This document shows, one piece after another, positions 1-55,447 of a DNA stretch of 55,447 bases (its first letter is position 1; the number at the start of each line of letters is the position of its first letter). Under the pieces are notes generated by a model. The model was given only the letters and a program-made list of their open reading frames with translations, was not told the origin of the DNA and searched no databases. Origin of the DNA: a virus. The translations under genes were made by a program, and so were the position numbers. The stretch spans positions 1 through 55,447 of the IMG/VR virus record IMGVR_UViG_3300033150_000500; one strand, given 5' to 3'.

Positions 1-114
1 ATTGTGTACATTTCTTCATAAATAAAAAACCAGCCGTAGAATTGTAAAACGGTGCAATAATAACCGCATCACTCCTTTCGGTAGTGAAATTCATAGCTGG
101 ATTTATTTCGTTGT
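1..114. repeat. Terminal direct repeat, left copy (contig circularises)
   Basis: Bases 1-114 are identical to 55334-55447. An exact repeat at both ends of a contig that otherwise reads as one complete phage genome is the usual sign of a circular assembly or circularly permuted packaging. The copy holds the first six codons (17-19 downwards) of the HNH-type gene 54762-55352 and its leader. A short physical terminal repeat is possible but less likely, since it would split a gene. Confidence 0.9.
30..100 (-). ncRNA. Structured 5' leader of the HNH gene at 54762-55352
   Basis: Transcription from the promoter at 142-172 would read this stretch just before the endonuclease start codon. Three nested pairings can be seen: an outer CCAGC/GCTGG (30-34 with 96-100), a hairpin CGGT/ACCG (50-53 with 63-66), and a hairpin TCACT/AGTGA plus CC/GG (69-75 with 80-87) closed by a GAAA tetraloop on the RNA strand. 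The outer stem is followed directly by a U-rich run leading to the ATG, so it may act as an attenuator or translational control. This is inferred from pairing only. Confidence 0.45.
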
Positions 115-141
115 GAATCATTATTGCTTGAATTTACGTCT

Positions 142-172
142 GCAATATACAAAATGATTTGTTAATATGCAA
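142..172 (-). promoter_or_regulatory. Bacteroidota-type promoter
   Basis: On the minus strand TTGC is followed after exactly 19 bases by TATATTGC, matching the Bacteroidota -33/-7 pattern. It lies downstream of the gene ending at 181 and points across the circular join into the HNH gene 54762-55352, leaving a leader of about 115 bases. The -33 part (AAAAAACTTGC) is shared with the promoter at 49698-49728. Confidence 0.6.
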
Positions 173-180
173 GTTTTTTA

Positions 181-363
181 TTACTTATTTTCTTCTTTAT
201 AACAAATACCTTCAGATATTATAAATTCCCAATAAAATTTATAAGATGACCTTTCAGATTGTGGTTTACTAATAACTTCTACTTTTGTTTTTCTCGAAAA
301 CCCGACAAAGAATATTTTACCGATCTTTATTTCGTTTATATTTTCTACTTTAGTTAATTTCAT
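181..363 (-). CDS. Hypothetical protein, 60 aa
   Basis: Small basic protein with no recognised domain. It is the last gene of the leftward replication operon, starting 6 bases after the methyltransferase stop at 370. A promoter for the next unit follows it. Function unknown. Confidence 0.6.
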   Translation of the reverse strand: MKLTKVENINEIKIGKIFFVGFSRKTKVEVISKPQSERSSYKFYWEFIISEGICYKEENK

Positions 364-369
364 CCCATT

Positions 370-885
370 TTAAGACTTAATAAAATTAAATTGTTGCTGT
401 ATTTTCCTTTCAATTAAACAAAGTGTATCATTATGATCACCCGCATGATTTACAATACATATTCCTATCTTTTCAAAACCCCTCTTTTTACCCATTCCCG
501 TTGTATCATATCCGTAACTGATAATAATTCCACCTTCTATTAAAATATCCGGCAATAGTGTCTTTATTTTTCTTAGTTCAGATGTATAAATTCCCATATA
601 TTTTTCTCTGCTTTTCCTTAAATTATACGGCGGGTCAAATACAATAGTGTTATATTCCCACCCATTTTCTTTTGCCATTTTAACAAACTCATAAGCATCC
701 ATATGATGATCAGCTGGCATTTCTTTATTTAGGTCAACACGTGTTTCATTAACACTTAATAACGTTTTCCCTGCAAACAAATTTAATACACTGCCAACAC
801 AATTTATCTCAGTCCATTGTTTTAATTTAGGCATTTCAAATGTATATTTTCTAGGCCCTTGTGATAAATATGTAAATTTAATCAT
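370..885 (-). CDS. DNA (adenine-type) methyltransferase
   Basis: 171-residue SAM-dependent methyltransferase that probably methylates phage or host DNA. An N-terminal SAM-binding motif LNLFAGK (residues 34-40) is followed by the catalytic DPPYN (84-88), the motif I to IV order of small amino-methyltransferases. The ORF extends upstream to 975, but that part overlaps the helicase; the start at 885 leaves only 1 base before the helicase stop at 887. No separate target-recognition domain can be seen, so specificity is unknown. It is the second methyltransferase of this operon. Confidence 0.8.
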   Translation of the reverse strand: MIKFTYLSQGPRKYTFEMPKLKQWTEINCVGSVLNLFAGKTLLSVNETRVDLNKEMPADHHMDAYEFVKMAKENGWEYNTIVFDPPYNLRKSREKYMGIYTSELRKIKTLLPDILIEGGIIISYGYDTTGMGKKRGFEKIGICIVNHAGDHNDTLCLIERKIQQQFNFIKS

Positions 886-886
886 A

Positions 887-1819
887 CTAAAATGGATTAT
901 CGTTTGTAAATAATTCATCAATATCAGCAGAACCCTGCCCGTAATCTTCATCAAACGGCGTTCCTTTTGCATCAAAATATCTGTTTCGTTGGCGGTTAAA
1001 ATTCAGGGTTACTTCACCACGCACCCCAACTATTTTCTGTTTTTTAATCTTTGCAAACTTTAAAATAATCTCATTGTTTTCAGGATCGCTTTCAGAATAT
1101 GGTCTATGGGTGAATATGATATTATCTGCGTTGTTATTCCATTTTACACCCCCTGCGATATGTCCCACGTTAGGCATATTAAAGTCGCCTAAATCGTTTG
1201 TGGTTACCGTAGAATTGGTATGAGTAATTATATCATAATATATATCGTTTCTTATCGCAAATCGCTTACAGGTCTTTAAAAACATACTAACATAGCGATC
1301 ATCCCTGCCCTGGGTTGCCTCCCAGTTATTTTCAAGCTGATCGAACGGGTCAATACAAACACCTTGCACGCCTGCGTCTTTTATCAGCAACTCAAAACGG
1401 TCATTAATATAATCAGGTGAAGGACTTGCGTCTTGTGGGTAGACATAGAAAAAATGCTTATTTACCCATTTCATCGCAGCGAAATAAACATCTTCATTCA
1501 TGTATTTTTTATTTGGATATAGGCCGGTAAGCATGTGTATTAAATCATCATAGAAAAAGTCAGGCGGGTCTTGTTCGGGTGAAAATACAGCAAACTTAGT
1601 ACCGTTGAATTTAGCTAAAAGCACGGCAAATTGAAAATATACCGTTGACTTACCATGCCCACCGATACCAGCAAATACAGTTACATCCTTTTTATACCAG
1701 TTATAATGTTTGTTGATTACAGAAAACCCAGTTGAAATAATGTCGCGTTCACGTTCACCCCGGAACCCGTCTATCATGGATTCGCGGCAGTCATCGCAAT
1801 ATGTGACGTCTTTAACCAC
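887..1819 (-). CDS. DnaB/RecA-like replicative helicase ATPase
   Basis: 310-residue RecA-fold ATPase, probably the replicative helicase or its core. It has Walker A GIGGHGKST (51-59) and a Walker B strand VCIDP (154-158), followed by the Q/H-rich stretch ending at THTNS typical of DnaB-type domains. It lacks the long N-terminal primase-binding domain of bacterial DnaB and starts with a short C-x2-C segment (C8, C11). The C-terminus is acidic and ends NDNPF, resembling the single-strand-binding-protein tail. It lies in an operon with the initiator-like gene 3148-4071, two methyltransferases and recombination genes. No primase was recognised. Confidence 0.8.
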   Translation of the reverse strand: MVKDVTYCDDCRESMIDGFRGERERDIISTGFSVINKHYNWYKKDVTVFAGIGGHGKSTVYFQFAVLLAKFNGTKFAVFSPEQDPPDFFYDDLIHMLTGLYPNKKYMNEDVYFAAMKWVNKHFFYVYPQDASPSPDYINDRFELLIKDAGVQGVCIDPFDQLENNWEATQGRDDRYVSMFLKTCKRFAIRNDIYYDIITHTNSTVTTNDLGDFNMPNVGHIAGGVKWNNNADNIIFTHRPYSESDPENNEIILKFAKIKKQKIVGVRGEVTLNFNRQRNRYFDAKGTPFDEDYGQGSADIDELFTNDNPF

Positions 1820-1834
1820 TTGATTTAGCTTTAA

Positions 1835-2113
1835 TTAAATGTCAGTATTATCAATATCTAATAAATATATTAAATCCATCATTTCGCTTGCCTGCCATTC
1901 ATTTTCAATATTAAATCCTGTTTCGGTATCAAATAACTGATCCTGAATTTTTTCATCTTTTACCTTTACTCCCCACCAATTATGATCTGATGCTAAAGTT
2001 AATATATCCTTATTGTCTATTATGGTTTTTATTTTATCGCGAAAATTCATTTTATTAAACTTAATTGCCATCCGTTGGTATTGTTCTAAAGTAAATATTC
2101 TCATTTCTTCCAT
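1835..2113 (-). CDS. Hypothetical protein, 92 aa
   Basis: Acidic protein in the replication operon, 15 bases upstream of the helicase and 4 bases after the next gene. The first methionine may be at residue 1 or 4 (MEEMRIF). No domain recognised. Confidence 0.65.
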   Translation of the reverse strand: MEEMRIFTLEQYQRMAIKFNKMNFRDKIKTIIDNKDILTLASDHNWWGVKVKDEKIQDQLFDTETGFNIENEWQASEMMDLIYLLDIDNTDI

Positions 2114-2117
2114 AGCT

Positions 2118-2408
2118 TTATTTTTTAACTAATTTTTCTTCCAGTTCATCAAGCTTAACCGTGTTCAGAAGTGCCATTTTAAGTGCTGAGTGTTCTATTC
2201 TGATTTCCCTTTGGTCGCCAAGTTCAAGCATTAACTGCTCGTTATCAAGTTCAATCTGCGAAATATGTTTTTCCTGAATTTCTGTTATCAGGTTAAAAGA
2301 TTTTACAGCCTCACTTATTAATTCTTTTCCGGCTTTGTCGGTCTGCACTTCTTTTAGACCTCGCAGGGCGTGGGAGTGTTTGCGCTTTATTGTTTCGTAG
2401 TCGGTCAT
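2118..2408 (-). CDS. Coiled-coil hypothetical protein, 96 aa
   Basis: Highly charged, mostly helical protein, predicted coiled coil over residues 20-95 from its Leu/Ile spacing. Its start codon shares a base with the stop of the methyltransferase at 2408, so the two are probably translationally coupled. Could be a small adaptor protein; function unknown. Confidence 0.65.
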   Translation of the reverse strand: MTDYETIKRKHSHALRGLKEVQTDKAGKELISEAVKSFNLITEIQEKHISQIELDNEQLMLELGDQREIRIEHSALKMALLNTVKLDELEEKLVKK

Positions 2409-3166
2409 TAAAATAATTGTAATTGCCTTTTATAATTATCCAACCTTTTACTTGCTGCATCAAAATATTCCTTATCTATCTCGTATGCTGTTAAATCAAA
2501 TCCTAAATCCCAACAGGCTATCGCTATTGAGCCTGAGCCTAAATGGGTGTCAATGATTTTAGGTTTTACAACACCATCACCTCTACATATATTACAGGTT
2601 TGAACATCACAATCAATAGATAAACTTTCAACCTCACCACTACCACCACATTGTTTACAAATAACATCCTTAGTATAATTATTAAGTAGCCATTTATAAA
2701 GATATACTGGCTTTTGTGTTGGATGTATTCTGTCTTTTCCCCCGCTTGTTTCCGCTTTACTGCTTTTAGTTACCTTTAATAATTGCCTATCAAATGAAGT
2801 CCACGCTAATTCTCCATGAGAAAAATTAAATGTTTTATCAAATAATTTATCCCAGAACACCCATCCCTTACTTGGTTTTAAATATTCAGTAAAATAATTA
2901 CCACCCCAAACAATTTGGTTTTTACTTATCCTAAATAACTCCTTCCAATATTCAGAGTTTGGGATTTTATTATCCCATTTTTTTTGGATATATTTATCCT
3001 TTTTATTCCACGTACTTGGTCTGTCTGGTTTCCTTATGCGTATATCACCATCAATACCTATCCCATACGGCGGATCAATAATGGCTAAATCGTACTCATT
3101 ATCCTGCATTAATTTCATGGCAGGTAGGCAGTCGGTATTATACAGATTTATACTTGCTCGTTCCAT
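2408..3166 (-). CDS. Beta-class DNA amino-methyltransferase with inserted zinc finger
   Basis: 252-residue site-specific DNA methyltransferase (N6-adenine or N4-cytosine). The catalytic DPPYGIG (31-37) comes before the SAM-binding DTHLGSG (205-211), the beta-class order, and HPTQKP (147-152) is the conserved lead-in to the SAM site. Between HPTQKP and the SAM motif is a DnaJ-like cysteine module with C-x2-C-GGSG and C-x2-C-RGDG (C169, C172, C190, C193, plus C185), absent from standard members. The start overlaps the initiator stop by 19 bases. It could protect phage DNA from host restriction. Confidence 0.85.
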   Translation of the reverse strand: MERASINLYNTDCLPAMKLMQDNEYDLAIIDPPYGIGIDGDIRIRKPDRPSTWNKKDKYIQKKWDNKIPNSEYWKELFRISKNQIVWGGNYFTEYLKPSKGWVFWDKLFDKTFNFSHGELAWTSFDRQLLKVTKSSKAETSGGKDRIHPTQKPVYLYKWLLNNYTKDVICKQCGGSGEVESLSIDCDVQTCNICRGDGVVKPKIIDTHLGSGSIAIACWDLGFDLTAYEIDKEYFDAASKRLDNYKRQLQLF

Positions 3167-4071
3167 TTTCCTAATGCTTTAACTTCTTTAATAAACCAAT
3201 CGGGATATTTTTGCCCGTCCATATCAAGCCAATCCATTCTAAATTCTTTATCAAGTGTTACCTGATCTAATGGCATAGGCATTGATGTATAATATATGAG
3301 TGGGTTTTCGCTGCGATCTTTTTTCTTAGGCTGTGATTCTGTTTTTATCCATTCTCTATCAAATCCTGACCAGCTATTTTCTGCTGCGATTTTAATACAT
3401 TCATTTGCTGACAAGCCGGATAATTCTATTTTAGATTTTAGTTTATTAAAAGCCGTTAGGCTGTTGGTTGCTTTTTTGTTTTTACGGACGTTTAGCCAGT
3501 CATTTAATATTTGCTTATCAATACCTATTTCTAAAAATGATTTTTTGAAGTCAAAATTTTCATCTTCATCTACTTCTTCATCTTCATCTTTATTTCTATT
3601 TATATATAGCTTAAGTTTTTGCTTAAGCACTTGCTTAAGCACTTGCTTGTTTTTTATATCAATAGAATTAATATCAATTTCCTTTTTAATAAACTCAATT
3701 TGGTCATTATCTACTTTAAACTCAGCTTTTAAAAATTTAATTATATATCCAAGTGTGCCAGATTTTGTACGTTTTTCTTTAAACAGCTTTCTTTTCCTTA
3801 AAATTTCATTTGCTTTACCATTCTCAAGTCTGCCATTTTCATTTTCTGGAAACTTTTGCTTAAGCACTTGCTCAAACACTTGCTTAAATCTTTCAAATTC
3901 AGAAACCCTCACATCAGCTAAATTTGCTAACTCTTCAATATCATTCGGTAGATTTCCTTTATCGTATTGATGAAGTATTAAATTCAAATACCATCCCCTT
4001 GTATCAGCTTGCATTTCTTTTGTGCTTACAAGCCACGTATCAATGTAAAATAAAACTGCTGGATCTTTCAT
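3148..4071 (-). CDS. Replication initiator-like protein (DUF1376-type N-terminus)
   Basis: 307-residue protein. Its N-terminal 75 residues resemble the DUF1376/phage replisome-organiser helix-turn-helix module: a short start ending FYIDTWL, then a segment on converting one state to many residues with planned Asn-Asp helices. A lysine-rich middle contains repeated KQVLKQ units, and the C-terminal half has a WLNVRKNKKATNS-type segment seen in phage initiators. The DNA for the repeated units forms two iteron clusters (3609-3656 and 3858-3893). It is the first gene after the promoter region at 4206 and precedes the methyltransferase and helicase, as expected for an initiator. Confidence 0.65.
   Translation of the reverse strand: MKDPAVLFYIDTWLVSTKEMQADTRGWYLNLILHQYDKGNLPNDIEELANLADVRVSEFERFKQVFEQVLKQKFPENENGRLENGKANEILRKRKLFKEKRTKSGTLGYIIKFLKAEFKVDNDQIEFIKKEIDINSIDIKNKQVLKQVLKQKLKLYINRNKDEDEEVDEDENFDFKKSFLEIGIDKQILNDWLNVRKNKKATNSLTAFNKLKSKIELSGLSANECIKIAAENSWSGFDREWIKTESQPKKKDRSENPLIYYTSMPMPLDQVTLDKEFRMDWLDMDGQKYPDWFIKEVKALGKWNEQV
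3609..3656. repeat. Iteron cluster 1, four tandem 12-bp units
   Basis: Starting at 3609 there are units GCTTAAGTTTTT, GCTTAAGCACTT, GCTTAAGCACTT and a diverged GCTTGTTTTT(T), each 12 bases. Each full unit begins with the palindrome-like GCTTAAGC. The cluster lies inside the initiator gene and is followed by AT-rich DNA at 3591-3610. Tandem 12-mers inside an initiator gene recall the lambda O gene origin. Confidence 0.6.
3858..3893. repeat. Iteron cluster 2, three tandem 12-bp units
   Basis: Units GCTTAAGCACTT (3858), GCTCAAACACTT (3870) and GCTTAAATCTTT (3882) repeat the 12-base pattern of cluster 1 about 200 bases further upstream in the same gene. Unit 1 is identical to the two best units of cluster 1. 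Confidence 0.55.
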
Positions 4072-4205
4072 TGTGTTACATTATAAAAGAAGCAACCAGT
4101 GCAGGGTGTAACACTAAACCGATCCAGCGGAAAGGAAGTCCTGCAAAGGTTGCCGATATTTAAAATATGATTTTCCAATATTAGATCAATTTAATGTTAC
4201 GAAGT

Positions 4206-4213
4206 GCAATATA
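4206..4213 (-). promoter_or_regulatory. Probable promoter -7 box before the initiator gene
   Basis: TATATTGC on the minus strand, 135 bases upstream of the initiator start, in the 185-base gap 4072-4256. The same box with a good -33 element occurs at other sites; here no clear TTG lies 19 bases upstream, so it would need an activator or is weak. The rest of the gap shows no gene. Confidence 0.4.
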
Positions 4214-4256
4214 CGACATTTTTTGCTAAATTGATGGATTAGTTATTAACACTTAT

Positions 4257-4490
4257 TTATTCAGTAATTCCGATTTTATCCAGAAACTTTTTAGCGTATT
4301 CGCCTGCTCTTTTCATTGAAAACTCACCGCGATCTTTATTCTTATATTCAACTCTATTAATATCAGTTAACAATCTATCAACTAATTCGGTAGTTTCTTT
4401 TAGGTTTTCAAATCTATCATCATCGGTGTTTGTTTCACCTACCGGATCTATTTCACCGATTAATTTTTTAACAATATCGTAAATTTCCAT
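4257..4490 (-). CDS. Hypothetical protein, 77 aa
   Basis: Acidic, helical protein with no recognised domain. It ends the small-gene run that starts at the promoter 8907-8938 and is followed by the initiator control region. Confidence 0.65.
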   Translation of the reverse strand: MEIYDIVKKLIGEIDPVGETNTDDDRFENLKETTELVDRLLTDINRVEYKNKDRGEFSMKRAGEYAKKFLDKIGITE

Positions 4491-4499
4491 AACTATATT

Positions 4500-4841
4500 T
4501 TATTTTAAATAATAATTACACTCAAAGAGTTCTACATTCGAGCAGTTGCAAATTACTGAATCATTGACCAGTATTCCGGCGTTCATAGGCCATTGCCAGC
4601 AGCTTACTATTAGCATAAGATCAATGTTGCCGTTGCTGTAAAATGTCGTATCAAAGTGGCCTGATATATAATGTTTATTGCAGGCATCGTTCATTCCGTA
4701 CCTGATGAAAGCACTGTCTGAGTTTACAAAGTAGCGTATGATGTACGTAGAATCGCAGGGGGTTATCGTTGGTTTAATACTCTCTTTTTCACAGCCCATA
4801 AATGGCAGGATGAATAAAAAAATAAGAAGTAGATTTTTCAT
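4500..4841 (-). CDS. Predicted lipoprotein, 113 aa
   Basis: The N-terminus is a classic type II signal: hydrophobic stretch LLLIFLFILPF, then a lipobox ending in Cys at residue 17 (FMGC), followed by EKES. The remaining ~95 residues, with five more cysteines, would be periplasmic or surface exposed. The gene sits beside another exported protein (4853-5257) inside the early/replication block, so it may alter the host envelope, for example in superinfection exclusion. That role is inference. Confidence 0.75.
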   Translation of the reverse strand: MKNLLLIFLFILPFMGCEKESIKPTITPCDSTYIIRYFVNSDSAFIRYGMNDACNKHYISGHFDTTFYSNGNIDLMLIVSCWQWPMNAGILVNDSVICNCSNVELFECNYYLK

Positions 4842-4852
4842 AGCTTTAAGTT

Positions 4853-5257
4853 TTATTTAATTTTTACGCCAACACCCACAAGGGTATTGACTGTCCTAAA
4901 TTCATTTGTCCCTATCCCAAGCTGCAAATAGACACTTTTCCAGCCAAGTAAAGCCCCTAATTCACAGCCATAACCAACCCTGTTTTCAGCCTCATCGTAT
5001 AACGTACCAGAGCCGGCAGCATAAAGCATCACGGGGGTAGATAATGAAAAGGTAATCCCTGCCTGTCCCGAAGCGTCCGTTCCCTCAAAACGCCCTGCTA
5101 AATAAACACCTACCTTATCAGGCGTGGCAGTCATAGTAAAGCCTATCATTGGCTTATCTGAGTGACCGACCTGAACGCCCATAGTGATCTGGCAGGTTAC
5201 CATTGAAGGCGTTAGAAGTGTAATTATCAAAACTAAAATTAGTAGGGTTGTTTTCAT
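4853..5257 (-). CDS. Secreted/outer-membrane beta-strand protein, 134 aa
   Basis: N-terminal signal peptide (residues 1 to about 22) followed by alternating hydrophobic/polar strands, glycine-rich turns and a C-terminus GVGVKIK resembling outer-membrane barrel ends. At about 110 mature residues it is small for a barrel (four to six strands). It is adjacent to the lipoprotein gene 4500-4841. Leader AATTAAAACTAAACCC fits the phage's usual initiation motif. Candidate envelope-modifying protein. Confidence 0.65.
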   Translation of the reverse strand: MKTTLLILVLIITLLTPSMVTCQITMGVQVGHSDKPMIGFTMTATPDKVGVYLAGRFEGTDASGQAGITFSLSTPVMLYAAGSGTLYDEAENRVGYGCELGALLGWKSVYLQLGIGTNEFRTVNTLVGVGVKIK

Positions 5258-5271
5258 GGGTTTAGTTTTAA

Positions 5272-5481
5272 TTATTTATCATTCCGTAAATTATCCAGAT
5301 CAGCCACATTAGTTCTTTTTGTATAGTCATCAAATAAAGCGGCTCCGATTTTATCCCAGCTTATCCAAAATCTATCAGCTTTTATATTTCCTGTTTTAAG
5401 TGCTGCCTTTTTATTTAAGTGTAAGGTGACGCCACTTTTATTGGCGTTACTAAATTCTGTTATGATTATTTCTTTTTCCAT
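5272..5481 (-). CDS. Hypothetical protein, 69 aa
   Basis: Small mixed-charge protein, no recognised domain. It begins 4 bases after the stop of the wHTH-containing gene 5486-5986. Confidence 0.6.
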   Translation of the reverse strand: MEKEIIITEFSNANKSGVTLHLNKKAALKTGNIKADRFWISWDKIGAALFDDYTKRTNVADLDNLRNDK

Positions 5482-5485
5482 ATCT

Positions 5486-5986
5486 TTAAAGTTTAATATA
5501 TTTAGATTCCGGTTTACTCAATACTTCATACCTAACTTTCCCTTCTGCTGCTAATTGTCGCAAATATCGAAGGACTGTATCTGTATGTCTTTCCTTACAT
5601 TTTGCTTTATCCAGACAATAAGAGGCTAATTGAGTACCTGAGAACTTACCATTTTTACGGATGGCTTTCAGGTAAACCAGGATGTACTTGCGGATCTTTT
5701 GGCGGTCTGAGGTTTTGGGTTTAAGGTTTTTTGTGTAAGTTTTTCCCATATAACTGAACCATTTAGTGGTGAGGTCAAGATAGAATTTCTGGGCTTGTTC
5801 GTAGCTGTCTTCACTTCTGGAGGTTTTATTCCATTGAAAAGCTGATGAAATATAATCTCCAGGTTCGGTGGTATCCAAAAATTCATCAAAGGTTTTGTCT
5901 GCACGGAAGCCGTGTTCTTTAAAATCGTACTCAAATTCGGAGAGCATGTTTTCTAATCGCAGGAAGGTTTTAAATTTATCTTTCAT
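5486..5986 (-). CDS. Two-domain protein with C-terminal winged-helix
   Basis: 166 residues. Residues 1-75 match the whole of the neighbouring 78-residue protein 6543-6779 (shared pattern MKD-F--FL, then F-E, FDE, and SAF-W). Residues 100-166 look like a winged helix: helix KYILVYLKAI, recognition helix around TVLRYLRQLAAEG, and a wing KVRYEVL. Probably a DNA-binding or replication accessory protein; exact role unknown. Confidence 0.65.
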   Translation of the reverse strand: MKDKFKTFLRLENMLSEFEYDFKEHGFRADKTFDEFLDTTEPGDYISSAFQWNKTSRSEDSYEQAQKFYLDLTTKWFSYMGKTYTKNLKPKTSDRQKIRKYILVYLKAIRKNGKFSGTQLASYCLDKAKCKERHTDTVLRYLRQLAAEGKVRYEVLSKPESKYIKL

Positions 5987-6012
5987 GGTATGTTATTTAG
6001 ATTGTTTATAAA

Positions 6013-6255
6013 TTAGAAGGGCAGATCATCTTTTTCATCCGGCTCTTTTTGCTCCGGGTTCGGTGTGAACTCTGAGGCATTGCCAAGTATAATACTGTCT
6101 TCATCCTTTTCGGTTTGCTGTTTAATCATGTAGTCGGAATATTGACTGTTTGGTGTTGGGATTAAAACTATGTTTAAGTAGTTTCCCTTTTTGCCTTTGA
6201 AGATGCGTTTCTGATCAACGGCATCCATGTTTATTTTGCCTGTAATTAGTTTCAT
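6013..6255 (-). CDS. Small SSB-like protein with acidic tail
   Basis: 80-residue protein ending EKDDLPF, which matches the acidic C-terminal tail that lets single-stranded-DNA-binding proteins recruit partners. The body (residues 1-60) is strand-rich with repeated lysines and aromatic residues, consistent with a minimal OB fold, but is shorter than normal SSB (about 110-180 aa). It stands in the recombination block with the Rad52-like protein. Function as the phage SSB is inferred. Confidence 0.6.
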   Translation of the reverse strand: MKLITGKINMDAVDQKRIFKGKKGNYLNIVLIPTPNSQYSDYMIKQQTEKDEDSIILGNASEFTPNPEQKEPDEKDDLPF

Positions 6256-6262
6256 ATTTCTA

Positions 6263-6538
6263 TTATTTAAGTGTATTTGAGATTTCGTTTACGATTACCT
6301 TAAATTCTTTAATATATTCAACGATTGTCATTGTGTCTTTTTCGCTCAATGTGTCGGCTGTGATTCTCTTTAGTAGGCTTTCAAATGTGTAGCCGTAGCC
6401 TATTAATATAGTTGTTTCGTACTTATCCCCAGCTTTATGCTCCTTGCTTTTTTCTGTGGCTGTTACTGTTTTTGTTTTATAAAGATCAAAACGGTCTCCA
6501 TCTGATATAGCTGTATAATTTTTAAAAGTTAGCTTCAT
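6263..6538 (-). CDS. Hypothetical protein, 91 aa
   Basis: No recognised domain; includes a Lys/Glu-rich region and a YGYTFESLLKRI segment. It lies 7 bases upstream of the SSB-like gene and 4 bases after 6543, in a tight recombination operon. Confidence 0.65.
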   Translation of the reverse strand: MKLTFKNYTAISDGDRFDLYKTKTVTATEKSKEHKAGDKYETTILIGYGYTFESLLKRITADTLSEKDTMTIVEYIKEFKVIVNEISNTLK

Positions 6539-6542
6539 GTCT

Positions 6543-6779
6543 TTATTTTTTAGTGTTGTTTACGATTTTGCGCCAATCTTCATCAATTTCATCCCAAAAG
6601 TCATAGTTTTCTGGGGTCTGATCCCAATAAAAGGCACTTATTAATAAATCAATTCCACCCTCCTCACTCTTACTATCAGAATATTCATCAAATGTTATAT
6701 CTCTATCAGATTTAAGGTTTCTCTCAAATTTAGAAAATATCCTTTTTGACTTCAAAAATTTAATAAATTCATCTTTCAT
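6543..6779 (-). CDS. Paralogue of the N-terminal domain of 5486-5986
   Basis: 78-residue acidic protein. It matches the first 75 residues of 5486-5986 but lacks the winged-helix half. The open frame extends to 6818, but 6779 is the better start because it forms an ATGA overlap with the stop of the zinc-ribbon gene 6776-6925 and gives the same MKD beginning as the paralogue. Confidence 0.7.
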   Translation of the reverse strand: MKDEFIKFLKSKRIFSKFERNLKSDRDITFDEYSDSKSEEGGIDLLISAFYWDQTPENYDFWDEIDEDWRKIVNNTKK

Positions 6780-6925
6780 AATGTCGTATTTTGGAAGGTA
6801 CAACCGCACAAGACGCATTGCACTACATGGTTATTAATTCGCTTGAAACTCTGGCTCCCGCAGAAGCATTTTAGTTCTACTTCATCGGGCTGGAGTTCTA
6901 TTATTCTATTAAGTTCCGGGTTCAT
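6776..6925 (-). CDS. Zinc-ribbon microprotein, 49 aa
   Basis: Translated by reading the gap: begins MNPELNRI, contains C20-x-C22 and C37-x2-C40-x-C42, and ends NTTL. The cysteine pairs imply one zinc ribbon. It overlaps the end of the Rad52-like gene by 17 bases and is joined to the next gene by ATGA. It is short, but the coupling on both sides and the zinc motif support a real gene. Confidence 0.65.
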   Translation of the reverse strand: MNPELNRIIELQPDEVELKCFCGSQSFKRINNHVVQCVLCGCTFQNTTL

Positions 6926-7580
6926 TAATTCTGTTATCAAGGTCTTCTTTTAATGTTGGCTTTTGATTATCTTTTAAATAAGTAATACAATTATTTGCTC
7001 TTTTAGATGTCATATTGGGAACCTCAGCCTCTATCCCTTCTTTTATGTTTGTTTCAATAGTTGAGTTATGAAGCAGTGCATCTATTTTAACCATTTGCCA
7101 ATCAAGTATCATTTCATTATCTGGTGTGTTTAAATCTGGTTGGTAGATGTCATCTGATTTTCTATTAAGATCACGCCCAAATAAAACCCCAAGTGATTTA
7201 GATGCGTTTTTCAAGCACTCGCTTTTAAGGTGCGGGAAGTCTTTAACAAGTGTATTATAAATTTTCTTATCTACCTGAGTTACGCTACTTCCTTTGGCTA
7301 ATTGAATAGGAACAGCGCCAGCCCCCTCTCTAATAATCCAGCCCACATCAGGAATAAATACGTGCAATTCCAGTGAGCCGATTATTTCGTTTACAATTAC
7401 CTCCCATCTGAAGTTTTTTATTTGCCACAATCCAGAATACACATTATCAAGCTGTGCCTCGATTATTCCAATGGGGATATACTTTGCACCCCTTGCCTGC
7501 GTATTTACTTTGATATGCTTTTTCTCTGGCTTTTTTCCGAGCCTTGCGATCACTTCATTATACTTCGCTATTTCACTCAT
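6909..7580 (-). CDS. Rad52-like single-strand annealing protein
   Basis: 223 residues. The N-terminal two thirds resemble Rad52-family phage annealing proteins (Sak-like): a conserved glycine-rich segment GAGAVPIQ (86-93) and the helix LKNASKSLGVLFGRDL (123-138), which parallels the family's ALKRAA-LG-G-LY motif. It would anneal complementary DNA strands during recombination-dependent replication. The neighbours 6013 (SSB-like) and 6776 (zinc ribbon) fit a recombination module. The C-terminal 70 residues are acidic and unrelated. Confidence 0.7.
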   Translation of the reverse strand: MSEIAKYNEVIARLGKKPEKKHIKVNTQARGAKYIPIGIIEAQLDNVYSGLWQIKNFRWEVIVNEIIGSLELHVFIPDVGWIIREGAGAVPIQLAKGSSVTQVDKKIYNTLVKDFPHLKSECLKNASKSLGVLFGRDLNRKSDDIYQPDLNTPDNEMILDWQMVKIDALLHNSTIETNIKEGIEAEVPNMTSKRANNCITYLKDNQKPTLKEDLDNRINEPGT

Positions 7581-7690
7581 TGTTTTTTATTTAAGGTTTG
7601 TAATCTTTCAAGTCGTGCCTGCTCTGGCGCCCTTAATCTGCGTTTGCGTTTCAGGGTTTTGTAATATTGTATGTAGGATGGGATGTTCAT
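7577..7690 (-). CDS. Basic microprotein, 37 aa
   Basis: Found between two tight genes. The peptide starts MNIPSY and is rich in Arg/Lys (KTLKRKRRLR), ending LNKKQ. Its stop overlaps the Rad52-like start as ATGA, and its start lies 3 bases after the stop at 7693. Possibly a nucleic-acid-binding coupler peptide. Confidence 0.5.
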   Translation of the reverse strand: MNIPSYIQYYKTLKRKRRLRAPEQARLERLQTLNKKQ

Positions 7691-7692
7691 AT

Positions 7693-7914
7693 TTAGATTT
7701 TATCAAAGTTTAACGTATAATTTAATTTACCACTTTCCTTACATTCGTTATAATGCTTTTCACATAAGCCAAACGTAGGCACATTTGGAACTCCTGTAAT
7801 AATTGTTGTCTGCTTTTCTTTACATCCGGCAACATTACACCTACTTACATTCCATTGTAAAAATAATGGTATCATCATTAATCCGCCGGCTACTTCATCT
7901 CTGATTATATTCAT
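7693..7914 (-). CDS. Zinc-binding microprotein, 73 aa
   Basis: Contains a Cys/His set (C25, C30 and a C-x2-H-x3-C at about 51-58), resembling a small treble-clef or zinc-ribbon protein. It ends with a short strand. It is linked to the zinc-ribbon gene 7919-8398, 5 bases away. Role unknown. Confidence 0.6.
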   Translation of the reverse strand: MNIIRDEVAGGLMMIPLFLQWNVSRCNVAGCKEKQTTIITGVPNVPTFGLCEKHYNECKESGKLNYTLNFDKI

Positions 7915-7918
7915 AGTT

Positions 7919-8398
7919 TTATATATTTATATCGTTTCCCATTTCCTTAACTTTACCCCTGTCAATTATCGCCCTGCCAATAACCAGCCTTTTAGCCGCC
8001 TGAGTTAATTTAAGCAGCTCTAAGGTGAGATATGGGTGTGAGGGTATCTGAGTGCCCACCTTGTCAAATTCGGCCCTGATGAGCTTAAAAATAATATCGC
8101 AAAGTTCTGAATCCTCTTTGTATTCCAACATTTTTTGCTTGTAATTTTCCTTCATTTTCCGCATACTCCAGCCTATATAATAAAAACTGTTTTCTTCCAG
8201 CAATATCTTACAGTATTTACACCGCACAAAACCATCCTCTTCTTTAATAAAGTCAGCAACTCCGCACTGGCATATCACATCGCTATCGGGATGCTCTAAA
8301 CATTCCCGGCACATTGGATGCTGGATGCCGTCTGAATCGGTTACCTGTATGATGTCGGTTGAGGGTTCGCTGCAAAAAGCGCATTTAGTTTCTTCCAT
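7919..8398 (-). CDS. Zinc-ribbon protein, 159 aa
   Basis: The first 75 residues carry C-x2-C at residues 6-9 and 30-33 and CQC and C-x2-C at about 44-46 and 59-62, giving two zinc ribbons. The rest is helical and basic. It overlaps the gene above by 14 bases. Probably a regulatory or nucleic-acid-binding protein. Confidence 0.6.
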   Translation of the reverse strand: MEETKCAFCSEPSTDIIQVTDSDGIQHPMCRECLEHPDSDVICQCGVADFIKEEDGFVRCKYCKILLEENSFYYIGWSMRKMKENYKQKMLEYKEDSELCDIIFKLIRAEFDKVGTQIPSHPYLTLELLKLTQAAKRLVIGRAIIDRGKVKEMGNDINI

Positions 8399-8726
8399 GA
8401 TTTTTGATTTTATGTAACTCTAATTTGTAAATTCCAGAAGCCTCAATCCAGATAGCATATATATGCCTTTTGCTTTTAGAAAAGTCCTTTTTTGTCGGTT
8501 GTACAGCATAAGCAAATCCATGTCCTGAAAATTTTACCATTGAAATAATACCGTAGCAAACAAGCGTATTATCATATTTATAATAAACCTTTACTTTATT
8601 TCCTTTTTTATATTCTGAAAATTTATCGGCATATTCCTTGCATTTTTTACTAATAGTTACACCGATATCTGATTGCATTGCCTCGAGCTTTAAAATCTCT
8701 TTTAATAATATTTCCTTTGTTTCCAT
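8385..8726 (-). CDS. Hypothetical protein, 113 aa
   Basis: Coiled-coil N-terminus (residues 1-35), then a strand-rich basic region. Leader GTATAAACCTAAAATC fits the phage's common initiation motif. No recognised family. Confidence 0.6.
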   Translation of the reverse strand: METKEILLKEILKLEAMQSDIGVTISKKCKEYADKFSEYKKGNKVKVYYKYDNTLVCYGIISMVKFSGHGFAYAVQPTKKDFSKSKRHIYAIWIEASGIYKLELHKIKNHGRN

Positions 8727-8736
8727 GATTTTAGGT

Positions 8737-8883
8737 TTATACTAATTCAAATTTGGTTTTCACTCCATCTATCGTACAAGTGTAAACACCTTCCTTTTCT
8801 ATTATCGCGGTTGCAATTCCGAGCATCAGATTTGATAAGTGGTCTTGAAGTTCTGATGTACTTTTAATTTTAATTGTTTTCAT
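8737..8883 (-). CDS. Hypothetical protein, 48 aa (first gene of the operon)
   Basis: Reads MKTIKIKSTS to GVKTKFELV without interruption. It is the first gene after the promoter 8907-8938, with an untranslated leader of about 19 bases including AATTAAAGCCTAAGACC. It stands 10 bases upstream of the next start. Small, but well placed. Confidence 0.6.
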   Translation of the reverse strand: MKTIKIKSTSELQDHLSNLMLGIATAIIEKEGVYTCTIDGVKTKFELV

Positions 8884-8906
8884 GGTCTTAGGCTTTAATT
8901 ATGAAA

Positions 8907-8938
8907 CAAAGATATATCAAAAGGTGTTTAGAAACAAA
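8907..8938 (-). promoter_or_regulatory. Bacteroidota-type promoter of the recombination operon
   Basis: TTTG (8935-8938) and TATCTTTG (8907-8914) are separated by 20 bases and match the -33/-7 consensus closely. Transcription should begin near 8902 and drive genes from 8883 down to 4257. Upstream lies a copy of the shared 24-base motif (8958-8981). Confidence 0.65.
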
Positions 8939-8957
8939 CTAAATAAGGGATTTGGGC

Positions 8958-8981
8958 TTAATTTAAAATCAATCTAAATTA
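8958..8981. promoter_or_regulatory. Shared upstream motif, copy C
   Basis: Matches 16 of 24 positions with the motif at 54496-54519 (core on the minus strand TTTAGA-Y-T-G-A then TAAA). It stands about 20 bases upstream of a promoter -33 element and overlaps the end of the HNH gene. Candidate binding site for a phage regulator. Confidence 0.3.
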
Positions 8982-9578
8982 ATCAGCGTACTCCCATTTA
9001 AACCCGCCTGCTGTTTTTACCCTCCCCCTACAAGTGGACGATATGCCACTTTCAAATATACCGGTTTTTCTTTCTGCCTCTTTAATAGAATAATATTTTG
9101 CTACAAATGTTCCATTTTTCATTCTTTGAATAACAGCCCTGCATTGTTTTCGATTAATGCCATTTCTTATATTTGAGTAACTATTTTCAAGATTTTCCTT
9201 AAATGTAACTAATTGCAAATTACGTAATGTATATGGCCTATAATCATTTCTCCTATCACATGAGGGGATAAGCATTTTATTATATCCTGAACTTACCCAT
9301 TTGTCATATAGTTTCTTAAATTGAGGTTTTGATACTATCCAATTATATAACTTTTCTTTTGAATATGTTGGCGGGGGATGATTACGTAATTTAGAATTTG
9401 CAATTTGCTGTATATATATTTTTGTAGCAAGCCCCCATGGGGTTCTTTGAAATCTTAATAATTTTTCTCTACAACAATTAGCACATTCATAATTTAATTT
9501 GTCATTCGTATTCCTGTTTTTATAAAACTTAGAAACTGGCTTTTCTATCCCACACCTTGTACATACTTTTGTTTTCAT
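8979..9578 (-). CDS. HNH-type homing endonuclease (paralogue 1)
   Basis: 199 residues. N-terminal zinc ribbon C7-x2-C10 and C32-x2-C35. The middle has DRRNDYRPYTLRNLQLVT, the D-R-x2-D-x3-P-Y-T-x2-N-L...T signature of phage HNH endonucleases, and the C-terminal 45 residues match NUMOD1-like DNA-binding repeats (KAVIQ-like start, ending GGFKW). It is related along its whole length to 38808-39407 and 54762-55352, suggesting spread of a mobile, free-standing endonuclease. It has its own promoter and structured leader. Confidence 0.75.
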   Translation of the reverse strand: MKTKVCTRCGIEKPVSKFYKNRNTNDKLNYECANCCREKLLRFQRTPWGLATKIYIQQIANSKLRNHPPPTYSKEKLYNWIVSKPQFKKLYDKWVSSGYNKMLIPSCDRRNDYRPYTLRNLQLVTFKENLENSYSNIRNGINRKQCRAVIQRMKNGTFVAKYYSIKEAERKTGIFESGISSTCRGRVKTAGGFKWEYAD

Positions 9579-9611
9579 TTTGTTTGGATTTAATAATGTT
9601 TGGAATGAAGA

Positions 9612-9675
9612 GTATGGGGCAACGGCTCCAAACTTACCGATGTCTGTGGGTAATTAATCCACATTAGCCCCATAC
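9612..9675 (-). ncRNA. Structured leader or dyad before HNH paralogue 1
   Basis: A perfect 9-base pairing, GTATGGGGC (9612-9620) with GCCCCATAC (9667-9675), closes a stretch containing a second hairpin TGTGG/CCACA (9645-9649 with 9659-9663). It lies just downstream of the promoter -7 box, between promoter and coding start. It could be a translational or riboregulatory leader; no tRNA can be made from it. Confidence 0.4.
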
Positions 9676-9705
9676 AAATATACAATAATTATTTCAATAT
9701 ACAAA
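9675..9705 (-). promoter_or_regulatory. Promoter of HNH paralogue 1
   Basis: TTTG (9702-9705), 19 bases, TATATTTG (9675-9682). It is near-perfect to consensus and sits directly downstream of two terminators, isolating the endonuclease gene as its own unit. Confidence 0.65.
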
Positions 9706-9715
9706 CTTTCTCTGT

Positions 9716-9748
9716 AAAAAACAGGAGGTGAAACCAAACACCCCCTGT
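9716..9748 (-). terminator. Rho-independent terminator
   Basis: Minus-strand RNA: ACAGGGGGTG, 8-base loop, CACCTCCTGT (one mismatch), then six U. Stands between the radical-SAM gene and the next promoter. Confidence 0.75.
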
Positions 9749-9785
9749 CAAACCAAAACCTAAATCGCGCAATTAATGCGCCATG

Positions 9786-9809
9786 AAAAAACTGAGCAGA
9801 ACGCTCAGT
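9786..9809 (-). terminator. Rho-independent terminator
   Basis: Perfect 7-base stem ACTGAGC/GCTCAGT with a 5-base loop, followed by U-run on the minus strand. It lies 9 bases beyond the radical-SAM stop. It forms a tandem pair with the terminator at 9716-9748 and ends the late transcript. Confidence 0.8.
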
Positions 9810-9817
9810 GCCTTAAA

Positions 9818-10468
9818 TTACTTTATTAATCGCTTTAAATTTTTCTTCTGTTTTACTATTGTAAACCTTTCAAGCTCGTTGATTAATTCCAAAATCTTTT
9901 CTTTAGATGGCTCCGGTAAATTATTCCCACCTGAATCAGCTCCGATATTTACTTGTACGGGTGAACATCCAGCGATTAGATTAACAAATTCCTGTAAATC
10001 AAAATCCATTATAGGCTCTATTGTGATATAAAGTGGCTGCCTTATTAATACCATTTCATTGAAACGGTCAAATGGTTTTGGGCTGTTTTGCATGATTTCA
10101 GGATAGTGCCTATTTGTTTCAACGGTAACACAAATATTTGTATTAAGCGGCATTATTCTGCGTATGTTTTTTGGGTTTTTAGTTTGGAATAAATACCTGT
10201 TTTCAAATTTATCACAATGGTTAATAGTATCAAAAATCCAATGCTCAGGAATTTTATCCGCAAACATATCACAGCTCGACCCAACAAAAATGAAGTTATC
10301 AGAACCCAAATCGGTTTTAAGCTCACTTTCATCAAACCTAACGGACGGTTGTTTTCCAAAACGTTTCATATAGCAATAGGAACAATCATGCGGACACGCC
10401 CCTTTAATCGTGTTCCAGGTATCCGTTATCCATGGATACATATTGCCTTTTGATTTATTTAGTCCCAT
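9818..10468 (-). CDS. Radical SAM protein (DUF5131, phage Gp37/Gp68 type)
   Basis: 216 residues. The CxxxCxxC iron-sulfur motif CPHDCSYC (C25, C29, C32) follows WNTIKGAC, typical of DUF5131 phage proteins. The segment IFVGSSCDMFADKIP and a conserved TIEPIMDF are also characteristic. The function of this family is not established; a modification enzyme acting on DNA or RNA is one idea. It is the last gene of the late operon, right before tandem terminators. Confidence 0.75.
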   Translation of the reverse strand: MGLNKSKGNMYPWITDTWNTIKGACPHDCSYCYMKRFGKQPSVRFDESELKTDLGSDNFIFVGSSCDMFADKIPEHWIFDTINHCDKFENRYLFQTKNPKNIRRIMPLNTNICVTVETNRHYPEIMQNSPKPFDRFNEMVLIRQPLYITIEPIMDFDLQEFVNLIAGCSPVQVNIGADSGGNNLPEPSKEKILELINELERFTIVKQKKNLKRLIK

Positions 10469-11109
10469 TATTTCAATAGCATTATAAATCCTACCTTTGC
10501 AAAATTAACATCTTCATATCTCATGTAACCTAACGATAAACCCCATCCTCTCCGGCTTTGAAACATCAGGCCAACGTCTATGGCTGTCCAGCTTGTCCAC
10601 TTTTGCAGGTCGTTACCTGCCATCAGATAGCCGTATAAATGATTCTTTTTTATTTCCTTGATCTTTTCAACTTCAACAATATGCTGTATGGTTTCCGATT
10701 TAGTATAAAGTTCGTAATTCGCAAACTGTATGCTTTTCAGGTAACCTTCAACTGTTAGCTTATAAGGCAATTTAAAATCAGGCGTTGTAAGGGTGTCCTC
10801 GTAGGTTCTGGAATAAACCTCTACCGTGTCGAAAACAAACTGACCTGTGAAGTCTGAGACCCTTTGATCGAAGATTTTATAAACAAGTACGGAATCCACT
10901 GCATGAAACTTTGTCTTTGTGATATAATACGGTATTTTAACGGTGTCGTATTTGATGATGGTTTCAGATTTGGCGTTAGCTAAATTGTTGTATTTCTTTT
11001 CGCAAGTTTCGAGTTTCGCACTTGTCTTTTTGTGGCTGCATTCTCGCATAACAGCTAATGCCATCATTCCGATGATCACAAATAAAAATAAGTAGTTTAT
11101 TATTTTCAT
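10468..11109 (-). CDS. Membrane-anchored protein with beta-rich C-terminus (spanin-like candidate)
   Basis: 213 residues: an N-terminal membrane helix (about 5-22), a charged helical stretch, then a C-terminal region rich in aromatic residues (residues 165-213, W-T-A-I-D, then GWGLSLGYM) resembling outer-membrane strands. It would span the periplasm from inner membrane outward. It lies with small membrane proteins, so it could serve in lysis (spanin role); no spanin homology was seen. Leader CTAAAAACTAAAACCC. Confidence 0.5.
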   Translation of the reverse strand: MKIINYLFLFVIIGMMALAVMRECSHKKTSAKLETCEKKYNNLANAKSETIIKYDTVKIPYYITKTKFHAVDSVLVYKIFDQRVSDFTGQFVFDTVEVYSRTYEDTLTTPDFKLPYKLTVEGYLKSIQFANYELYTKSETIQHIVEVEKIKEIKKNHLYGYLMAGNDLQKWTSWTAIDVGLMFQSRRGWGLSLGYMRYEDVNFAKVGFIMLLK

Positions 11110-11121
11110 GGGTTTTAGTTT

Positions 11122-11463
11122 TTAGTTAATGCCTGTAAAATAATCATCTTGTGGATTTATCCATGCAAGTGTATCGTTTACATAATATTTATTCGTAGCT
11201 ATTTCCCTAAAAAATGTATCAGAATCAATAACTACTATTTTAACAGTTCTTATAAAATCAAGTCTGTATTTCCCATATACTGATGACATTGTGCGAGATG
11301 CAGAATCAAGTACAATTTCATTGCTCCAATCTGGCGGTGGTGAGACGGTATATAAACCCCACTCCTGCTCATCAATTACTGTATAATGGTTAATAATTCC
11401 ATATATGCCATACGTAAAACAAAATAATCCGATTAAAATAAGTGTTAAACTCATTGCTTTCAT
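11122..11463 (-). CDS. Single-pass membrane protein, 113 aa
   Basis: One N-terminal hydrophobic segment (residues 5-24), then an extra-cytoplasmic domain with no recognised motif. Part of the small membrane-protein group between fibre genes and the radical-SAM gene; might be part of the lysis set. Leader AACTAAAACTTAGAACC matches the phage's initiation motif. Confidence 0.55.
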   Translation of the reverse strand: MKAMSLTLILIGLFCFTYGIYGIINHYTVIDEQEWGLYTVSPPPDWSNEIVLDSASRTMSSVYGKYRLDFIRTVKIVVIDSDTFFREIATNKYYVNDTLAWINPQDDYFTGIN

Positions 11464-11474
11464 GGTTCTAAGTT

Positions 11475-11612
11475 TTAGTTAAAATAATGTCCATCGGGAA
11501 CGCCGCCGATTTCGGTCTTGCGTACATCCACACCCTTTAATGGGGGCTTGCTGTTTTTGAAAACGCCTGTACATAACGCTTTTAATAACTGGCTTGCGCG
11601 CGGCCATGCCAT
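11475..11612 (-). CDS. Hypothetical protein, 45 aa
   Basis: Start MAWPRASQLL, end GGVPDGHYFN. Its GC content is higher than that of its neighbours and it shows no stop in 45 codons, supporting coding use. A possible promoter -7 box (11655-11662) is just upstream. Family unknown. Confidence 0.55.
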   Translation of the reverse strand: MAWPRASQLLKALCTGVFKNSKPPLKGVDVRKTEIGGVPDGHYFN

Positions 11613-11654
11613 CTATTCATTATCAGCAAAAAAATTCTTTCAAAGGACATACTG

Positions 11655-11662
11655 CAAATATA
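11655..11662 (-). promoter_or_regulatory. Possible promoter -7 box
   Basis: TATATTTG followed by C, as at the confirmed-style promoters, but no TTG 19 bases upstream. It lies before the small membrane genes 11475-11612 onward. Confidence 0.3.
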
Positions 11663-11715
11663 ATACATTTTCCCCGAATTGATACTTTTTGTCCTTAATT
11701 TATAATGAATCTAAG

Positions 11716-11946
11716 TTATTTTTTCAACTTATCTAATCCCATTTCGGTCATATTCTGGAATGTTTTTTGTCCAAGCGAGTAACCCAAAAGAATAATAACA
11801 GACGAGAAGACATCTCCAAACGCCACCCCATCACTAAACGCAGCGACAGTGATAAGCATAAAAGCAAGCATAGCAGCTATGAACGTCAACACTCTGCCTT
11901 GTGAAAATTTCCCTGAGCGATCGTAAAATATTTGTAGTATTTTCAT
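11716..11946 (-). CDS. Small membrane protein, holin candidate
   Basis: 76 residues, two hydrophobic segments (about 20-37 and 45-60) with short charged ends, the size and topology of class II holins. The N-terminal part SGKFSQGRVLTF resembles phage holin-like proteins. Overlaps the gene upstream by 4 bases. Holin role is an inference from topology and position. Confidence 0.5.
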   Translation of the reverse strand: MKILQIFYDRSGKFSQGRVLTFIAAMLAFMLITVAAFSDGVAFGDVFSSVIILLGYSLGQKTFQNMTEMGLDKLKK

Positions 11947-12269
11947 TTCTTTGGAATTAATAGTTTATAAATTTCATTTGTTTGCTTGCGGATCTCGACA
12001 ATATCATCTTTGAGGTTTTCAAATTCCCTGATCTCGACTTTATTTTTCAGATCAGCTTGCACCCTGAGAATTACGCAGTCTTGCTTTTCGTTTTGGCTTA
12101 CCGTATATTCATCCTGTTCGATATTTTCCTGATCGACATATTCAACCGAAGCAGCCCCCTCTCGTTTTTCTTTGTTGGTTTCCCATATCGAAAAGGCCAT
12201 ATTCCCAATAACTACTAAGATGGCAGAGAATAACAAAACCAGCCATCCGTTTTTTAATTGCTTAATCAT
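11943..12269 (-). CDS. Membrane-anchored coiled-coil protein, 108 aa
   Basis: Start at MIKQLKNGW (12269) chosen because it makes an ATGA overlap with the gene above; the open frame extends further upstream. One membrane helix (residues 8-25) is followed by an acidic helical domain with heptad-like spacing. May work with the holin candidate as an antiholin or spanin partner; unproven. Confidence 0.6.
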   Translation of the reverse strand: MIKQLKNGWLVLLFSAILVVIGNMAFSIWETNKEKREGAASVEYVDQENIEQDEYTVSQNEKQDCVILRVQADLKNKVEIREFENLKDDIVEIRKQTNEIYKLLIPKK

Positions 12270-12604
12270 TTTATATATTTTTTTAAAAGGATTAATAGTA
12301 TCGCCAACATTACAAATAATATTCCACATGATAATAGGGGTTGGGTGTCTGTTATTGTAAAGAAGTAATCCGGTGGGTCAAACCGGAGCATCGAAAGTTC
12401 AAGTATTGCCATCATATAAAAGAACGCCGCTACGAGCAAATAAAGCACCCGGTAGTATCTACCATTTAAAAGTAAAGATAACGCCACAGAGCCAGCGAAA
12501 ACGTACTGAGTGGTGAAATAAACAACATTCCACACCTGGGAGCCATTCGACCAGAAGTCAAACAGCAAAATAAATACAGCGTATATGATTAAAATATATC
12601 TCAT
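12266..12604 (-). CDS. Multi-pass membrane protein, 112 aa
   Basis: Three to four hydrophobic segments (about 3-15, 25-45, 53-70, 90-108). No family recognised; size and location suit a holin-like or immunity protein. ATGA overlap with both neighbours (12266-12269 and 12601-12604). Confidence 0.6.
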   Translation of the reverse strand: MRYILIIYAVFILLFDFWSNGSQVWNVVYFTTQYVFAGSVALSLLLNGRYYRVLYLLVAAFFYMMAILELSMLRFDPPDYFFTITDTQPLLSCGILFVMLAILLILLKKYIK

Positions 12605-12774
12605 TCCACTGGCGGATGCTTGCGTTTACACCAAGTATCTACGTTAATTCCTAAGATATTCAGAACCTCGTTATAAGATTCTACTTCGACCTGATCGTAA
12701 ATTAGTTCCATGACCTCATCCATGTCTTCAGGTGAGAGGTCTACGATTGCGTTTGCTATTTCTTGATTTGTCAT
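12601..12774 (-). CDS. Hypothetical acidic protein, 57 aa
   Basis: MTNQEIANAIVDLSPED to KRKHPPVE, no internal stop. The stop overlaps the next ATG. Predicted helical; function unknown. Confidence 0.6.
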   Translation of the reverse strand: MTNQEIANAIVDLSPEDMDEVMELIYDQVEVESYNEVLNILGINVDTWCKRKHPPVE

Positions 12775-12778
12775 AATT

Positions 12779-13354
12779 TTAATGTTTAACTACGAATAAT
12801 GAAAGACTTTGAACAGTGAAAACATCTGCATCTGTATCAGAGGTTCCGTATATTTCTATGTAATCGTTGGTGGCAAGCTCGACAAGCCAATTCAATCCTG
12901 CCGACCTATCAACTGTTTGGGCTGTGTAAGTCTTAGTTTGATTACTTCCGGCGATTGGTGTCCCGTTTTCGGCTATTCTAAAATTCAAAACTTGTGCTGT
13001 TTCTCCGCTTTGAACTGTCAGATTGCAAACTACGGTAGCATGAATCGTAGTGGTTCCTGTATATGTCAGTCGTCCGTTTGATTCGGTAAAATAATTAAGG
13101 TGATCGCCTGTATAAGCCATTGCTCCTTCATATAGCTTTTCAAAGGTTCCGCCTGTTCCGATTGTTTGTATGCCGGGCGTAGAAATATAAGTCTGACCTC
13201 CTGCCTCGCCATTTATAATTATCCCTGTAACCATCAAATCACCTGTCACGCTTACATCAGGCGAAAACGTCCAGTTTCCATCTGATATATCCAAGTCCTG
13301 CGCTGCGCTGATTATCCCTGCCAGCAAAAGCACAATAAAGATTAGTTTTTTCAT
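12779..13354 (-). CDS. Secreted fibre-like protein
   Basis: 191 residues. A clear signal peptide (MKKLIFIVLLLAGIISAAQ, cleavage near 18) precedes a strand-rich, Thr/Gly-rich body with a jelly-roll-like C-terminus. It begins SDGNWTFSPDVSVTGDLMV, a pattern seen in tail-fibre repeats. An exported protein in a tail operon is unusual. It may be a decoration made by the host surface machinery, or a secreted phage protein. Pair with 13359-14411. Confidence 0.65.
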   Translation of the reverse strand: MKKLIFIVLLLAGIISAAQDLDISDGNWTFSPDVSVTGDLMVTGIIINGEAGGQTYISTPGIQTIGTGGTFEKLYEGAMAYTGDHLNYFTESNGRLTYTGTTTIHATVVCNLTVQSGETAQVLNFRIAENGTPIAGSNQTKTYTAQTVDRSAGLNWLVELATNDYIEIYGTSDTDADVFTVQSLSLFVVKH

Positions 13355-13358
13355 TTTC

Positions 13359-14411
13359 TTAATGTGTTACTTCAGTTAATTTGTAGCTCGCAACCCAGTA
13401 AACGGCATCACCGCCACTGGTTGCGTCTGATACCTCTACAGTCAGAAACTCCCCTGTATCGTCAGCCCTCGCGCGGCAATCAAAGTCAGCATCACTCTCA
13501 AATTGAGTGGTTACCGTTGAAAAATCTAAAGTGGTGTTGTTCGCTGCATCCCTCGAAATCCCACAATCAATTTTGTAATACCATTTTTTAGCGCAGTCCT
13601 CCGTTATTCCCACTACCCAGATAGTTACATTCCAAGCCGTTGAAGCTGCTATGGTTAGATCGGAGGCGTTAACCAATACCGATAATGGGAACCACGTAGC
13701 TGCTGAATGAGTTGTATCTGTCCCAACAACAACCGTTTCCGTCTGTGCATCTCCTGTGGCAACAAAACGTCCCCCAGCAATAGCCTGTGATGTTGGATGG
13801 TAGGTTTTAGAATAAAAACCAGATGCCGTACCAAAAACTTCAGTAGCTTCATTTAAATTTGAATTTAACTCCACGTAGCCAGCCAGTGCTATACCGCCAC
13901 TAAAATCCTCAATTATAAATCCGTCCCCTGTTGTTATAGATAGAAGTCCTGCGTGTCCATTGCTTGCCTCAAAGCTTATCCTCCCGCTATGGTTGTCAGC
14001 GTCACTACCTACCTTAATTACCTCTCTTGCAAAAATAGTATCTTCAGCAGTCACATTATCGCTTGCATTTATACTCCCAACAACATCCAATGCAGTTGCA
14101 GGGGTGGCTGTTCCAATACCGACATTGCCAGTATTATAATACAAATCAGTACCAGATTGAGTCCAGTAGCCAGCAGTCAAATCTACATAGTTGCCGTCAG
14201 TAATTACATCACTCATATCATGAGCGGTAGTATAGTAGCTTGTCACAAGATAAACATTGTCGTTACTCTGAACGGAAATCGTAGAATAGGCTGGTATTGC
14301 AATCGCAAAGTCTGTTGCAAGTGTTGGCATAGTCCATGAATTAGACTTTATTTGCCCGAATGTTACAACAGCTATCGCTATCGCAACAAAAAATAATAGT
14401 ATTTTTTTCAT
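13359..14411 (-). CDS. Secreted tail-fibre-like protein with VGIG motif
   Basis: 350 residues. Signal peptide of about 19 residues (hydrophobic run ILLFFVAIAIAVVTF). The middle carries NVGIGTATPATALDVVG (residues 96-112), the repeat motif of tail fibre and Bacteroidota surface proteins, followed by beta-rich domains. C-terminus rich in Thr and Asp. The mature protein resembles a fibre, but the signal peptide means it would leave the cytoplasm. No C-terminal chaperone domain. Expressed immediately upstream of 12779-13354. Confidence 0.65.
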   Translation of the reverse strand: MKKILLFFVAIAIAVVTFGQIKSNSWTMPTLATDFAIAIPAYSTISVQSNDNVYLVTSYYTTAHDMSDVITDGNYVDLTAGYWTQSGTDLYYNTGNVGIGTATPATALDVVGSINASDNVTAEDTIFAREVIKVGSDADNHSGRISFEASNGHAGLLSITTGDGFIIEDFSGGIALAGYVELNSNLNEATEVFGTASGFYSKTYHPTSQAIAGGRFVATGDAQTETVVVGTDTTHSAATWFPLSVLVNASDLTIAASTAWNVTIWVVGITEDCAKKWYYKIDCGISRDAANNTTLDFSTVTTQFESDADFDCRARADDTGEFLTVEVSDATSGGDAVYWVASYKLTEVTH

Positions 14412-14492
14412 ATCATTGATTATTTAAAAATTGTCATACCTAAGTAGCCCCAAACAAGGGCTATCAGAAATGACCAAACTTTCCTTTTTATA

Positions 14493-14870
14493 TTATAATT
14501 GTATCGAAACTTCGTGTCCGATAGCAAATGGCACAGCAAAAGTTACCACATTCCCAGCCCGTGTGTGTCCCCAAGACTGATACTGTCCATCAACGAAAAT
14601 CTTATAACCATTATTTAAAACTAACGTCCCCGTAGTGTCAAAAGCCGTTTGGTTTAAAGTGGTGGTGAAATCCATAGGGGCTGCACTATCAACAAATACA
14701 GCAATAGCCGGATTACCGTCATCATCCTCCACGATAATTAGTTTGATTAAGTCCTCAATGCTTAACTCGTCATTATCACAGTCAATATATGCGTTGCCGT
14801 CTGAGTCAACGGCAACCATCCTCAACAATGTTTCTACGTCAAGATTGTTGGCACAAGTTACATAAGCCAT
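14493..14870 (-). CDS. Structural protein candidate, 125 aa
   Basis: Acidic, Asp/Thr-rich protein with strand-rich second half (FVDGQYQSWGHT). It sits in the series of tail-tip genes, 2 bases after 14873. No family recognised. Confidence 0.55.
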   Translation of the reverse strand: MAYVTCANNLDVETLLRMVAVDSDGNAYIDCDNDELSIEDLIKLIIVEDDDGNPAIAVFVDSAAPMDFTTTLNQTAFDTTGTLVLNNGYKIFVDGQYQSWGHTRAGNVVTFAVPFAIGHEVSIQL

Positions 14871-14872
14871 AG

Positions 14873-15256
14873 CTAAGTTATATTAGCAAGGTTAAAGGCT
14901 ACATTCCCGTCAGAATCATAAATAAATGTGTTCCTCGCAAACAGACCAATGCTTTCGTAGTCTGTACAGTCTGGAACGTCTTTCAGGGAAACACCATTAG
15001 CCCTGTCGGTAATTACTACCCGCAAGGCGGGCTTGTTGTCGTCAGCCATTTCAAGGGCTTGATGGAATAATTCCACGAAGTCGTCTTTTGTGTTACAAAC
15101 AATAACACCACTGTCACCAGCGGTCTTCGTCACAACACGAAAAGCGTACTGACCCGTTCCCAACAGAGCTATATTCATTACCTCTGCAAACAATGAAGCA
15201 AGCAAAGTAGGCATCCCAAACGAGTTGGTTGTGCAATCTATAAAGTTATCAGCCAT
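14873..15256 (-). CDS. Structural protein candidate, 127 aa
   Basis: Acidic protein with no recognised domain in the tail-tip gene series; shares an Asp-rich, alternating-strand style with 14493-14870. Possibly two halves of a small fibre or tip complex. Confidence 0.55.
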   Translation of the reverse strand: MADNFIDCTTNSFGMPTLLASLFAEVMNIALLGTGQYAFRVVTKTAGDSGVIVCNTKDDFVELFHQALEMADDNKPALRVVITDRANGVSLKDVPDCTDYESIGLFARNTFIYDSDGNVAFNLANIT

Positions 15257-15268
15257 TTTTTACCTCCT

Positions 15269-15823
15269 TTAAACCATTGGGTTAGTAGTACGTGGCGGAG
15301 AAAATTTGCTCTCCCATTTAACTGTTCCCACAATTTTTTGAATAGACTTTTGTCCTCTTTCGATTTGATACTTCGCCTGAAGTGTACATTCGATTCCGGG
15401 GTTGCCACCAAAAAGAGCCTCGTTGGCAGAAAACCAAGAGTCAACAACAAGGTTGCATTCCAGCCACCGCATCAGTTCGTAGTTGTCGTCACTTACGTCA
15501 TCTATCTCAAAATTGATAACAAATGAAGCGGGCGACTGAATCTTACGACCCAAAGAAATTTCTATTTCTTCTGTTTCGGCAGGCGGCAAGTCAGCAATGA
15601 CCACCAGATCAATGATGGCGTCGGTGTCCGTTGCCGGGTCAAGAGCCTTACGGTCATTCCATACAGCAAGACTTTCCCAATCTAAAAGATCAGACCCATC
15701 ACGGGCTTTCAGGTAGATGTGATCTATCTCACCGAACAACACGTTAGGATCACAAAAATCAAAATCAACGTCCACTAAGTAGCTATCGCAGCCAGTAGGA
15801 CAAGTTGGATTGTTTAAACTCAT
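15269..15823 (-). CDS. Tail structural protein candidate, 184 aa
   Basis: Begins MSLNNPTCPTGCDSYL, with C8 and C12 near the N-terminus and a strand-rich body. The gene lies downstream of the distal tail genes. Likely virion; no family assigned. Confidence 0.55.
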   Translation of the reverse strand: MSLNNPTCPTGCDSYLVDVDFDFCDPNVLFGEIDHIYLKARDGSDLLDWESLAVWNDRKALDPATDTDAIIDLVVIADLPPAETEEIEISLGRKIQSPASFVINFEIDDVSDDNYELMRWLECNLVVDSWFSANEALFGGNPGIECTLQAKYQIERGQKSIQKIVGTVKWESKFSPPRTTNPMV

Positions 15824-15895
15824 AATTAATTAATTTTAAAAATTTTATACAATATTATACTAAAAAGTTAGTCAAAAAAATAACAATAAATAAAT

Positions 15896-16888
15896 TTATG
15901 TTACAACCTTATTTACTTCGTTACTATATCCATACTCACAAGAGTGCGTGTACCACTTTATACGAAAGTCCCAATCGCCAGCAGTGGGGCTTAATTGAAA
16001 CCCATCATTAAACACGGATGCTAATTGTGGGTCACCCAAATCAGTCCATACATCAGCAGCGTGAACACTCTTCTGTGCTTGGTAAAAATCACTTTCTACA
16101 CCAATGCCATAACAAGAAATTGTACAGTCGCCACCGCCATCATCAGTAACAGAACGTATAAATGGGAGTTTATAATAATATGGTAATGATTTAACAAGAA
16201 ATAGACAATCTGTCAATCCCGTTTCGCCAAATTGACCATTTTCTATTTCAATTAATTCCCATCCATTTGTTGAGCTATATTGATAAAACCCAAGCGGGTC
16301 ACCCGTGTACACACTGCTTCCACCTTCCAATGCGGTATAGAAAAACATTATAGTCCCGGAGCTAACAGGGTCTGTGCCATCCCAATGATCCTCACCACCA
16401 ACACCATCATCAGCGTCCTGTGGTATAACTGCAACGCCGGATTCAAGAGCCGAAACAACAGATTGCTGACAACCCGAATCCATGTTTGTATCACACCCTT
16501 TTCTTAGGATGTAACTTGTGGTAAACTTAATAGTCACTTCAGCCCAACACTCAATATCTGCATCCCATTTGGGCGTCACCTCTACATCTGAGGCATTAGA
16601 AGACTCACCATTTTTCAAAGTTATGGTTATCTGGTCGTGTAAAGCCATCAACGTAAGAGCATCCACCTGAAATTCTTGTGCATAAAACCTGATAGAATAT
16701 TTCTTCGCCCACTTTTGAAATGTAGGCTCAAACTCACCATCGCCGTTCTCTATGCCCTCCTCCAATAATTCGTATTCAGGCTTAGAAACATCGGCTTTAA
16801 GAAAGACCTTATTTCCAAAGGTATTGTGATAAACAATATCACCAAAGTCAACAGAATTTGAATACTCTATTAAGATATAATTATTCAT
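15896..16888 (-). CDS. Tail or tip structural protein, 330 aa
   Basis: Strand-rich protein with a Cys-containing loop (RKGCDTN...GCQ at about 130-141). It follows the 147-residue gene and belongs to the late tail-tip operon. Function not established. Confidence 0.55.
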   Translation of the reverse strand: MNNYILIEYSNSVDFGDIVYHNTFGNKVFLKADVSKPEYELLEEGIENGDGEFEPTFQKWAKKYSIRFYAQEFQVDALTLMALHDQITITLKNGESSNASDVEVTPKWDADIECWAEVTIKFTTSYILRKGCDTNMDSGCQQSVVSALESGVAVIPQDADDGVGGEDHWDGTDPVSSGTIMFFYTALEGGSSVYTGDPLGFYQYSSTNGWELIEIENGQFGETGLTDCLFLVKSLPYYYKLPFIRSVTDDGGGDCTISCYGIGVESDFYQAQKSVHAADVWTDLGDPQLASVFNDGFQLSPTAGDWDFRIKWYTHSCEYGYSNEVNKVVT

Positions 16889-17324
16889 AACTTATTACAG
16901 TTAATACTATGCTTATTTTCCCTGCCGTTGGTTCGCACTCTATTGTCAGGTCTGAGCCAATTTCCACGTTGCCGTTTTGTGCTACGATAACAAACTTATC
17001 CTGCGGAGATAAACACCCGTATTCTCCGCCTAAATTAATGGAAATGTCACTGCCCTGATAAATATAGTTTTCTATCTTTGCCAAAATTAATAACGGCACT
17101 TTCCCGTACTCGTAAGTGATAGAGTATTCCTGTTCGTTGCGTTTTTCGGTATATTCAAATTCAGCCGAAAAATTGTCAACTTTAAGCAAATGTCCGTCTT
17201 TAGCAAAGCCTATTAATACAGGCTTATCAGCCCATACAAACAAAGCACCACTTTCCTTGTTTAGCCAAATACCGTTAAACTCATTTATAGGGTCTTGTGT
17301 TTTTATAATTATCGGGTTATACAT
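16881..17324 (-). CDS. Tail structural protein candidate, 147 aa
   Basis: Strand-rich small protein; the start overlaps 3 codons of the next gene's end. No recognised family; part of the tail-tip run. Confidence 0.5.
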   Translation of the reverse strand: MYNPIIIKTQDPINEFNGIWLNKESGALFVWADKPVLIGFAKDGHLLKVDNFSAEFEYTEKRNEQEYSITYEYGKVPLLILAKIENYIYQGSDISINLGGEYGCLSPQDKFVIVAQNGNVEIGSDLTIECEPTAGKISIVLTVISYE

Positions 17325-17326
17325 AT

Positions 17327-17875
17327 TTATGTTTTTTGTTCGTAAAAGCCTTCAAATATCAATCTGAACGCCACATCTACGGCTACCGGAGAAAAATAAC
17401 CGTGATATAATTTCCTATTCGCATCAACAGCTTGCGTTCCGTCAACATACGGAACATTCACCCTCTGCCATGTTGCCCCGTATTTATGATAGCAGGTCAC
17501 AGGAAAAAAGTTATCCAAATCAATGGGTGTTACAGGAAGCGTACATTCCATATTTGTGAGATTCCCGACAGCGCCGGCAGTAGCAGAAACATCCAAAGTA
17601 AAATTTACCTTGTTCCCGACAACAATATATCTCGCCACATAACTTATCCCCACAGGCGTATTCCCTGTCCATATAAAGACAGGAACCCATGAAGCCCAAT
17701 CGCTGATAGCAGCACCAGTGGATTCAACCCACGCCGCAGCACCCGTTGTATGGTCTTCCAAAAAGAATAAAGTATTATCATCCTTGTTCCACCAAAAATT
17801 ACCTTGACGGAATCCATCACCATAGTCGTCATTAACCGTAGGGTCAGAAGCGGATATGTGTGTTGGTCTGTACAT
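17327..17875 (-). CDS. Tail fibre/tip protein candidate, 182 aa
   Basis: Start at 17875 (MYRPTHISASDPT) chosen because its ATG shares one base with the TAA of the upstream gene (TAATG). Strand-rich body with aromatic residues. Likely part of the adsorption apparatus. Confidence 0.55.
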   Translation of the reverse strand: MYRPTHISASDPTVNDDYGDGFRQGNFWWNKDDNTLFFLEDHTTGAAAWVESTGAAISDWASWVPVFIWTGNTPVGISYVARYIVVGNKVNFTLDVSATAGAVGNLTNMECTLPVTPIDLDNFFPVTCYHKYGATWQRVNVPYVDGTQAVDANRKLYHGYFSPVAVDVAFRLIFEGFYEQKT

Positions 17876-18552
17876 TATATATCCCAAATAATATAAGTAA
17901 TATTGATTGTTACCCTTGTGTCACCTGCTGTTGGATTGGCAGCACCGTCAAAGGTTGCCTGAACCTTTTTATTCACAGGAATATCAACCTCAGAAGTCCA
18001 CGTTCCCTTCGCCACATCGTCAGCAGCACCTTCAATGAAAGCATTCGCCCACTCGACAAAATGATTAGCACCTGTGTCGTACTCTAAAACAAATTTCTGC
18101 GCACCACATTCTAAAGCAACCGAATCATAATCAAGGCTGCAAGAAACAGAAACCACTTCTATGTAATATCCAGCACCGGGAGCAGCAATAATCTCAAACG
18201 GTGCAACGCCAGCGTTATTCAGATTTGCAGCATTGATATTTACCGCCTCAGTTACAACTAAATTAGAACCTATTGCATCATCCAAAATGTCAAGTGCATC
18301 CATAACGTCAGTAGAGGCATCAAGATAATTGCTTCCCACAGGTGGCACATAAGCACCAGCAGCACTAAGTCCAACGGAAGCCTCTATCACATTATCCTGT
18401 GCCACCCTTTCTGCCTTTTCAAGTTCATTTAAAACTGTTACCGTAATCTTTTTCGTTACATTCTGGTCTGCCTCTTGAATCTCACACCAATCAGCACCTT
18501 CAACACTTCCAGAAGCAAGTAAGTTTAATTCGCCTATTAATTTATTAGCCAT
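17875..18552 (-). CDS. Tail fibre/tip protein candidate, 225 aa
   Basis: Begins MANKLIGELNLLAS; the body has an Ala-rich helical region (near 55-75) and a strand-rich C-terminal half. Late structural gene; no family recognised. Confidence 0.55.
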   Translation of the reverse strand: MANKLIGELNLLASGSVEGADWCEIQEADQNVTKKITVTVLNELEKAERVAQDNVIEASVGLSAAGAYVPPVGSNYLDASTDVMDALDILDDAIGSNLVVTEAVNINAANLNNAGVAPFEIIAAPGAGYYIEVVSVSCSLDYDSVALECGAQKFVLEYDTGANHFVEWANAFIEGAADDVAKGTWTSEVDIPVNKKVQATFDGAANPTAGDTRVTINITYIIWDI

Positions 18553-18559
18553 ATCAATA

Positions 18560-19066
18560 TTATTTTGTAATTCTTAATTCACCTGTATCCCATTCACGGA
18601 AGTTGCCACGACCTTTACTCCAAATCCTGAAGTCAGTTCCGTCAAAGCCACTCTGCACTACCTGGAATAATTCTGAATACCAAAAATATGTACCATCACC
18701 GAACTTCGCATAATAAACACATTCGTCAATAACACAATTCGCGCCATCCAAAATATCATTATTCCCCAAATAGGTTATATAGTCATATTCTCCAATAGTT
18801 TCTATTATCCAATCATCAGAACTGACAAAAGCTGTCAGGTCTGTTATTGCGTCTGTATGAACGTTTACTATCCATAAATTCGTTGTCGTGGACGGGTCGG
18901 AAGCCCTTTTAATCTGAAATGGCAACAAACGACAACCATAGCTTATCAGGTACTCGAAATGTGTAATATCGTCTGCGTCATAACGCCCACACCCCTTATA
19001 TCGGCTTTGTTTTTCTATGTCGTCATAGAAACGAAAAGGAAGAATAAGACCAGAATTTATATCCAT
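18560..19066 (-). CDS. Distal tail protein candidate, 168 aa
   Basis: Acidic strand-rich protein. Begins MDINSGLILPFRFYDDIE, like the short distal tail-tip proteins that follow the large distal protein in siphovirus operons. Its upstream gap contains a possible promoter. Confidence 0.55.
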   Translation of the reverse strand: MDINSGLILPFRFYDDIEKQSRYKGCGRYDADDITHFEYLISYGCRLLPFQIKRASDPSTTTNLWIVNVHTDAITDLTAFVSSDDWIIETIGEYDYITYLGNNDILDGANCVIDECVYYAKFGDGTYFWYSELFQVVQSGFDGTDFRIWSKGRGNFREWDTGELRITK

Positions 19067-19071
19067 AAATG

Positions 19072-19102
19072 CAAAAATATATTAATTACTACGCCAATAC
19101 AA
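19072..19102 (-). promoter_or_regulatory. Weak promoter-like element
   Basis: TATTTTTG (19072-19079) with TTGT (19099-19102) 19 bases upstream on the minus strand. It resembles the other promoters of this phage. Starts a subset of tail genes if active. Confidence 0.35.
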
Positions 19103-19115
19103 TAACAATAAATAA

Positions 19116-20999
19116 TTATTGATAAGATAAAGAAAGCGTAAGCTGTTTGTCTTTTAATGTTAAACTTGCGGTTTCAATTCTCCCCTCACCGTATTCTGTT
19201 TTTACTAATTTGTACGGGTCAAGTTCATCACAATAATTAGTAATAATTTCATCCTGTATAAAATTACCTTCCACTGAATCAAATACAGTGCTTTTATTAT
19301 TCATAAATCCAACATCGAGGGGTCTGCCATATTTCCAGTAATTCTCTTGTACGCCAGACGCAGAAAGCGGTTCATTCAAAACAACCATGCCCGTAATTTC
19401 CCCAATATCTGATATAACATAAAACCCATTATCAGTAAGTTCTACTGCAACAAGCACGAATCCATCTTTCCCAACCGAATCTTGGTGTTCTAAAACATAC
19501 GCCATATCTGTAAATATATCGAAATCGTAATCAATGATATTGTCATCGCCCCAATTAGCAAGAGAAGACGCATACACCATTGGGACACCCCAAAAATCAT
19601 CCATACCAACATTGTTCACAATAAAACTCTCAATTCTCGGAAGTGATTTATTTTTATACGAAAATTTCTTTATTATTTTATCCGACTTTGGAATTTCTAT
19701 ATCGTATGTTTGATCACCATACGTTAATCCATTATTAAAATATTTTAAATGCTCTATTTGAAATTCACCATCGGAATTAATATACCAATAACAGTTTAAT
19801 AGCTTTATCCATTTCTCAATATCATTAAAAGAATAAAGTGCTTTTGTCGCGGGGTCACTTGTATCCGTCAAGTCGAGTATCTGAAATATATGAAGAAATC
19901 GAAGCTCGTTTAATTCGCCTGTTATTGGATTTGTTAAATTGTTAAAGAATGAACTTTTAAAGCTAAAATCTGGTGATATACCATACTCATCTAACATAAA
20001 CCAAACAACATCCCTAAATTGTCTTGCCCTGTTCGTGCTACTGGTTAAATCCTCTGCGCTTGTTATGAGAAAATAATCCCTGTTTCTATATGAATCACAA
20101 GTAAATATTGCACCAAGACTATCCATCCAATAATACGAAAACGGGTTATACGCCGTAGCAGAATACGAAACATCAGTAATTCCCCTATAATTTCTTACGT
20201 ATTTATGTTCTGGATTACCGCTATCAGGGGGATAAACACCCAAGTCCGTCCACCCGCCGGGATTATTTACCTGAATAACATAATCCCTTCTATATTCATA
20301 CGTATAATTGAAAATATAACTATCATCCCATTGACTTGGGTCTTCCGGGTCAAACCCACCACTCACACCATAAAAAACAACACCCTTCTCAACCAATACG
20401 TAATTATCATCTATGAAAGCCTCTGCGATTGTAGGGCTTTTAAATCCATTATTTTCACCATGGCACCCGTCAGTTTCAATAGTTTCAGTGCCACTTGTTG
20501 TGTACGTATCGTATTTATATTCGTTTTCATAATAGTGTAAAGAGAAAAATGCAGCCTGAACATCAAGTAGATTCTTCTCCTTCTCCATATTCTCAAGCAA
20601 GATGGTATATTCATCCCACACAATCAAATCAGAAAACTTTACAGAACAATTATCAAGATTCCATTTACCGACAATAATACTAAAAAACCCACGCCATACT
20701 TCTATCCAAACACCATTTTGTTTCTCTTTTATTATTAGTATTCTGTACTTCCCACTATCAGAACCAAGTCTTATTTCATTAACCCAATCATAATCATCTG
20801 CAATAAGAGAAAAATCACCATCAAGTTTTTTTCTAAAGAAAGCCCTGCCGTCATCCTTTCCCCATTTAAAAGAAAGATTATTCCATACAGGGGTAATCAT
20901 TCTTTCAAAAACATAATCATCAGAATCATACCTAACGGTATCAGTATATGAATCCGTTCGTGGCGTGTTCGGATTCCTATGTATCTCGAATTTATACAT
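19116..20999 (-). CDS. Large distal tail (baseplate-like) protein
   Basis: 627 residues, in the position directly downstream of the tape measure that is occupied by Dit/Tal-type distal tail proteins. Rich in aromatic residues and strands; N-terminus MYKFEIHRNPNTP. No motif specific enough to assign a named family. Confidence 0.65.
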   Translation of the reverse strand: MYKFEIHRNPNTPRTDSYTDTVRYDSDDYVFERMITPVWNNLSFKWGKDDGRAFFRKKLDGDFSLIADDYDWVNEIRLGSDSGKYRILIIKEKQNGVWIEVWRGFFSIIVGKWNLDNCSVKFSDLIVWDEYTILLENMEKEKNLLDVQAAFFSLHYYENEYKYDTYTTSGTETIETDGCHGENNGFKSPTIAEAFIDDNYVLVEKGVVFYGVSGGFDPEDPSQWDDSYIFNYTYEYRRDYVIQVNNPGGWTDLGVYPPDSGNPEHKYVRNYRGITDVSYSATAYNPFSYYWMDSLGAIFTCDSYRNRDYFLITSAEDLTSSTNRARQFRDVVWFMLDEYGISPDFSFKSSFFNNLTNPITGELNELRFLHIFQILDLTDTSDPATKALYSFNDIEKWIKLLNCYWYINSDGEFQIEHLKYFNNGLTYGDQTYDIEIPKSDKIIKKFSYKNKSLPRIESFIVNNVGMDDFWGVPMVYASSLANWGDDNIIDYDFDIFTDMAYVLEHQDSVGKDGFVLVAVELTDNGFYVISDIGEITGMVVLNEPLSASGVQENYWKYGRPLDVGFMNNKSTVFDSVEGNFIQDEIITNYCDELDPYKLVKTEYGEGRIETASLTLKDKQLTLSLSYQ

Positions 21000-23900
21000 T
21001 CGTTATTCTTGTTTTAATCCCCGTTGTCACTATTCGTTTACCGTTATGAACAGAAACAGTTTGTTTGTTTGAATCAGACTCAAGTAAATCGTAAATTTTA
21101 TCCACAATCGCCATATCAATAACTGAACTCCCACCCTTCTCAAATGACGCTGAATTTAATACGTTTTGATTTATTACAGGAAGATTATCTTCATTTATTG
21201 CCCTTACAAGTTCAGGATGTTTGGCGTACATACTTTTTTGAATTACATACTCGCCACGCTCTGCTTCAATTACAGTACCGCCTTGAGAATGTGACTTTCC
21301 ATCAATTTCACCTCCAGCCCCATAAGCAGTCATGCTACTTGCGGTATTTTTTGATGCCGAAAACAAGCCAAGAAATGCAGCAACAGCGGTAGCAGCCAAA
21401 GCAAATCCAGCCCACGGAATAGGCGCATATATTTTTATTAAACTCGCAACCGCAGACATAAGGTTTATAGCCTGTGAAGCAACCTCTAACGCACGTTGTT
21501 TCTTCAGTGCAGCCTCACGGTCTTTTAATGCAGCAAGACGCATTTGTTGCAATTCCTCATATTCCTTTTTCTTTAGTGTTACATTGTTAGCATAACCCTC
21601 CATATAAAGGTCGTTCTCTATCTCTAATTCCCTTTGAACTTCCGCTATACGAGTATTTAAATCACTAACAATTCTTTCTGTTGTGTCCACCTGTGCATCA
21701 ACAATGGTTTCGAGTGAACGAATAACTTCGGAGGCAAGGCGTTTGTAAGCGCTAATTTCCTTGTTTATATTTCTTTCCACATCATCGGCGGTTGACGGGT
21801 CTGCGAGCATCGCATTTAGTTTCGCCAATTCCTCCCTTGCAATTTGTAATTCTATCGCAGCAGCACCGGAACGCTCAAGAAATGTTATGAGTTTTTCTTG
21901 CTGCTTTATGTCAAACTCAATCTGCTTTCTCCTTATTTCTTCCTTTGTAGCACCAGCATTTTTTAATAATTGTATTTCTGTATCGTGTCTTAATTTTTCA
22001 AGCTGTACTAATTTGTCAAATTTATTCCTTAATCCTTTTAAATATTCGTCATCAAACTTTTTAATTACCTCTTGGCGTTCCCTTTGATATGTTTCTTCTA
22101 ATTCAAGCAATAATGAATTTATGATTTTCGCCTGCTTTGTTGTTAATTCACCACTTTCAAGGTCTAACTCATAATTCAACCTTGCGTATTTTGTATTTAT
22201 CCTTAAAATCTCAAGTTCTCTTTCAAGTTCTGACTGAATACGATTCTCATTTTCTTCAAGCTCAAGCTGTTTTTGTAATGTGTATAATTTCCTTCTGTTT
22301 TTAATAGATTGTTCGTGAGCCTCTCGCAATAAATCCACATATATCGCCAACTGTCCAGACCTAAGTGCTAATTCTTTCTCACCCCATTTCTTGTATGCCT
22401 CGTATGATTCAACAAGAAAATCCAACTGCACTTCATTACCAGTAGCATAAGCAGTGGTAGCCAAATCACTTATCTCATCCAGTCCACGTTTATATTCTGT
22501 CTTAAACGCATCAAACGCTTTTTGCTGATCTTGCTTTTCTAACGCATCATAAACCTCTGTTACCTTCTCTTTGTAGCTCTCAAGAAAATTAAATACATCC
22601 GCATCCCCTTTATACTCCATAAGTAGCCGTTGCTCTTCTTTCAGCTTTTCAACTTTTGTGGCAGCTTCTCCTATCTCCGCAGACATTTTCAACCATACTA
22701 CCGCGCCAATGGGTGTGAATTTTGTATATTGTAATTTTAAAAAATCATATTGGTCATTCAAATCTTTGAGTTCTTTTTCGGCATCAGCTATTGCCTCACC
22801 CATAAGATCAATTCTATATGTTATCCTATCAACATTGAACTCATCACCAGTAACCCGAAGTTTTGACTTAAATTTTTCAACCGCATCTGCGGCGGCTATC
22901 ATACCAATAGCCGCCGGATTTATTGCCATAGCTATCCCTTTTAATGTATCTGCTAAACCTTCAAATGTATCTTGCATATATCCACCACCCTCTTGTACAG
23001 AAACAACAAGTGCTTTCCACGAAGCATTAGTTCTGTCAATCTGATATGCCAAAGTTTCCAATTGTATATTAGCCATTTCATCAATAGCACCATTTGCGTC
23101 ATCTTGAGCTTTTTTATACTCACGAATAGCGTCTATGCCATTCCAAAGAACAGTAAATAATGTCTGTGCTCTTCTTGGTATTGTTTGTAAAACTGTGTCA
23201 AATGCTATACCCTCTTCTTTCACATCCTCTAATGCGTCATAAAACTCATCAAATGTTCTTATGCCCTTACCAAGCATATTAGATAAATCAGATGAAGCAT
23301 CTATTAATTGTATATACACTTGCCTCATGCCAGTACCAGCAAGAGAGCCGTGAATACCAGCATCAGCCAACTTCGCCAAAGTTGCAGTAACCTCTTCTAA
23401 CGTCCAATTCATTTGTCTGGCAAGTGGTAATATATATTTGGCACTTTCCCTGAACTTGCTAACATCAAGTGCAGACGTTGTAAATGACTTCCCTAAAACA
23501 TCTACAAGCCTCGTTGTTTCAGACGCATCAAGACCTAATGCCCTTAATGATGACGATATAAGCAGTGCAGCAGAACCAAGTTCTTCGCCAGTAGCGGTAG
23601 CTAATTTCACAATACCACTCAACGCATTACTTATCTCGTTTACCGTAAACCCGAATTTACCAAGCTGAACCTCAACAGCAGTTATTTCCGTTGGGTTAAA
23701 TATGCTTTCAAATGATAACGCCCTTGCTGCGTTTGCTAACTTTTTTAATTCATCCTTAGTGGCACCAGTAATAGCCGCAACCCTCGCCATTCCAAGTTCA
23801 AAGTCTTTTATTGCATTAACTGTATTTCGCACACCCTGAATAATAGCATACGCACCAAAAACAGTAAGCATAACAGACCTTAACCTCAAGAAAAGCTGAC

Positions 23901-24297
23901 GGCCTAATGAAACCTGTTTGTTTAATCCAGCTTGTGCTACCTTTGCCTTGTTTGCACCACTTACGGTAGCCTTATATGATTTTTCTGCTTCATAACGCAA
24001 TCTCTTTCTCTTTTCAATTAACGATGAAAGTTGACCACGCTCCTCATTCGTCATTCGATTTTTCTTATTTCTAAGTCTTTCAATCTGTGATTCGGTTTTC
24101 CTTAACTCTGCGTTATATTCTACGGTTGCTTTCTTTACACGCCTTGTACCCGTAGCAGCCTGTGTCATGTTCTTTGTAGTCCTCTGACCCATTTGGTCAA
24201 TAGACTTATTAAGCCTGTCCACAGACGCAACAAGGTCTTTAATCGCAGTCTGCATCTGCGCTATCTCAAGATTTATCTTTAAAGTCCTTTCACTCAT
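20992..24297 (-). CDS. Tail tape measure protein
   Basis: 1101 residues, the longest gene. The N-terminal part has the long coiled coil and the segment near 190-310 (LGKSFTTSALDV...ADAGIHGSLAGTGMRQVY) typical of the TP901-1 phage tape-measure family (PhageMin_Tail). A hydrophobic segment near 140-165 and a glycine-rich region near 940-1010 are also typical. Tape length sets tail length; about 1,000 residues suggests a tail near 150 nm by the usual scaling (inference). Confidence 0.95.
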   Translation of the reverse strand: MSERTLKINLEIAQMQTAIKDLVASVDRLNKSIDQMGQRTTKNMTQAATGTRRVKKATVEYNAELRKTESQIERLRNKKNRMTNEERGQLSSLIEKRKRLRYEAEKSYKATVSGANKAKVAQAGLNKQVSLGRQLFLRLRSVMLTVFGAYAIIQGVRNTVNAIKDFELGMARVAAITGATKDELKKLANAARALSFESIFNPTEITAVEVQLGKFGFTVNEISNALSGIVKLATATGEELGSAALLISSSLRALGLDASETTRLVDVLGKSFTTSALDVSKFRESAKYILPLARQMNWTLEEVTATLAKLADAGIHGSLAGTGMRQVYIQLIDASSDLSNMLGKGIRTFDEFYDALEDVKEEGIAFDTVLQTIPRRAQTLFTVLWNGIDAIREYKKAQDDANGAIDEMANIQLETLAYQIDRTNASWKALVVSVQEGGGYMQDTFEGLADTLKGIAMAINPAAIGMIAAADAVEKFKSKLRVTGDEFNVDRITYRIDLMGEAIADAEKELKDLNDQYDFLKLQYTKFTPIGAVVWLKMSAEIGEAATKVEKLKEEQRLLMEYKGDADVFNFLESYKEKVTEVYDALEKQDQQKAFDAFKTEYKRGLDEISDLATTAYATGNEVQLDFLVESYEAYKKWGEKELALRSGQLAIYVDLLREAHEQSIKNRRKLYTLQKQLELEENENRIQSELERELEILRINTKYARLNYELDLESGELTTKQAKIINSLLLELEETYQRERQEVIKKFDDEYLKGLRNKFDKLVQLEKLRHDTEIQLLKNAGATKEEIRRKQIEFDIKQQEKLITFLERSGAAAIELQIAREELAKLNAMLADPSTADDVERNINKEISAYKRLASEVIRSLETIVDAQVDTTERIVSDLNTRIAEVQRELEIENDLYMEGYANNVTLKKKEYEELQQMRLAALKDREAALKKQRALEVASQAINLMSAVASLIKIYAPIPWAGFALAATAVAAFLGLFSASKNTASSMTAYGAGGEIDGKSHSQGGTVIEAERGEYVIQKSMYAKHPELVRAINEDNLPVINQNVLNSASFEKGGSSVIDMAIVDKIYDLLESDSNKQTVSVHNGKRIVTTGIKTRITNV

Positions 24298-24970
24298 TTT
24301 GCTTTATCTTCTTTTTGTTGCGCAGCATTTGTTATTAAAAGTTTAAAAAAATCATCTACCCGTAATGCTTTCAATTCCGTGTATGTTATCGGGCTGCTCT
24401 TTGCCACCCTCAACAATAGCCCATTCCATAAGTTGTCAATGTCTATGACGACTTTTTTGTAGTATTGTTCACCATTTCCTCCGCCTTTTGAGAAATATCT
24501 TGGATAGTCTCGTTGTAAGCGGGAATAAAGCCTTCTACGAAATTGAAAGCCAACTGAAAAAAATCCTCTATGGCATAACCCTCCTTTTTCCAATTGTCAA
24601 TTTTTTCTTGTGTTACGCCCTCGTCAAAAACAGTCTTATCCTCGTCCTTAGAATTAACAAACAACGCACACAACTGCAATATTGGATGATCTCGCTTATC
24701 CAAATGTTCAGCTATTCCATTGAGCAGGTTATGAATAATCACAGCAGCATCAGCCACCTTGCTTTTATTCATATTGCCATAGGCCGTCTTTAGCTTGTCG
24801 TAGATGTTCTTAAAATCCTTGCCAAACCCTACGTGTGCCTGCAATCGTTCAAACTCAATGAACCGCTCAATAGACATCGTTTCTGCCTTGAAAGAATATG
24901 TGACACCGTTAGCCACAAACTCCTTTTTCTCGAAGTCAATTCTTTTTGTTTCTAATTGTTTTGTTTCCAT
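24294..24970 (-). CDS. Tail assembly chaperone, frameshift fusion product (G-T type)
   Basis: Reading starts at 24970 and follows the short chaperone for 173 codons, then shifts -1 at the slippery heptamer A-AAA-AAG on the minus strand (24452-24458), continuing for 52 more codons to 24294 (total about 225 residues). The pairing ACA-AAA-AAG allows re-pairing as AAA-AAA. Such G/GT frameshift pairs sit just before the tape measure in siphoviruses and chaperone it. The reading frame after the shift has no own start. Confidence 0.8.
24443..24970 (-). CDS. Tail assembly chaperone, unshifted product
   Basis: 175 residues, ending KKSS and TAG two codons after the slip site. Acidic and helical, with the size of lambda gpG-like chaperones (about 140-180). 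Overlaps the end of the small membrane gene 24952-25227 by 19 bases. Confidence 0.75.
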   Translation of the reverse strand: METKQLETKRIDFEKKEFVANGVTYSFKAETMSIERFIEFERLQAHVGFGKDFKNIYDKLKTAYGNMNKSKVADAAVIIHNLLNGIAEHLDKRDHPILQLCALFVNSKDEDKTVFDEGVTQEKIDNWKKEGYAIEDFFQLAFNFVEGFIPAYNETIQDISQKAEEMVNNTTKKSS

Positions 24971-25227
24971 ACATTAATTATTTCAACTATAAAAATTGTT
25001 AAACTTATAAATAATATTATCTCAATGTTAAACCCATATTTCCATAAGTACCACCATAAAGCCATCTGCCCCGCTATGCAATATTCACACCCGCCCAAAG
25101 GCTCACTCAACCATTCTGGAAAGCGAAGAATCAGCTTACCCCACCATCCAAATATCATTCCTTCCTTCGTTAGTATCATCACAAATACCCATGCTGCTAT
25201 CGCCAATAAAATACTGTCCCAAATCAT
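24952..25227 (-). CDS. Membrane protein, 91 aa
   Basis: Three hydrophobic segments (about 5-25, 45-63, 68-84) and a Cys pair, GGCEYCIAGQ (46-55). An unusual item between tail genes. In other phages short membrane proteins with this Cys motif occur here, but their role is not known. Confidence 0.6.
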   Translation of the reverse strand: MIWDSILLAIAAWVFVMILTKEGMIFGWWGKLILRFPEWLSEPLGGCEYCIAGQMALWWYLWKYGFNIEIILFISLTIFIVEIINVWKQNN

Positions 25228-25691
25228 AAGTACCTGCTAAATGCCTTTTCAACCATTGCAAACATTTCATCCTCGACCTTTTTCCATTCATCGTCAGTAA
25301 TATCTAAAATATTTTGACTTTCCTTGTCGCTATGTACATCCACAAGATGACTTCCGTTACTTGCCATCCCACCATCAGAAGAAAGCGTATAGGTAATCTT
25401 TGTCCCTGTTGTTTCTTCGTCTGTCACCTTGTAAGATTTCCACATCTCACCACTAAAGAAAAAATCTTTTAATCCTAACTGTCTTCCAGCTGCCTGTCTT
25501 TTCCTCGCCCAACTCCTACTATAAGGCGTGGAATATTTCTTCTTAACACCCGACCCTGACGACAATGTGCGACTGACGACCGTTGCCGGTATCTTATCCA
25601 TAATCGGTCTTAATAACGGCATTAATACCTCGCCAAAATTAGAAATCTTTAGCAAGTTACTCCTCTGTGTTTGTCCGTGTTGTGTGTACAT
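25224..25691 (-). CDS. Tail completion/head-tail joining candidate, 155 aa
   Basis: Basic N-terminus followed by helix-strand segments. Located between the 359-residue connector gene and the tail chaperones, the place of HK97 gp10-like tail completion proteins. The start shares a base with the upstream TAA (TAATG), confirming MYTQHG. Confidence 0.55.
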   Translation of the reverse strand: MYTQHGQTQRSNLLKISNFGEVLMPLLRPIMDKIPATVVSRTLSSGSGVKKKYSTPYSRSWARKRQAAGRQLGLKDFFFSGEMWKSYKVTDEETTGTKITYTLSSDGGMASNGSHLVDVHSDKESQNILDITDDEWKKVEDEMFAMVEKAFSRYL

Positions 25692-26770
25692 TAATTATGT
25701 GTTATCGTCCAATTTCTGTTTGTTGTCATTTCGGTTATGTAAGCCAACGTAACACCGTCTGTTATCGCTACGTTAGCACCACCACTAATATCCAAAGTAC
25801 CATTGTTGACGCCTGTATTATAAAGATGTAAAACTAAAGCAATAAAATAAGCCTCGATTATAATATCGTTGTCGCTCAAATCTATGTACTCCAAACGAAT
25901 GTTCGTATCCGAAGGAATAGTAATATTGATAACATTTTGTGACACTGCTTCAATTTTTCTCAAATATTCTCTGCCATAATCAAGCCTGAAATAAGAGTCT
26001 TGCCCGACTTCTGGTGTAAAAGAAATCTGTTGGTCTTCGCCCGAATATTCGTGAAGTGCTTTCGCTGTTATAACAGTAAGGTCATCAGCATAAATTTTTG
26101 TTTGGTACTCACGCCCACTAACGCCAGCTATGTTAAACACCTTTGCATCATCCTGGCTAAAACTAATTAAAATCGGATCAACAGGCAGTGTACTCAACCC
26201 TTCTTCATAACAGTTTCTTGCAACCCTGTAACTAATATCAAAGTTCAAAACAAAATAATCATACGGGTATTTATAAAACTGACTTTCGGGTTCGTGATAC
26301 GTATAAGGTGAAAATATCTCACCCTTGTTGCCATCCTCGCCAGTACAATTACAAGTCACCACCGTAAGACACTCAAAGCTACCAATTTTGAACGGTATTG
26401 CCTGTTTAATTTCTGCAATCAAAAACGCAGGGTCATACATATCGGGGTCTACCTTTTGGTAATTAAACCAACAGACCAACTTTAACCCAGCCTCGTAAAT
26501 ATCATAGGCGTTGTGATCTTCTACCACAACAGGCGCAGACCCAAGTTCCCAATACATAATAGACTTCTTGTCTGAATCGGGTATTAGCTTACGCATATAC
26601 TGATTATCGCCTAAGACTTTATCCTGGTTGACCTCACAAGGATACGTCCTTAGTGTGTCCTTCTTCCCCCTCGCATCACTCATCACACGCACCAAGCCAC
26701 CTGTCCTGTCAGCAAAAGATAATCCGTCTAAATATGTTGTCGTTAATTTTCTCGCTATTTTATATAACAT
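25691..26770 (-). CDS. Head-tail connector or tail protein, 359 aa
   Basis: Strand-rich virion protein beginning MLYKIARKLTTTYLDG. Positioned between the 365-residue gene and the tail completion candidate, where a tail tube or connector protein is expected. No sequence family assigned. Confidence 0.5.
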   Translation of the reverse strand: MLYKIARKLTTTYLDGLSFADRTGGLVRVMSDARGKKDTLRTYPCEVNQDKVLGDNQYMRKLIPDSDKKSIMYWELGSAPVVVEDHNAYDIYEAGLKLVCWFNYQKVDPDMYDPAFLIAEIKQAIPFKIGSFECLTVVTCNCTGEDGNKGEIFSPYTYHEPESQFYKYPYDYFVLNFDISYRVARNCYEEGLSTLPVDPILISFSQDDAKVFNIAGVSGREYQTKIYADDLTVITAKALHEYSGEDQQISFTPEVGQDSYFRLDYGREYLRKIEAVSQNVINITIPSDTNIRLEYIDLSDNDIIIEAYFIALVLHLYNTGVNNGTLDISGGANVAITDGVTLAYITEMTTNRNWTITHN

Positions 26771-27868
26771 TTAACTCCACATTGTATTAGACCCCATAAG
26801 TATTTCACGACCACATTCAAAGCAGTCGGTCTTCTGAACGTCTATATTTTTAACAATAAATTCTATCATTTCATTATATTCACCCATCCACCTTTCGTCC
26901 ATGTCGCCAAGAGTTTCTCCGTCAATCATTGTTTCAAAATTCAGGTTTTCACTCAGGGCAATATCACGCACAAGATTAGAAGCAGCCTTTAATCTGACAG
27001 CTTTCGCCATAGCCATATCTAAGGTGTCACCGATATAGTCCATTTCATCATAACACCATATTTCCTCTACCTTGCACCGCATCTTTAATCCCAACGATAA
27101 ACCAAAACACCTACTGTCAGAAGCCGGATTCAGGTCGCTGAAATCTGCCACATCCGTTAGGGTAACACCGGAAGCCTTTAAATAATCGGTAAAGCCAAAT
27201 TGCTTATTGCTTTGGGTCGCTGCTGGCGGACATAACGAACCACAGGCATCATAAAGTTTGTTGTCATAAGGCGTATTCGCTGCGTAAAGAAAAATAAAAT
27301 AATACTCTAAATTCTCAACATAGTCAGAGTGCATGGGTAAGGTAAGAGCGTCAATCGTATTCCCTTTAACCGCACCGGCAACGGTATTAACAGTATATGT
27401 TCCGTGTAAAGTATTCAGATTGTCGTAAACCAATACGTCAATAGTGCCTGTCGTATCAAACATTGTGGCTATGTCGCTCACCAATATCTCACCCCCCACA
27501 ATATCGTCACACTTCAAAACCAAGCCGTAGTATTTTCCTGCCGTCAAAGACAAGGCACTGTCACGCTTGACCTTCCCAATCCTGCCCTTAAATGGTCTGC
27601 GTTTTAGTTTATTGTATTCGGTAAGAATTGTGGTGGCATCAATACGAAAGTCAATAATAGCGTTGTCGCGGGCTTTCTCCATAAACGTAAATACGTTTTC
27701 CCCAACCTTACAGTTTAAGATTGCCTCAAACTTAGATAAAGGAATTATCTCGTCAAGGAAAAGCCCGCTATCTGAGGTGGTATAATCTGCGGACAAGCCC
27801 GTATAGTCGCTACAAGGCGTTCTGGTTAATCCTATAATATCCGCAAAACACGAAACCGAATCACTCAT
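26771..27868 (-). CDS. Head-tail structural protein, 365 aa
   Basis: First gene after the capsid transcription break. Cys-rich N-terminus (CFADIIGLTRTPCSD) and C-terminus (CFECGRE). Late structural gene; possible head completion or adaptor role. Confidence 0.5.
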   Translation of the reverse strand: MSDSVSCFADIIGLTRTPCSDYTGLSADYTTSDSGLFLDEIIPLSKFEAILNCKVGENVFTFMEKARDNAIIDFRIDATTILTEYNKLKRRPFKGRIGKVKRDSALSLTAGKYYGLVLKCDDIVGGEILVSDIATMFDTTGTIDVLVYDNLNTLHGTYTVNTVAGAVKGNTIDALTLPMHSDYVENLEYYFIFLYAANTPYDNKLYDACGSLCPPAATQSNKQFGFTDYLKASGVTLTDVADFSDLNPASDSRCFGLSLGLKMRCKVEEIWCYDEMDYIGDTLDMAMAKAVRLKAASNLVRDIALSENLNFETMIDGETLGDMDERWMGEYNEMIEFIVKNIDVQKTDCFECGREILMGSNTMWS

Positions 27869-27884
27869 AATATGTATTTTTCAG

Positions 27885-27892
27885 CAAATATA
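27885..27892 (-). promoter_or_regulatory. Promoter -7 box behind the capsid terminator
   Basis: TATATTTG followed by C, 17 bases before the start at 27868. The -33 element is poor (TACT), so its strength is doubtful. It would restart transcription of the head-tail genes. Confidence 0.4.
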
Positions 27893-27923
27893 TATCACTA
27901 ATTCTAAAATAAGTATAACCATA

Positions 27924-27951
27924 AATAAAAAGCCCCACTTTCGCAGGGCTT
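27924..27951 (-). terminator. Terminator downstream of the capsid gene
   Basis: Minus strand AAGCCC (loop) GGGCTT followed by TTTATT. It lies 46 bases beyond the capsid stop and is not U-flanked on the plus strand, so it acts leftward. Likely partial, letting capsid be made in excess of tail proteins. Confidence 0.6.
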
Positions 27952-27996
27952 ACATGAAACAAAACAGCACTTACGATGCTGCACCGTAAATACTTA

Positions 27997-29007
27997 CTAT
28001 GGTGTAGCCCCGCAAACGAAACTTAATAGTCCCGTATTGTTGTCATCACAACCAGTTGGATTCCTGAACAGGTCAGCATTTAGCTTAATCTTGAAGTTAT
28101 GTTGGATTCTGTCGTCAGTCGTACATTCAGTCGTGTAATAAACATCATAACTAAATGGCAAGTAATCTGACTTCATCTGCCAACGTGTGAAAACGTCAGT
28201 CCTGTCAGGATTGATCGGATTCAATGCCCTTGAAGCCATCGCCAATGAACCCATTGAAAGCATATATGTTTTCAGGGTCGGATCATTAACACTGTCAATG
28301 TTGAACAGATCAAAATACATATCCATTCCACCGTACATGATCGCATCTCCTTTGCCGTCTGCGTTGGCGGCATTAGCTTTGGCAACCCACATTTGTTCGT
28401 ATAGGTTGTTGCCACTAAGCATCTTTGGTGTAGTGAACTGATTTAGTATAGCCACCCTTGAAAAGTAGGCAGCAAGTGAAGCGTTCCAGTAGGAGGGTGG
28501 AATATAGGTGTCAGCACCTACAACTGTGCCCTTACCAGCGGTAACGACATTCCAGCCCCGGAAGGCTTCAATTTGAGATACACAATATTGTGCAAAATTC
28601 TCTGTGATATTCTTGTCGGCAGTCAAGAATTGTTTTGCAATAGCACTCTTGATGTCGAACTCGTTATCATCAAAGTCAGCTTCGTCCTCTGAGAAGTTTA
28701 CGACCTTTTCATAAGTAAGGGCATATTCTTTCAGATTCGTAGAGCTTTTAGAACCACCAATGACACAGGTAACATTGTCTTCTACGGTCTGACCGCAGAC
28801 GTTTTGCCAGATAACCTCAACATCGACTACTTTACTTTTAGCCTTTGAGTTATAAACAGTGGCGGTCTGAACCGCCTGAACAGCCTTGATTACATCGTAA
28901 TTAGCTACATACTGTTGTTTAACTCTATCGTCAAATTTGATCTGGGCTGCACGTACTCTAATGTCATTAAGGATGGTTTCATCGAAATAACCAGCAGTTG
29001 TACTCAT
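27997..29007 (-). CDS. Major capsid protein
   Basis: 336 residues. Position after the scaffold-like gene and before head-tail genes, and length, fit an HK97-fold major capsid protein. Ends TAG-TAA in tandem. A Cys residue pair near the middle (NVCGQT...NVTCVIGG) is notable. Not matched by motif alone, so confidence rests on position and length. Confidence 0.75.
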   Translation of the reverse strand: MSTTAGYFDETILNDIRVRAAQIKFDDRVKQQYVANYDVIKAVQAVQTATVYNSKAKSKVVDVEVIWQNVCGQTVEDNVTCVIGGSKSSTNLKEYALTYEKVVNFSEDEADFDDNEFDIKSAIAKQFLTADKNITENFAQYCVSQIEAFRGWNVVTAGKGTVVGADTYIPPSYWNASLAAYFSRVAILNQFTTPKMLSGNNLYEQMWVAKANAANADGKGDAIMYGGMDMYFDLFNIDSVNDPTLKTYMLSMGSLAMASRALNPINPDRTDVFTRWQMKSDYLPFSYDVYYTTECTTDDRIQHNFKIKLNADLFRNPTGCDDNNTGLLSFVCGATP

Positions 29008-29069
29008 TAAAATAAAAATTTGAAATTAATAGATTCCATCTGCTTTAGAGTGCAGCCATCTCCATCGGA

Positions 29070-29969
29070 TCAATCTTCCGCGTAGGTATATTTTGAGCCT
29101 ATCTCGACAAGTTTTTCACTGTCGCCACCAGCTTCATTTACCATTTTATTGTAGTCCTTTTTCGATAAAATATTTTTTGTTGGGTCAGGTCCTACTCCGC
29201 CCTGTGTATTCCCGGGTGCTTTCTTTGGATCTTGAACCTTAAAATCAAACAAGCTCTCAGCCTCGCTCTTTACAAAGGCATCAAAAACTATCGGGTTGCC
29301 GTGTCCATCCTCAAGTCGTGAATCACCATCTTTTATTACAATGTTTCCGTCTACAAATTCGTAATCAAAACCCTCGAACCTTGACAAGAACATTTCTGTT
29401 TGCTTTTTAGACCTTGCCGTGTCTTCAGATAGCACCGGATTAAGTTTTAAAAATGCCAGTTCAGCCCTATCTTTTACAAGTGAAACACTCTTGCCCTTCT
29501 CGACACCATTCTTAAAGGTATCAAACTCACCCTTTAATTCCTCAATCTGCACCTTAAAATTGTCGTTCATTTCCTTTTCTAACTTCAAAAACTCAGGGTT
29601 TGTTTTGATCTTTTCAAGTGTAATCTTGTTCCCGCTGTTCATTGATTCGCCAAATTCAGCGATAAGGTCTAATCCCCTCTTATCAGAATCCATACCAAAC
29701 TTATCCCTGACATCTTTCTCAAACTTTTCAAGGACTTCTTTCTTTGCCTTATTGTACCCTTCGTCAAATTTCTTTGTCGGATCACCTTTGGATTCTGCCC
29801 GTATCCGCTTGACTTTTTCTGCATCCATATCTATCAGGACGGTAGAGGCATCATCTTTCAACGCAAGCACATCGTCCTCGCCTTTGTCGTAAAGCAATTC
29901 TGTTAATTCTGTGTCTGTTTTGTTAAAGTATTTTGCAAATACATTTAAGATTAATTGCTGTTCGTTCAT
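29070..29969 (-). CDS. Scaffold (head assembly) protein candidate
   Basis: 299 residues, acidic and lysine/glutamate rich, dominated by predicted coiled coil (residues 60-200) with a C-terminal acidic/glycine linker (GGVGPDP) and a helical tail. This is typical of scaffold proteins directly upstream of capsid genes. Overlaps the upstream HeH gene by 4 bases. Confidence 0.75.
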   Translation of the reverse strand: MNEQQLILNVFAKYFNKTDTELTELLYDKGEDDVLALKDDASTVLIDMDAEKVKRIRAESKGDPTKKFDEGYNKAKKEVLEKFEKDVRDKFGMDSDKRGLDLIAEFGESMNSGNKITLEKIKTNPEFLKLEKEMNDNFKVQIEELKGEFDTFKNGVEKGKSVSLVKDRAELAFLKLNPVLSEDTARSKKQTEMFLSRFEGFDYEFVDGNIVIKDGDSRLEDGHGNPIVFDAFVKSEAESLFDFKVQDPKKAPGNTQGGVGPDPTKNILSKKDYNKMVNEAGGDSEKLVEIGSKYTYAED

Positions 29970-30253
29970 ATTTCTTCATATTTTTGTTTAAGTTTTTTCA
30001 AACCTGTATTCCAACGGAAATCTATGTTAGCATCACGTAATGCCTGACGGTAAAAGACCAGATCATCAACAGGTTCTTCCGGCTTTTCAAACTCCACAAC
30101 AGAAATTTCCTCAATCTCTATCTTTGTCTGAGTAATCTCGTCAGTGTCGTCAATGATAGTATAGTGCCTGTTGTCACCACGTTTACGCATAGTATCCCAT
30201 TGCTTACGGGTTATGTCATGTAGGTCACCAGTGTTCTTACTTTTTACTTTCAT
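29966..30253 (-). CDS. HeH/LEM-like small protein A
   Basis: 95 residues, starting at MKVKSKNTGD. The C-terminal 33 residues carry the pattern L-R-DA-N-I-DF-RWNTG-LKKLKQKY, a helix-extended-helix domain seen in phage capsid-associated proteins. A near-duplicate is in the gene above. Confidence 0.6.
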   Translation of the reverse strand: MKVKSKNTGDLHDITRKQWDTMRKRGDNRHYTIIDDTDEITQTKIEIEEISVVEFEKPEEPVDDLVFYRQALRDANIDFRWNTGLKKLKQKYEEI

Positions 30254-30515
30254 CGTATTTTATTTTAAGTTTTGTCCGTCCTGTTTTTGGATGAAATTTT
30301 ATACCCTTTGCTGTCAACTCTGCTCTCATCTCATCATCTGTCGGGTACAGGTCTTCGTCTGTTGCAACATCAACAATATCTATTTTTTGGGATTCCACTG
30401 TTGCTGCTTCTGATTTTACTCCAACTTTTACCCATCCATGTTTTTCTGGATTTCCTAAATCCCAAGCCCGTTGAGAGAAATTCCCCTCAAGGTTGCCTTT
30501 CATTGCTTTAATCAT
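30237..30515 (-). CDS. HeH/LEM-like small protein B
   Basis: 92 residues. The C-terminus AELTAKGIKFHPKTGRTKLK repeats the domain of 29966-30253 in a diverged copy; the N-terminal halves differ. First gene of the capsid operon, 20 bases after the promoter 30536-30566. Confidence 0.6.
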   Translation of the reverse strand: MIKAMKGNLEGNFSQRAWDLGNPEKHGWVKVGVKSEAATVESQKIDIVDVATDEDLYPTDDEMRAELTAKGIKFHPKTGRTKLKIKYDESKK

Positions 30516-30535
30516 AATTTAAGTATTTAAGTTCG

Positions 30536-30566
30536 CAAATATAGTAAATAAATTGTTATTTGTCAA
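30536..30566 (-). promoter_or_regulatory. Promoter of the capsid operon
   Basis: TTGA (30563-30566), 19 bases, TATATTTG (30536-30543). Close match; the -33 core AACTTGA recurs at 42559. Drives the HeH, scaffold and capsid genes. Confidence 0.6.
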
Positions 30567-30804
30567 GTTTTCGGAAAACTTTAAATTCTTTGTGCATAAT
30601 ATACCACTTCAGTATTGCATGATCCATAGGGTAATTATCCTCACATAAATTGTAATCTTCCATAAACAACTCTACGCACCTTTTCAGTGTTACCGTAGGC
30701 ATCCCACGTTTCATGCCGATTACAAATGAAAACATCAAAAGGTCTAATGCTTCATACATTATCAGCTTTGGAACATCAATGTAATACTTTTTTTTCTTTG
30801 GCAT
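30556..30804 (-). CDS. Hypothetical protein, 82 aa
   Basis: Basic N-terminus (MPKKKKYY), then a short helical domain. It ends the accessory cassette and overlaps the upstream glycosyltransferase by 29 bases. No recognised family. Confidence 0.6.
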   Translation of the reverse strand: MPKKKKYYIDVPKLIMYEALDLLMFSFVIGMKRGMPTVTLKRCVELFMEDYNLCEDNYPMDHAILKWYIMHKEFKVFRKLDK

Positions 30805-31477
30805 CCCACATTCTTTTTACTTCATTAATATATTTCTTTCTCTGCTTTGATGTCAGCCTTGCTCGTTCTTTGTTGGTTAAAGAGTTTAATGTTTTGCTTC
30901 CAAAATCCAAATGCTTTACAAAAGCAGAACACACTAAAGCGTGTTTAATTCCACCGATTTTCAATTGTTCGGCATAGATGTTATCTGAATACCAAAAATC
31001 AACTGCGGTGTTAAACCCACCAAGTTTCTTAAACATTTTCCTTTCCACCCCTATACACCAGCCGGGAATATTCACCCCAACCTGATAGCCAACCTGTATA
31101 AAGTTCCCGTCCTTGAAATGTCGCGGGTGACTTACAGGACAGTAGGGACTAAGTGATTTATAACCCATCCTAAAAACCTTGTAACATTCATCAGCCCACC
31201 CGTCCGTAAACTCGAGATCATTGTTACAGAAAAACACATAATCACTCGTTGAAAGCGAAAACCCCTTGTTCATGGATTCATTGTAATTAAAGTCACCATG
31301 CTGGTAGAAAAATGTTGTCGTATTTTTGAATTTTACATCTATATCAAAACTTTCAAGAACAATTATATTTACTTTAACATTATTCTTTGCCTTCTTTAGA
31401 GATTTTATACAGTCAACTGTTATCTGCTTATGCTTCTTTGTCTTGCTATAAGCAAGAATTATAACGTCAAAGACCAT
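30776..31477 (-). CDS. Glycosyltransferase, GT-A fold (family 2-like)
   Basis: 233 residues. N-terminal FDVIILAYSKT, then a nucleotide-binding region, and a DxD-like NNDLEF (near 95-100) that binds the metal-sugar complex, with FNYNESMNKGF before it. A C-terminal acceptor segment contains WYSDN. Part of the sugar-modification cassette. Acceptor and donor unknown. Confidence 0.75.
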   Translation of the reverse strand: MVFDVIILAYSKTKKHKQITVDCIKSLKKAKNNVKVNIIVLESFDIDVKFKNTTTFFYQHGDFNYNESMNKGFSLSTSDYVFFCNNDLEFTDGWADECYKVFRMGYKSLSPYCPVSHPRHFKDGNFIQVGYQVGVNIPGWCIGVERKMFKKLGGFNTAVDFWYSDNIYAEQLKIGGIKHALVCSAFVKHLDFGSKTLNSLTNKERARLTSKQRKKYINEVKRMWDAKEKKVLH

Positions 31478-31730
31478 CTGTTTTATATTTTTTAATTAGA
31501 TCGGCAATACGACAAATACTACCCTCTATGTCATAGTAACATTCTTCTTGAACAATTATACCATGCCCATTATTATCCCAAGCAACAAATGTTTCATATT
31601 CTATCATCCCTATGGGTATTAAATCCCCGGTATTATCCGTACCATAATTAGGATAATGTCCATTATCTTTAATAATAATTATATCCAAAACCCCAAGACA
31701 AGTATCAATTTTTATGTTTTTATGTTTCAT
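31467..31730 (-). CDS. Hypothetical protein, 87 aa
   Basis: Between two glycosyltransferases, overlapping both slightly. Strand-rich, with two nearby Cys at 67 and 74 (QEECYYD, GSICRI). No family; maybe an accessory subunit. Confidence 0.55.
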   Translation of the reverse strand: MKHKNIKIDTCLGVLDIIIIKDNGHYPNYGTDNTGDLIPIGMIEYETFVAWDNNGHGIIVQEECYYDIEGSICRIADLIKKYKTDGL

Positions 31731-32281
31731 TGTGTTTCGCTGGTTTTGTGATTAAAGTCATAAAAGTACAAAACTTTATTAATAAAAGCCTGACTTTTTA
31801 TTAACGGTTTTAGCCTTTTGGCATAGTCTGCGTCCTCGCTGAAGTTTATCTTCGGGAATCCAACCTTCAAAGCCAATTCTCTTTTCACGCACATGATATG
31901 ATTCGTAATCCGTTCATAATGATCTTTATGGTCTGAATCACACGTATATCTCGCATCATAGTAAACCCTTTTATACTTACTGCCGTTCACCGAACAATTC
32001 ACGCCAAAATTAATAACATCTGTTCCACTTTCTATTCCTTTTAAAATCAAAGAAACATAGTCGTCTGTTACCTTATCATCATCGTCCACAAATACCACAT
32101 ATTCACCTTGCGCAAGATTTAGAAGATCATTACGCTTTTGACCCACGCTTCGTTGTTTGTTGTCACCCAAATAAAGCACCTCTACGTCTTTTATCGTCTG
32201 TGGAAGCAATTTATCAAGCAACTTTGGTAGAAATGTTTTTGCCCTTGACGGTACTGTACAAATTAAAATACTTAGTTTCAT
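31727..32281 (-). CDS. Glycosyltransferase, GT-A fold (family 2)
   Basis: 184 residues, short but with the family 2 hallmarks: MKLSILICTVPSR start, VGQKRNDLL, and the DDDD metal site (residues 73-76 in FVDDDDK). The C-terminal half (SEDADYAKRL) has an ED-type catalytic motif. ATGA overlap with the zinc microprotein upstream. Confidence 0.8.
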   Translation of the reverse strand: MKLSILICTVPSRAKTFLPKLLDKLLPQTIKDVEVLYLGDNKQRSVGQKRNDLLNLAQGEYVVFVDDDDKVTDDYVSLILKGIESGTDVINFGVNCSVNGSKYKRVYYDARYTCDSDHKDHYERITNHIMCVKRELALKVGFPKINFSEDADYAKRLKPLIKSQAFINKVLYFYDFNHKTSETQ

Positions 32282-32403
32282 TTTACTCTGCTTATATTTT
32301 TACCACCACATCTCGGACACTTACAATTACATCCACATCCTTGATGCGTAAACCTTAACGGCTGCCCGTTTTCCGTACAATGCTTACACTGATAAACCTT
32401 CAT
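32278..32403 (-). CDS. Cys-rich zinc-binding microprotein, 41 aa
   Basis: MKVYQC, C-x2-C, CGCNCKCPRC and C-x2-C pattern: six or more cysteines in 41 residues (C6, C9, C23, C25, C27, C29, C32). It overlaps the end of the methyltransferase and is coupled by ATGA to the glycosyltransferase. Probably a redox or metal-binding accessory. Confidence 0.6.
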   Translation of the reverse strand: MKVYQCKHCTENGQPLRFTHQGCGCNCKCPRCGGKNISRVK

Positions 32404-32977
32404 TGAACTCGTCTATTGAAATCAAGTTTAAGTATGCTTTCCTGTTTTTAGCAAACTCCTCAAACGAAATATTGTCATCATCAAGAGGTGTCTGTTTGCC
32501 ATCCATTATCACGCCACAGCCCTGATCGGTGTCCACCACAAACATTTCCAAGCCTTTTACTGTGCGGAATTTCAACCACGCCCTCCATACCGTTCCGTTC
32601 CAATCTCCGACATGAGGCATCGGGTATTCCTGGTTTTTTTCTTCCTGCGGATTACAGTCGTGAACTACGATAGCACCATCGGGTGATATGCAACACATGG
32701 CATTTGAAATATCTTTTACAACCTGATTTTTTTCGTGTAAGCCGTCCACAAAAACAATGTCAAAAATATCTGTATTTTGAGCAAAGAACTCATCCGATGT
32801 CATTTCGTAGAACTCATTGGAGTTTTCATCTTTATGTTCTGTCGGCTCAGGGTCAACGCCAACCTTAAACTCGCATACTACGTTCTGCAAACACATATCA
32901 TTTTGCGTCCCGATTTCAAGATACTGCTTGTAGCCATATCTTTGTATTAGCTTATTTATTACTTCATAACGCCGCAT
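32384..32977 (-). CDS. Class I SAM methyltransferase
   Basis: 197 residues, methyltransferase-24-like. SAM motif YLEIGTQ (19-25), acidic loop VGVDPEP, then FDIVFVDGLHEKN and GAIVVHDCNP, which place the catalytic pocket. Probably an O-methyltransferase that caps a sugar or related group. In the sugar cassette beside the epimerase, overlapping it by 14 bases. Confidence 0.8.
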   Translation of the reverse strand: MRRYEVINKLIQRYGYKQYLEIGTQNDMCLQNVVCEFKVGVDPEPTEHKDENSNEFYEMTSDEFFAQNTDIFDIVFVDGLHEKNQVVKDISNAMCCISPDGAIVVHDCNPQEEKNQEYPMPHVGDWNGTVWRAWLKFRTVKGLEMFVVDTDQGCGVIMDGKQTPLDDDNISFEEFAKNRKAYLNLISIDEFNEGLSV

Positions 32978-33878
32978 ACCATTCTACTGTTTTATCTAAT
33001 CCATCCGCAAAGTTAGTAAATTCCATTAAGAAATCCTCTTTTATTAATGAGTTGTCTATGTTAAAGTTCCTGACATCACCAAACATCTCATCACCGTAGA
33101 CAAGTCCGCTGTCGTAAGTTCTTTCGTGAACCATTTTTGCAAGCTCATTTATGCTTACCTTTATCCCTGAAGCACAGTTGTAAATCCTGTTATCCATCTT
33201 TTCGCAAGCAACAATGTTGGCATGAACAACATCACCGACATAAGTAAATGAGCGTACCTGCTCACCGTCACCATGAATAAGTATAGGCTCCCCACTAACA
33301 ACTTTGCGTAAGAATATAGGTATTACGCCACCATGATCAGAGCTGTCTTGTTTTTCACCGTAAACATGGAAGTACCTCAATATTGTGTACTCAATTCCAT
33401 GTAAGTCGCCAAAGGCAGCCACGTACTTTTCCCCTGCCATCTTGCTTACCCCGTAATAACTGACAGGATTAAGCGGTGTAAATTCCGTTATCATCCCACC
33501 AACCTCTCCATATACAGACCCGGTAGAAGCGTGTACAATCTTATTTACTCCATTGTCAACCATAGACAGTAAGACGTTCAATGTGCCTCCTGCATTGATT
33601 TCACAGTCTTCAACAGGACTTCTCTCACAGACGGTCTTTTTGGCTGCCATCTGGTTAAAAACAACGTCAACGCCTTTCATGGAGAAATCTAATACCTTGC
33701 GATCTCTCACGTCACCATGAATAAATTTAAACTTTTTATTTTTTCTCAGGTGTGAAATGTTTATCGTCTTCCCTGTCGAAAGATTATCATAACAGATAAC
33801 CTTATCACCTCTTTCTAAAAGTGCTTCGCATAGGTGTGAACCTATAAATCCCGCACCGCCCGTTACCAATGCTTTCAT
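32964..33878 (-). CDS. NAD-dependent nucleotide-sugar epimerase/dehydratase
   Basis: 304 residues, extended SDR fold. NAD motif GGAGFIG (7-13), HASTGSVYGE (116-125) and catalytic Y142-x3-K146 (YGVSK), as in UDP-glucose 4-epimerase or GDP/TDP-sugar enzymes. Likely makes a nucleotide-sugar donor for the nearby glycosyltransferases. Substrate cannot be assigned. Confidence 0.9.
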   Translation of the reverse strand: MKALVTGGAGFIGSHLCEALLERGDKVICYDNLSTGKTINISHLRKNKKFKFIHGDVRDRKVLDFSMKGVDVVFNQMAAKKTVCERSPVEDCEINAGGTLNVLLSMVDNGVNKIVHASTGSVYGEVGGMITEFTPLNPVSYYGVSKMAGEKYVAAFGDLHGIEYTILRYFHVYGEKQDSSDHGGVIPIFLRKVVSGEPILIHGDGEQVRSFTYVGDVVHANIVACEKMDNRIYNCASGIKVSINELAKMVHERTYDSGLVYGDEMFGDVRNFNIDNSLIKEDFLMEFTNFADGLDKTVEWYAAL

Positions 33879-34054
33879 AGCTTTTTAAATTTATAATTCA
33901 AAACATTCTTAATAGAATCTGACATTTCTTTCGTGTTTAACATCAATGCCCCGCCAAGGGTTATAAACATATCCCAACATTCATTATCTGTAATTGTTGG
34001 CAATACACTATTAACTTCTTTCTTGAATTTATCATATTGCTCACTTGCTTTCAT
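33875..34054 (-). CDS. Hypothetical protein, 59 aa
   Basis: MKASEQYDKFKKEVN to LNYKFKKL; joined by ATGA overlaps to both the sulfotransferase-like gene upstream and the epimerase downstream. Helical. Context suggests a small accessory protein of the cassette. Confidence 0.65.
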   Translation of the reverse strand: MKASEQYDKFKKEVNSVLPTITDNECWDMFITLGGALMLNTKEMSDSIKNVLNYKFKKL

Positions 34055-34551
34055 AAATAATTATTATATAGTTCATATATATACTCGTTATTTTTCTTAA
34101 ATATTTTTATCGCCTCTCGATTTGGGATATGTTTATGTTTGGACACATTTATCTTTTGTGGCTCAATGTATTCTTTACCCAAATAGTCAGTAAGTTTTTT
34201 AATGTCTTCGTCATACCTTTCATATATACCAACAAATTCCACACCATCTAACGGCGGCAAAAACCTAAGCATAGTAGACGGCTCACTCTTGAAATATTCA
34301 TCAACATCTGGCATATCCTTGTATTGTTTGGTATAATTATAATACGACAACTGTTGCTGATATGGCTCTCTTAAAAATAAAATATAATCCATGTTGTCAA
34401 GATAATAATGACCGTAAGCTATTTCATACCCGTCAGTATTATATGCTAAAGCATTATTATAAACAGTAAGCATTTTATCACCATACCACTCACGAAAAAC
34501 ATACCGCAGTGATGTCCCACCAGTTCGTGGGATATGGACAAACATTTTCAC
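34051..34551 (-). CDS. Sulfotransferase-like protein
   Basis: 166 residues. The N-terminal FVHIPRTGGTSLRY matches the PAPS 5'-phosphosulfate loop of sulfotransferases (P-loop like HIPRTGGTSL). A conserved FLREPYQQ segment follows, similar to the 3'-phosphate-binding LRDP region. It is short, so a minimal or partial fold. It may transfer sulfate to a sugar. Overlaps PanD by 4 bases (ATGA). Confidence 0.7.
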   Translation of the reverse strand: MKMFVHIPRTGGTSLRYVFREWYGDKMLTVYNNALAYNTDGYEIAYGHYYLDNMDYILFLREPYQQQLSYYNYTKQYKDMPDVDEYFKSEPSTMLRFLPPLDGVEFVGIYERYDEDIKKLTDYLGKEYIEPQKINVSKHKHIPNREAIKIFKKNNEYIYELYNNYL

Positions 34552-34856
34552 AATACCACTATTTTTGGATATACTTTTTCTTTATCAGTCATGCCATACA
34601 ATAATATATGTACCCGGTCACCAATTTTGAAATGATTGGCAGCAGCACCGTTCAGGCAAACCTCTCCGCCCTCACCCGAAATAACATACGTTTCCCAATG
34701 ATTTCCCGTATCTATACAATTAACGTGAACCATATCGTACTCTTTAAAGTCAACTAATGCCATCAAATCTCGTCCTAACGTAATACTGCCATCATAATCA
34801 AGGTTCGCACCTGTTACAGTTGTTGTTAATTTAGCAATTAATTTTTGTACATACAT
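34548..34856 (-). CDS. panD: Aspartate 1-decarboxylase-like (PanD)
   Basis: 102 residues aligning along nearly all of bacterial PanD, which makes beta-alanine from aspartate with a self-generated pyruvoyl group. Lys9, the self-cleavage pair Gly23-Ser24, Thr56, Tyr57 and the NGAAA motif (69-73) are all present. E. coli Arg54, which binds substrate carboxylate, corresponds to His53 here, and the GERGS loop is altered, so substrate may differ. The C-terminal tail is shorter than in cellular enzymes. It overlaps the ATP-grasp gene upstream and the sulfotransferase downstream. Confidence 0.85.
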   Translation of the reverse strand: MYVQKLIAKLTTTVTGANLDYDGSITLGRDLMALVDFKEYDMVHVNCIDTGNHWETYVISGEGGEVCLNGAAANHFKIGDRVHILLYGMTDKEKVYPKIVVL

Positions 34857-35563
34857 TTTAGCATCTCCTTAAATTTTTCAGCAATTAATAATAATTCCTC
34901 TTTTGGTCTGCCATATAATATATTATATGAAGCAGTTTCGTTTACATCAATAATATATAATTTCCCATCGTCATCACGCATAATGTCAAGATCAGCAAAG
35001 TCAATCCCAAATAATCCACAAAATGTAAGTATATCTTGGCTTTCTAATGACGTAAACGGACTTACCACCTCGCAACCATCATAATAACCAACTATGCCTT
35101 TAGGGAAATGTAGTAATCTTGGTACTGTGCGTTCCCAGCAAATCACAATCTCACCACCAATAATCGTACACCTGTATTCTTTTGTTGGCGTACCACCAAG
35201 AACCCTTTGGTAAATAAAACCCTCCTCGTTGTCTGGCTTATCTAATATTCCAGATAATTCCTTATTGGCATGATGAATTGACTTTTTCACACACCGCCCA
35301 CTTTTGACAATGGAAGAATATTTAAAAACAATCTCAAACGCCCCGTCTATTGATTTTTTGTCGGTAGAACAAATTGTGTTGTTTATTACTGGTATATCTG
35401 ACTTAAAATCCACCACATTCCCATAACTATTTTTAAAATCGAAATATATCACATAATCATACTCGTCATTTATATCATTCGTCTGCTTAATGCCAAGAAC
35501 ATTTAATATGGCATCAAGTTTATGATAAAACGCCCTGTCTGGATATACGAGTATTGTTTTCAT
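34838..35563 (-). CDS. ATP-grasp ligase-like protein
   Basis: 241 residues, ATP-grasp fold. Conserved features: GFIYQRVLGG, an RCTIIGGEIVICWERTVP central block, the metal site D-x-M then IDVNETASYN (near 205-216) like RimK/glutathione-synthetase enzymes. These ligate an acid to an amine with ATP. Its stop overlaps PanD by 19 bases, so the two are made together. A beta-alanyl or aspartate-derived ligation is plausible; acceptor unknown. Confidence 0.75.
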   Translation of the reverse strand: MKTILVYPDRAFYHKLDAILNVLGIKQTNDINDEYDYVIYFDFKNSYGNVVDFKSDIPVINNTICSTDKKSIDGAFEIVFKYSSIVKSGRCVKKSIHHANKELSGILDKPDNEEGFIYQRVLGGTPTKEYRCTIIGGEIVICWERTVPRLLHFPKGIVGYYDGCEVVSPFTSLESQDILTFCGLFGIDFADLDIMRDDDGKLYIIDVNETASYNILYGRPKEELLLIAEKFKEMLKCMYKN

Positions 35564-36273
35564 GCTTTGTCGTTTGTTCCATGTTTATAAACCGAAAATA
35601 TATCACCTTGTAATAAATCCCAATATGGCGTTGCGAAATTATGAACCGTTAAACTTTCCGTGGGTGCTTTTATTGTTCGACCCAAAGAAATCTCAACCCT
35701 TATATTGTCCAGCTTCCACCTAACGTAATCAAAACTGAGTTGGTCACGGTAGCTACCGGTCATCACTTGATGCCACCATTCACGCTCAAAATCTTCCATA
35801 GTTACATTATTATGCCTGCCAATAATCCCACAAGCATTTAGTCCGTAATTTTCAGGGAAACCCTCTGCACGATACCTCGCCATCTGCGGGATAAAATTTA
35901 ACGAATTGTCAATGCCCTCTTTTTCTATTATTTTTGCCTCCTCGTAAATACAAGTCCTACAAGGGTGCTTCATCATATTGAAATCTTTTCCGTAGTCGAT
36001 ATCTAATTTATTCAAGTCACCGTCAACGTGAATCTGCCCGCCAATCATAAGCGAATAATCGTATTCTTTGGGAACAAATAAATGCGAGTTAATGTAAACG
36101 TATCGTGCCGCTAAATAATCCGGCAACGGAGTTGTGACCACCCTAATATCCCAAACATTACTTTTAATGTCAGTTCTGTTGGTAAACATCAAATAGTCCC
36201 ACCCTTCACTTTTGAACGGCTCATGCGGCTTATCGTGGTCACCAAAATGTATTGTATAAAGACACTTTTTCAT
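35560..36273 (-). CDS. DUF616-like glycosyltransferase-related protein
   Basis: 237 residues. The pattern KCLYTIHFGDHDK, a short segment, AARYVYINSHLFVPKEYDYSLMI, resembles the DUF616/TOD1-like glycosyltransferase-related family. It may be a sugar transferase with an unusual fold. ATGA overlap with the ATP-grasp gene. Confidence 0.6.
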   Translation of the reverse strand: MKKCLYTIHFGDHDKPHEPFKSEGWDYLMFTNRTDIKSNVWDIRVVTTPLPDYLAARYVYINSHLFVPKEYDYSLMIGGQIHVDGDLNKLDIDYGKDFNMMKHPCRTCIYEEAKIIEKEGIDNSLNFIPQMARYRAEGFPENYGLNACGIIGRHNNVTMEDFEREWWHQVMTGSYRDQLSFDYVRWKLDNIRVEISLGRTIKAPTESLTVHNFATPYWDLLQGDIFSVYKHGTNDKA

Positions 36274-36537
36274 TTAACTTTTCTTCTTTTTCTTTTCTTT
36301 AATAACATTCCATTTCCCACTTTTGCAATCCAATCGAATCTCTATTTTTAATGCGTCTAACATTAAATGAATACAGCTCTCAAGATTCAGGTATGGTATT
36401 AACTTAAATTTAGACCTGCCATCCGTCCACCCCTCCATACGTCCACCAGTATGATTTAAACACGCTTTTTCAAGGTATTCTATCCTTGACAATAATTCCT
36501 CATTCCTAATACGGCTTCTTTTCTTAAATATCTTCAT
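36274..36537 (-). CDS. Hypothetical protein, 87 aa
   Basis: Basic protein (starts MKIFKKRSR, ends KKKKKS) with a helical N-terminal half, one base upstream of the DUF616-like gene. No recognised domain. Confidence 0.55.
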   Translation of the reverse strand: MKIFKKRSRIRNEELLSRIEYLEKACLNHTGGRMEGWTDGRSKFKLIPYLNLESCIHLMLDALKIEIRLDCKSGKWNVIKEKKKKKS

Positions 36538-36574
36538 AATTATAATCCATTTAAATGTTTATAAATACACCTTT

Positions 36575-36880
36575 TCATTTACCTGTTTTTTCGTAATATT
36601 CCAAATCATCAACATCACAAATAGAACGAGTGGGGCATCCACCATAAGTCAGAAACAACACCCCTTCTTTAAATCTCACAGATCGTGAACCCTTTTCAAA
36701 CATCTGTTCTCCTGCGTATGCCGGATTTGTCCATGCTTTCTTCCACCCCAAATCCAAAAGCTCTTGTGTGGTAAACGCATGAAATAATTTACCTAATTGC
36801 ACCATATATTCTTCGTCTATTGCATCTTTCTTTTGAGCAATTTCCTGCTTTAGCACAATTATCTTTTCCCTGTTTTTCAT
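36575..36880 (-). CDS. Hypothetical protein, 101 aa
   Basis: Mostly helical, with a short coiled start and a GWKKAW segment; ATGA overlap with the wHTH-like gene upstream. Not recognised. Confidence 0.55.
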   Translation of the reverse strand: MKNREKIIVLKQEIAQKKDAIDEEYMVQLGKLFHAFTTQELLDLGWKKAWTNPAYAGEQMFEKGSRSVRFKEGVLFLTYGGCPTRSICDVDDLEYYEKTGK

Positions 36881-37155
36881 AACGTCTTTAAATGTTTATA
36901 AAGTTCATGCCAGCCGTCTATCTTGACTTTGCATAATTCAATCCTGGATTCAATCAGATTCTTTCGTGCATCACCGTGAGCAATCTTGTATTTGTCACCG
37001 CCTATATGTTCTACGTGGCAGTCCATAACCAAAAGATTCAACAATGAAGCAGCATCTTTTTTTCCCTGACCTACAAAGTGCATAAACTCCTTGAACGTGA
37101 AATTTCGCCCAAGAGTTAGCTTTCGTATGTCGTATGCTATGTCTTTAAGTGCCAT
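36877..37155 (-). CDS. Winged-helix-like small protein, 92 aa
   Basis: Residues 17-60 look like a helix-turn-helix with a wing: FKEFMHFVGQGKKDAASLLNLLV then VEHIGGDKYKI. Perhaps a DNA-binding regulator or small adaptor. Confidence 0.5.
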   Translation of the reverse strand: MALKDIAYDIRKLTLGRNFTFKEFMHFVGQGKKDAASLLNLLVMDCHVEHIGGDKYKIAHGDARKNLIESRIELCKVKIDGWHELYKHLKTL

Positions 37156-37156
37156 A

Positions 37157-37411
37157 TTAACACAAATTATCTACGTATTTTTTTATTTCATCAATCGTAG
37201 CCCCCTTATCAATCATATCACCAATATCTGATTTTATAGTATTGTAATAAAAATCTGCTTGTGCTGAATCTATTTCAGAATAAATGATATTAACATCGTA
37301 ATCAGTATAACTCATTCTGCTATTCGTGGCATAACATAGAACACAACTATAATCATATTGCAACCTATCGTAATCTAATGCTTTGCGAAAAAATCTTATT
37401 ATTCTTTTCAT
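37157..37411 (-). CDS. Hypothetical protein, 84 aa
   Basis: Contains Cys and Tyr/Asp-rich segments (DYDRLQYDYSCVLC). One base from each neighbour. No recognised family. Confidence 0.55.
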   Translation of the reverse strand: MKRIIRFFRKALDYDRLQYDYSCVLCYATNSRMSYTDYDVNIIYSEIDSAQADFYYNTIKSDIGDMIDKGATIDEIKKYVDNLC

Positions 37412-37412
37412 C

Positions 37413-38051
37413 TTAGTGGTCTAATAATCCCGGAACATGGCAAACTCCAAATCCTGCCGTGTTCAAGCGTTTATAATTATCACTTATTACCTTTAATGTA
37501 TTTACAAAATTCCAATCATGTAAATATGTTGTTTTCTCATTCCACCACGCATTCATATCTACCTTATGACAAATATTTGATGTCCCACATTGACCCTGCG
37601 TATGTATCGAACAAACATGGCGGTCAAACTGCTCTGTCTTTTTATTCCAACTCATATCATCGAACCAATACCAATCACAGTCGGTCATCTCTATTTGTAA
37701 TGATTCCAAATAACCATCAAGGTACAAATCATCAACGTCCAAATAAATAGCATATTCGCCTTTTGCCTTCTGAAGCCCTGCGTTTCTCGCCCTGCCTGAA
37801 GAGCCAGCGTTACGCTTTGAGCCTCGCACCTTTTTGTATTGAATCTTAAAGAGATTAATGTTCTTATTCCCGTAAAAGTTGTTCCTGATTATCTCTATGG
37901 TTTTATCACAGCCATCAGCTACAATTATCAACTCAAAATCTTTTTGGGTTAAAACAGAATTAACAGCCCTGACAATCTTTTCGTCACGGTTGCTTGCTGC
38001 TCGTTTGTACTCGCCCAAGAATGAGGGCATTATGACTGAGAATTTAGGCAT
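37413..38051 (-). CDS. Glycosyltransferase, GT-A fold (family 2)
   Basis: 212 residues. Starts MPKFSVIMPSFLGEYK; the donor region RNAGLQKAKGEYAIYLDVDD (about 92-112) carries the DxD-type site, followed by WYWFDDMSW. Third glycosyltransferase of the cassette and the first gene transcribed. TAATG overlap with the 55-residue DUF4177-like gene upstream. Confidence 0.85.
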   Translation of the reverse strand: MPKFSVIMPSFLGEYKRAASNRDEKIVRAVNSVLTQKDFELIIVADGCDKTIEIIRNNFYGNKNINLFKIQYKKVRGSKRNAGSSGRARNAGLQKAKGEYAIYLDVDDLYLDGYLESLQIEMTDCDWYWFDDMSWNKKTEQFDRHVCSIHTQGQCGTSNICHKVDMNAWWNEKTTYLHDWNFVNTLKVISDNYKRLNTAGFGVCHVPGLLDH

Positions 38052-38218
38052 TATGTAAGCTCCCTCTTAAATATTGCGTATGGTGGCGAATCAACTGTTT
38101 CAATACATTCCCATCCGGCCTTTCCATGTTTATTTAAAAACCGAATCCAATCGCTGTGGTCACTGCCATACTTATTCCCCTCATCAAATTTAAAAATTTC
38201 ATACTCAAATTTCTTCAT
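38051..38218 (-). CDS. DUF4177-like microprotein, 55 aa
   Basis: MKKFEYEIFKFDEG, then WIRFLNKHGKAGWECIET, matching the DUF4177 pattern (Lxx-G-GWE). A TAATG joint precedes the glycosyltransferase. Family role unknown. Confidence 0.6.
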   Translation of the reverse strand: MKKFEYEIFKFDEGNKYGSDHSDWIRFLNKHGKAGWECIETVDSPPYAIFKRELT

Positions 38219-38480
38219 TTATTTCTTTATCTAAGTTTGCTTTAGCTGTGTGAAAAATCTTACCCGTGTATTTGTAGGTTTTAAAATAATATTCACTAAC
38301 CCAAAAATATTTATTCTTTTTACGGATTACCATTGACGTTATCCCCGTGCTTTCTGTGAACTCGTCAGCACCCTTTTTGGCTAATTCCAACGTCCCGTCT
38401 TCGACAACCATATTACTACGCTTGCCTAATAAGGATCGCATTGCCTTAATCTGTTCTAACTGCTGTTTTGTTACTGTCAT
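38205..38480 (-). CDS. Hypothetical protein, 91 aa
   Basis: Helical N-terminus with basic residues, then strand-rich C-terminus. Joined by ATGA to the recoded-stop gene 38477-38674. No recognised domain. Confidence 0.55.
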   Translation of the reverse strand: MTVTKQQLEQIKAMRSLLGKRSNMVVEDGTLELAKKGADEFTESTGITSMVIRKKNKYFWVSEYYFKTYKYTGKIFHTAKANLDKEINEEI

Positions 38481-38518
38481 ACTATTGTTTTTTCATCTGA
38501 AAGCTCATGTTCAAAACA

Positions 38519-38674
38519 CTATTCTCCGTTTTCGTAGCTCGTTGAAACGAAATATTCGACACCGCTTAGCGTCCCAAATTTCATATTAATAATAATACCC
38601 TTCCGGCTTTCAGGAGTGATGTGATAAACTTCCTGCAACATTTCAAATTTGTGTTCAAATGTTATTTTTCCCAT
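38519..38674 (-). CDS. Small protein with in-frame TAG (51 aa; read-through 65 aa)
   Basis: Starts MGKITFEHKFEM. A TAG (38519-38521) ends the ORF after ENGE, but the frame continues with CFEHELSDEKTIV to a TGA at 38477-38479. That TGA forms the usual ATGA overlap with the next start at 38480. This suggests the ancestral gene ran through, so the TAG is a recent mutation or read-through. Start overlap with the gene above (38662) is 13 bases. Confidence 0.5.
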   Translation of the reverse strand: MGKITFEHKFEMLQEVYHITPESRKGIIINMKFGTLSGVEYFVSTSYENGE

Positions 38675-38829
38675 GATGTACTAAATATTATATTTCCTTT
38701 TCCGTGATAGCTTCCAAAATAGTCGTGGCAAAACCACTCAAATGTTCCATCCAAAAATAGCACATGAGCGTATTGCCCGACTTCTGCCGTGTATTTTATT
38801 GCTTTATTTATTGCTTTACTTTTCTCCAT
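38662..38829 (-). CDS. Hypothetical protein, 55 aa
   Basis: MEKSKAINKA to FSTSWEK, aromatic-rich (FEWFCHDYFGSYHG). Its start lies inside the end of the HNH gene by 22 bases, suggesting the HNH gene was inserted beside it. No recognised domain. Confidence 0.5.
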   Translation of the reverse strand: MEKSKAINKAIKYTAEVGQYAHVLFLDGTFEWFCHDYFGSYHGKGNIIFSTSWEK

Positions 38830-39407
38830 TGTGAACCTCCTGCAAATTTTCTTCTACCATTGCAACACGCAGAAATATTAGAATGATGAATCTCTGTTTT
38901 TCTTGCCGCACTATTAATTGAATAATATTTTGCAATATCAACATTACCAATAAATTGAATAATTGAAATACATTGTTTTGTATTAATTCCATTCAATGAA
39001 TCTGACATATATCGTTGATTATTCTCTCTCCACGTAACAACCCTTAAATTATCAAGTGTATAGGGCTTATAATCATCAAGCCTGTCGCACGATGGTCTTA
39101 ATCTTGTATTATATCCAGATTCTTTCCAATTATCATATAACTCATGGAATACACGCTGAGAAAACATCCATTCTCGTAATTCACCAAGCGTATATGTTGG
39201 CATTGGGTCGCCACGCTTTCTTGATGTTGCTCTTTGCGTTGAATATATAGTAGATATTAAACCATCTTTTGTTTTTTGGTATTCTTGAATAGCAATATTT
39301 TTACAGTCATTACACCAAGAACATTTCCCATCTTTTGTTTCTGGATGTCTATTAAACCGATTAATTGGTTTCGGCTCACCACACTTTGTACAAATCTTAG
39401 TTTCCAT
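38808..39407 (-). CDS. HNH-type homing endonuclease (paralogue 2)
   Basis: 199 residues starting METKICTKCGEP (39407); the frame extends further, but that start leaves 1 base after the MuF-like stop. Zinc ribbon C6-x2-C9 and C29-x2-C32; central DRLDDYKPYTLDNLRVVTW as in the other two copies; NUMOD1-like tail with IHHSNISACCNG. Inserted between the minor head protein and the accessory cassette, with no leader RNA. Confidence 0.75.
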   Translation of the reverse strand: METKICTKCGEPKPINRFNRHPETKDGKCSWCNDCKNIAIQEYQKTKDGLISTIYSTQRATSRKRGDPMPTYTLGELREWMFSQRVFHELYDNWKESGYNTRLRPSCDRLDDYKPYTLDNLRVVTWRENNQRYMSDSLNGINTKQCISIIQFIGNVDIAKYYSINSAARKTEIHHSNISACCNGRRKFAGGSQWRKVKQ

Positions 39408-39408
39408 A

Positions 39409-40200
39409 TTATTTCTTTTTAAGCTCTTCCTTTGCTCGTTCATCTGTTATGAATAATGGATAATGCCTACAACCCCACCTGCCTCTGTCTATTAGTGGGT
39501 TATAGTCATCGACATTGGGGTATCCGGGAAGCGTTGAATCGTTTTTCCAATCATCAATATTGTCTTTATTAAAAACAAGATCGTTACGCTTTATACAAAA
39601 CTCACGGCTTGTTGAAATAAGCCCGCCAGCATAAATAAAATATTTAAGACCATTTTGTTCTGCGTGTGCAGAAGATAAAATTGCATCGAACTGCATAACG
39701 CTGTCGTATAGGAAGTTACGATAATATCTATTCAGGACGCCACTGCGGTCTTTTAAGCCCAATATATCCCTCATACCCAAACGTATCGTTCCCATGCTCC
39801 TATGCGAAGAAATACTACCAAGTAAATAATTCTTTACCTGTTGCTTTACGGGTTCTAAAACAGACACGCTTTGCAGGTAGTTTTCCATCCTTGTCATTAG
39901 CGCATCAAACCCTTTAAAACTTTTAGCATCTAAACCCAAAGAATCGAAATAATCCACATAGAATTTATCCAGCCCTCTCAAATGTGTAGTTATTCTTTTT
40001 AGAAATGGTAATTGTGAATTTTTGTTGAAGGTGATAAAGGCATTGTCGATTTTACCCACAAGTGAAATGTTCTTTGAATTAAACACAGCCTTTCCGTCTA
40101 CGAAAAGCAACCCAACAATTACAGCCATGATCTCGTCATACAAGTCACGTTCAAGCTGTTCTGTTTCTTTTTCAACCTTATTTACAAACTCATCAATCAT
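39409..40200 (-). CDS. Minor head protein (MuF-like)
   Basis: 263 residues. Starts with a helical segment; the C-terminal half has the pattern DAILSSAHAEQNGLKYFIYAG, RWGCRHYP at residues ~245, typical of the phage Mu gpF-like minor head protein family. It follows the portal gene, as usual, and participates in head assembly. Confidence 0.7.
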   Translation of the reverse strand: MIDEFVNKVEKETEQLERDLYDEIMAVIVGLLFVDGKAVFNSKNISLVGKIDNAFITFNKNSQLPFLKRITTHLRGLDKFYVDYFDSLGLDAKSFKGFDALMTRMENYLQSVSVLEPVKQQVKNYLLGSISSHRSMGTIRLGMRDILGLKDRSGVLNRYYRNFLYDSVMQFDAILSSAHAEQNGLKYFIYAGGLISTSREFCIKRNDLVFNKDNIDDWKNDSTLPGYPNVDDYNPLIDRGRWGCRHYPLFITDERAKEELKKK

Positions 40201-40202
40201 TC

Positions 40203-40376
40203 TTAATATATTGCAACAATTTCATCACACGCAATAATTAACATTGTAATACCAGAACCCTTATCAAACAAACGTATAAATTCTGGCGTTTCGCCGCCCA
40301 TAAGCTGCTTAGATATAGCATCTGCATTTTCAACAGAAACATTAATTTCTTTTTTGTTTTTAAATAAAATTTTCAT
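40203..40376 (-). CDS. Hypothetical protein, 57 aa
   Basis: MKILFKNKKEINVS to EIVAIY, with leader CTAAAAACTAAAACT before its ATG. Lies between portal and minor head genes, 11 bases after the portal stop. No recognised domain. Confidence 0.6.
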   Translation of the reverse strand: MKILFKNKKEINVSVENADAISKQLMGGETPEFIRLFDKGSGITMLIIACDEIVAIY

Positions 40377-40387
40377 AGTTTTAGTTT

Positions 40388-42223
40388 TTAGTCAACAATT
40401 TCTTTTATTTCAGGCATCGGTTCTTCTTTACGCTCTTTAATTACGGCATTGACACGCTTTTCGATTACCGTCCACTGTTTTGAGCGTGCAAGCTCGTAAA
40501 AGCTAACATTCTTTTTAGTGTAATCAATTTCAATTTCATTAAATATCCACCCGTAGATTTCCCACAACACCCTGCTAAAATTAGTATTAGGAACGGTGGA
40601 TAAAATCATGGCAATCTGCTCCTGTGTTTTCCCACTGTAAGGATAAAATGCCTCTTTTGTCTTGTACCGCCTGTAACCTATCGGGTCGTCAGTATAAATA
40701 ATCCTTGCGATGTCATCTTGAATGCCTTGCTTGATAAACGGGTCTGCTTTGGAATCTGCCACCATCTTTAAATCGTTATACAGGTCATTTAAACTTTTCA
40801 TCTTAAAGTCACGGCTGAATATGTACGAGTAGACAAGTTTTTTGTCCATGTCCGTAATATTTGAGATGGTCATTATCGAAAACCCCCACATATAAGAATA
40901 TGCCATAGCCATCGGGTACAAGGCGTCATATACGTTCTGAAGGTCAATATTTTTACCTGTTGCTGTTTCTGCGATCTGCTGGCGGGAAAAAATCTCAGAA
41001 TTATAAATAGCTTCTTTACACTGTGCCGTCAAGCTCTTAATATACTCGTCCTGGAATTTGATTAAATCAACAGGCGGATATTTGTAAGTAATAATATTAT
41101 CCAGGCTCACGAGGTCTTCCTTATCTCTTGGCATTGAAAGCTCTATTACTTCCTGTGCAGAGGTAGATGTCTTCTGTAAGCCAGTACCACTACACTCACC
41201 ACACAGGCTGTTGTCAGGCAACCGCCCCTTATTACAGTTTGCGGCCTTACACTCACCAATATATTGTACTTTCTGCGGAAACGCAGTAAGGCACATAGTA
41301 AGGTCTAACTCGGAGTTAGCCTTAATGGTTTTCATTAATATCGGTATGGCTTCATCAATAGGAGAAATACAAGTCCGCCCCCTTGTTACAATGTCGTACT
41401 CAAAACCAACCCTTGCGGCAGGGACAAAGTCCAGTTCTGATTTCAGGATGTTAATGCGGTAAATTTTATTTTTAATTTCAATATATTTAGCACCTTTTAT
41501 GTATTCATCTGAAATACCTTGAAGTTCGTCTGCGTCTTCCTGACTTAACTGGTCAAAGACAATGGCGTATGACGGATAGTACATTGTATATCTTTTCAGC
41601 ACAGTTTTACCCTCGTTGTCTTCCTGTACCCTCTCAGGAATCCCACCCGCACCTTTCTCAAACTCATTTAACACAACAAGGAATTGCAATATGTTATTGT
41701 CAAACTGATAATAAATAGCCTCGTGTGCGCTAACCTCAAACGGGTATGGTTTTGCCCGTTCTTTCGTGTTATCAAACTCACCCCACTCATAAACAATAAA
41801 AGAATTAGGGTCTGTGTAGGTAAGCTCAATCCATCTCTTATTCAGGTATTGATCCATTGACTTGTCGCCCCAAAACTTATCTAAAATCCCATCAAGTTTG
41901 TGCAGCTTTTTGTTTTCGTTGTCGTCTTCGTACATCAGCACCCTCTGGACGCCGTTGCTTCGTGGTATCTTGTAGGCCGGCTTCATAAGGTTTTTAGAAA
42001 CCGTCTTTGTGATGTGCATGGTAATGTCCTCACGCTGTTTAAACTGTTTCACACTTTCTCTTTGGTCAAACCTTCGCATCAACGGAGCCATGTCTTCTCC
42101 GGTTATCAGCCTTGTCAGATTTTTGGCGTATTCTGTTACCCTGTCATAATCACGGTGTCTTTTTTCGCCACCAATGATGTCGATTAAAAGCGAAATAGCT
42201 TTATCATTTGTTAATTTCCTCAT
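40388..42223 (-). CDS. Portal protein
   Basis: 611 residues, the length and place (next to terminase) of a portal. Helical C-terminus, central region rich in charged segments. It contains a Cys cluster, ECKAANCNKG and CGECSGTG near residues 323-345, a zinc-binding-like insert. The portal forms the dodecameric ring for DNA entry. Confidence 0.85.
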   Translation of the reverse strand: MRKLTNDKAISLLIDIIGGEKRHRDYDRVTEYAKNLTRLITGEDMAPLMRRFDQRESVKQFKQREDITMHITKTVSKNLMKPAYKIPRSNGVQRVLMYEDDNENKKLHKLDGILDKFWGDKSMDQYLNKRWIELTYTDPNSFIVYEWGEFDNTKERAKPYPFEVSAHEAIYYQFDNNILQFLVVLNEFEKGAGGIPERVQEDNEGKTVLKRYTMYYPSYAIVFDQLSQEDADELQGISDEYIKGAKYIEIKNKIYRINILKSELDFVPAARVGFEYDIVTRGRTCISPIDEAIPILMKTIKANSELDLTMCLTAFPQKVQYIGECKAANCNKGRLPDNSLCGECSGTGLQKTSTSAQEVIELSMPRDKEDLVSLDNIITYKYPPVDLIKFQDEYIKSLTAQCKEAIYNSEIFSRQQIAETATGKNIDLQNVYDALYPMAMAYSYMWGFSIMTISNITDMDKKLVYSYIFSRDFKMKSLNDLYNDLKMVADSKADPFIKQGIQDDIARIIYTDDPIGYRRYKTKEAFYPYSGKTQEQIAMILSTVPNTNFSRVLWEIYGWIFNEIEIDYTKKNVSFYELARSKQWTVIEKRVNAVIKERKEEPMPEIKEIVD

Positions 42224-42527
42224 GCGTAATATCTATTGTATTTTGTTGTTCAATTTTTTCGGGTGTTGCCGCAATCATATTTACTGTTATGCTTGTCGGC
42301 ATCTTGTTCTCGTTTTCTATTCGTGCCATCTTAGGTAAATCAAATTCTAATAATTTAATATATACCTCAACATAGTCTTTATCTTTGAGTTCCTTCCACG
42401 CTTTCTCAAAATCCTTTTCACCTTTTCGTAACATCTTTTGCACAAAGGTCTTTGTGGCGATAGTTTTTTTGTTCAAACCCCCGGAAGGACGACCTGCTTT
42501 CTTTATATGTCCTTTTTCAAATTTCAT
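42204..42527 (-). CDS. Small terminase-like or DUF5681-type protein, 107 aa
   Basis: Basic N-terminus FEKGHIKKAGRPSGGLNKKT (close to the GRP-x-G-x-KNK motif of small DNA-binding terminase partners), then helical charged region. It sits between large terminase and portal and overlaps the portal start by 20 bases, suiting a small-terminase role, not proven. Confidence 0.55.
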   Translation of the reverse strand: MKFEKGHIKKAGRPSGGLNKKTIATKTFVQKMLRKGEKDFEKAWKELKDKDYVEVYIKLLEFDLPKMARIENENKMPTSITVNMIAATPEKIEQQNTIDITHEEINK

Positions 42528-42531
42528 TTTG

Positions 42532-42562
42532 CAAATATATTCCTTTTTTGACCAAAAATCAA
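42532..42562 (-). promoter_or_regulatory. Promoter of the portal operon
   Basis: TTGA (42559-42562), 19 bases, TATATTTG (42532-42539) just before the start at 42527. Located beyond the terminase gene end; the box AACTTGA matches the capsid-operon promoter at 30536-30566. Confidence 0.6.
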
Positions 42563-42569
42563 GTTTTTA

Positions 42570-43880
42570 TCACGTTTTTCTCCCAAAACCCCTGAATTTT
42601 GTCTCAAATGCACTACAAAGCAAGTAATCCATCGTATCTGAGGCGTGACCATATTTCTCATATAATACCCCTGCTTTGTTTTTTACCATCTTTTTGTGTT
42701 TCTTACCCGTTGCGTCCTCCAAAACGTTAATCATGTCGGTAATCATTAGGTCGCATGAGGGGTCAAAGAATACATTTATGTCTTTATAGCCTCCCCCAAG
42801 ACAGCGGTTAATAAAATCACGCCTCGTATTAAACAGGGGGTTACGTTTTGGCACACGCATAGACCAGTTACGCATATATGATTTTAATTCGTGTTCTATG
42901 ATGTCGTAATTATGTACTTTTGATGTTGTTGACCTTGCCCTGCCCGAAGCATCACCGTAAACATAAATCCCAACCTCATATTCGGGGTATCTCTCCTGAA
43001 AGGCATCGCAAACATCCTGTGTGGAATTAAGCGGGTTCTCTAAAGCCAGGATATCAAAGCACCCGACATTATAAACACTATCTACCTCGTAGATGTGCCA
43101 CAGGCTTGCCGTCATGTGCGGTGAAATATTGAAATCCCATGAAATATGTATCGGCAGGTCTATGTTATAACTGATAGGCTTTACGTTTTTATCCATGTCA
43201 AAGCAAGCATAGAAGTCACTTCCAAGACGTATTCTTCCCCACTTGCCCTCGACATAAATCCTTCTCATGTTCGGATCGTGTGCCACCTCCTGCTCAAGAA
43301 CCTCGATGTACTGGTCGTCCAGAAACAGATTCATCTTGTAATTCGACCACATCGTAAACACTTTATCGCTTTGCTTTTCAAAGAACCTTTCGTGAATCCA
43401 ATGGTCAATAGAAATAGGGTTAAATGTGCCTATGATCTGCTTATAAGAATCCGTCCGACCTCTCAGGCGTAAATCCAGTTGGTTAAATTCTTCATGTTCA
43501 AGTTCGGTAAATTCTTCGCACCAGATACCTGTTATGCCGTGTATTGATTTTAGTTTTTCGCTGTCATCCAACCCTGTTGTGATGATCTCGTTCCCGTTGG
43601 AGAACGTGAAGGTCATTTTAGTGTTATTTATAGAAACGTGCTTACCAATTCCGAAGTCATTGATGACCTGTTTTATCAAAGTAAACACACTGCCCTCGAT
43701 AGTGGTTTTGAATTTTCTTACGACAAGGAATTTATGTCTTTCGCTGCGGGTACACCTTTCGACTATCTTTTGTGCGACTGCGTGGCTCTTTCCTGACCCC
43801 GCGCCTCCCCAAACCACCAGGTATCTAAGGATTGAATCGAAAACAGGCTGAAAAGCGGGGTTGAAAAGTACGTTAGACAT
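42570..43880 (-). CDS. terL: Terminase large subunit
   Basis: 436 residues. ATPase: Walker A GGAGSGKS (25-32), Walker B GIWCEE (118-123). Nuclease: SWDFN (Asp249), GDASGR (Asp310) and MDYLLC (Asp near 427). Length and order match PBSX/Terminase_3-type large subunits. Packages phage DNA into the head; the circularly repeated ends suggest headful packaging. Confidence 0.95.
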   Translation of the reverse strand: MSNVLFNPAFQPVFDSILRYLVVWGGAGSGKSHAVAQKIVERCTRSERHKFLVVRKFKTTIEGSVFTLIKQVINDFGIGKHVSINNTKMTFTFSNGNEIITTGLDDSEKLKSIHGITGIWCEEFTELEHEEFNQLDLRLRGRTDSYKQIIGTFNPISIDHWIHERFFEKQSDKVFTMWSNYKMNLFLDDQYIEVLEQEVAHDPNMRRIYVEGKWGRIRLGSDFYACFDMDKNVKPISYNIDLPIHISWDFNISPHMTASLWHIYEVDSVYNVGCFDILALENPLNSTQDVCDAFQERYPEYEVGIYVYGDASGRARSTTSKVHNYDIIEHELKSYMRNWSMRVPKRNPLFNTRRDFINRCLGGGYKDINVFFDPSCDLMITDMINVLEDATGKKHKKMVKNKAGVLYEKYGHASDTMDYLLCSAFETKFRGFGRKT

Positions 43881-43893
43881 TTACAATTAAATG

Positions 43894-44073
43894 TTATTTC
43901 ATAATCAAGTATAGACCTAATGTTATTATCCCAATAACAAATGCTGTTATCCCAAATACCAGCAAGGCGAGTAAAACACCACGTAACATAGTCGCAATAA
44001 TAAATATAGCAACAAATGGGGACAAAATAAGCAAAATTCCTATTATGGCTTTCAGTTTTAATGTGTTATTCAT
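43894..44073 (-). CDS. Small membrane protein, 59 aa
   Basis: Two hydrophobic segments (about 9-30 and 34-56) with little else. Found in the gap between terminase and the next gene. Starts MNNTLKLK. Unknown role. Confidence 0.55.
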   Translation of the reverse strand: MNNTLKLKAIIGILLILSPFVAIFIIATMLRGVLLALLVFGITAFVIGIITLGLYLIMK

Positions 44074-44076
44074 TAT

Positions 44077-44331
44077 TTATCTTTTTAAATTATCAAGTAA
44101 TATTTTATCAATATGTTGGAAAACAGATTCAGGTCTTTCCCAATTTTCTTCTGCATATTTCACAACCTCATCAAACCATTCAGGGAACCAATCGAGATGG
44201 CCTTGTGGCAACGTGTCTGCTAATACATAATATTGTTGTATGTGGAATAATTCACCATGAGAATTACTGTTATATATCCTTTGTGCATATTTTTCTATTC
44301 CCAGTTTTTCTAATATTTTAACAAATTCCAT
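44077..44331 (-). CDS. Hypothetical protein, 84 aa
   Basis: Helical, with aromatic-rich segments (LDWFPEWFDEV). Two bases after the next gene and 4 before the small membrane gene. Not recognised. Confidence 0.6.
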   Translation of the reverse strand: MEFVKILEKLGIEKYAQRIYNSNSHGELFHIQQYYVLADTLPQGHLDWFPEWFDEVVKYAEENWERPESVFQHIDKILLDNLKR

Positions 44332-44332
44332 T

Positions 44333-44518
44333 TTATCCCCCCTTTTTATTTATCTTTTCAAGACACAATAACTCTATTTCCTTTTTATCAATAACTGTCA
44401 AAATTATATCCGTGAAATCAACGCCCTTGTAAAACAATTTGTCAACACTGAAACCGTTATCGGTCTGCTGGCCGTGAACGTTAAAAGTGAAACCCTTGTA
44501 CGTTATTGTTAGTATCAT
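44333..44518 (-). CDS. Hypothetical protein, 61 aa
   Basis: Strand-rich start (MILTITYKGFTFNVHG), then helix. No recognised family. Confidence 0.6.
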   Translation of the reverse strand: MILTITYKGFTFNVHGQQTDNGFSVDKLFYKGVDFTDIILTVIDKKEIELLCLEKINKKGG

Positions 44519-44529
44519 AAAAGTAAATA

Positions 44530-44760
44530 CTACTCTTTATTCAATGTTTTAAATTTAGTGGTTTCTAATTCACTATGGAAACGATAACCACAACAGTCTT
44601 TTGGTAACTCATCCATTTCAATATACATCAATCTCTCGCTCCTTCTTGCAAGATGATAAAAATTAACCCTGCATTTAAAGTCCTCGTATTCCATGTCTTT
44701 CCAAAAAATAAACTTTCTTGTGGCAAGGTTTAGGATTACATAATTTTTCTTCTTTTTCAT
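44530..44760 (-). CDS. Hypothetical protein, 76 aa
   Basis: Basic N-terminus (MKKKKNY), one central Cys and a C-terminal CCGYRF. No domain recognised; part of the small-gene series before terminase. Confidence 0.6.
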   Translation of the reverse strand: MKKKKNYVILNLATRKFIFWKDMEYEDFKCRVNFYHLARRSERLMYIEMDELPKDCCGYRFHSELETTKFKTLNKE

Positions 44761-44797
44761 TACTTTAAGGTTTTAAGTTTGTATTTTATATTTCCAA

Positions 44798-44965
44798 TCA
44801 TATTACCTCTATTTTTTTTACAATAACACCTTTATACTCAAAGCACCCATCAACAGCATTTCGCTCTATGTAGGAATAAACACCCTTGCCCCAGCCGTAG
44901 CGCCTCATCAGGCCACTAATGTTGCGATAGCCGACGCCATCGACTATGTAAATGCTATTTTTCAT
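44798..44965 (-). CDS. Hypothetical protein, 55 aa
   Basis: MKNSIYIVDGVGYRN, an R-R-Y-GWGKG segment and a C-terminal VIVKKIEVI. Found in the gap between two larger genes; overlaps the upstream gene by 11 bases. No family recognised. Confidence 0.6.
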   Translation of the reverse strand: MKNSIYIVDGVGYRNISGLMRRYGWGKGVYSYIERNAVDGCFEYKGVIVKKIEVI

Positions 44966-45272
44966 CTATCTCGATCTTTACACTGTAAACAGGAATACCA
45001 CCTCCGGCTATGGATTTATTAATAATCTCAGATGTTACTACAACTTCTGTTATAGCACAATCCTGTAATTCGTTAAATTTAAAAATAAGCCTTTTAATTT
45101 CTCCACTTAGTTTTGATACTGTTATTTCATCTTTTATGAGTTCATAGGAGTGAAGGGACATCCATCTATGGTAATCAGTTGCAAAACCCATTATTACTTT
45201 TGGCTTCCATGTTTCCGCAGTGTAATTACCACCTGTAAATTCTTCAAAATATTCTTCTACTTTCGTTTTCAT
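44955..45272 (-). CDS. Hypothetical protein, 105 aa
   Basis: Helical/strand mixed protein ending EIDEK with TAG as stop, one of the few TAG stops here. Leader CTAAAAACCTTACAGCT fits the phage's initiation motif. No family. Confidence 0.6.
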   Translation of the reverse strand: MKTKVEEYFEEFTGGNYTAETWKPKVIMGFATDYHRWMSLHSYELIKDEITVSKLSGEIKRLIFKFNELQDCAITEVVVTSEIINKSIAGGGIPVYSVKIEIDEK

Positions 45273-45377
45273 AGCTGTAAGGTTTTTAGTTTGTTTTTAT
45301 ATTCTCGGAATCTATCATACGATTTGTATGCGTAGGCAGTCTTCTGGATAATCTATTCTTTGCATGTCTTAAAGTTT

Positions 45378-45644
45378 TTAAATTGTTCTATCGCCTTCAA
45401 AAACATCAATCCATAAATGTGAAACTCCGTGCTTATGATTAAAATCGGTTTTACCGCCTATCAAAGAACGGTCATAGTATTCTAATTTCCACATTGGCGC
45501 TTTCTTCCCCACACGTTTATTATGAATATCATAAATAAGAGAATGTGCGTAGCGCTCAACCGCCAACTGGTCTGTTGACGCCCATAGGTTTTTCTGAAAC
45601 CTAAAATGATCATACGTTACTTCTGCTAATACATATATTTTCAT
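45378..45644 (-). CDS. Hypothetical protein, 88 aa
   Basis: Aromatic-rich protein starting MKIYVLAEVTYDHF; no recognised domain. Preceded by a region with a 49-residue membrane gene. Confidence 0.6.
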   Translation of the reverse strand: MKIYVLAEVTYDHFRFQKNLWASTDQLAVERYAHSLIYDIHNKRVGKKAPMWKLEYYDRSLIGGKTDFNHKHGVSHLWIDVFEGDRTI

Positions 45645-45719
45645 AATTACAAATTCATGTCTTAATTCTTATGTGGTAAGAAACCAAATCTGATTTTAAA
45701 CCAGATACTATCATTTTAA

Positions 45720-45869
45720 TTATTCCTTTCTATTATTTAAACCTTTTTGAAATATCTCCCTAAATGCCTTTTCGGATTTATTAAGACATCGAAGTGCCAT
45801 TACAGATAGAACAATTATTATCAGTAATGGTATGGTTGTTACTATTGATACTATTATTTTTTGTTCCAT
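45720..45869 (-). CDS. Single-pass membrane protein, 49 aa
   Basis: MEQKIIVSIVTTIP, hydrophobic segment at 5-25, basic tail. It is the first gene after the promoter 45893-45923, with a leader ending AATTTTAATATC. Confidence 0.55.
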   Translation of the reverse strand: MEQKIIVSIVTTIPLLIIIVLSVMALRCLNKSEKAFREIFQKGLNNRKE

Positions 45870-45892
45870 GATATTAAAATTTTAAGTTTCTG

Positions 45893-45923
45893 CAAACATA
45901 CAACAATAAAATCTACAAAGCAA
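45893..45923 (-). promoter_or_regulatory. Promoter of the packaging gene operon
   Basis: TTGC (45920-45923), 19 bases, TATGTTTG (45893-45900), then the first gene at 45869. Strong consensus match; probably drives small genes through terminase, portal and beyond. Confidence 0.6.
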
Positions 45924-45984
45924 GAAAAAACGCAACTATTTTCTGCATACGTGGACAAAACGCGGTGGAAATTCCACATCTTAA

Positions 45985-46000
45985 AGCGCTTTAGTATCAC
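45985..46000. repeat. 16-base inverted repeat, left arm
   Basis: AGCGCTTTAGTATCAC; the exact reverse complement lies at 46485-46500, about 490 bases away. The arm includes the palindrome AAAGCGCTTT (45983-45992). Candidate binding or recombination site. Confidence 0.6.
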
Positions 46001-46280
46001 TAATGCTCCCAAATCAGGCAAAAAAAATCACGGAAAGCAGCAAAAAAAATTAACAGGGTGGAAAAATGTGGGGGGGATACCCAAACCACTCTCACCGCTT
46101 CTCTGCTGGGGGTGTACCCCTATTAATCATAATGATAATTATAGGACATCGGTTTTGCTGAGTATCAACGCTTTATATATTGAGTATATTACATACGTAC
46201 GAATTATGACAGCATGGCAGATGTTGAATCATGGTATCTGTGAGCCGGTTTATCTTGGAAGTTTATATCTATAATTTAAA

Positions 46281-46331
46281 TACCACCTCCATATAGTAAT
46301 TAACTAATATACTACCTCAGTGTAGTAATTA
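46281..46331. repeat. Two 22-base direct near-repeats
   Basis: 46281-46302 and 46310-46331 match at 18 of 22 positions (TAC-ACCTC, then TAGTAATTA), start-to-start spacing 29 bases. Possible iterons or operator pair. Confidence 0.4.
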
Positions 46332-46484
46332 CATTTGTAGCTGTGTAGCTAAGGAAATAGAGTACAATGTAGTTTGTAGCTGTTCTTAGCCTGCTGGAGA
46401 GCTTTAAATATCTTTTTGGTATGGTAGGATAGAAAGAAAGTAGGGTATCTTAGAAGGCTTAATAAGTGCATTGGGAAGGAATTG

Positions 46485-46500
46485 GTGATACTAAAGCGCT
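46485..46500. repeat. 16-base inverted repeat, right arm
   Basis: GTGATACTAAAGCGCT, exact reverse complement of 45985-46000. The arm is flanked by ATCAC, giving an extra imperfect dyad around AGCGCT. Confidence 0.6.
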
Positions 46501-46581
46501 AAATCACTATTAAACTAATAAAAAAGCCTGATAAGTTAATACCAAGCTTGAGTTATTTAAATGTGTGAAGTGTTATAGAAA

Positions 46582-46884
46582 TTAAAGTATTGTAAAACTG
46601 TTTTTATCTTTAACCTCCACTATTATCGTATTGCCTCTATACAAACTCCTCCTTTTATCGTAAGACTTGGATATATAACATCCCATATCAATATTCGGCC
46701 TCTCTACGCCGACAAGGTGCTGGTGTGTTATAACATCCAATCCCTTTGTATGTGGGCTTTCGCTTGTGTCTGTTACCATTAAAGCGTAAAACTCATTCCG
46801 CTTTAGCTTTCTTGGATTATTCACTATCTCAATAAATCTTAATCCGCTTTCTTCGCAAACTTTTTCATGTGTCGTTGTTTTCAT
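46582..46884 (-). CDS. Hypothetical protein, 100 aa
   Basis: Cys-containing (CEESGL, MGCYISK), strand-rich; last gene before the control region. No recognised family. Confidence 0.6.
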   Translation of the reverse strand: MKTTTHEKVCEESGLRFIEIVNNPRKLKRNEFYALMVTDTSESPHTKGLDVITHQHLVGVERPNIDMGCYISKSYDKRRSLYRGNTIIVEVKDKNSFTIL

Positions 46885-46915
46885 AATTCTATATTTAGAG
46901 GTTTATAGTTTTAAA

Positions 46916-47221
46916 TTACATTATCTTTGAAGTACATCCCTGATAGGTGTAATTAGTATGCAGTCTTTCATCTTCGTACACCTCAAATATGGCTACATTA
47001 TTGGTATCTTCAATAAAGTGCTTATATTCCCACGCCTGCTCAAATGTAATATTATCAAGTGTATTACTTTCCCATCCAAAATCAAGTGCATCCTGCCAAC
47101 AATCACTTATTGTGGCATCAAACATAGATTTGAACTCATCTTTGATAATGTCGAGGTCAAAACTCACAAACACCTGTTTGGCTATTTGTTGACCGTTTTT
47201 ATAAATTCCTATTTTGTACAT
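46916..47221 (-). CDS. Hypothetical protein, 101 aa
   Basis: Acidic with a helical middle (KDEFKSMFDATISDCWQD). No family recognised. Part of the early small-gene set. Confidence 0.6.
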   Translation of the reverse strand: MYKIGIYKNGQQIAKQVFVSFDLDIIKDEFKSMFDATISDCWQDALDFGWESNTLDNITFEQAWEYKHFIEDTNNVAIFEVYEDERLHTNYTYQGCTSKIM

Positions 47222-47236
47222 GGTTTATATCTCCTA

Positions 47237-47683
47237 TTAATTAAATTGGTTAATTTCAGTAACTCCTTTATAATAACGCTCATGCTTGATAATTAAAGTA
47301 TCTAAATTAATAGTATAGAGCCATTCAATATCTCCGTGTATGCATGTGGTAGGCTCATAGGCTCCGACCTTCCATTTTTCCAGCGGCTCACATGGCATCA
47401 TACCTCTTCCGAATTTCTTATCGCAAAGGGCATCCCGTTTATCATAGTCTACCTTTCTCCTTTCCTCGTACTTAATCTGGTTGTCCCGATATTCAGCGGC
47501 TCCAATAATGATAAGCCAGCCCGCGGCCTGAGAAATGTTGTTTCTTATTTTGCCTTCCTTTATCCATTTGATAAACTTTTTCAATGTCGGCAGGGTTCCT
47601 TCAGGGTAGCCGTCTGAGTGTCTGTAAAAATACAGTTTGTCTCCGGTGTTGTCTGTTAAGATGATGTTTGCTCTTGTACTCAT
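47237..47683 (-). CDS. Conserved phage protein (MSTRANI type), 148 aa
   Basis: Begins MSTRANIILTDN-GDKLYFYRHSDGYPEG, a pattern common to uncharacterised phage and plasmid proteins. It ends with an aromatic C-terminal half. Function unknown. Leader AACTAAAACCTAAGAAACC matches the phage's initiation motif. Confidence 0.65.
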   Translation of the reverse strand: MSTRANIILTDNTGDKLYFYRHSDGYPEGTLPTLKKFIKWIKEGKIRNNISQAAGWLIIIGAAEYRDNQIKYEERRKVDYDKRDALCDKKFGRGMMPCEPLEKWKVGAYEPTTCIHGDIEWLYTINLDTLIIKHERYYKGVTEINQFN

Positions 47684-47718
47684 GGTTTCTTAGGTTTTAG
47701 TTAAAATTTAATTTTGGT

Positions 47719-47988
47719 TTATGCCTCTACAATTACAGCTTCACTTTGATCGTAAGACAGTGAACAGCCTCTGGTGTATAATATACCATACTTCGCATAA
47801 TCTGGCTCTTCTGCCCTTAATGATTGATAAGCATCTGATAGTGTTTTTACAGCTTCCTTTTTTGTGTTGAAGATGATTTTAAATCCGTTAAACCTGGCTT
47901 TCTCTTCTTTTGAATTTATAGTTCGGATTTTATTGCGCAGGATGTAATTTCCTGAGATTCCTCCGGTAATTATAATTATTGTTCTCAT
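47719..47988 (-). CDS. Hypothetical protein, 89 aa
   Basis: Strand start (RTIIIITGGISGNYIL), then a Lys/Glu helix. No family. Follows 47993 by 4 bases. Confidence 0.6.
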   Translation of the reverse strand: MRTIIIITGGISGNYILRNKIRTINSKEEKARFNGFKIIFNTKKEAVKTLSDAYQSLRAEEPDYAKYGILYTRGCSLSYDQSEAVIVEA

Positions 47989-47992
47989 GGCT

Positions 47993-48298
47993 CTAAAATT
48001 TAATTTTTGTTTTAATTTTTGTATCCCTGTATATTTTTAGCTCGTAAGGGTTCACATATCCGTCTTGGGTTAATACCCTGTGATCCATTAATTCGATTAA
48101 CCAGGGATATGAAAAGCGTCCCCACTTGCCTTTTTGTATGATATAGCAGAACAAGATCAGCACTTCATCTGATTTGAGTGTTCCTGTTTCATATTCTATC
48201 ACATAATCTTTGAATTGCTCAGTGTCTAAATGAATAGTAATTTCCTTTTCTTCCTCTTCGATTATTTCCGGGGTTATTTCCTTTTTCCAGTTAAACAT
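47993..48298 (-). CDS. Hypothetical protein, 101 aa
   Basis: Acidic N-terminus, then an aromatic helix (VLILFCYIIQKGKWGRFSYP). Overlaps the upstream 48-residue gene. No family recognised. Confidence 0.6.
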   Translation of the reverse strand: MFNWKKEITPEIIEEEEKEITIHLDTEQFKDYVIEYETGTLKSDEVLILFCYIIQKGKWGRFSYPWLIELMDHRVLTQDGYVNPYELKIYRDTKIKTKIKF

Positions 48299-48437
48299 TC
48301 CATACCTCCCGCTTTAAACAGTTTTCTTGTTTGCTTGTACGATATATAATGTTGTTTTGTCTGCAATACCTTGAAAGTGCAACCCTGTAATCAACATTGT
48401 GTTGTTTCATTCTTTTTTCGTAAGTTTCTGTTTTCAT
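48291..48437 (-). CDS. Hypothetical protein, 48 aa
   Basis: MKTETYEKRMKQHNV to CLKREVWNV, basic and helical. Read from the gap; overlaps the gene below by 8 bases. Confidence 0.55.
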   Translation of the reverse strand: MKTETYEKRMKQHNVDYRVALSRYCRQNNIIYRTSKQENCLKREVWNV

Positions 48438-48461
48438 AATAATTAGTTTTTAGCGGAGGTT

Positions 48462-48614
48462 TTATTCCTCCCATAATATTAAATCTCCATCGCTATCTAA
48501 GCTAATATCTTCCCACTTTCCCATATTTGTATATTTCCTTCTAATATTATCAGTATCCTTTTTATCAAAATACTCTAATATTTTTTGATTATCTGCATCG
48601 ATTACTTTTTTCAT
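48462..48614 (-). CDS. Hypothetical protein, 50 aa
   Basis: MKKVIDADNQKILE to DLILWEE, acidic. Overlaps the membrane gene upstream by 26 bases. Not recognised. Confidence 0.55.
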   Translation of the reverse strand: MKKVIDADNQKILEYFDKKDTDNIRRKYTNMGKWEDISLDSDGDLILWEE

Positions 48615-48729
48615 GGCTTCTGGTTTTTATTCTGCTCACTCCCTCATAAATTAAGGCAGTGGCAAAGGTTAATATTAAAGTTATAATAACTGCATTGTTG
48701 ATCGTGAATGTTAATAGTGTTTCGTTCAT
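48589..48729 (-). CDS. Single-pass membrane protein, 46 aa
   Basis: MNETLLTFTINNA followed by a hydrophobic segment (VIITLILTFATALIY) and a basic tail. Leader AATTAAAACCTAAAACC is the model initiation motif of this phage. Confidence 0.55.
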   Translation of the reverse strand: MNETLLTFTINNAVIITLILTFATALIYEGVSRIKTRSHEKSNRCR

Positions 48730-48751
48730 GGTTTTAGGTTTTAATTATTAA

Positions 48752-49366
48752 TTAGTAACTTTCAATTTCACCAGTTTCTAAAAATGTTATTCCCCTACTT
48801 AATATTTCATCTTCTGCAAATTCGTCTGAATCCTGGTATTCCATATCTCCGACAATCCCAGCCTTCCACGCCTCTAAACAGTCTTCAATTAATTCTTTCA
48901 ATGTAATATTATAAGGGTTTTTAATAAATTCCCTCATTGGGTGTATTATATCATCATCACCGCAATAACCAGTAAAAGGGCAACAAGTTTCTATATATTG
49001 TATTTTTGAATATCTATCATATTTCCATTTGCTATTTTCGCGTTTTTCATATTTCCCGTATGGTTTTCTTTCATACAATATATGATAAAAGTTATTTAAA
49101 ATAAACGTTCTCAGTCTTATTTCTGTTAGCTCTTCCTGTTCCTGAGTAAAGTTATTTTCTTTCATTGTACAATACGAATAACTATATGGAGAAACCGCGT
49201 AATCATGTTTTATTCCAAATTCCCTTGCAAATTCTTTTAGTGAAGCACTCCATTCATCCATCCAAAAATACTCATCGTTCCCGTCTTTATAATTAGATAT
49301 TGCGTATTCCTTTGCTTGATCAGATAACTCATCAAATTCGTAAACATTGATAGTTTTTGTTTCCAT
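48752..49366 (-). CDS. Conserved hypothetical protein, 204 aa
   Basis: Begins METKTINVYEFDELSDQAKEYAISNYKD, which matches a family spread in phages and mobile elements with unknown function. Acidic, several Cys (CCPFTGYCGDD). First gene after the promoter 49391-49421. Might be an anti-defence protein, by analogy with other early-expressed phage proteins. Confidence 0.65.
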   Translation of the reverse strand: METKTINVYEFDELSDQAKEYAISNYKDGNDEYFWMDEWSASLKEFAREFGIKHDYAVSPYSYSYCTMKENNFTQEQEELTEIRLRTFILNNFYHILYERKPYGKYEKRENSKWKYDRYSKIQYIETCCPFTGYCGDDDIIHPMREFIKNPYNITLKELIEDCLEAWKAGIVGDMEYQDSDEFAEDEILSRGITFLETGEIESY

Positions 49367-49390
49367 GTGGCTTAGGTTTTAAAGTTTATG

Positions 49391-49421
49391 CAAATGTACA
49401 TTCAAAACCCCGCCAATCAAA
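49391..49421 (-). promoter_or_regulatory. Promoter of gene 48752-49366
   Basis: TTTG (49418-49421), 19 bases, TACATTTG (49391-49398). Close to the consensus and 25 bases upstream of the start codon. Confidence 0.6.
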
Positions 49422-49514
49422 ACCCTGTAAATCAATTACTTATATTTCAAAGAACGATATAACAAATTAAACCACAGTGAGTTACATTCCTTATTTAGAA
49501 TGATTAACTCAAAT

Positions 49515-49538
49515 GCAGTTTATATCCCGTCTAAATAG
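49515..49538. promoter_or_regulatory. Shared upstream motif, copy B
   Basis: GCAGTTTATATCCCGTCTAA..., 20 of 24 positions match the motif at 54496-54519. It lies about 95 bases upstream of the promoter's -33 element. Candidate regulator binding site. Confidence 0.45.
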
Positions 49539-49697
49539 ATTTCAGTATTGCGTTACCTGAATACCAAAACTTAATTTTTTTTATTGGAAGAAGCTGAATA
49601 CCAGCCCTTTAAAAAGCAAATCTCTGTCCACTGGGGCTTTTTCGTTTTTTTACTATCCACATAAATATCCCATTTTTCTAAAATTATCTAAACTATT

Positions 49698-49728
49698 GCA
49701 AGATACAAATTTTTTGTGGGAAATGCAA
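49698..49728 (-). promoter_or_regulatory. Second promoter in the early control region
   Basis: TTGC (49725-49728), 19 bases, TATCTTGC (49698-49705). The upstream sequence AAAAAACTTGC equals that of the promoter at 142-172. It may run through to the gene at 49366. Confidence 0.5.
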
Positions 49729-49775
49729 GTTTTTTAACGACTATTTAGTGGGAAATTTTGTACCAGTTAGCACCT

Positions 49776-49913
49776 TTAGGGATAAAGTAAATTCCAAATA
49801 TAATTAGTTAAAATAAATGCCGCATATCCGCCCATTAATATCCCGGCAGGTATCGTAAATACATCCAAAAGTACATCTAATATTTCAGATATTATCTTCA
49901 TTTTCTTTTGCAT
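49776..49913 (-). CDS. Small membrane protein, 45 aa
   Basis: MKIISEILDVLLDV... hydrophobic segment about 20-40. It may start at 49901 or at 49913 (MQKKMKIIS). Its start overlaps the gene above, so a coupled pair. Unknown role. Confidence 0.5.
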   Translation of the reverse strand: MQKKMKIISEILDVLLDVFTIPAGILMGGYAAFILTNYIWNLLYP

Positions 49914-49995
49914 TACGATAGTTTCTCACTATCCATATAATTAAAAATGTGTAACTGATAAAAGCGATTACGGCTGCTATGATTAGGTATGTCAT
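49885..49995 (-). CDS. Small membrane protein, 36 aa
   Basis: MTYLIIAAVIAFISYTFLII, then a basic and acidic tail. Single membrane helix. First gene below the zinc gene at 50028; overlaps 49776-49913. Confidence 0.5.
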   Translation of the reverse strand: MTYLIIAAVIAFISYTFLIIWIVRNYRNAKENEDNI

Positions 49996-50027
49996 TTTGT
50001 TTCTCCTTTCGTTATTAAATTTATATA

Positions 50028-50222
50028 TTATTCGTTAAAAGTTCTTATTATTTCATCGCAATTCTCGCAAAAATGAACAATTATATGTTTCTCTATGGTA
50101 CTAATATTTGTTCTTGGCTTTTCCTCTTTTCCGTTTTCATATGATTCCGCATCAGCTTCTAAATAAGCATAACCAGACATTAATAAAGTTTGTGTTCCAC
50201 ATTTATCACAGTAATGTGCCAT
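50028..50222 (-). CDS. Zinc-ribbon protein, 64 aa
   Basis: HYCDKCGTQ (C5, C8) and VHFCENCDE (C52, C55): one zinc ribbon with an acidic inner loop. Probably binds zinc and nucleic acid or protein. Confidence 0.6.
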   Translation of the reverse strand: MAHYCDKCGTQTLLMSGYAYLEADAESYENGKEEKPRTNISTIEKHIIVHFCENCDEIIRTFNE

Positions 50223-50232
50223 TTTAATAATT

Positions 50233-50538
50233 TTATAGTTTTTTCTCTAAATCTCTTAATGCTTGTTCTAATTCATTCACAGCTAAAAGCCACTGTAAGT
50301 TCGTTGGCTGCCCGCTTGCTATTCCCTCCTGTTCGCAGGCATGGAGGCGTAAGAGGCGTTTGGCTGCTTCAATTAGTTTTGTATTATCTGATGGGTGGGA
50401 TTCTAATTCTATAATAATCTGTAAGGCATTTTCCTTGACTTTTTCAATATCATTCAATGTAAATGCTAATGAATCGTTAGCAGTTCCGCTTATTAAGCCA
50501 ATTATTGATTTTGCTAATACAAGTATTTTGTTTTTCAT
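50233..50538 (-). CDS. Hypothetical protein, 101 aa
   Basis: Helical, with acidic coiled coil (EKVKENALQIIIELES); ATGA overlap with the gene upstream. No family. Confidence 0.6.
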   Translation of the reverse strand: MKNKILVLAKSIIGLISGTANDSLAFTLNDIEKVKENALQIIIELESHPSDNTKLIEAAKRLLRLHACEQEGIASGQPTNLQWLLAVNELEQALRDLEKKL

Positions 50539-50708
50539 TCCTTGTCCTTTCCTTTCTGCTCCGGGTGAGATAGCTTGTTTAAAATAAACTCTATTTCACT
50601 TGGTTTTATAAAAATAGGAATACCCATTTTCTCGTCCAATTCATCTTCACTCATTTCATGGTGATATTGTAATTGTCGTTTAAGGCTTTTTACTAATTTA
50701 TCTTTCAT
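50535..50708 (-). CDS. Hypothetical protein, 57 aa
   Basis: MKDKLVKSLKRQLQ, acidic centre, ending QKGKDKE; ATGA overlap with 50233-50538. It overlaps the end of the upstream zinc gene. Helical. Confidence 0.6.
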   Translation of the reverse strand: MKDKLVKSLKRQLQYHHEMSEDELDEKMGIPIFIKPSEIEFILNKLSHPEQKGKDKE

Positions 50709-51306
50709 CACTATCTCCTTTCGTTAATTCGGTAGATTTCTTGAAATTCTCAAAAGCTAAACCAATACCACTAAATAAATCACTTGTGCAATGTTCTTTA
50801 CACCAATATAAAAACTCGCTTATTTCATCTTTTATTACCCTCTCATGTGTTTGGGGTGGGGTGCGGGATAAATGTTTAATTCTATGATTATTAGTTTCAA
50901 AATAAGTATCTACAAACTCACCGCTTTCACGCTTATCATGCCCTAATAAAGTATGGGATTCATGTTCGTAATGTCGTATGCTGTCAAGGAAGTGAATTAA
51001 TAGTTTTCTAATTTTTTCCTCCGTTATGGCTTTGAGGGGCTGTTCTGTCTGTGGTGGATTAAAAATGTGTTCAGAACAATACCATCCATCATCACAATGA
51101 TAAAGACCGCCTGCCTCTTTAAGATTTTTACCACACACCTTACACTCATCACCCAACGGCTGTGTGAGGGAGTCGGTGATAGCATCGCAATTATTCTGTG
51201 CATCTTTTACTGCCTCATAACTTTCATCTGTAAACTGCTCACCACTTTTTATCATTGATGTTAATAATGATAAAGTTTTTAATATTTGATTTATCTTTGT
51301 TTTCAT
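50698..51306 (-). CDS. Zinc-finger protein, 202 aa
   Basis: Start at MKTKINQILKTL (51306) avoids overlap with the lipoprotein-like gene above. A middle motif C-x2-C, GLYHCDDGWYC-SEH (about residues 53-76) resembles a LIM-type zinc ribbon. The C-terminal half is helical. Function unknown. Confidence 0.6.
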   Translation of the reverse strand: MKTKINQILKTLSLLTSMIKSGEQFTDESYEAVKDAQNNCDAITDSLTQPLGDECKVCGKNLKEAGGLYHCDDGWYCSEHIFNPPQTEQPLKAITEEKIRKLLIHFLDSIRHYEHESHTLLGHDKRESGEFVDTYFETNNHRIKHLSRTPPQTHERVIKDEISEFLYWCKEHCTSDLFSGIGLAFENFKKSTELTKGDSDER

Positions 51307-51317
51307 ATTGTTATTTT

Positions 51318-51872
51318 TTAGTTCCATTTAATCGGACAAATAAAATCATGGTCTATTGGGTTTCTTAAACAGGGATACAGCCTATACCCAACATCCACCT
51401 TTTTACCCGCTCTACAGCTATAGGTTTTGCCGTCAAGGGTAAGATGCCAGAATCCCATTGAGTGCCTTATATCGCATAAATACGTCCCATTTTTTAAGGT
51501 ATCAATTATGAATCTGATCGGATCAGAATCGCAATAAACATACATTCCAAATATTTTCAAGCCATCCTTGCACAAATAACCTAATCTGCATGAGTTTTTA
51601 TGGTGGTGTCCTTCGCTAATTCCGGGCAGCTTACTCCAATTTCCAGTAAAATCCATTATGTAAGTATCGTTTACTTTAAAGAAATAATTGATAGAATGAT
51701 CATTGATAAATACATAAGGCATCCTGTTTGGGTGGATATTCCCGGATTTAATCGTGTAAAGAGTAAAACCTTCGCTGTCTTTTTTGCAAGAAAGCAGAAG
51801 TAATAAAAATCCTATCCATACAATCGCAAGGACGGTAAACCACTTGACTGTGTATTTTTGTTCGGTGTTCAT
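51318..51872 (-). CDS. Predicted lipoprotein or membrane-anchored protein, 184 aa
   Basis: A long N-terminal segment ends WIGFLLLLLSCKKDSEG, where LLLSC at residue 29 fits a lipobox, followed by a Lys/Asp linker. Soluble domain of 155 residues with several Cys. Likely in the periplasm or outer membrane, as another early-expressed envelope protein. Confidence 0.65.
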   Translation of the reverse strand: MNTEQKYTVKWFTVLAIVWIGFLLLLLSCKKDSEGFTLYTIKSGNIHPNRMPYVFINDHSINYFFKVNDTYIMDFTGNWSKLPGISEGHHHKNSCRLGYLCKDGLKIFGMYVYCDSDPIRFIIDTLKNGTYLCDIRHSMGFWHLTLDGKTYSCRAGKKVDVGYRLYPCLRNPIDHDFICPIKWN

Positions 51873-52055
51873 TTAGTTTTGATTAATTTTTTCCTGTTTC
51901 ATAATATATAATCTACAAGTTATATCATCCCCTCGATATACAGTTTTACCATCTCTATTAACTACAATAGTCGGCATAAAGCAATCAATACTCTGAATTA
52001 TTCGCAATCCAGTTACTGTTTCCTGCCTTTTTATTTCCTTAAAAATCTTTCTCAT
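51873..52055 (-). CDS. Hypothetical protein, 60 aa
   Basis: Basic, strand-rich; the start shares a base with the HNH nuclease stop. No family recognised. Confidence 0.6.
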   Translation of the reverse strand: MRKIFKEIKRQETVTGLRIIQSIDCFMPTIVVNRDGKTVYRGDDITCRLYIMKQEKINQN

Positions 52056-52381
52056 TAGTGTCCAAATTTGTTTTTTAAGTAATATTTTGTCGTTCGTTCT
52101 CCAAACTTTTCAAAGTGAGGACGGGGATCTTCCATAAATTCAGCATGTACCATCTTTAAAAATTCAAGGTACTGCTTTTTGTCGCCAAATTCAAGATGAT
52201 GTTCCCTACATAATGCCATCAGATTTTTGATATCATCCTGTTTTATACTCCCGCCCATGCCACGCCTTCGGATATGATGAACGTCTTTTGCCGGGTTTCC
52301 GCAAATTTCACATGGCACGTTAAATGATTCATCAGGCGGGAAGTCGAAATGCTTGTAATATATGACAGTATGATTTTTCAT
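52055..52381 (-). CDS. HNH nuclease
   Basis: 108 residues. The classic HNH set is visible: zinc pair C24-x2-C27 (CEICG), catalytic DVHHIRRRG (H35, H36), N53 in IKNLMALC, C58 and H61/H62. The fold is the His-Me finger nuclease. The start at 52381 (MKNHTV) is chosen; a further in-frame ATG lies at 52399. A small diffusible HNH nuclease may aid packaging or destroy host DNA. Confidence 0.85.
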   Translation of the reverse strand: MKNHTVIYYKHFDFPPDESFNVPCEICGNPAKDVHHIRRRGMGGSIKQDDIKNLMALCREHHLEFGDKKQYLEFLKMVHAEFMEDPRPHFEKFGERTTKYYLKNKFGH

Positions 52382-52501
52382 GGTTTTAGCTTCAAGCATT
52401 GTTTATTTTGTTTTTATACCAACTTGCACCGTTTATCCAAACTTCTTGTATAGCAAAATTCTTACTTATTTTCTTTGCACCCTTCCTTATTTCATCATCA
52501 C

Positions 52502-52597
52502 TCAATGAGTGCAAGTTTCATAATCAGCACTTGTGGCATCTGGGTTGTTTTCAACAAATTTCTTAAATGCCTCTTTTCGTATTTTTAAATCTTCCAT
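52502..52597 (-). pseudogene. Short ORF possibly split by a frameshift
   Basis: MEDLKIRKEAFKKF to YETCTH, then TGA at 52502. The -1 frame continues LSDDEIRKGAKK to NNA, ending at 52392. Together they would make a 68-residue protein. Either a frame-broken gene or two small coupled genes (TTG start). No slippery heptamer is present. Confidence 0.4.
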
Positions 52598-52959
52598 TAC
52601 ACCTCATGGTCTAAGTATCTGTTTACGCTTTGCAATCCATTCAATTCGGCTTGTATCGCACTCATTCCCACTATCGCAGCTTTATATTCTGATTCCGCAA
52701 TTTCTATTTCTAATTTTTCTGAATATACTAAACCTCTCGCAACCTTCTCGATCAGTGTAGCTGGAAGGTTGTCTATTTTTGTGCCATAAATATCATCAAT
52801 AGCATTTGCCTTTAGCTTTGCAATAGTGATGGCAAGTGCCTTTTCATAATTAGCTACCGCCTTAGCTTTTCGCTGCGCACGTTCTAAGATTAATTTACGC
52901 CCCTTTTCAAGCAGTTCGATCTTTTCGGTTATCCGTTGGCTTATTTCAACTATTTCCAT
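52597..52959 (-). CDS. Coiled-coil protein, 120 aa
   Basis: Long helix-rich protein with Ala/Lys/Glu repeats over most of its length (residues 10-95); predicted coiled coil. Lies in the early operon. Function not recognised. Confidence 0.6.
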   Translation of the reverse strand: MEIVEISQRITEKIELLEKGRKLILERAQRKAKAVANYEKALAITIAKLKANAIDDIYGTKIDNLPATLIEKVARGLVYSEKLEIEIAESEYKAAIVGMSAIQAELNGLQSVNRYLDHEV

Positions 52960-52980
52960 AATTTTTTGAATTTCATTGCT

Positions 52981-53115
52981 TTATTTTCTATTTTTATATA
53001 AAACACAATCTTTACATCCCTTATTATGCCAATTTTCACATTCTTTAAAGGCTGCATCCGTTACAATACCGCATTTTTTTCTTGAACATTTTACAGTGTA
53101 TGTATTATTTTTCAT
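52981..53115 (-). CDS. Zinc-binding microprotein, 44 aa
   Basis: MKNNTYTVKCS, C10-x4-C15, C26 and C34-x2-C37 with W29-H30; likely a zinc-binding peptide. It overlaps the end of the DnaA-like gene by 11 bases. Unknown role. Confidence 0.55.
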   Translation of the reverse strand: MKNNTYTVKCSRKKCGIVTDAAFKECENWHNKGCKDCVLYKNRK

Positions 53116-53392
53116 TTATTTCCTTTAGGTCGTTAAATTTTATCAATGCTATTTTATACAGAGTATTTCCCTCGATCAACTTCAGCCCGTGAAGCACAGT
53201 CACCCGGCAATGTCCGATTCTATCTGCGATTACTTGCTGGATGTATCCCTGCTCGGTGGCAAGGTGGTAGAATATTGCCCTCGCTGCGACGTTCTCCTGC
53301 TTCCTGCAATGCTTTTTCATATCCCGAAGGCTTATGCCTGAAGTGCGGGTTATGTCGCGCAGGATTGAGTTTAAGTCGGGGTTGTTAGTCAT
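53105..53392 (-). CDS. DnaA domain IV-like DNA-binding protein
   Basis: 95 residues. From about residue 34 the pattern VAARAIFYHLATEQGYIQQ, VIADRIGHCRVTVLHGLKLIEG parallels the C-terminal domain of DnaA, which reads TTVLHACRKI and binds DnaA boxes. No AAA+ domain is present, so it may bind origin-like sites without ATPase. Its DNA is clearly richer in G+C than the surroundings, suggesting transfer from a host. Confidence 0.7.
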   Translation of the reverse strand: MTNNPDLNSILRDITRTSGISLRDMKKHCRKQENVAARAIFYHLATEQGYIQQVIADRIGHCRVTVLHGLKLIEGNTLYKIALIKFNDLKEINEK

Positions 53393-53401
53393 TTTTAAGT
53401 A

Positions 53402-53677
53402 TTAATAAGATACGTTTGCAAATGTTTTACCCGCTGAGGTCATAATGTAATGCTCAGCACCTTTATTCCATAATGGAATCTGTTTGCCTTTTTGGTCAAC
53501 AATAAAAGCATATATAGCTTTATATTCGCCATCTTCAATCTCACCAAATTGTTTTTTGTACACTCTTATTGATTCTTTAAACTCTTCATTGTGCGTTCCC
53601 CTCCTTATGAGGTGATAGGCTTCGCCAAGTGCAGTATTGTACTCACTTCTTTTGTTCAGTTCTCTTAAAATAAACAT
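53402..53677 (-). CDS. Hypothetical protein, 91 aa
   Basis: Basic helical N-terminus, strand-rich middle. A hairpin CAGCAT/ATGCTG (53700-53722) lies in its leader. No family. Confidence 0.6.
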   Translation of the reverse strand: MFILRELNKRSEYNTALGEAYHLIRRGTHNEEFKESIRVYKKQFGEIEDGEYKAIYAFIVDQKGKQIPLWNKGAEHYIMTSAGKTFANVSY

Positions 53678-53728
53678 ATCTGTATGTATTTATGTATTCA
53701 GCATGCTTTTACCCGATGCTGATTAAGG

Positions 53729-54079
53729 TTAGTTATGATGCTTCCGCCAAGTTCCATTAACCCGGCGAAGGGCGTTTTTATATTCTTTGTTTTTCCATAC
53801 TCTTATGTGAAATTCATCACCTTCAATAACGTGAGTAAATTGCGGATCCTCAAAAGTTGATTTATAATATTCAACAAATCCGTATAATTTCCGATCACGC
53901 ATTGCGTAAAGCGTTCTGATTCGGTGAATTTTGTCTATTTCCTTGTCTGAAATGTTCGGGAAGTGTGACTGGATTTCTTCGACCTTTTCAAAAAGCAGAT
54001 CAGGGTGACCTTTGCGCTTGTACTTTGAAAAAAGGATGGTGCGGTTGTCGATTAGTTTTACGTTATTTGGGTATATCAT
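53729..54079 (-). CDS. Hypothetical protein, 116 aa
   Basis: Basic, helical protein (HRIRTLYAMRDRKLYG), ends RVNGTWRKHHN. ATGA overlap with the gene upstream. No family recognised. Confidence 0.6.
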   Translation of the reverse strand: MIYPNNVKLIDNRTILFSKYKRKGHPDLLFEKVEEIQSHFPNISDKEIDKIHRIRTLYAMRDRKLYGFVEYYKSTFEDPQFTHVIEGDEFHIRVWKNKEYKNALRRVNGTWRKHHN

Positions 54080-54423
54080 ATTGATATGCTTTTTTTGATA
54101 ATGCTTCTTAATGTTGTTTCTGAATAGTCAATACCGTCAAGATTTAGAATGACTTTTTCTTCTTTGCGTTCCCAAAGCAAATTACCTTTAACAAATAATG
54201 ATTCCGTAGTATAATATTTTTGTTCAAATACTGCATTTACGGTTTCGACATTATACCCTGGCGCTGATATTAAGCCTTCCTCCCAATAACGTAAATAATC
54301 ATACCCACGCTTGTCTTCATACAGTATAATACCTTCACCACAAAAATGATTTAACATAACGACAGCAAGTCTGCCATCGGTAAATTCAAAAAGCATTCCT
54401 GACTTTAAATTTGATTTTTTCAT
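54076..54423 (-). CDS. Hypothetical protein, 115 aa
   Basis: Start at MKKSNLKSGMLFEF (54423) follows leader AATTAAAACTTAAAATT and a promoter, rather than the longer frame to 54456. Strand-rich first half (residues 1-60), helical second. Not recognised. Confidence 0.65.
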   Translation of the reverse strand: MKKSNLKSGMLFEFTDGRLAVVMLNHFCGEGIILYEDKRGYDYLRYWEEGLISAPGYNVETVNAVFEQKYYTTESLFVKGNLLWERKEEKVILNLDGIDYSETTLRSIIKKSISI

Positions 54424-54445
54424 AATTTTAAGTTTTAATTTGACT

Positions 54446-54476
54446 GCAATATACAACCTTTATTTACATTTTGCAA
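54446..54476 (-). promoter_or_regulatory. Promoter of gene 54076-54423
   Basis: TTGC (54473-54476), 19 bases, TATATTGC (54446-54453). It gives a leader of about 18 bases before the start at 54423. Confidence 0.65.
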
Positions 54477-54495
54477 GCTTTATTAACATTTAACC

Positions 54496-54519
54496 GCAGT
54501 TTATTTTCAGTCTAAATAG
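54496..54519. promoter_or_regulatory. Shared upstream motif, copy A
   Basis: GCAGTTTATTTTCAGTCTAA..., 20 of 24 positions match copy B at 49515-49538 and 16 of 24 match copy C at 8958-8981. It lies 20 bases upstream of the promoter -33 element. Confidence 0.45.
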
Positions 54520-54521
54520 CA

Positions 54522-54722
54522 TTAACCCCCGTTCATCAGCACCCTGTCCCGGTATTTCTGCCAGTTTTTAGGCTTCATGAAGACAAATACAGCATTATCT
54601 TTGTTGTCATTCCAGCGCCTTATGAGGTTTTCCAACGTTAAAATAGTTTCATTTCGCTCAGGACTTTCGGGTAGGGTTTTGAGCCATTTGATGTTTTGTT
54701 TTATGGTGGGTTTTTCGGTCAT
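54522..54722 (-). CDS. Hypothetical protein, 66 aa
   Basis: Basic helix-rich protein ending DRVLMNGG; ends just upstream of the 24-base motif. No family. Confidence 0.6.
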   Translation of the reverse strand: MTEKPTIKQNIKWLKTLPESPERNETILTLENLIRRWNDNKDNAVFVFMKPKNWQKYRDRVLMNGG

Positions 54723-54761
54723 TTCAATAATAATGTTGTTTAATTTTATAATATTTAACTA

Positions 54762-55352
54762 TTAAGCATACTTCCAAATAAATCCTCCTCCTGTTTTTGT
54801 TTTATTCCTACACACTGAGGATATACTACCCTCCCCTATTCCTGTTTCCCTCCCCGCCTGGCTCATTGAATAATATTCTTTTATAAATTTCCCCTCTTTT
54901 GTTAGCTGAATAACAGCCTTGCTATCTTTATTATTTATCCCATTTCGTCTATCACTATCTGCCTTTTTGTTGTTTTCGTCCCATGTCATTATTTGTAAAT
55001 TATCAAGTGTATAGGGTTTATAATCATCTTTACGGTCAAAGGACGGCTTTAACATTATGTCATAATTAGATAATACCCACCCATTAAATAATTTACTGAA
55101 TATGCTTTGCCCTAAAGCCCATATACGTAATTGTGCGATTGTGTATAATGGTAGTGGATGGTTCCTTTTTACTGATTGTGCCTTTTGGGAAGAATAAATC
55201 CTGCCGATCATCCCCACTTCTGTTTTCCTGTATAGTTGTAATTTCTTTTGTTTACATGATTTACAATAATATGAAAGTCCATCATTACTCCCCTTGCTTT
55301 TATGAAACTCATTCAGTGGCTTTAATTCTTTGCATTGTGTACATTTCTTCAT
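54762..55352 (-). CDS. HNH-type homing endonuclease (paralogue 3)
   Basis: 196 residues from MKKCTQCKELKP (55352). Zinc ribbon C4-x2-C7 and C28-x2-C31; DRKDDYKPYTLDNLQIMTW centre; NUMOD1-like tail with AGRETGIGEGSISSVCRN. An upstream in-frame ATG at 55427 lies in the leader and is rejected because it would cross the structured RNA. The first codons occur again at the start of the window (1-19). Confidence 0.75.
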   Translation of the reverse strand: MKKCTQCKELKPLNEFHKSKGSNDGLSYYCKSCKQKKLQLYRKTEVGMIGRIYSSQKAQSVKRNHPLPLYTIAQLRIWALGQSIFSKLFNGWVLSNYDIMLKPSFDRKDDYKPYTLDNLQIMTWDENNKKADSDRRNGINNKDSKAVIQLTKEGKFIKEYYSMSQAGRETGIGEGSISSVCRNKTKTGGGFIWKYA

Positions 55353-55447
55353 AAATAAAAAACCAGCCGTAGAATTGTAAAACGGTGCAATAATAACCGC
55401 ATCACTCCTTTCGGTAGTGAAATTCATAGCTGGATTTATTTCGTTGT
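55334..55447. repeat. Terminal direct repeat, right copy
   Basis: Identical to 1-114. Includes the start of the HNH gene 54762-55352 and part of its leader. Confidence 0.9.

Follow-up and report, generated by a model that had tools for sequence, protein, structure and literature searches.

The window analysed here, the whole 55,447 bp of an IMG/VR virus record, encodes a protein of the PanD superfamily whose gene overlaps that of a putative RimK-like ATP-grasp ligase, the two genes lying amid genes for glycan synthesis and modification. We consider it an evenly balanced proposition, based on comparison of sequences and gene neighbourhoods, that the two proteins act as a decarboxylate-and-attach unit and belong to a glycan cassette of the phage. 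An earlier note on this DNA had suggested such a synthesis-and-attachment pair; the suggestion now gains comparative support from four loci where a ligase gene and a PanD gene overlap, from the genomic contexts of the ligase relatives and from the lack of panB and panC in the window. The note had overlooked the glycan cassette, a plausible source of the acceptor, and the wider group of PanD proteins devoid of Arg54 to which the window protein belongs.

The overlapping genes and their cassette

The record carries terminase and tape-measure genes (Table 1), which bears out its earlier description as a phage. The best terminase matches are Flavobacterium phage terminases and this, together with the lack of Shine-Dalgarno sites and the Cellulophaga relatives described below, suggests a Bacteroidota host. 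A Bacillota host, an idea raised by an AAGGAG motif before panD, was dropped because Shine-Dalgarno-like sites occur at the background level (6 of 31 genes vs 20%). The window also contains two NUMOD-type homing-endonuclease-like ORFs (38808-39443 and 54762-55427) and, outside the cassette, a radical SAM / DUF5131 protein (9818-10468).

Table 1. Features of the window: the gene pair, the surrounding cassette and two structural genes given as context
Feature	Position	Strand	Support
PanD-superfamily protein, 102 aa	34548..34856	-	PF02261 90.7 bits; AlphaFold2 mean pLDDT 92.5; 3oug TM 0.94
Putative RimK-like ATP-grasp ligase, 241 aa	34838..35563	-	RimK profile P 4e-7; relatives; conserved residues
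Ligase/PanD gene overlap, 19 bases	34838..34856	-	sequence
Glycosyltransferase (TOD1/MUCI70 type)	35560..36273	-	PF04765 30.9 bits; phrog_26101 E 3.8e-21; Cellulophaga phage phi12:1 relative
Sulfotransferase-like protein (IPRTGGTS motif)	34051..34551	-	phrog_3347 galactose-3-O-sulfotransferase E 1e-4; absent from sister phage
NAD-dependent nucleotide-sugar epimerase/dehydratase	32964..33878	-	PF01370 E 2.1e-59; phrog_540 E 1.1e-65
Methyltransferase (Methyltransf_24)	32384..32977	-	PF13578 34.6 bits
GT2 glycosyltransferase	31727..32281	-	phrog_8858 E 6.4e-51; ~45% identical to Mycobacterium/Gordonia phage enzymes (tblastn)
GT2-like glycosyltransferase	30776..31477	-	PF00535 25.2 bits
GT2 glycosyltransferase	37413..38051	-	PF00535 52.7 bits
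Terminase large subunit (context)	42570..43880	-	phrog_3717 E 8.8e-65
Tail tape measure protein (context)	20992..24297	-	phrog_1533 E 9.3e-56

Both open reading frames of the pair lie on the minus strand where they had previously been placed, and their 19-base overlap, also reported before, is read directly from the sequence, the stop codon of the ligase (TAA, 34838-34840) falling within the PanD gene. Profile and model alike identify the window PanD as a real member of its superfamily and not a chance ORF: Pfam Asp_decarbox (PF02261) matches it with an E-value of 7.5e-26, at a score well over the cut-off of 25 bits, and the PDB structure closest to its AlphaFold2 model, which was built with 18 relatives, is the PanD 3oug (E 2e-10). 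Like canonical PanD, it possesses the fold, the Gly-Ser cleavage site (Gly23-Ser24), Lys9 and, as Thr56, Tyr57 and Asn69, the equivalents of Thr57, Tyr58 and Asn72. Unlike canonical PanD, it has His53 in place of Arg54 (E. coli numbering), a different motif around this position, a ligase partner and no accompanying panB or panC. The alignment thus agrees with the earlier assignment of Gly23-Ser24, Lys9, Tyr57, Asn69 and His53. The E. coli residues His11 and Arg12 are missing as well, the window protein being one residue shorter at that place, and its score remains under the NCBIfam panD cut-off (TIGR00223; 74.7 vs 106 bits). In the Helicobacter pylori enzyme, Arg54 contacts the beta-carboxylate of a substrate analogue, and activation of E. 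coli PanD requires Thr57 (PMC3975893).

The ligase is a more divergent molecule. No Pfam profile passes for it, RimK and the TupA-like ATP-grasp family (PF14305) included, NCBIfam yields only weak RimK/MptN matches (rimK_fam, 12.9 bits vs a cut-off of 143.4), a PDB sequence search was empty and a single-sequence AlphaFold model had a pLDDT of 33. Nevertheless, its family profile supports a RimK-like ATP-grasp identity and, along with it, the previous ATP-grasp call. Compared with an alignment of RimK proteins from bacterial genomes, the window sequence gives P 5.8e-5, the lowest values in the controls being 0.049 (100 shuffles) and 0.15 (21 other proteins of the window); a four-row alignment of the ligase family reaches a probability of 93% and P 4e-7, with a column-shuffled minimum of 0.086 (comparisons and controls by hhalign in the local setting). 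The likeness to RimK-type ligases extends over the C-terminal part and comprises a conserved D...DVN region, but the window ligase stays below all curated cut-offs. Residues K69, K94, R120, R131, D193 and D206 (window numbering) are common to the family, in an alignment that leaves out the rows L144 and L145.

The pair stands amid four glycosyltransferases, an epimerase, a methyltransferase and a sulfotransferase-like gene. The TOD1/MUCI70-type glycosyltransferase gene overlaps that of the ligase by 4 bases, and several genes of the cassette share overlaps of this length. A UDP-glucose dehydrogenase had no match in the window, so that uronate would need to come from the host or from another enzyme. 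A sister phage of 54,573 bp carries the same block: the glycosyltransferase, ligase and PanD genes are 99.25% identical and constitute the most similar part of the two genomes, the flanks being mostly 94-98% identical. The sister lacks gene-sized pieces of the window, among them the sulfotransferase-like gene; the stretch with the homing-endonuclease-like ORF at 38808-39443 is likewise absent from the alignment of the two phages.

The cassette lies between the terminase and tape-measure genes, i.e., in the structural-gene module. Since no profile recognised the window's own portal and head genes, its location among head genes is indicated by gene order and by parallels in other phages. In Mycobacterium phage Lucky2013, a glycosyltransferase ~45% identical to a window enzyme directly follows the major capsid gene and three more glycosyltransferases are present. 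Cellulophaga phage phi12:1 encodes, between its head morphogenesis and prohead protease genes, a relative of the TOD1/MUCI70-type enzyme along with a methyltransferase that shares its Pfam family with that of the window. Glycosylation is known to occur on mycobacteriophage capsids (Freeman et al., 2023, as cited in PMC11256854), and glycosyltransferases among head genes would be a trait that the window, judged by gene order and these parallels, shares with such phages as they are described there. Unlike the window, the two actinophage neighbourhoods that were read contain no decarboxylase-ligase pair.

PanD proteins without Arg54 and their ligase partners

Sequence comparison indicates that the loss of Arg54 is not private to the window phage and marks a wider subfamily. 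With the PanDs of the window and of phages as queries, searches recovered His-type proteins in many virus contigs, as well as in a Taylorbacteria genome, a Proteobacteria MAG, a Beijerinckiaceae MAG and a second Beijerinckiaceae genome (G148). Their signature is VHxN plus HWETY, usually with GPPARxF. Two Patescibacteria PanDs (L053 1489-1878; L054 1495-1872) have Ser or Leu at position 54, followed by WQTY; the loss of Arg54 is therefore not tied to His. In a maximum-likelihood tree, a branch with support 97/91 separates all 17 sampled Arg-type PanDs from the 22 non-Arg PanDs (His, rarely Ser or Leu), which come from phages, Patescibacteria and Pseudomonadota. The exact place of the window PanD and of that of another virus contig (L050) is unsure because of their very long branches (topology tests: p-AU 0.337 for the two as sisters, 0.153 for all His types as a single clade).

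The earlier note had proposed, as a check, to look for the same pair in other genomes. Comparable pairs, with ligases of differing kinds, do occur: in four unrelated loci, namely the window, L050, L012 and L013, a non-Arg PanD gene is overlapped at its start by the gene of an ATP-dependent ligase. In the virus contig L050 the ligase is a TupA-like ATP-grasp (PF14305, 41.6 bits), joined to PanD through an ATGA junction, with a downstream P22-type portal gene and, upstream, a fragment that reads as glycosyltransferase-like and has no Pfam match. In L012, from Beijerinckiaceae, it is another ATP-grasp, whose family matches RimK at 97% (junction TGATG); an enzyme of this type is also encoded just before a PanD in the genome G047. 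In L013, a 103-kb virus, it is a PP-loop ATPase (junction TAATG). Looser arrangements occur as well: an AMP-forming ligase ~250 bases upstream of the non-Arg PanD in G148, divergent PP-loop genes near that of L038 and, one gene from PanD in L048, an apparent PP-loop ATPase gene, judged by its sequence and devoid of a Pfam match, with a UDP-glucose dehydrogenase further upstream. The immediate neighbours include no ligase at ~13 of the ~20 distinct non-Arg PanD loci, so that by raw counts the pairing is frequent, not universal.

The L048 virus locus as a whole (1124-8571) comprises genes for UDP-glucose dehydrogenase, a radical SAM protein, the PP-loop-like protein, a His-type PanD, a nitronate monooxygenase-like protein and a cupin, and by its gene content looks like a small-molecule or glycan pathway.

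Possible functions of the pair

Plasmids of Deinococcus ficus (E 6e-11) and Palleronia sp. (E 1e-8) encode full-length relatives of the window ligase, and 11 strong ones were recovered when 385 alphaproteobacterial genomes were searched; identity between the window protein and its bacterial relatives is ~24-27%. Several are found in polysaccharide clusters: the Deinococcus gene occurs in the company of a glycosyltransferase, an O-antigen ligase and a polysaccharide deacetylase, the Palleronia gene is followed by a UDP-glucose dehydrogenase and then by an O-antigen ligase and Wzz, and that of L140 is flanked by polysaccharide pyruvyl transferase and O-antigen ligase genes. In three other alphaproteobacterial loci (L137, L138 and L139) the relative comes directly after a PLP-dependent decarboxylase (PF00282, 70-75 bits); since these three ligases are 59-63% identical to each other, they count as about one event. 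Four further alphaproteobacterial relatives (L143, L145, L146 and L147) have neither glycan nor decarboxylase neighbours. No relative was detected among INPHARED phages or in the other PanD-bearing virus records, nor, beyond the sister contig, in IMG/VR, which was scanned through short conserved peptides that distant relatives may escape.

The operon shared by the three decarboxylase loci (L137 6063-8356; L138 563-2831; L139 3697-6069) consists of an MfnA-like PLP decarboxylase, the ligase relative and a metallo-beta-lactamase-fold gene, the latter named by Pfam in L137 only. It looks undescribed, and its decarboxylase-plus-ligase logic would resemble that of the window pair.

In the decarboxylate-and-attach reading, the window PanD would cleave itself at Gly23-Ser24, giving a pyruvoyl enzyme, and would then decarboxylate an amino acid, either aspartate to beta-alanine or, as Arg54 is gone, possibly an analogue of aspartate. 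The RimK-like ATP-grasp would use ATP to join the resulting amine to a carboxylate through an amide bond, the acceptor being most likely a uronic acid of a sugar chain built by the neighbouring glycosyltransferases and the epimerase. By gene position, the decorated glycan would probably be on virion proteins, a host-surface glycan being the alternative.

There is a known route of glycan amidation that the pair would resemble, with another decarboxylase family and in a phage setting. For the capsule of Campylobacter jejuni, the decarboxylase Cj1436 converts serine phosphate into ethanolamine phosphate, with which the TupA-like ATP-grasp domain Cj1438C amidates glucuronate (PMC11800397, PMC11800379). 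As there, a decarboxylase and an ATP-grasp ligase occur together in a glycan gene cluster, and the L050 ligase even belongs to the same Pfam family as Cj1438C. Unlike Cj1436, which acts on serine phosphate, the window decarboxylase is a PanD-fold protein, presumably of the pyruvoyl type; unlike Cj1438C, the window ligase is RimK-like, outside the TupA family, and comes from an uncultured phage; and a UDP-glucose dehydrogenase, which would give such a cluster its own uronate supply, had no match in the window.

The order of the two steps could be the reverse. The ligase would couple the beta-carboxylate of aspartate, or of another amino acid, to an amino sugar or a carrier, and PanD would then remove the alpha-carboxylate; with the beta-carboxylate capped, Arg54 would no longer be needed. 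This agrees with the disappearance, across the subfamily, of the residue that contacts the beta-carboxylate (PMC3975893), even Ser or Leu being allowed in its place, and with the position of the ligase gene before that of PanD. We nonetheless regard this sequence of events as unlikely: the pocket of PanD offers little room, none of the cassette genes was recognised as encoding a carrier protein, a carboxylate could be bound by His as well and gene order says little.

A somewhat fainter possibility is that the ligase adds the PanD product to the carboxyl terminus of a phage or host protein, the glycan genes being mere neighbours. RimK attaches glutamate to the C-terminus of a protein, and it is the nearest named family by profile; against this speak the ligase relatives of Deinococcus, Palleronia and L140, with their polysaccharide surroundings.

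It is improbable that PanD just feeds beta-alanine to the pantothenate/CoA synthesis of the host during infection, with the ligase unrelated. PanD is indeed the standard source of beta-alanine, and panB and panC are both present in three Beijerinckiaceae genomes, in two of which a confirmed non-Arg PanD is the only PanD found, the third being G047, whose PanD is cut by a contig end. But both genes are absent from the window, from the sister phage and from the Patescibacteria with non-Arg PanD, the window protein falls short of the curated panD profile and has lost Arg54, and its gene sits in a glycan cassette; the earlier view that a pantothenate supply is less likely holds in that panB and panC are missing from the window. 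Equally improbable is that the two genes are unrelated passengers of a fast-changing cassette, overlapping by chance of compact packing: genes have been gained or lost near the pair between the window and its sister, but the glycosyltransferase-ligase-PanD block is kept as the most alike part of the two phages, and ligase/PanD overlaps recur in unrelated genomes.

A broader and tentative reading is that PanDs without Arg54 constitute a separate tailoring subfamily whose substrate has changed, perhaps to an amino acid that is ligase-bound or beta-capped. Together with ATP-dependent ligases that can replace one another (several kinds of ATP-grasp, PP-loop and perhaps AMP-forming enzymes), they would decorate molecules of phages and some bacteria with amide-linked amines, in the present case the glycans of the virion. 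A literature search of partial coverage turned up neither a phage PanD-ligase pair nor a description of PanDs lacking Arg54 as a group. PanD has so far been treated as a one-purpose vitamin-B5 enzyme; if the proposal is true, a recurrent and phage-rich subfamily would give it a role outside pantothenate synthesis, and would represent a novel route to glycan-amide decorations. Should the glycan be part of the virion, amine-amide chemistry would be added to the surface sugars of phages and might influence adsorption and recognition. The subfamily lends itself to experiments, as its proteins are small and present in several bacterial genomes.

Other PanD genes in phage and bacterial records

Phage Jace was considered as a carrier of the same pair and rejected: its PanD has Arg, and the product annotated as "ATP binding protein" resembles a P-loop ATPase that ends in an acetyltransferase-like part, not an ATP-grasp. 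The Arg-type PanD of this phage is followed by a short CoA-transferase family III protein (L005 5962-7073). In a Patescibacteria genome without panB and panC, an Arg-type PanD gene overlaps by 26 bases a carbamoyl-phosphate-synthase-like ATP-grasp gene (L055 1486-3091). Achromobacter phage 2-1 (L004 5956-6351) and a related virus contig (L008 4950-5351) carry a His-type PanD beside the DNA polymerase but no ligase in the vicinity. The His-type PanD gene of a 281-kb virus contig (L009 3319-5336) comes directly after that of a glycine-rich protein with a Hint-like region and before that of a collagen-like protein. Finally, several of the panD-bearing "phage" records of INPHARED (Listeria, Staphylococcus, Salmonella, Acinetobacter) seem to be bacterial sequences deposited under a phage label, and MT839897 reads as panC followed by panD.
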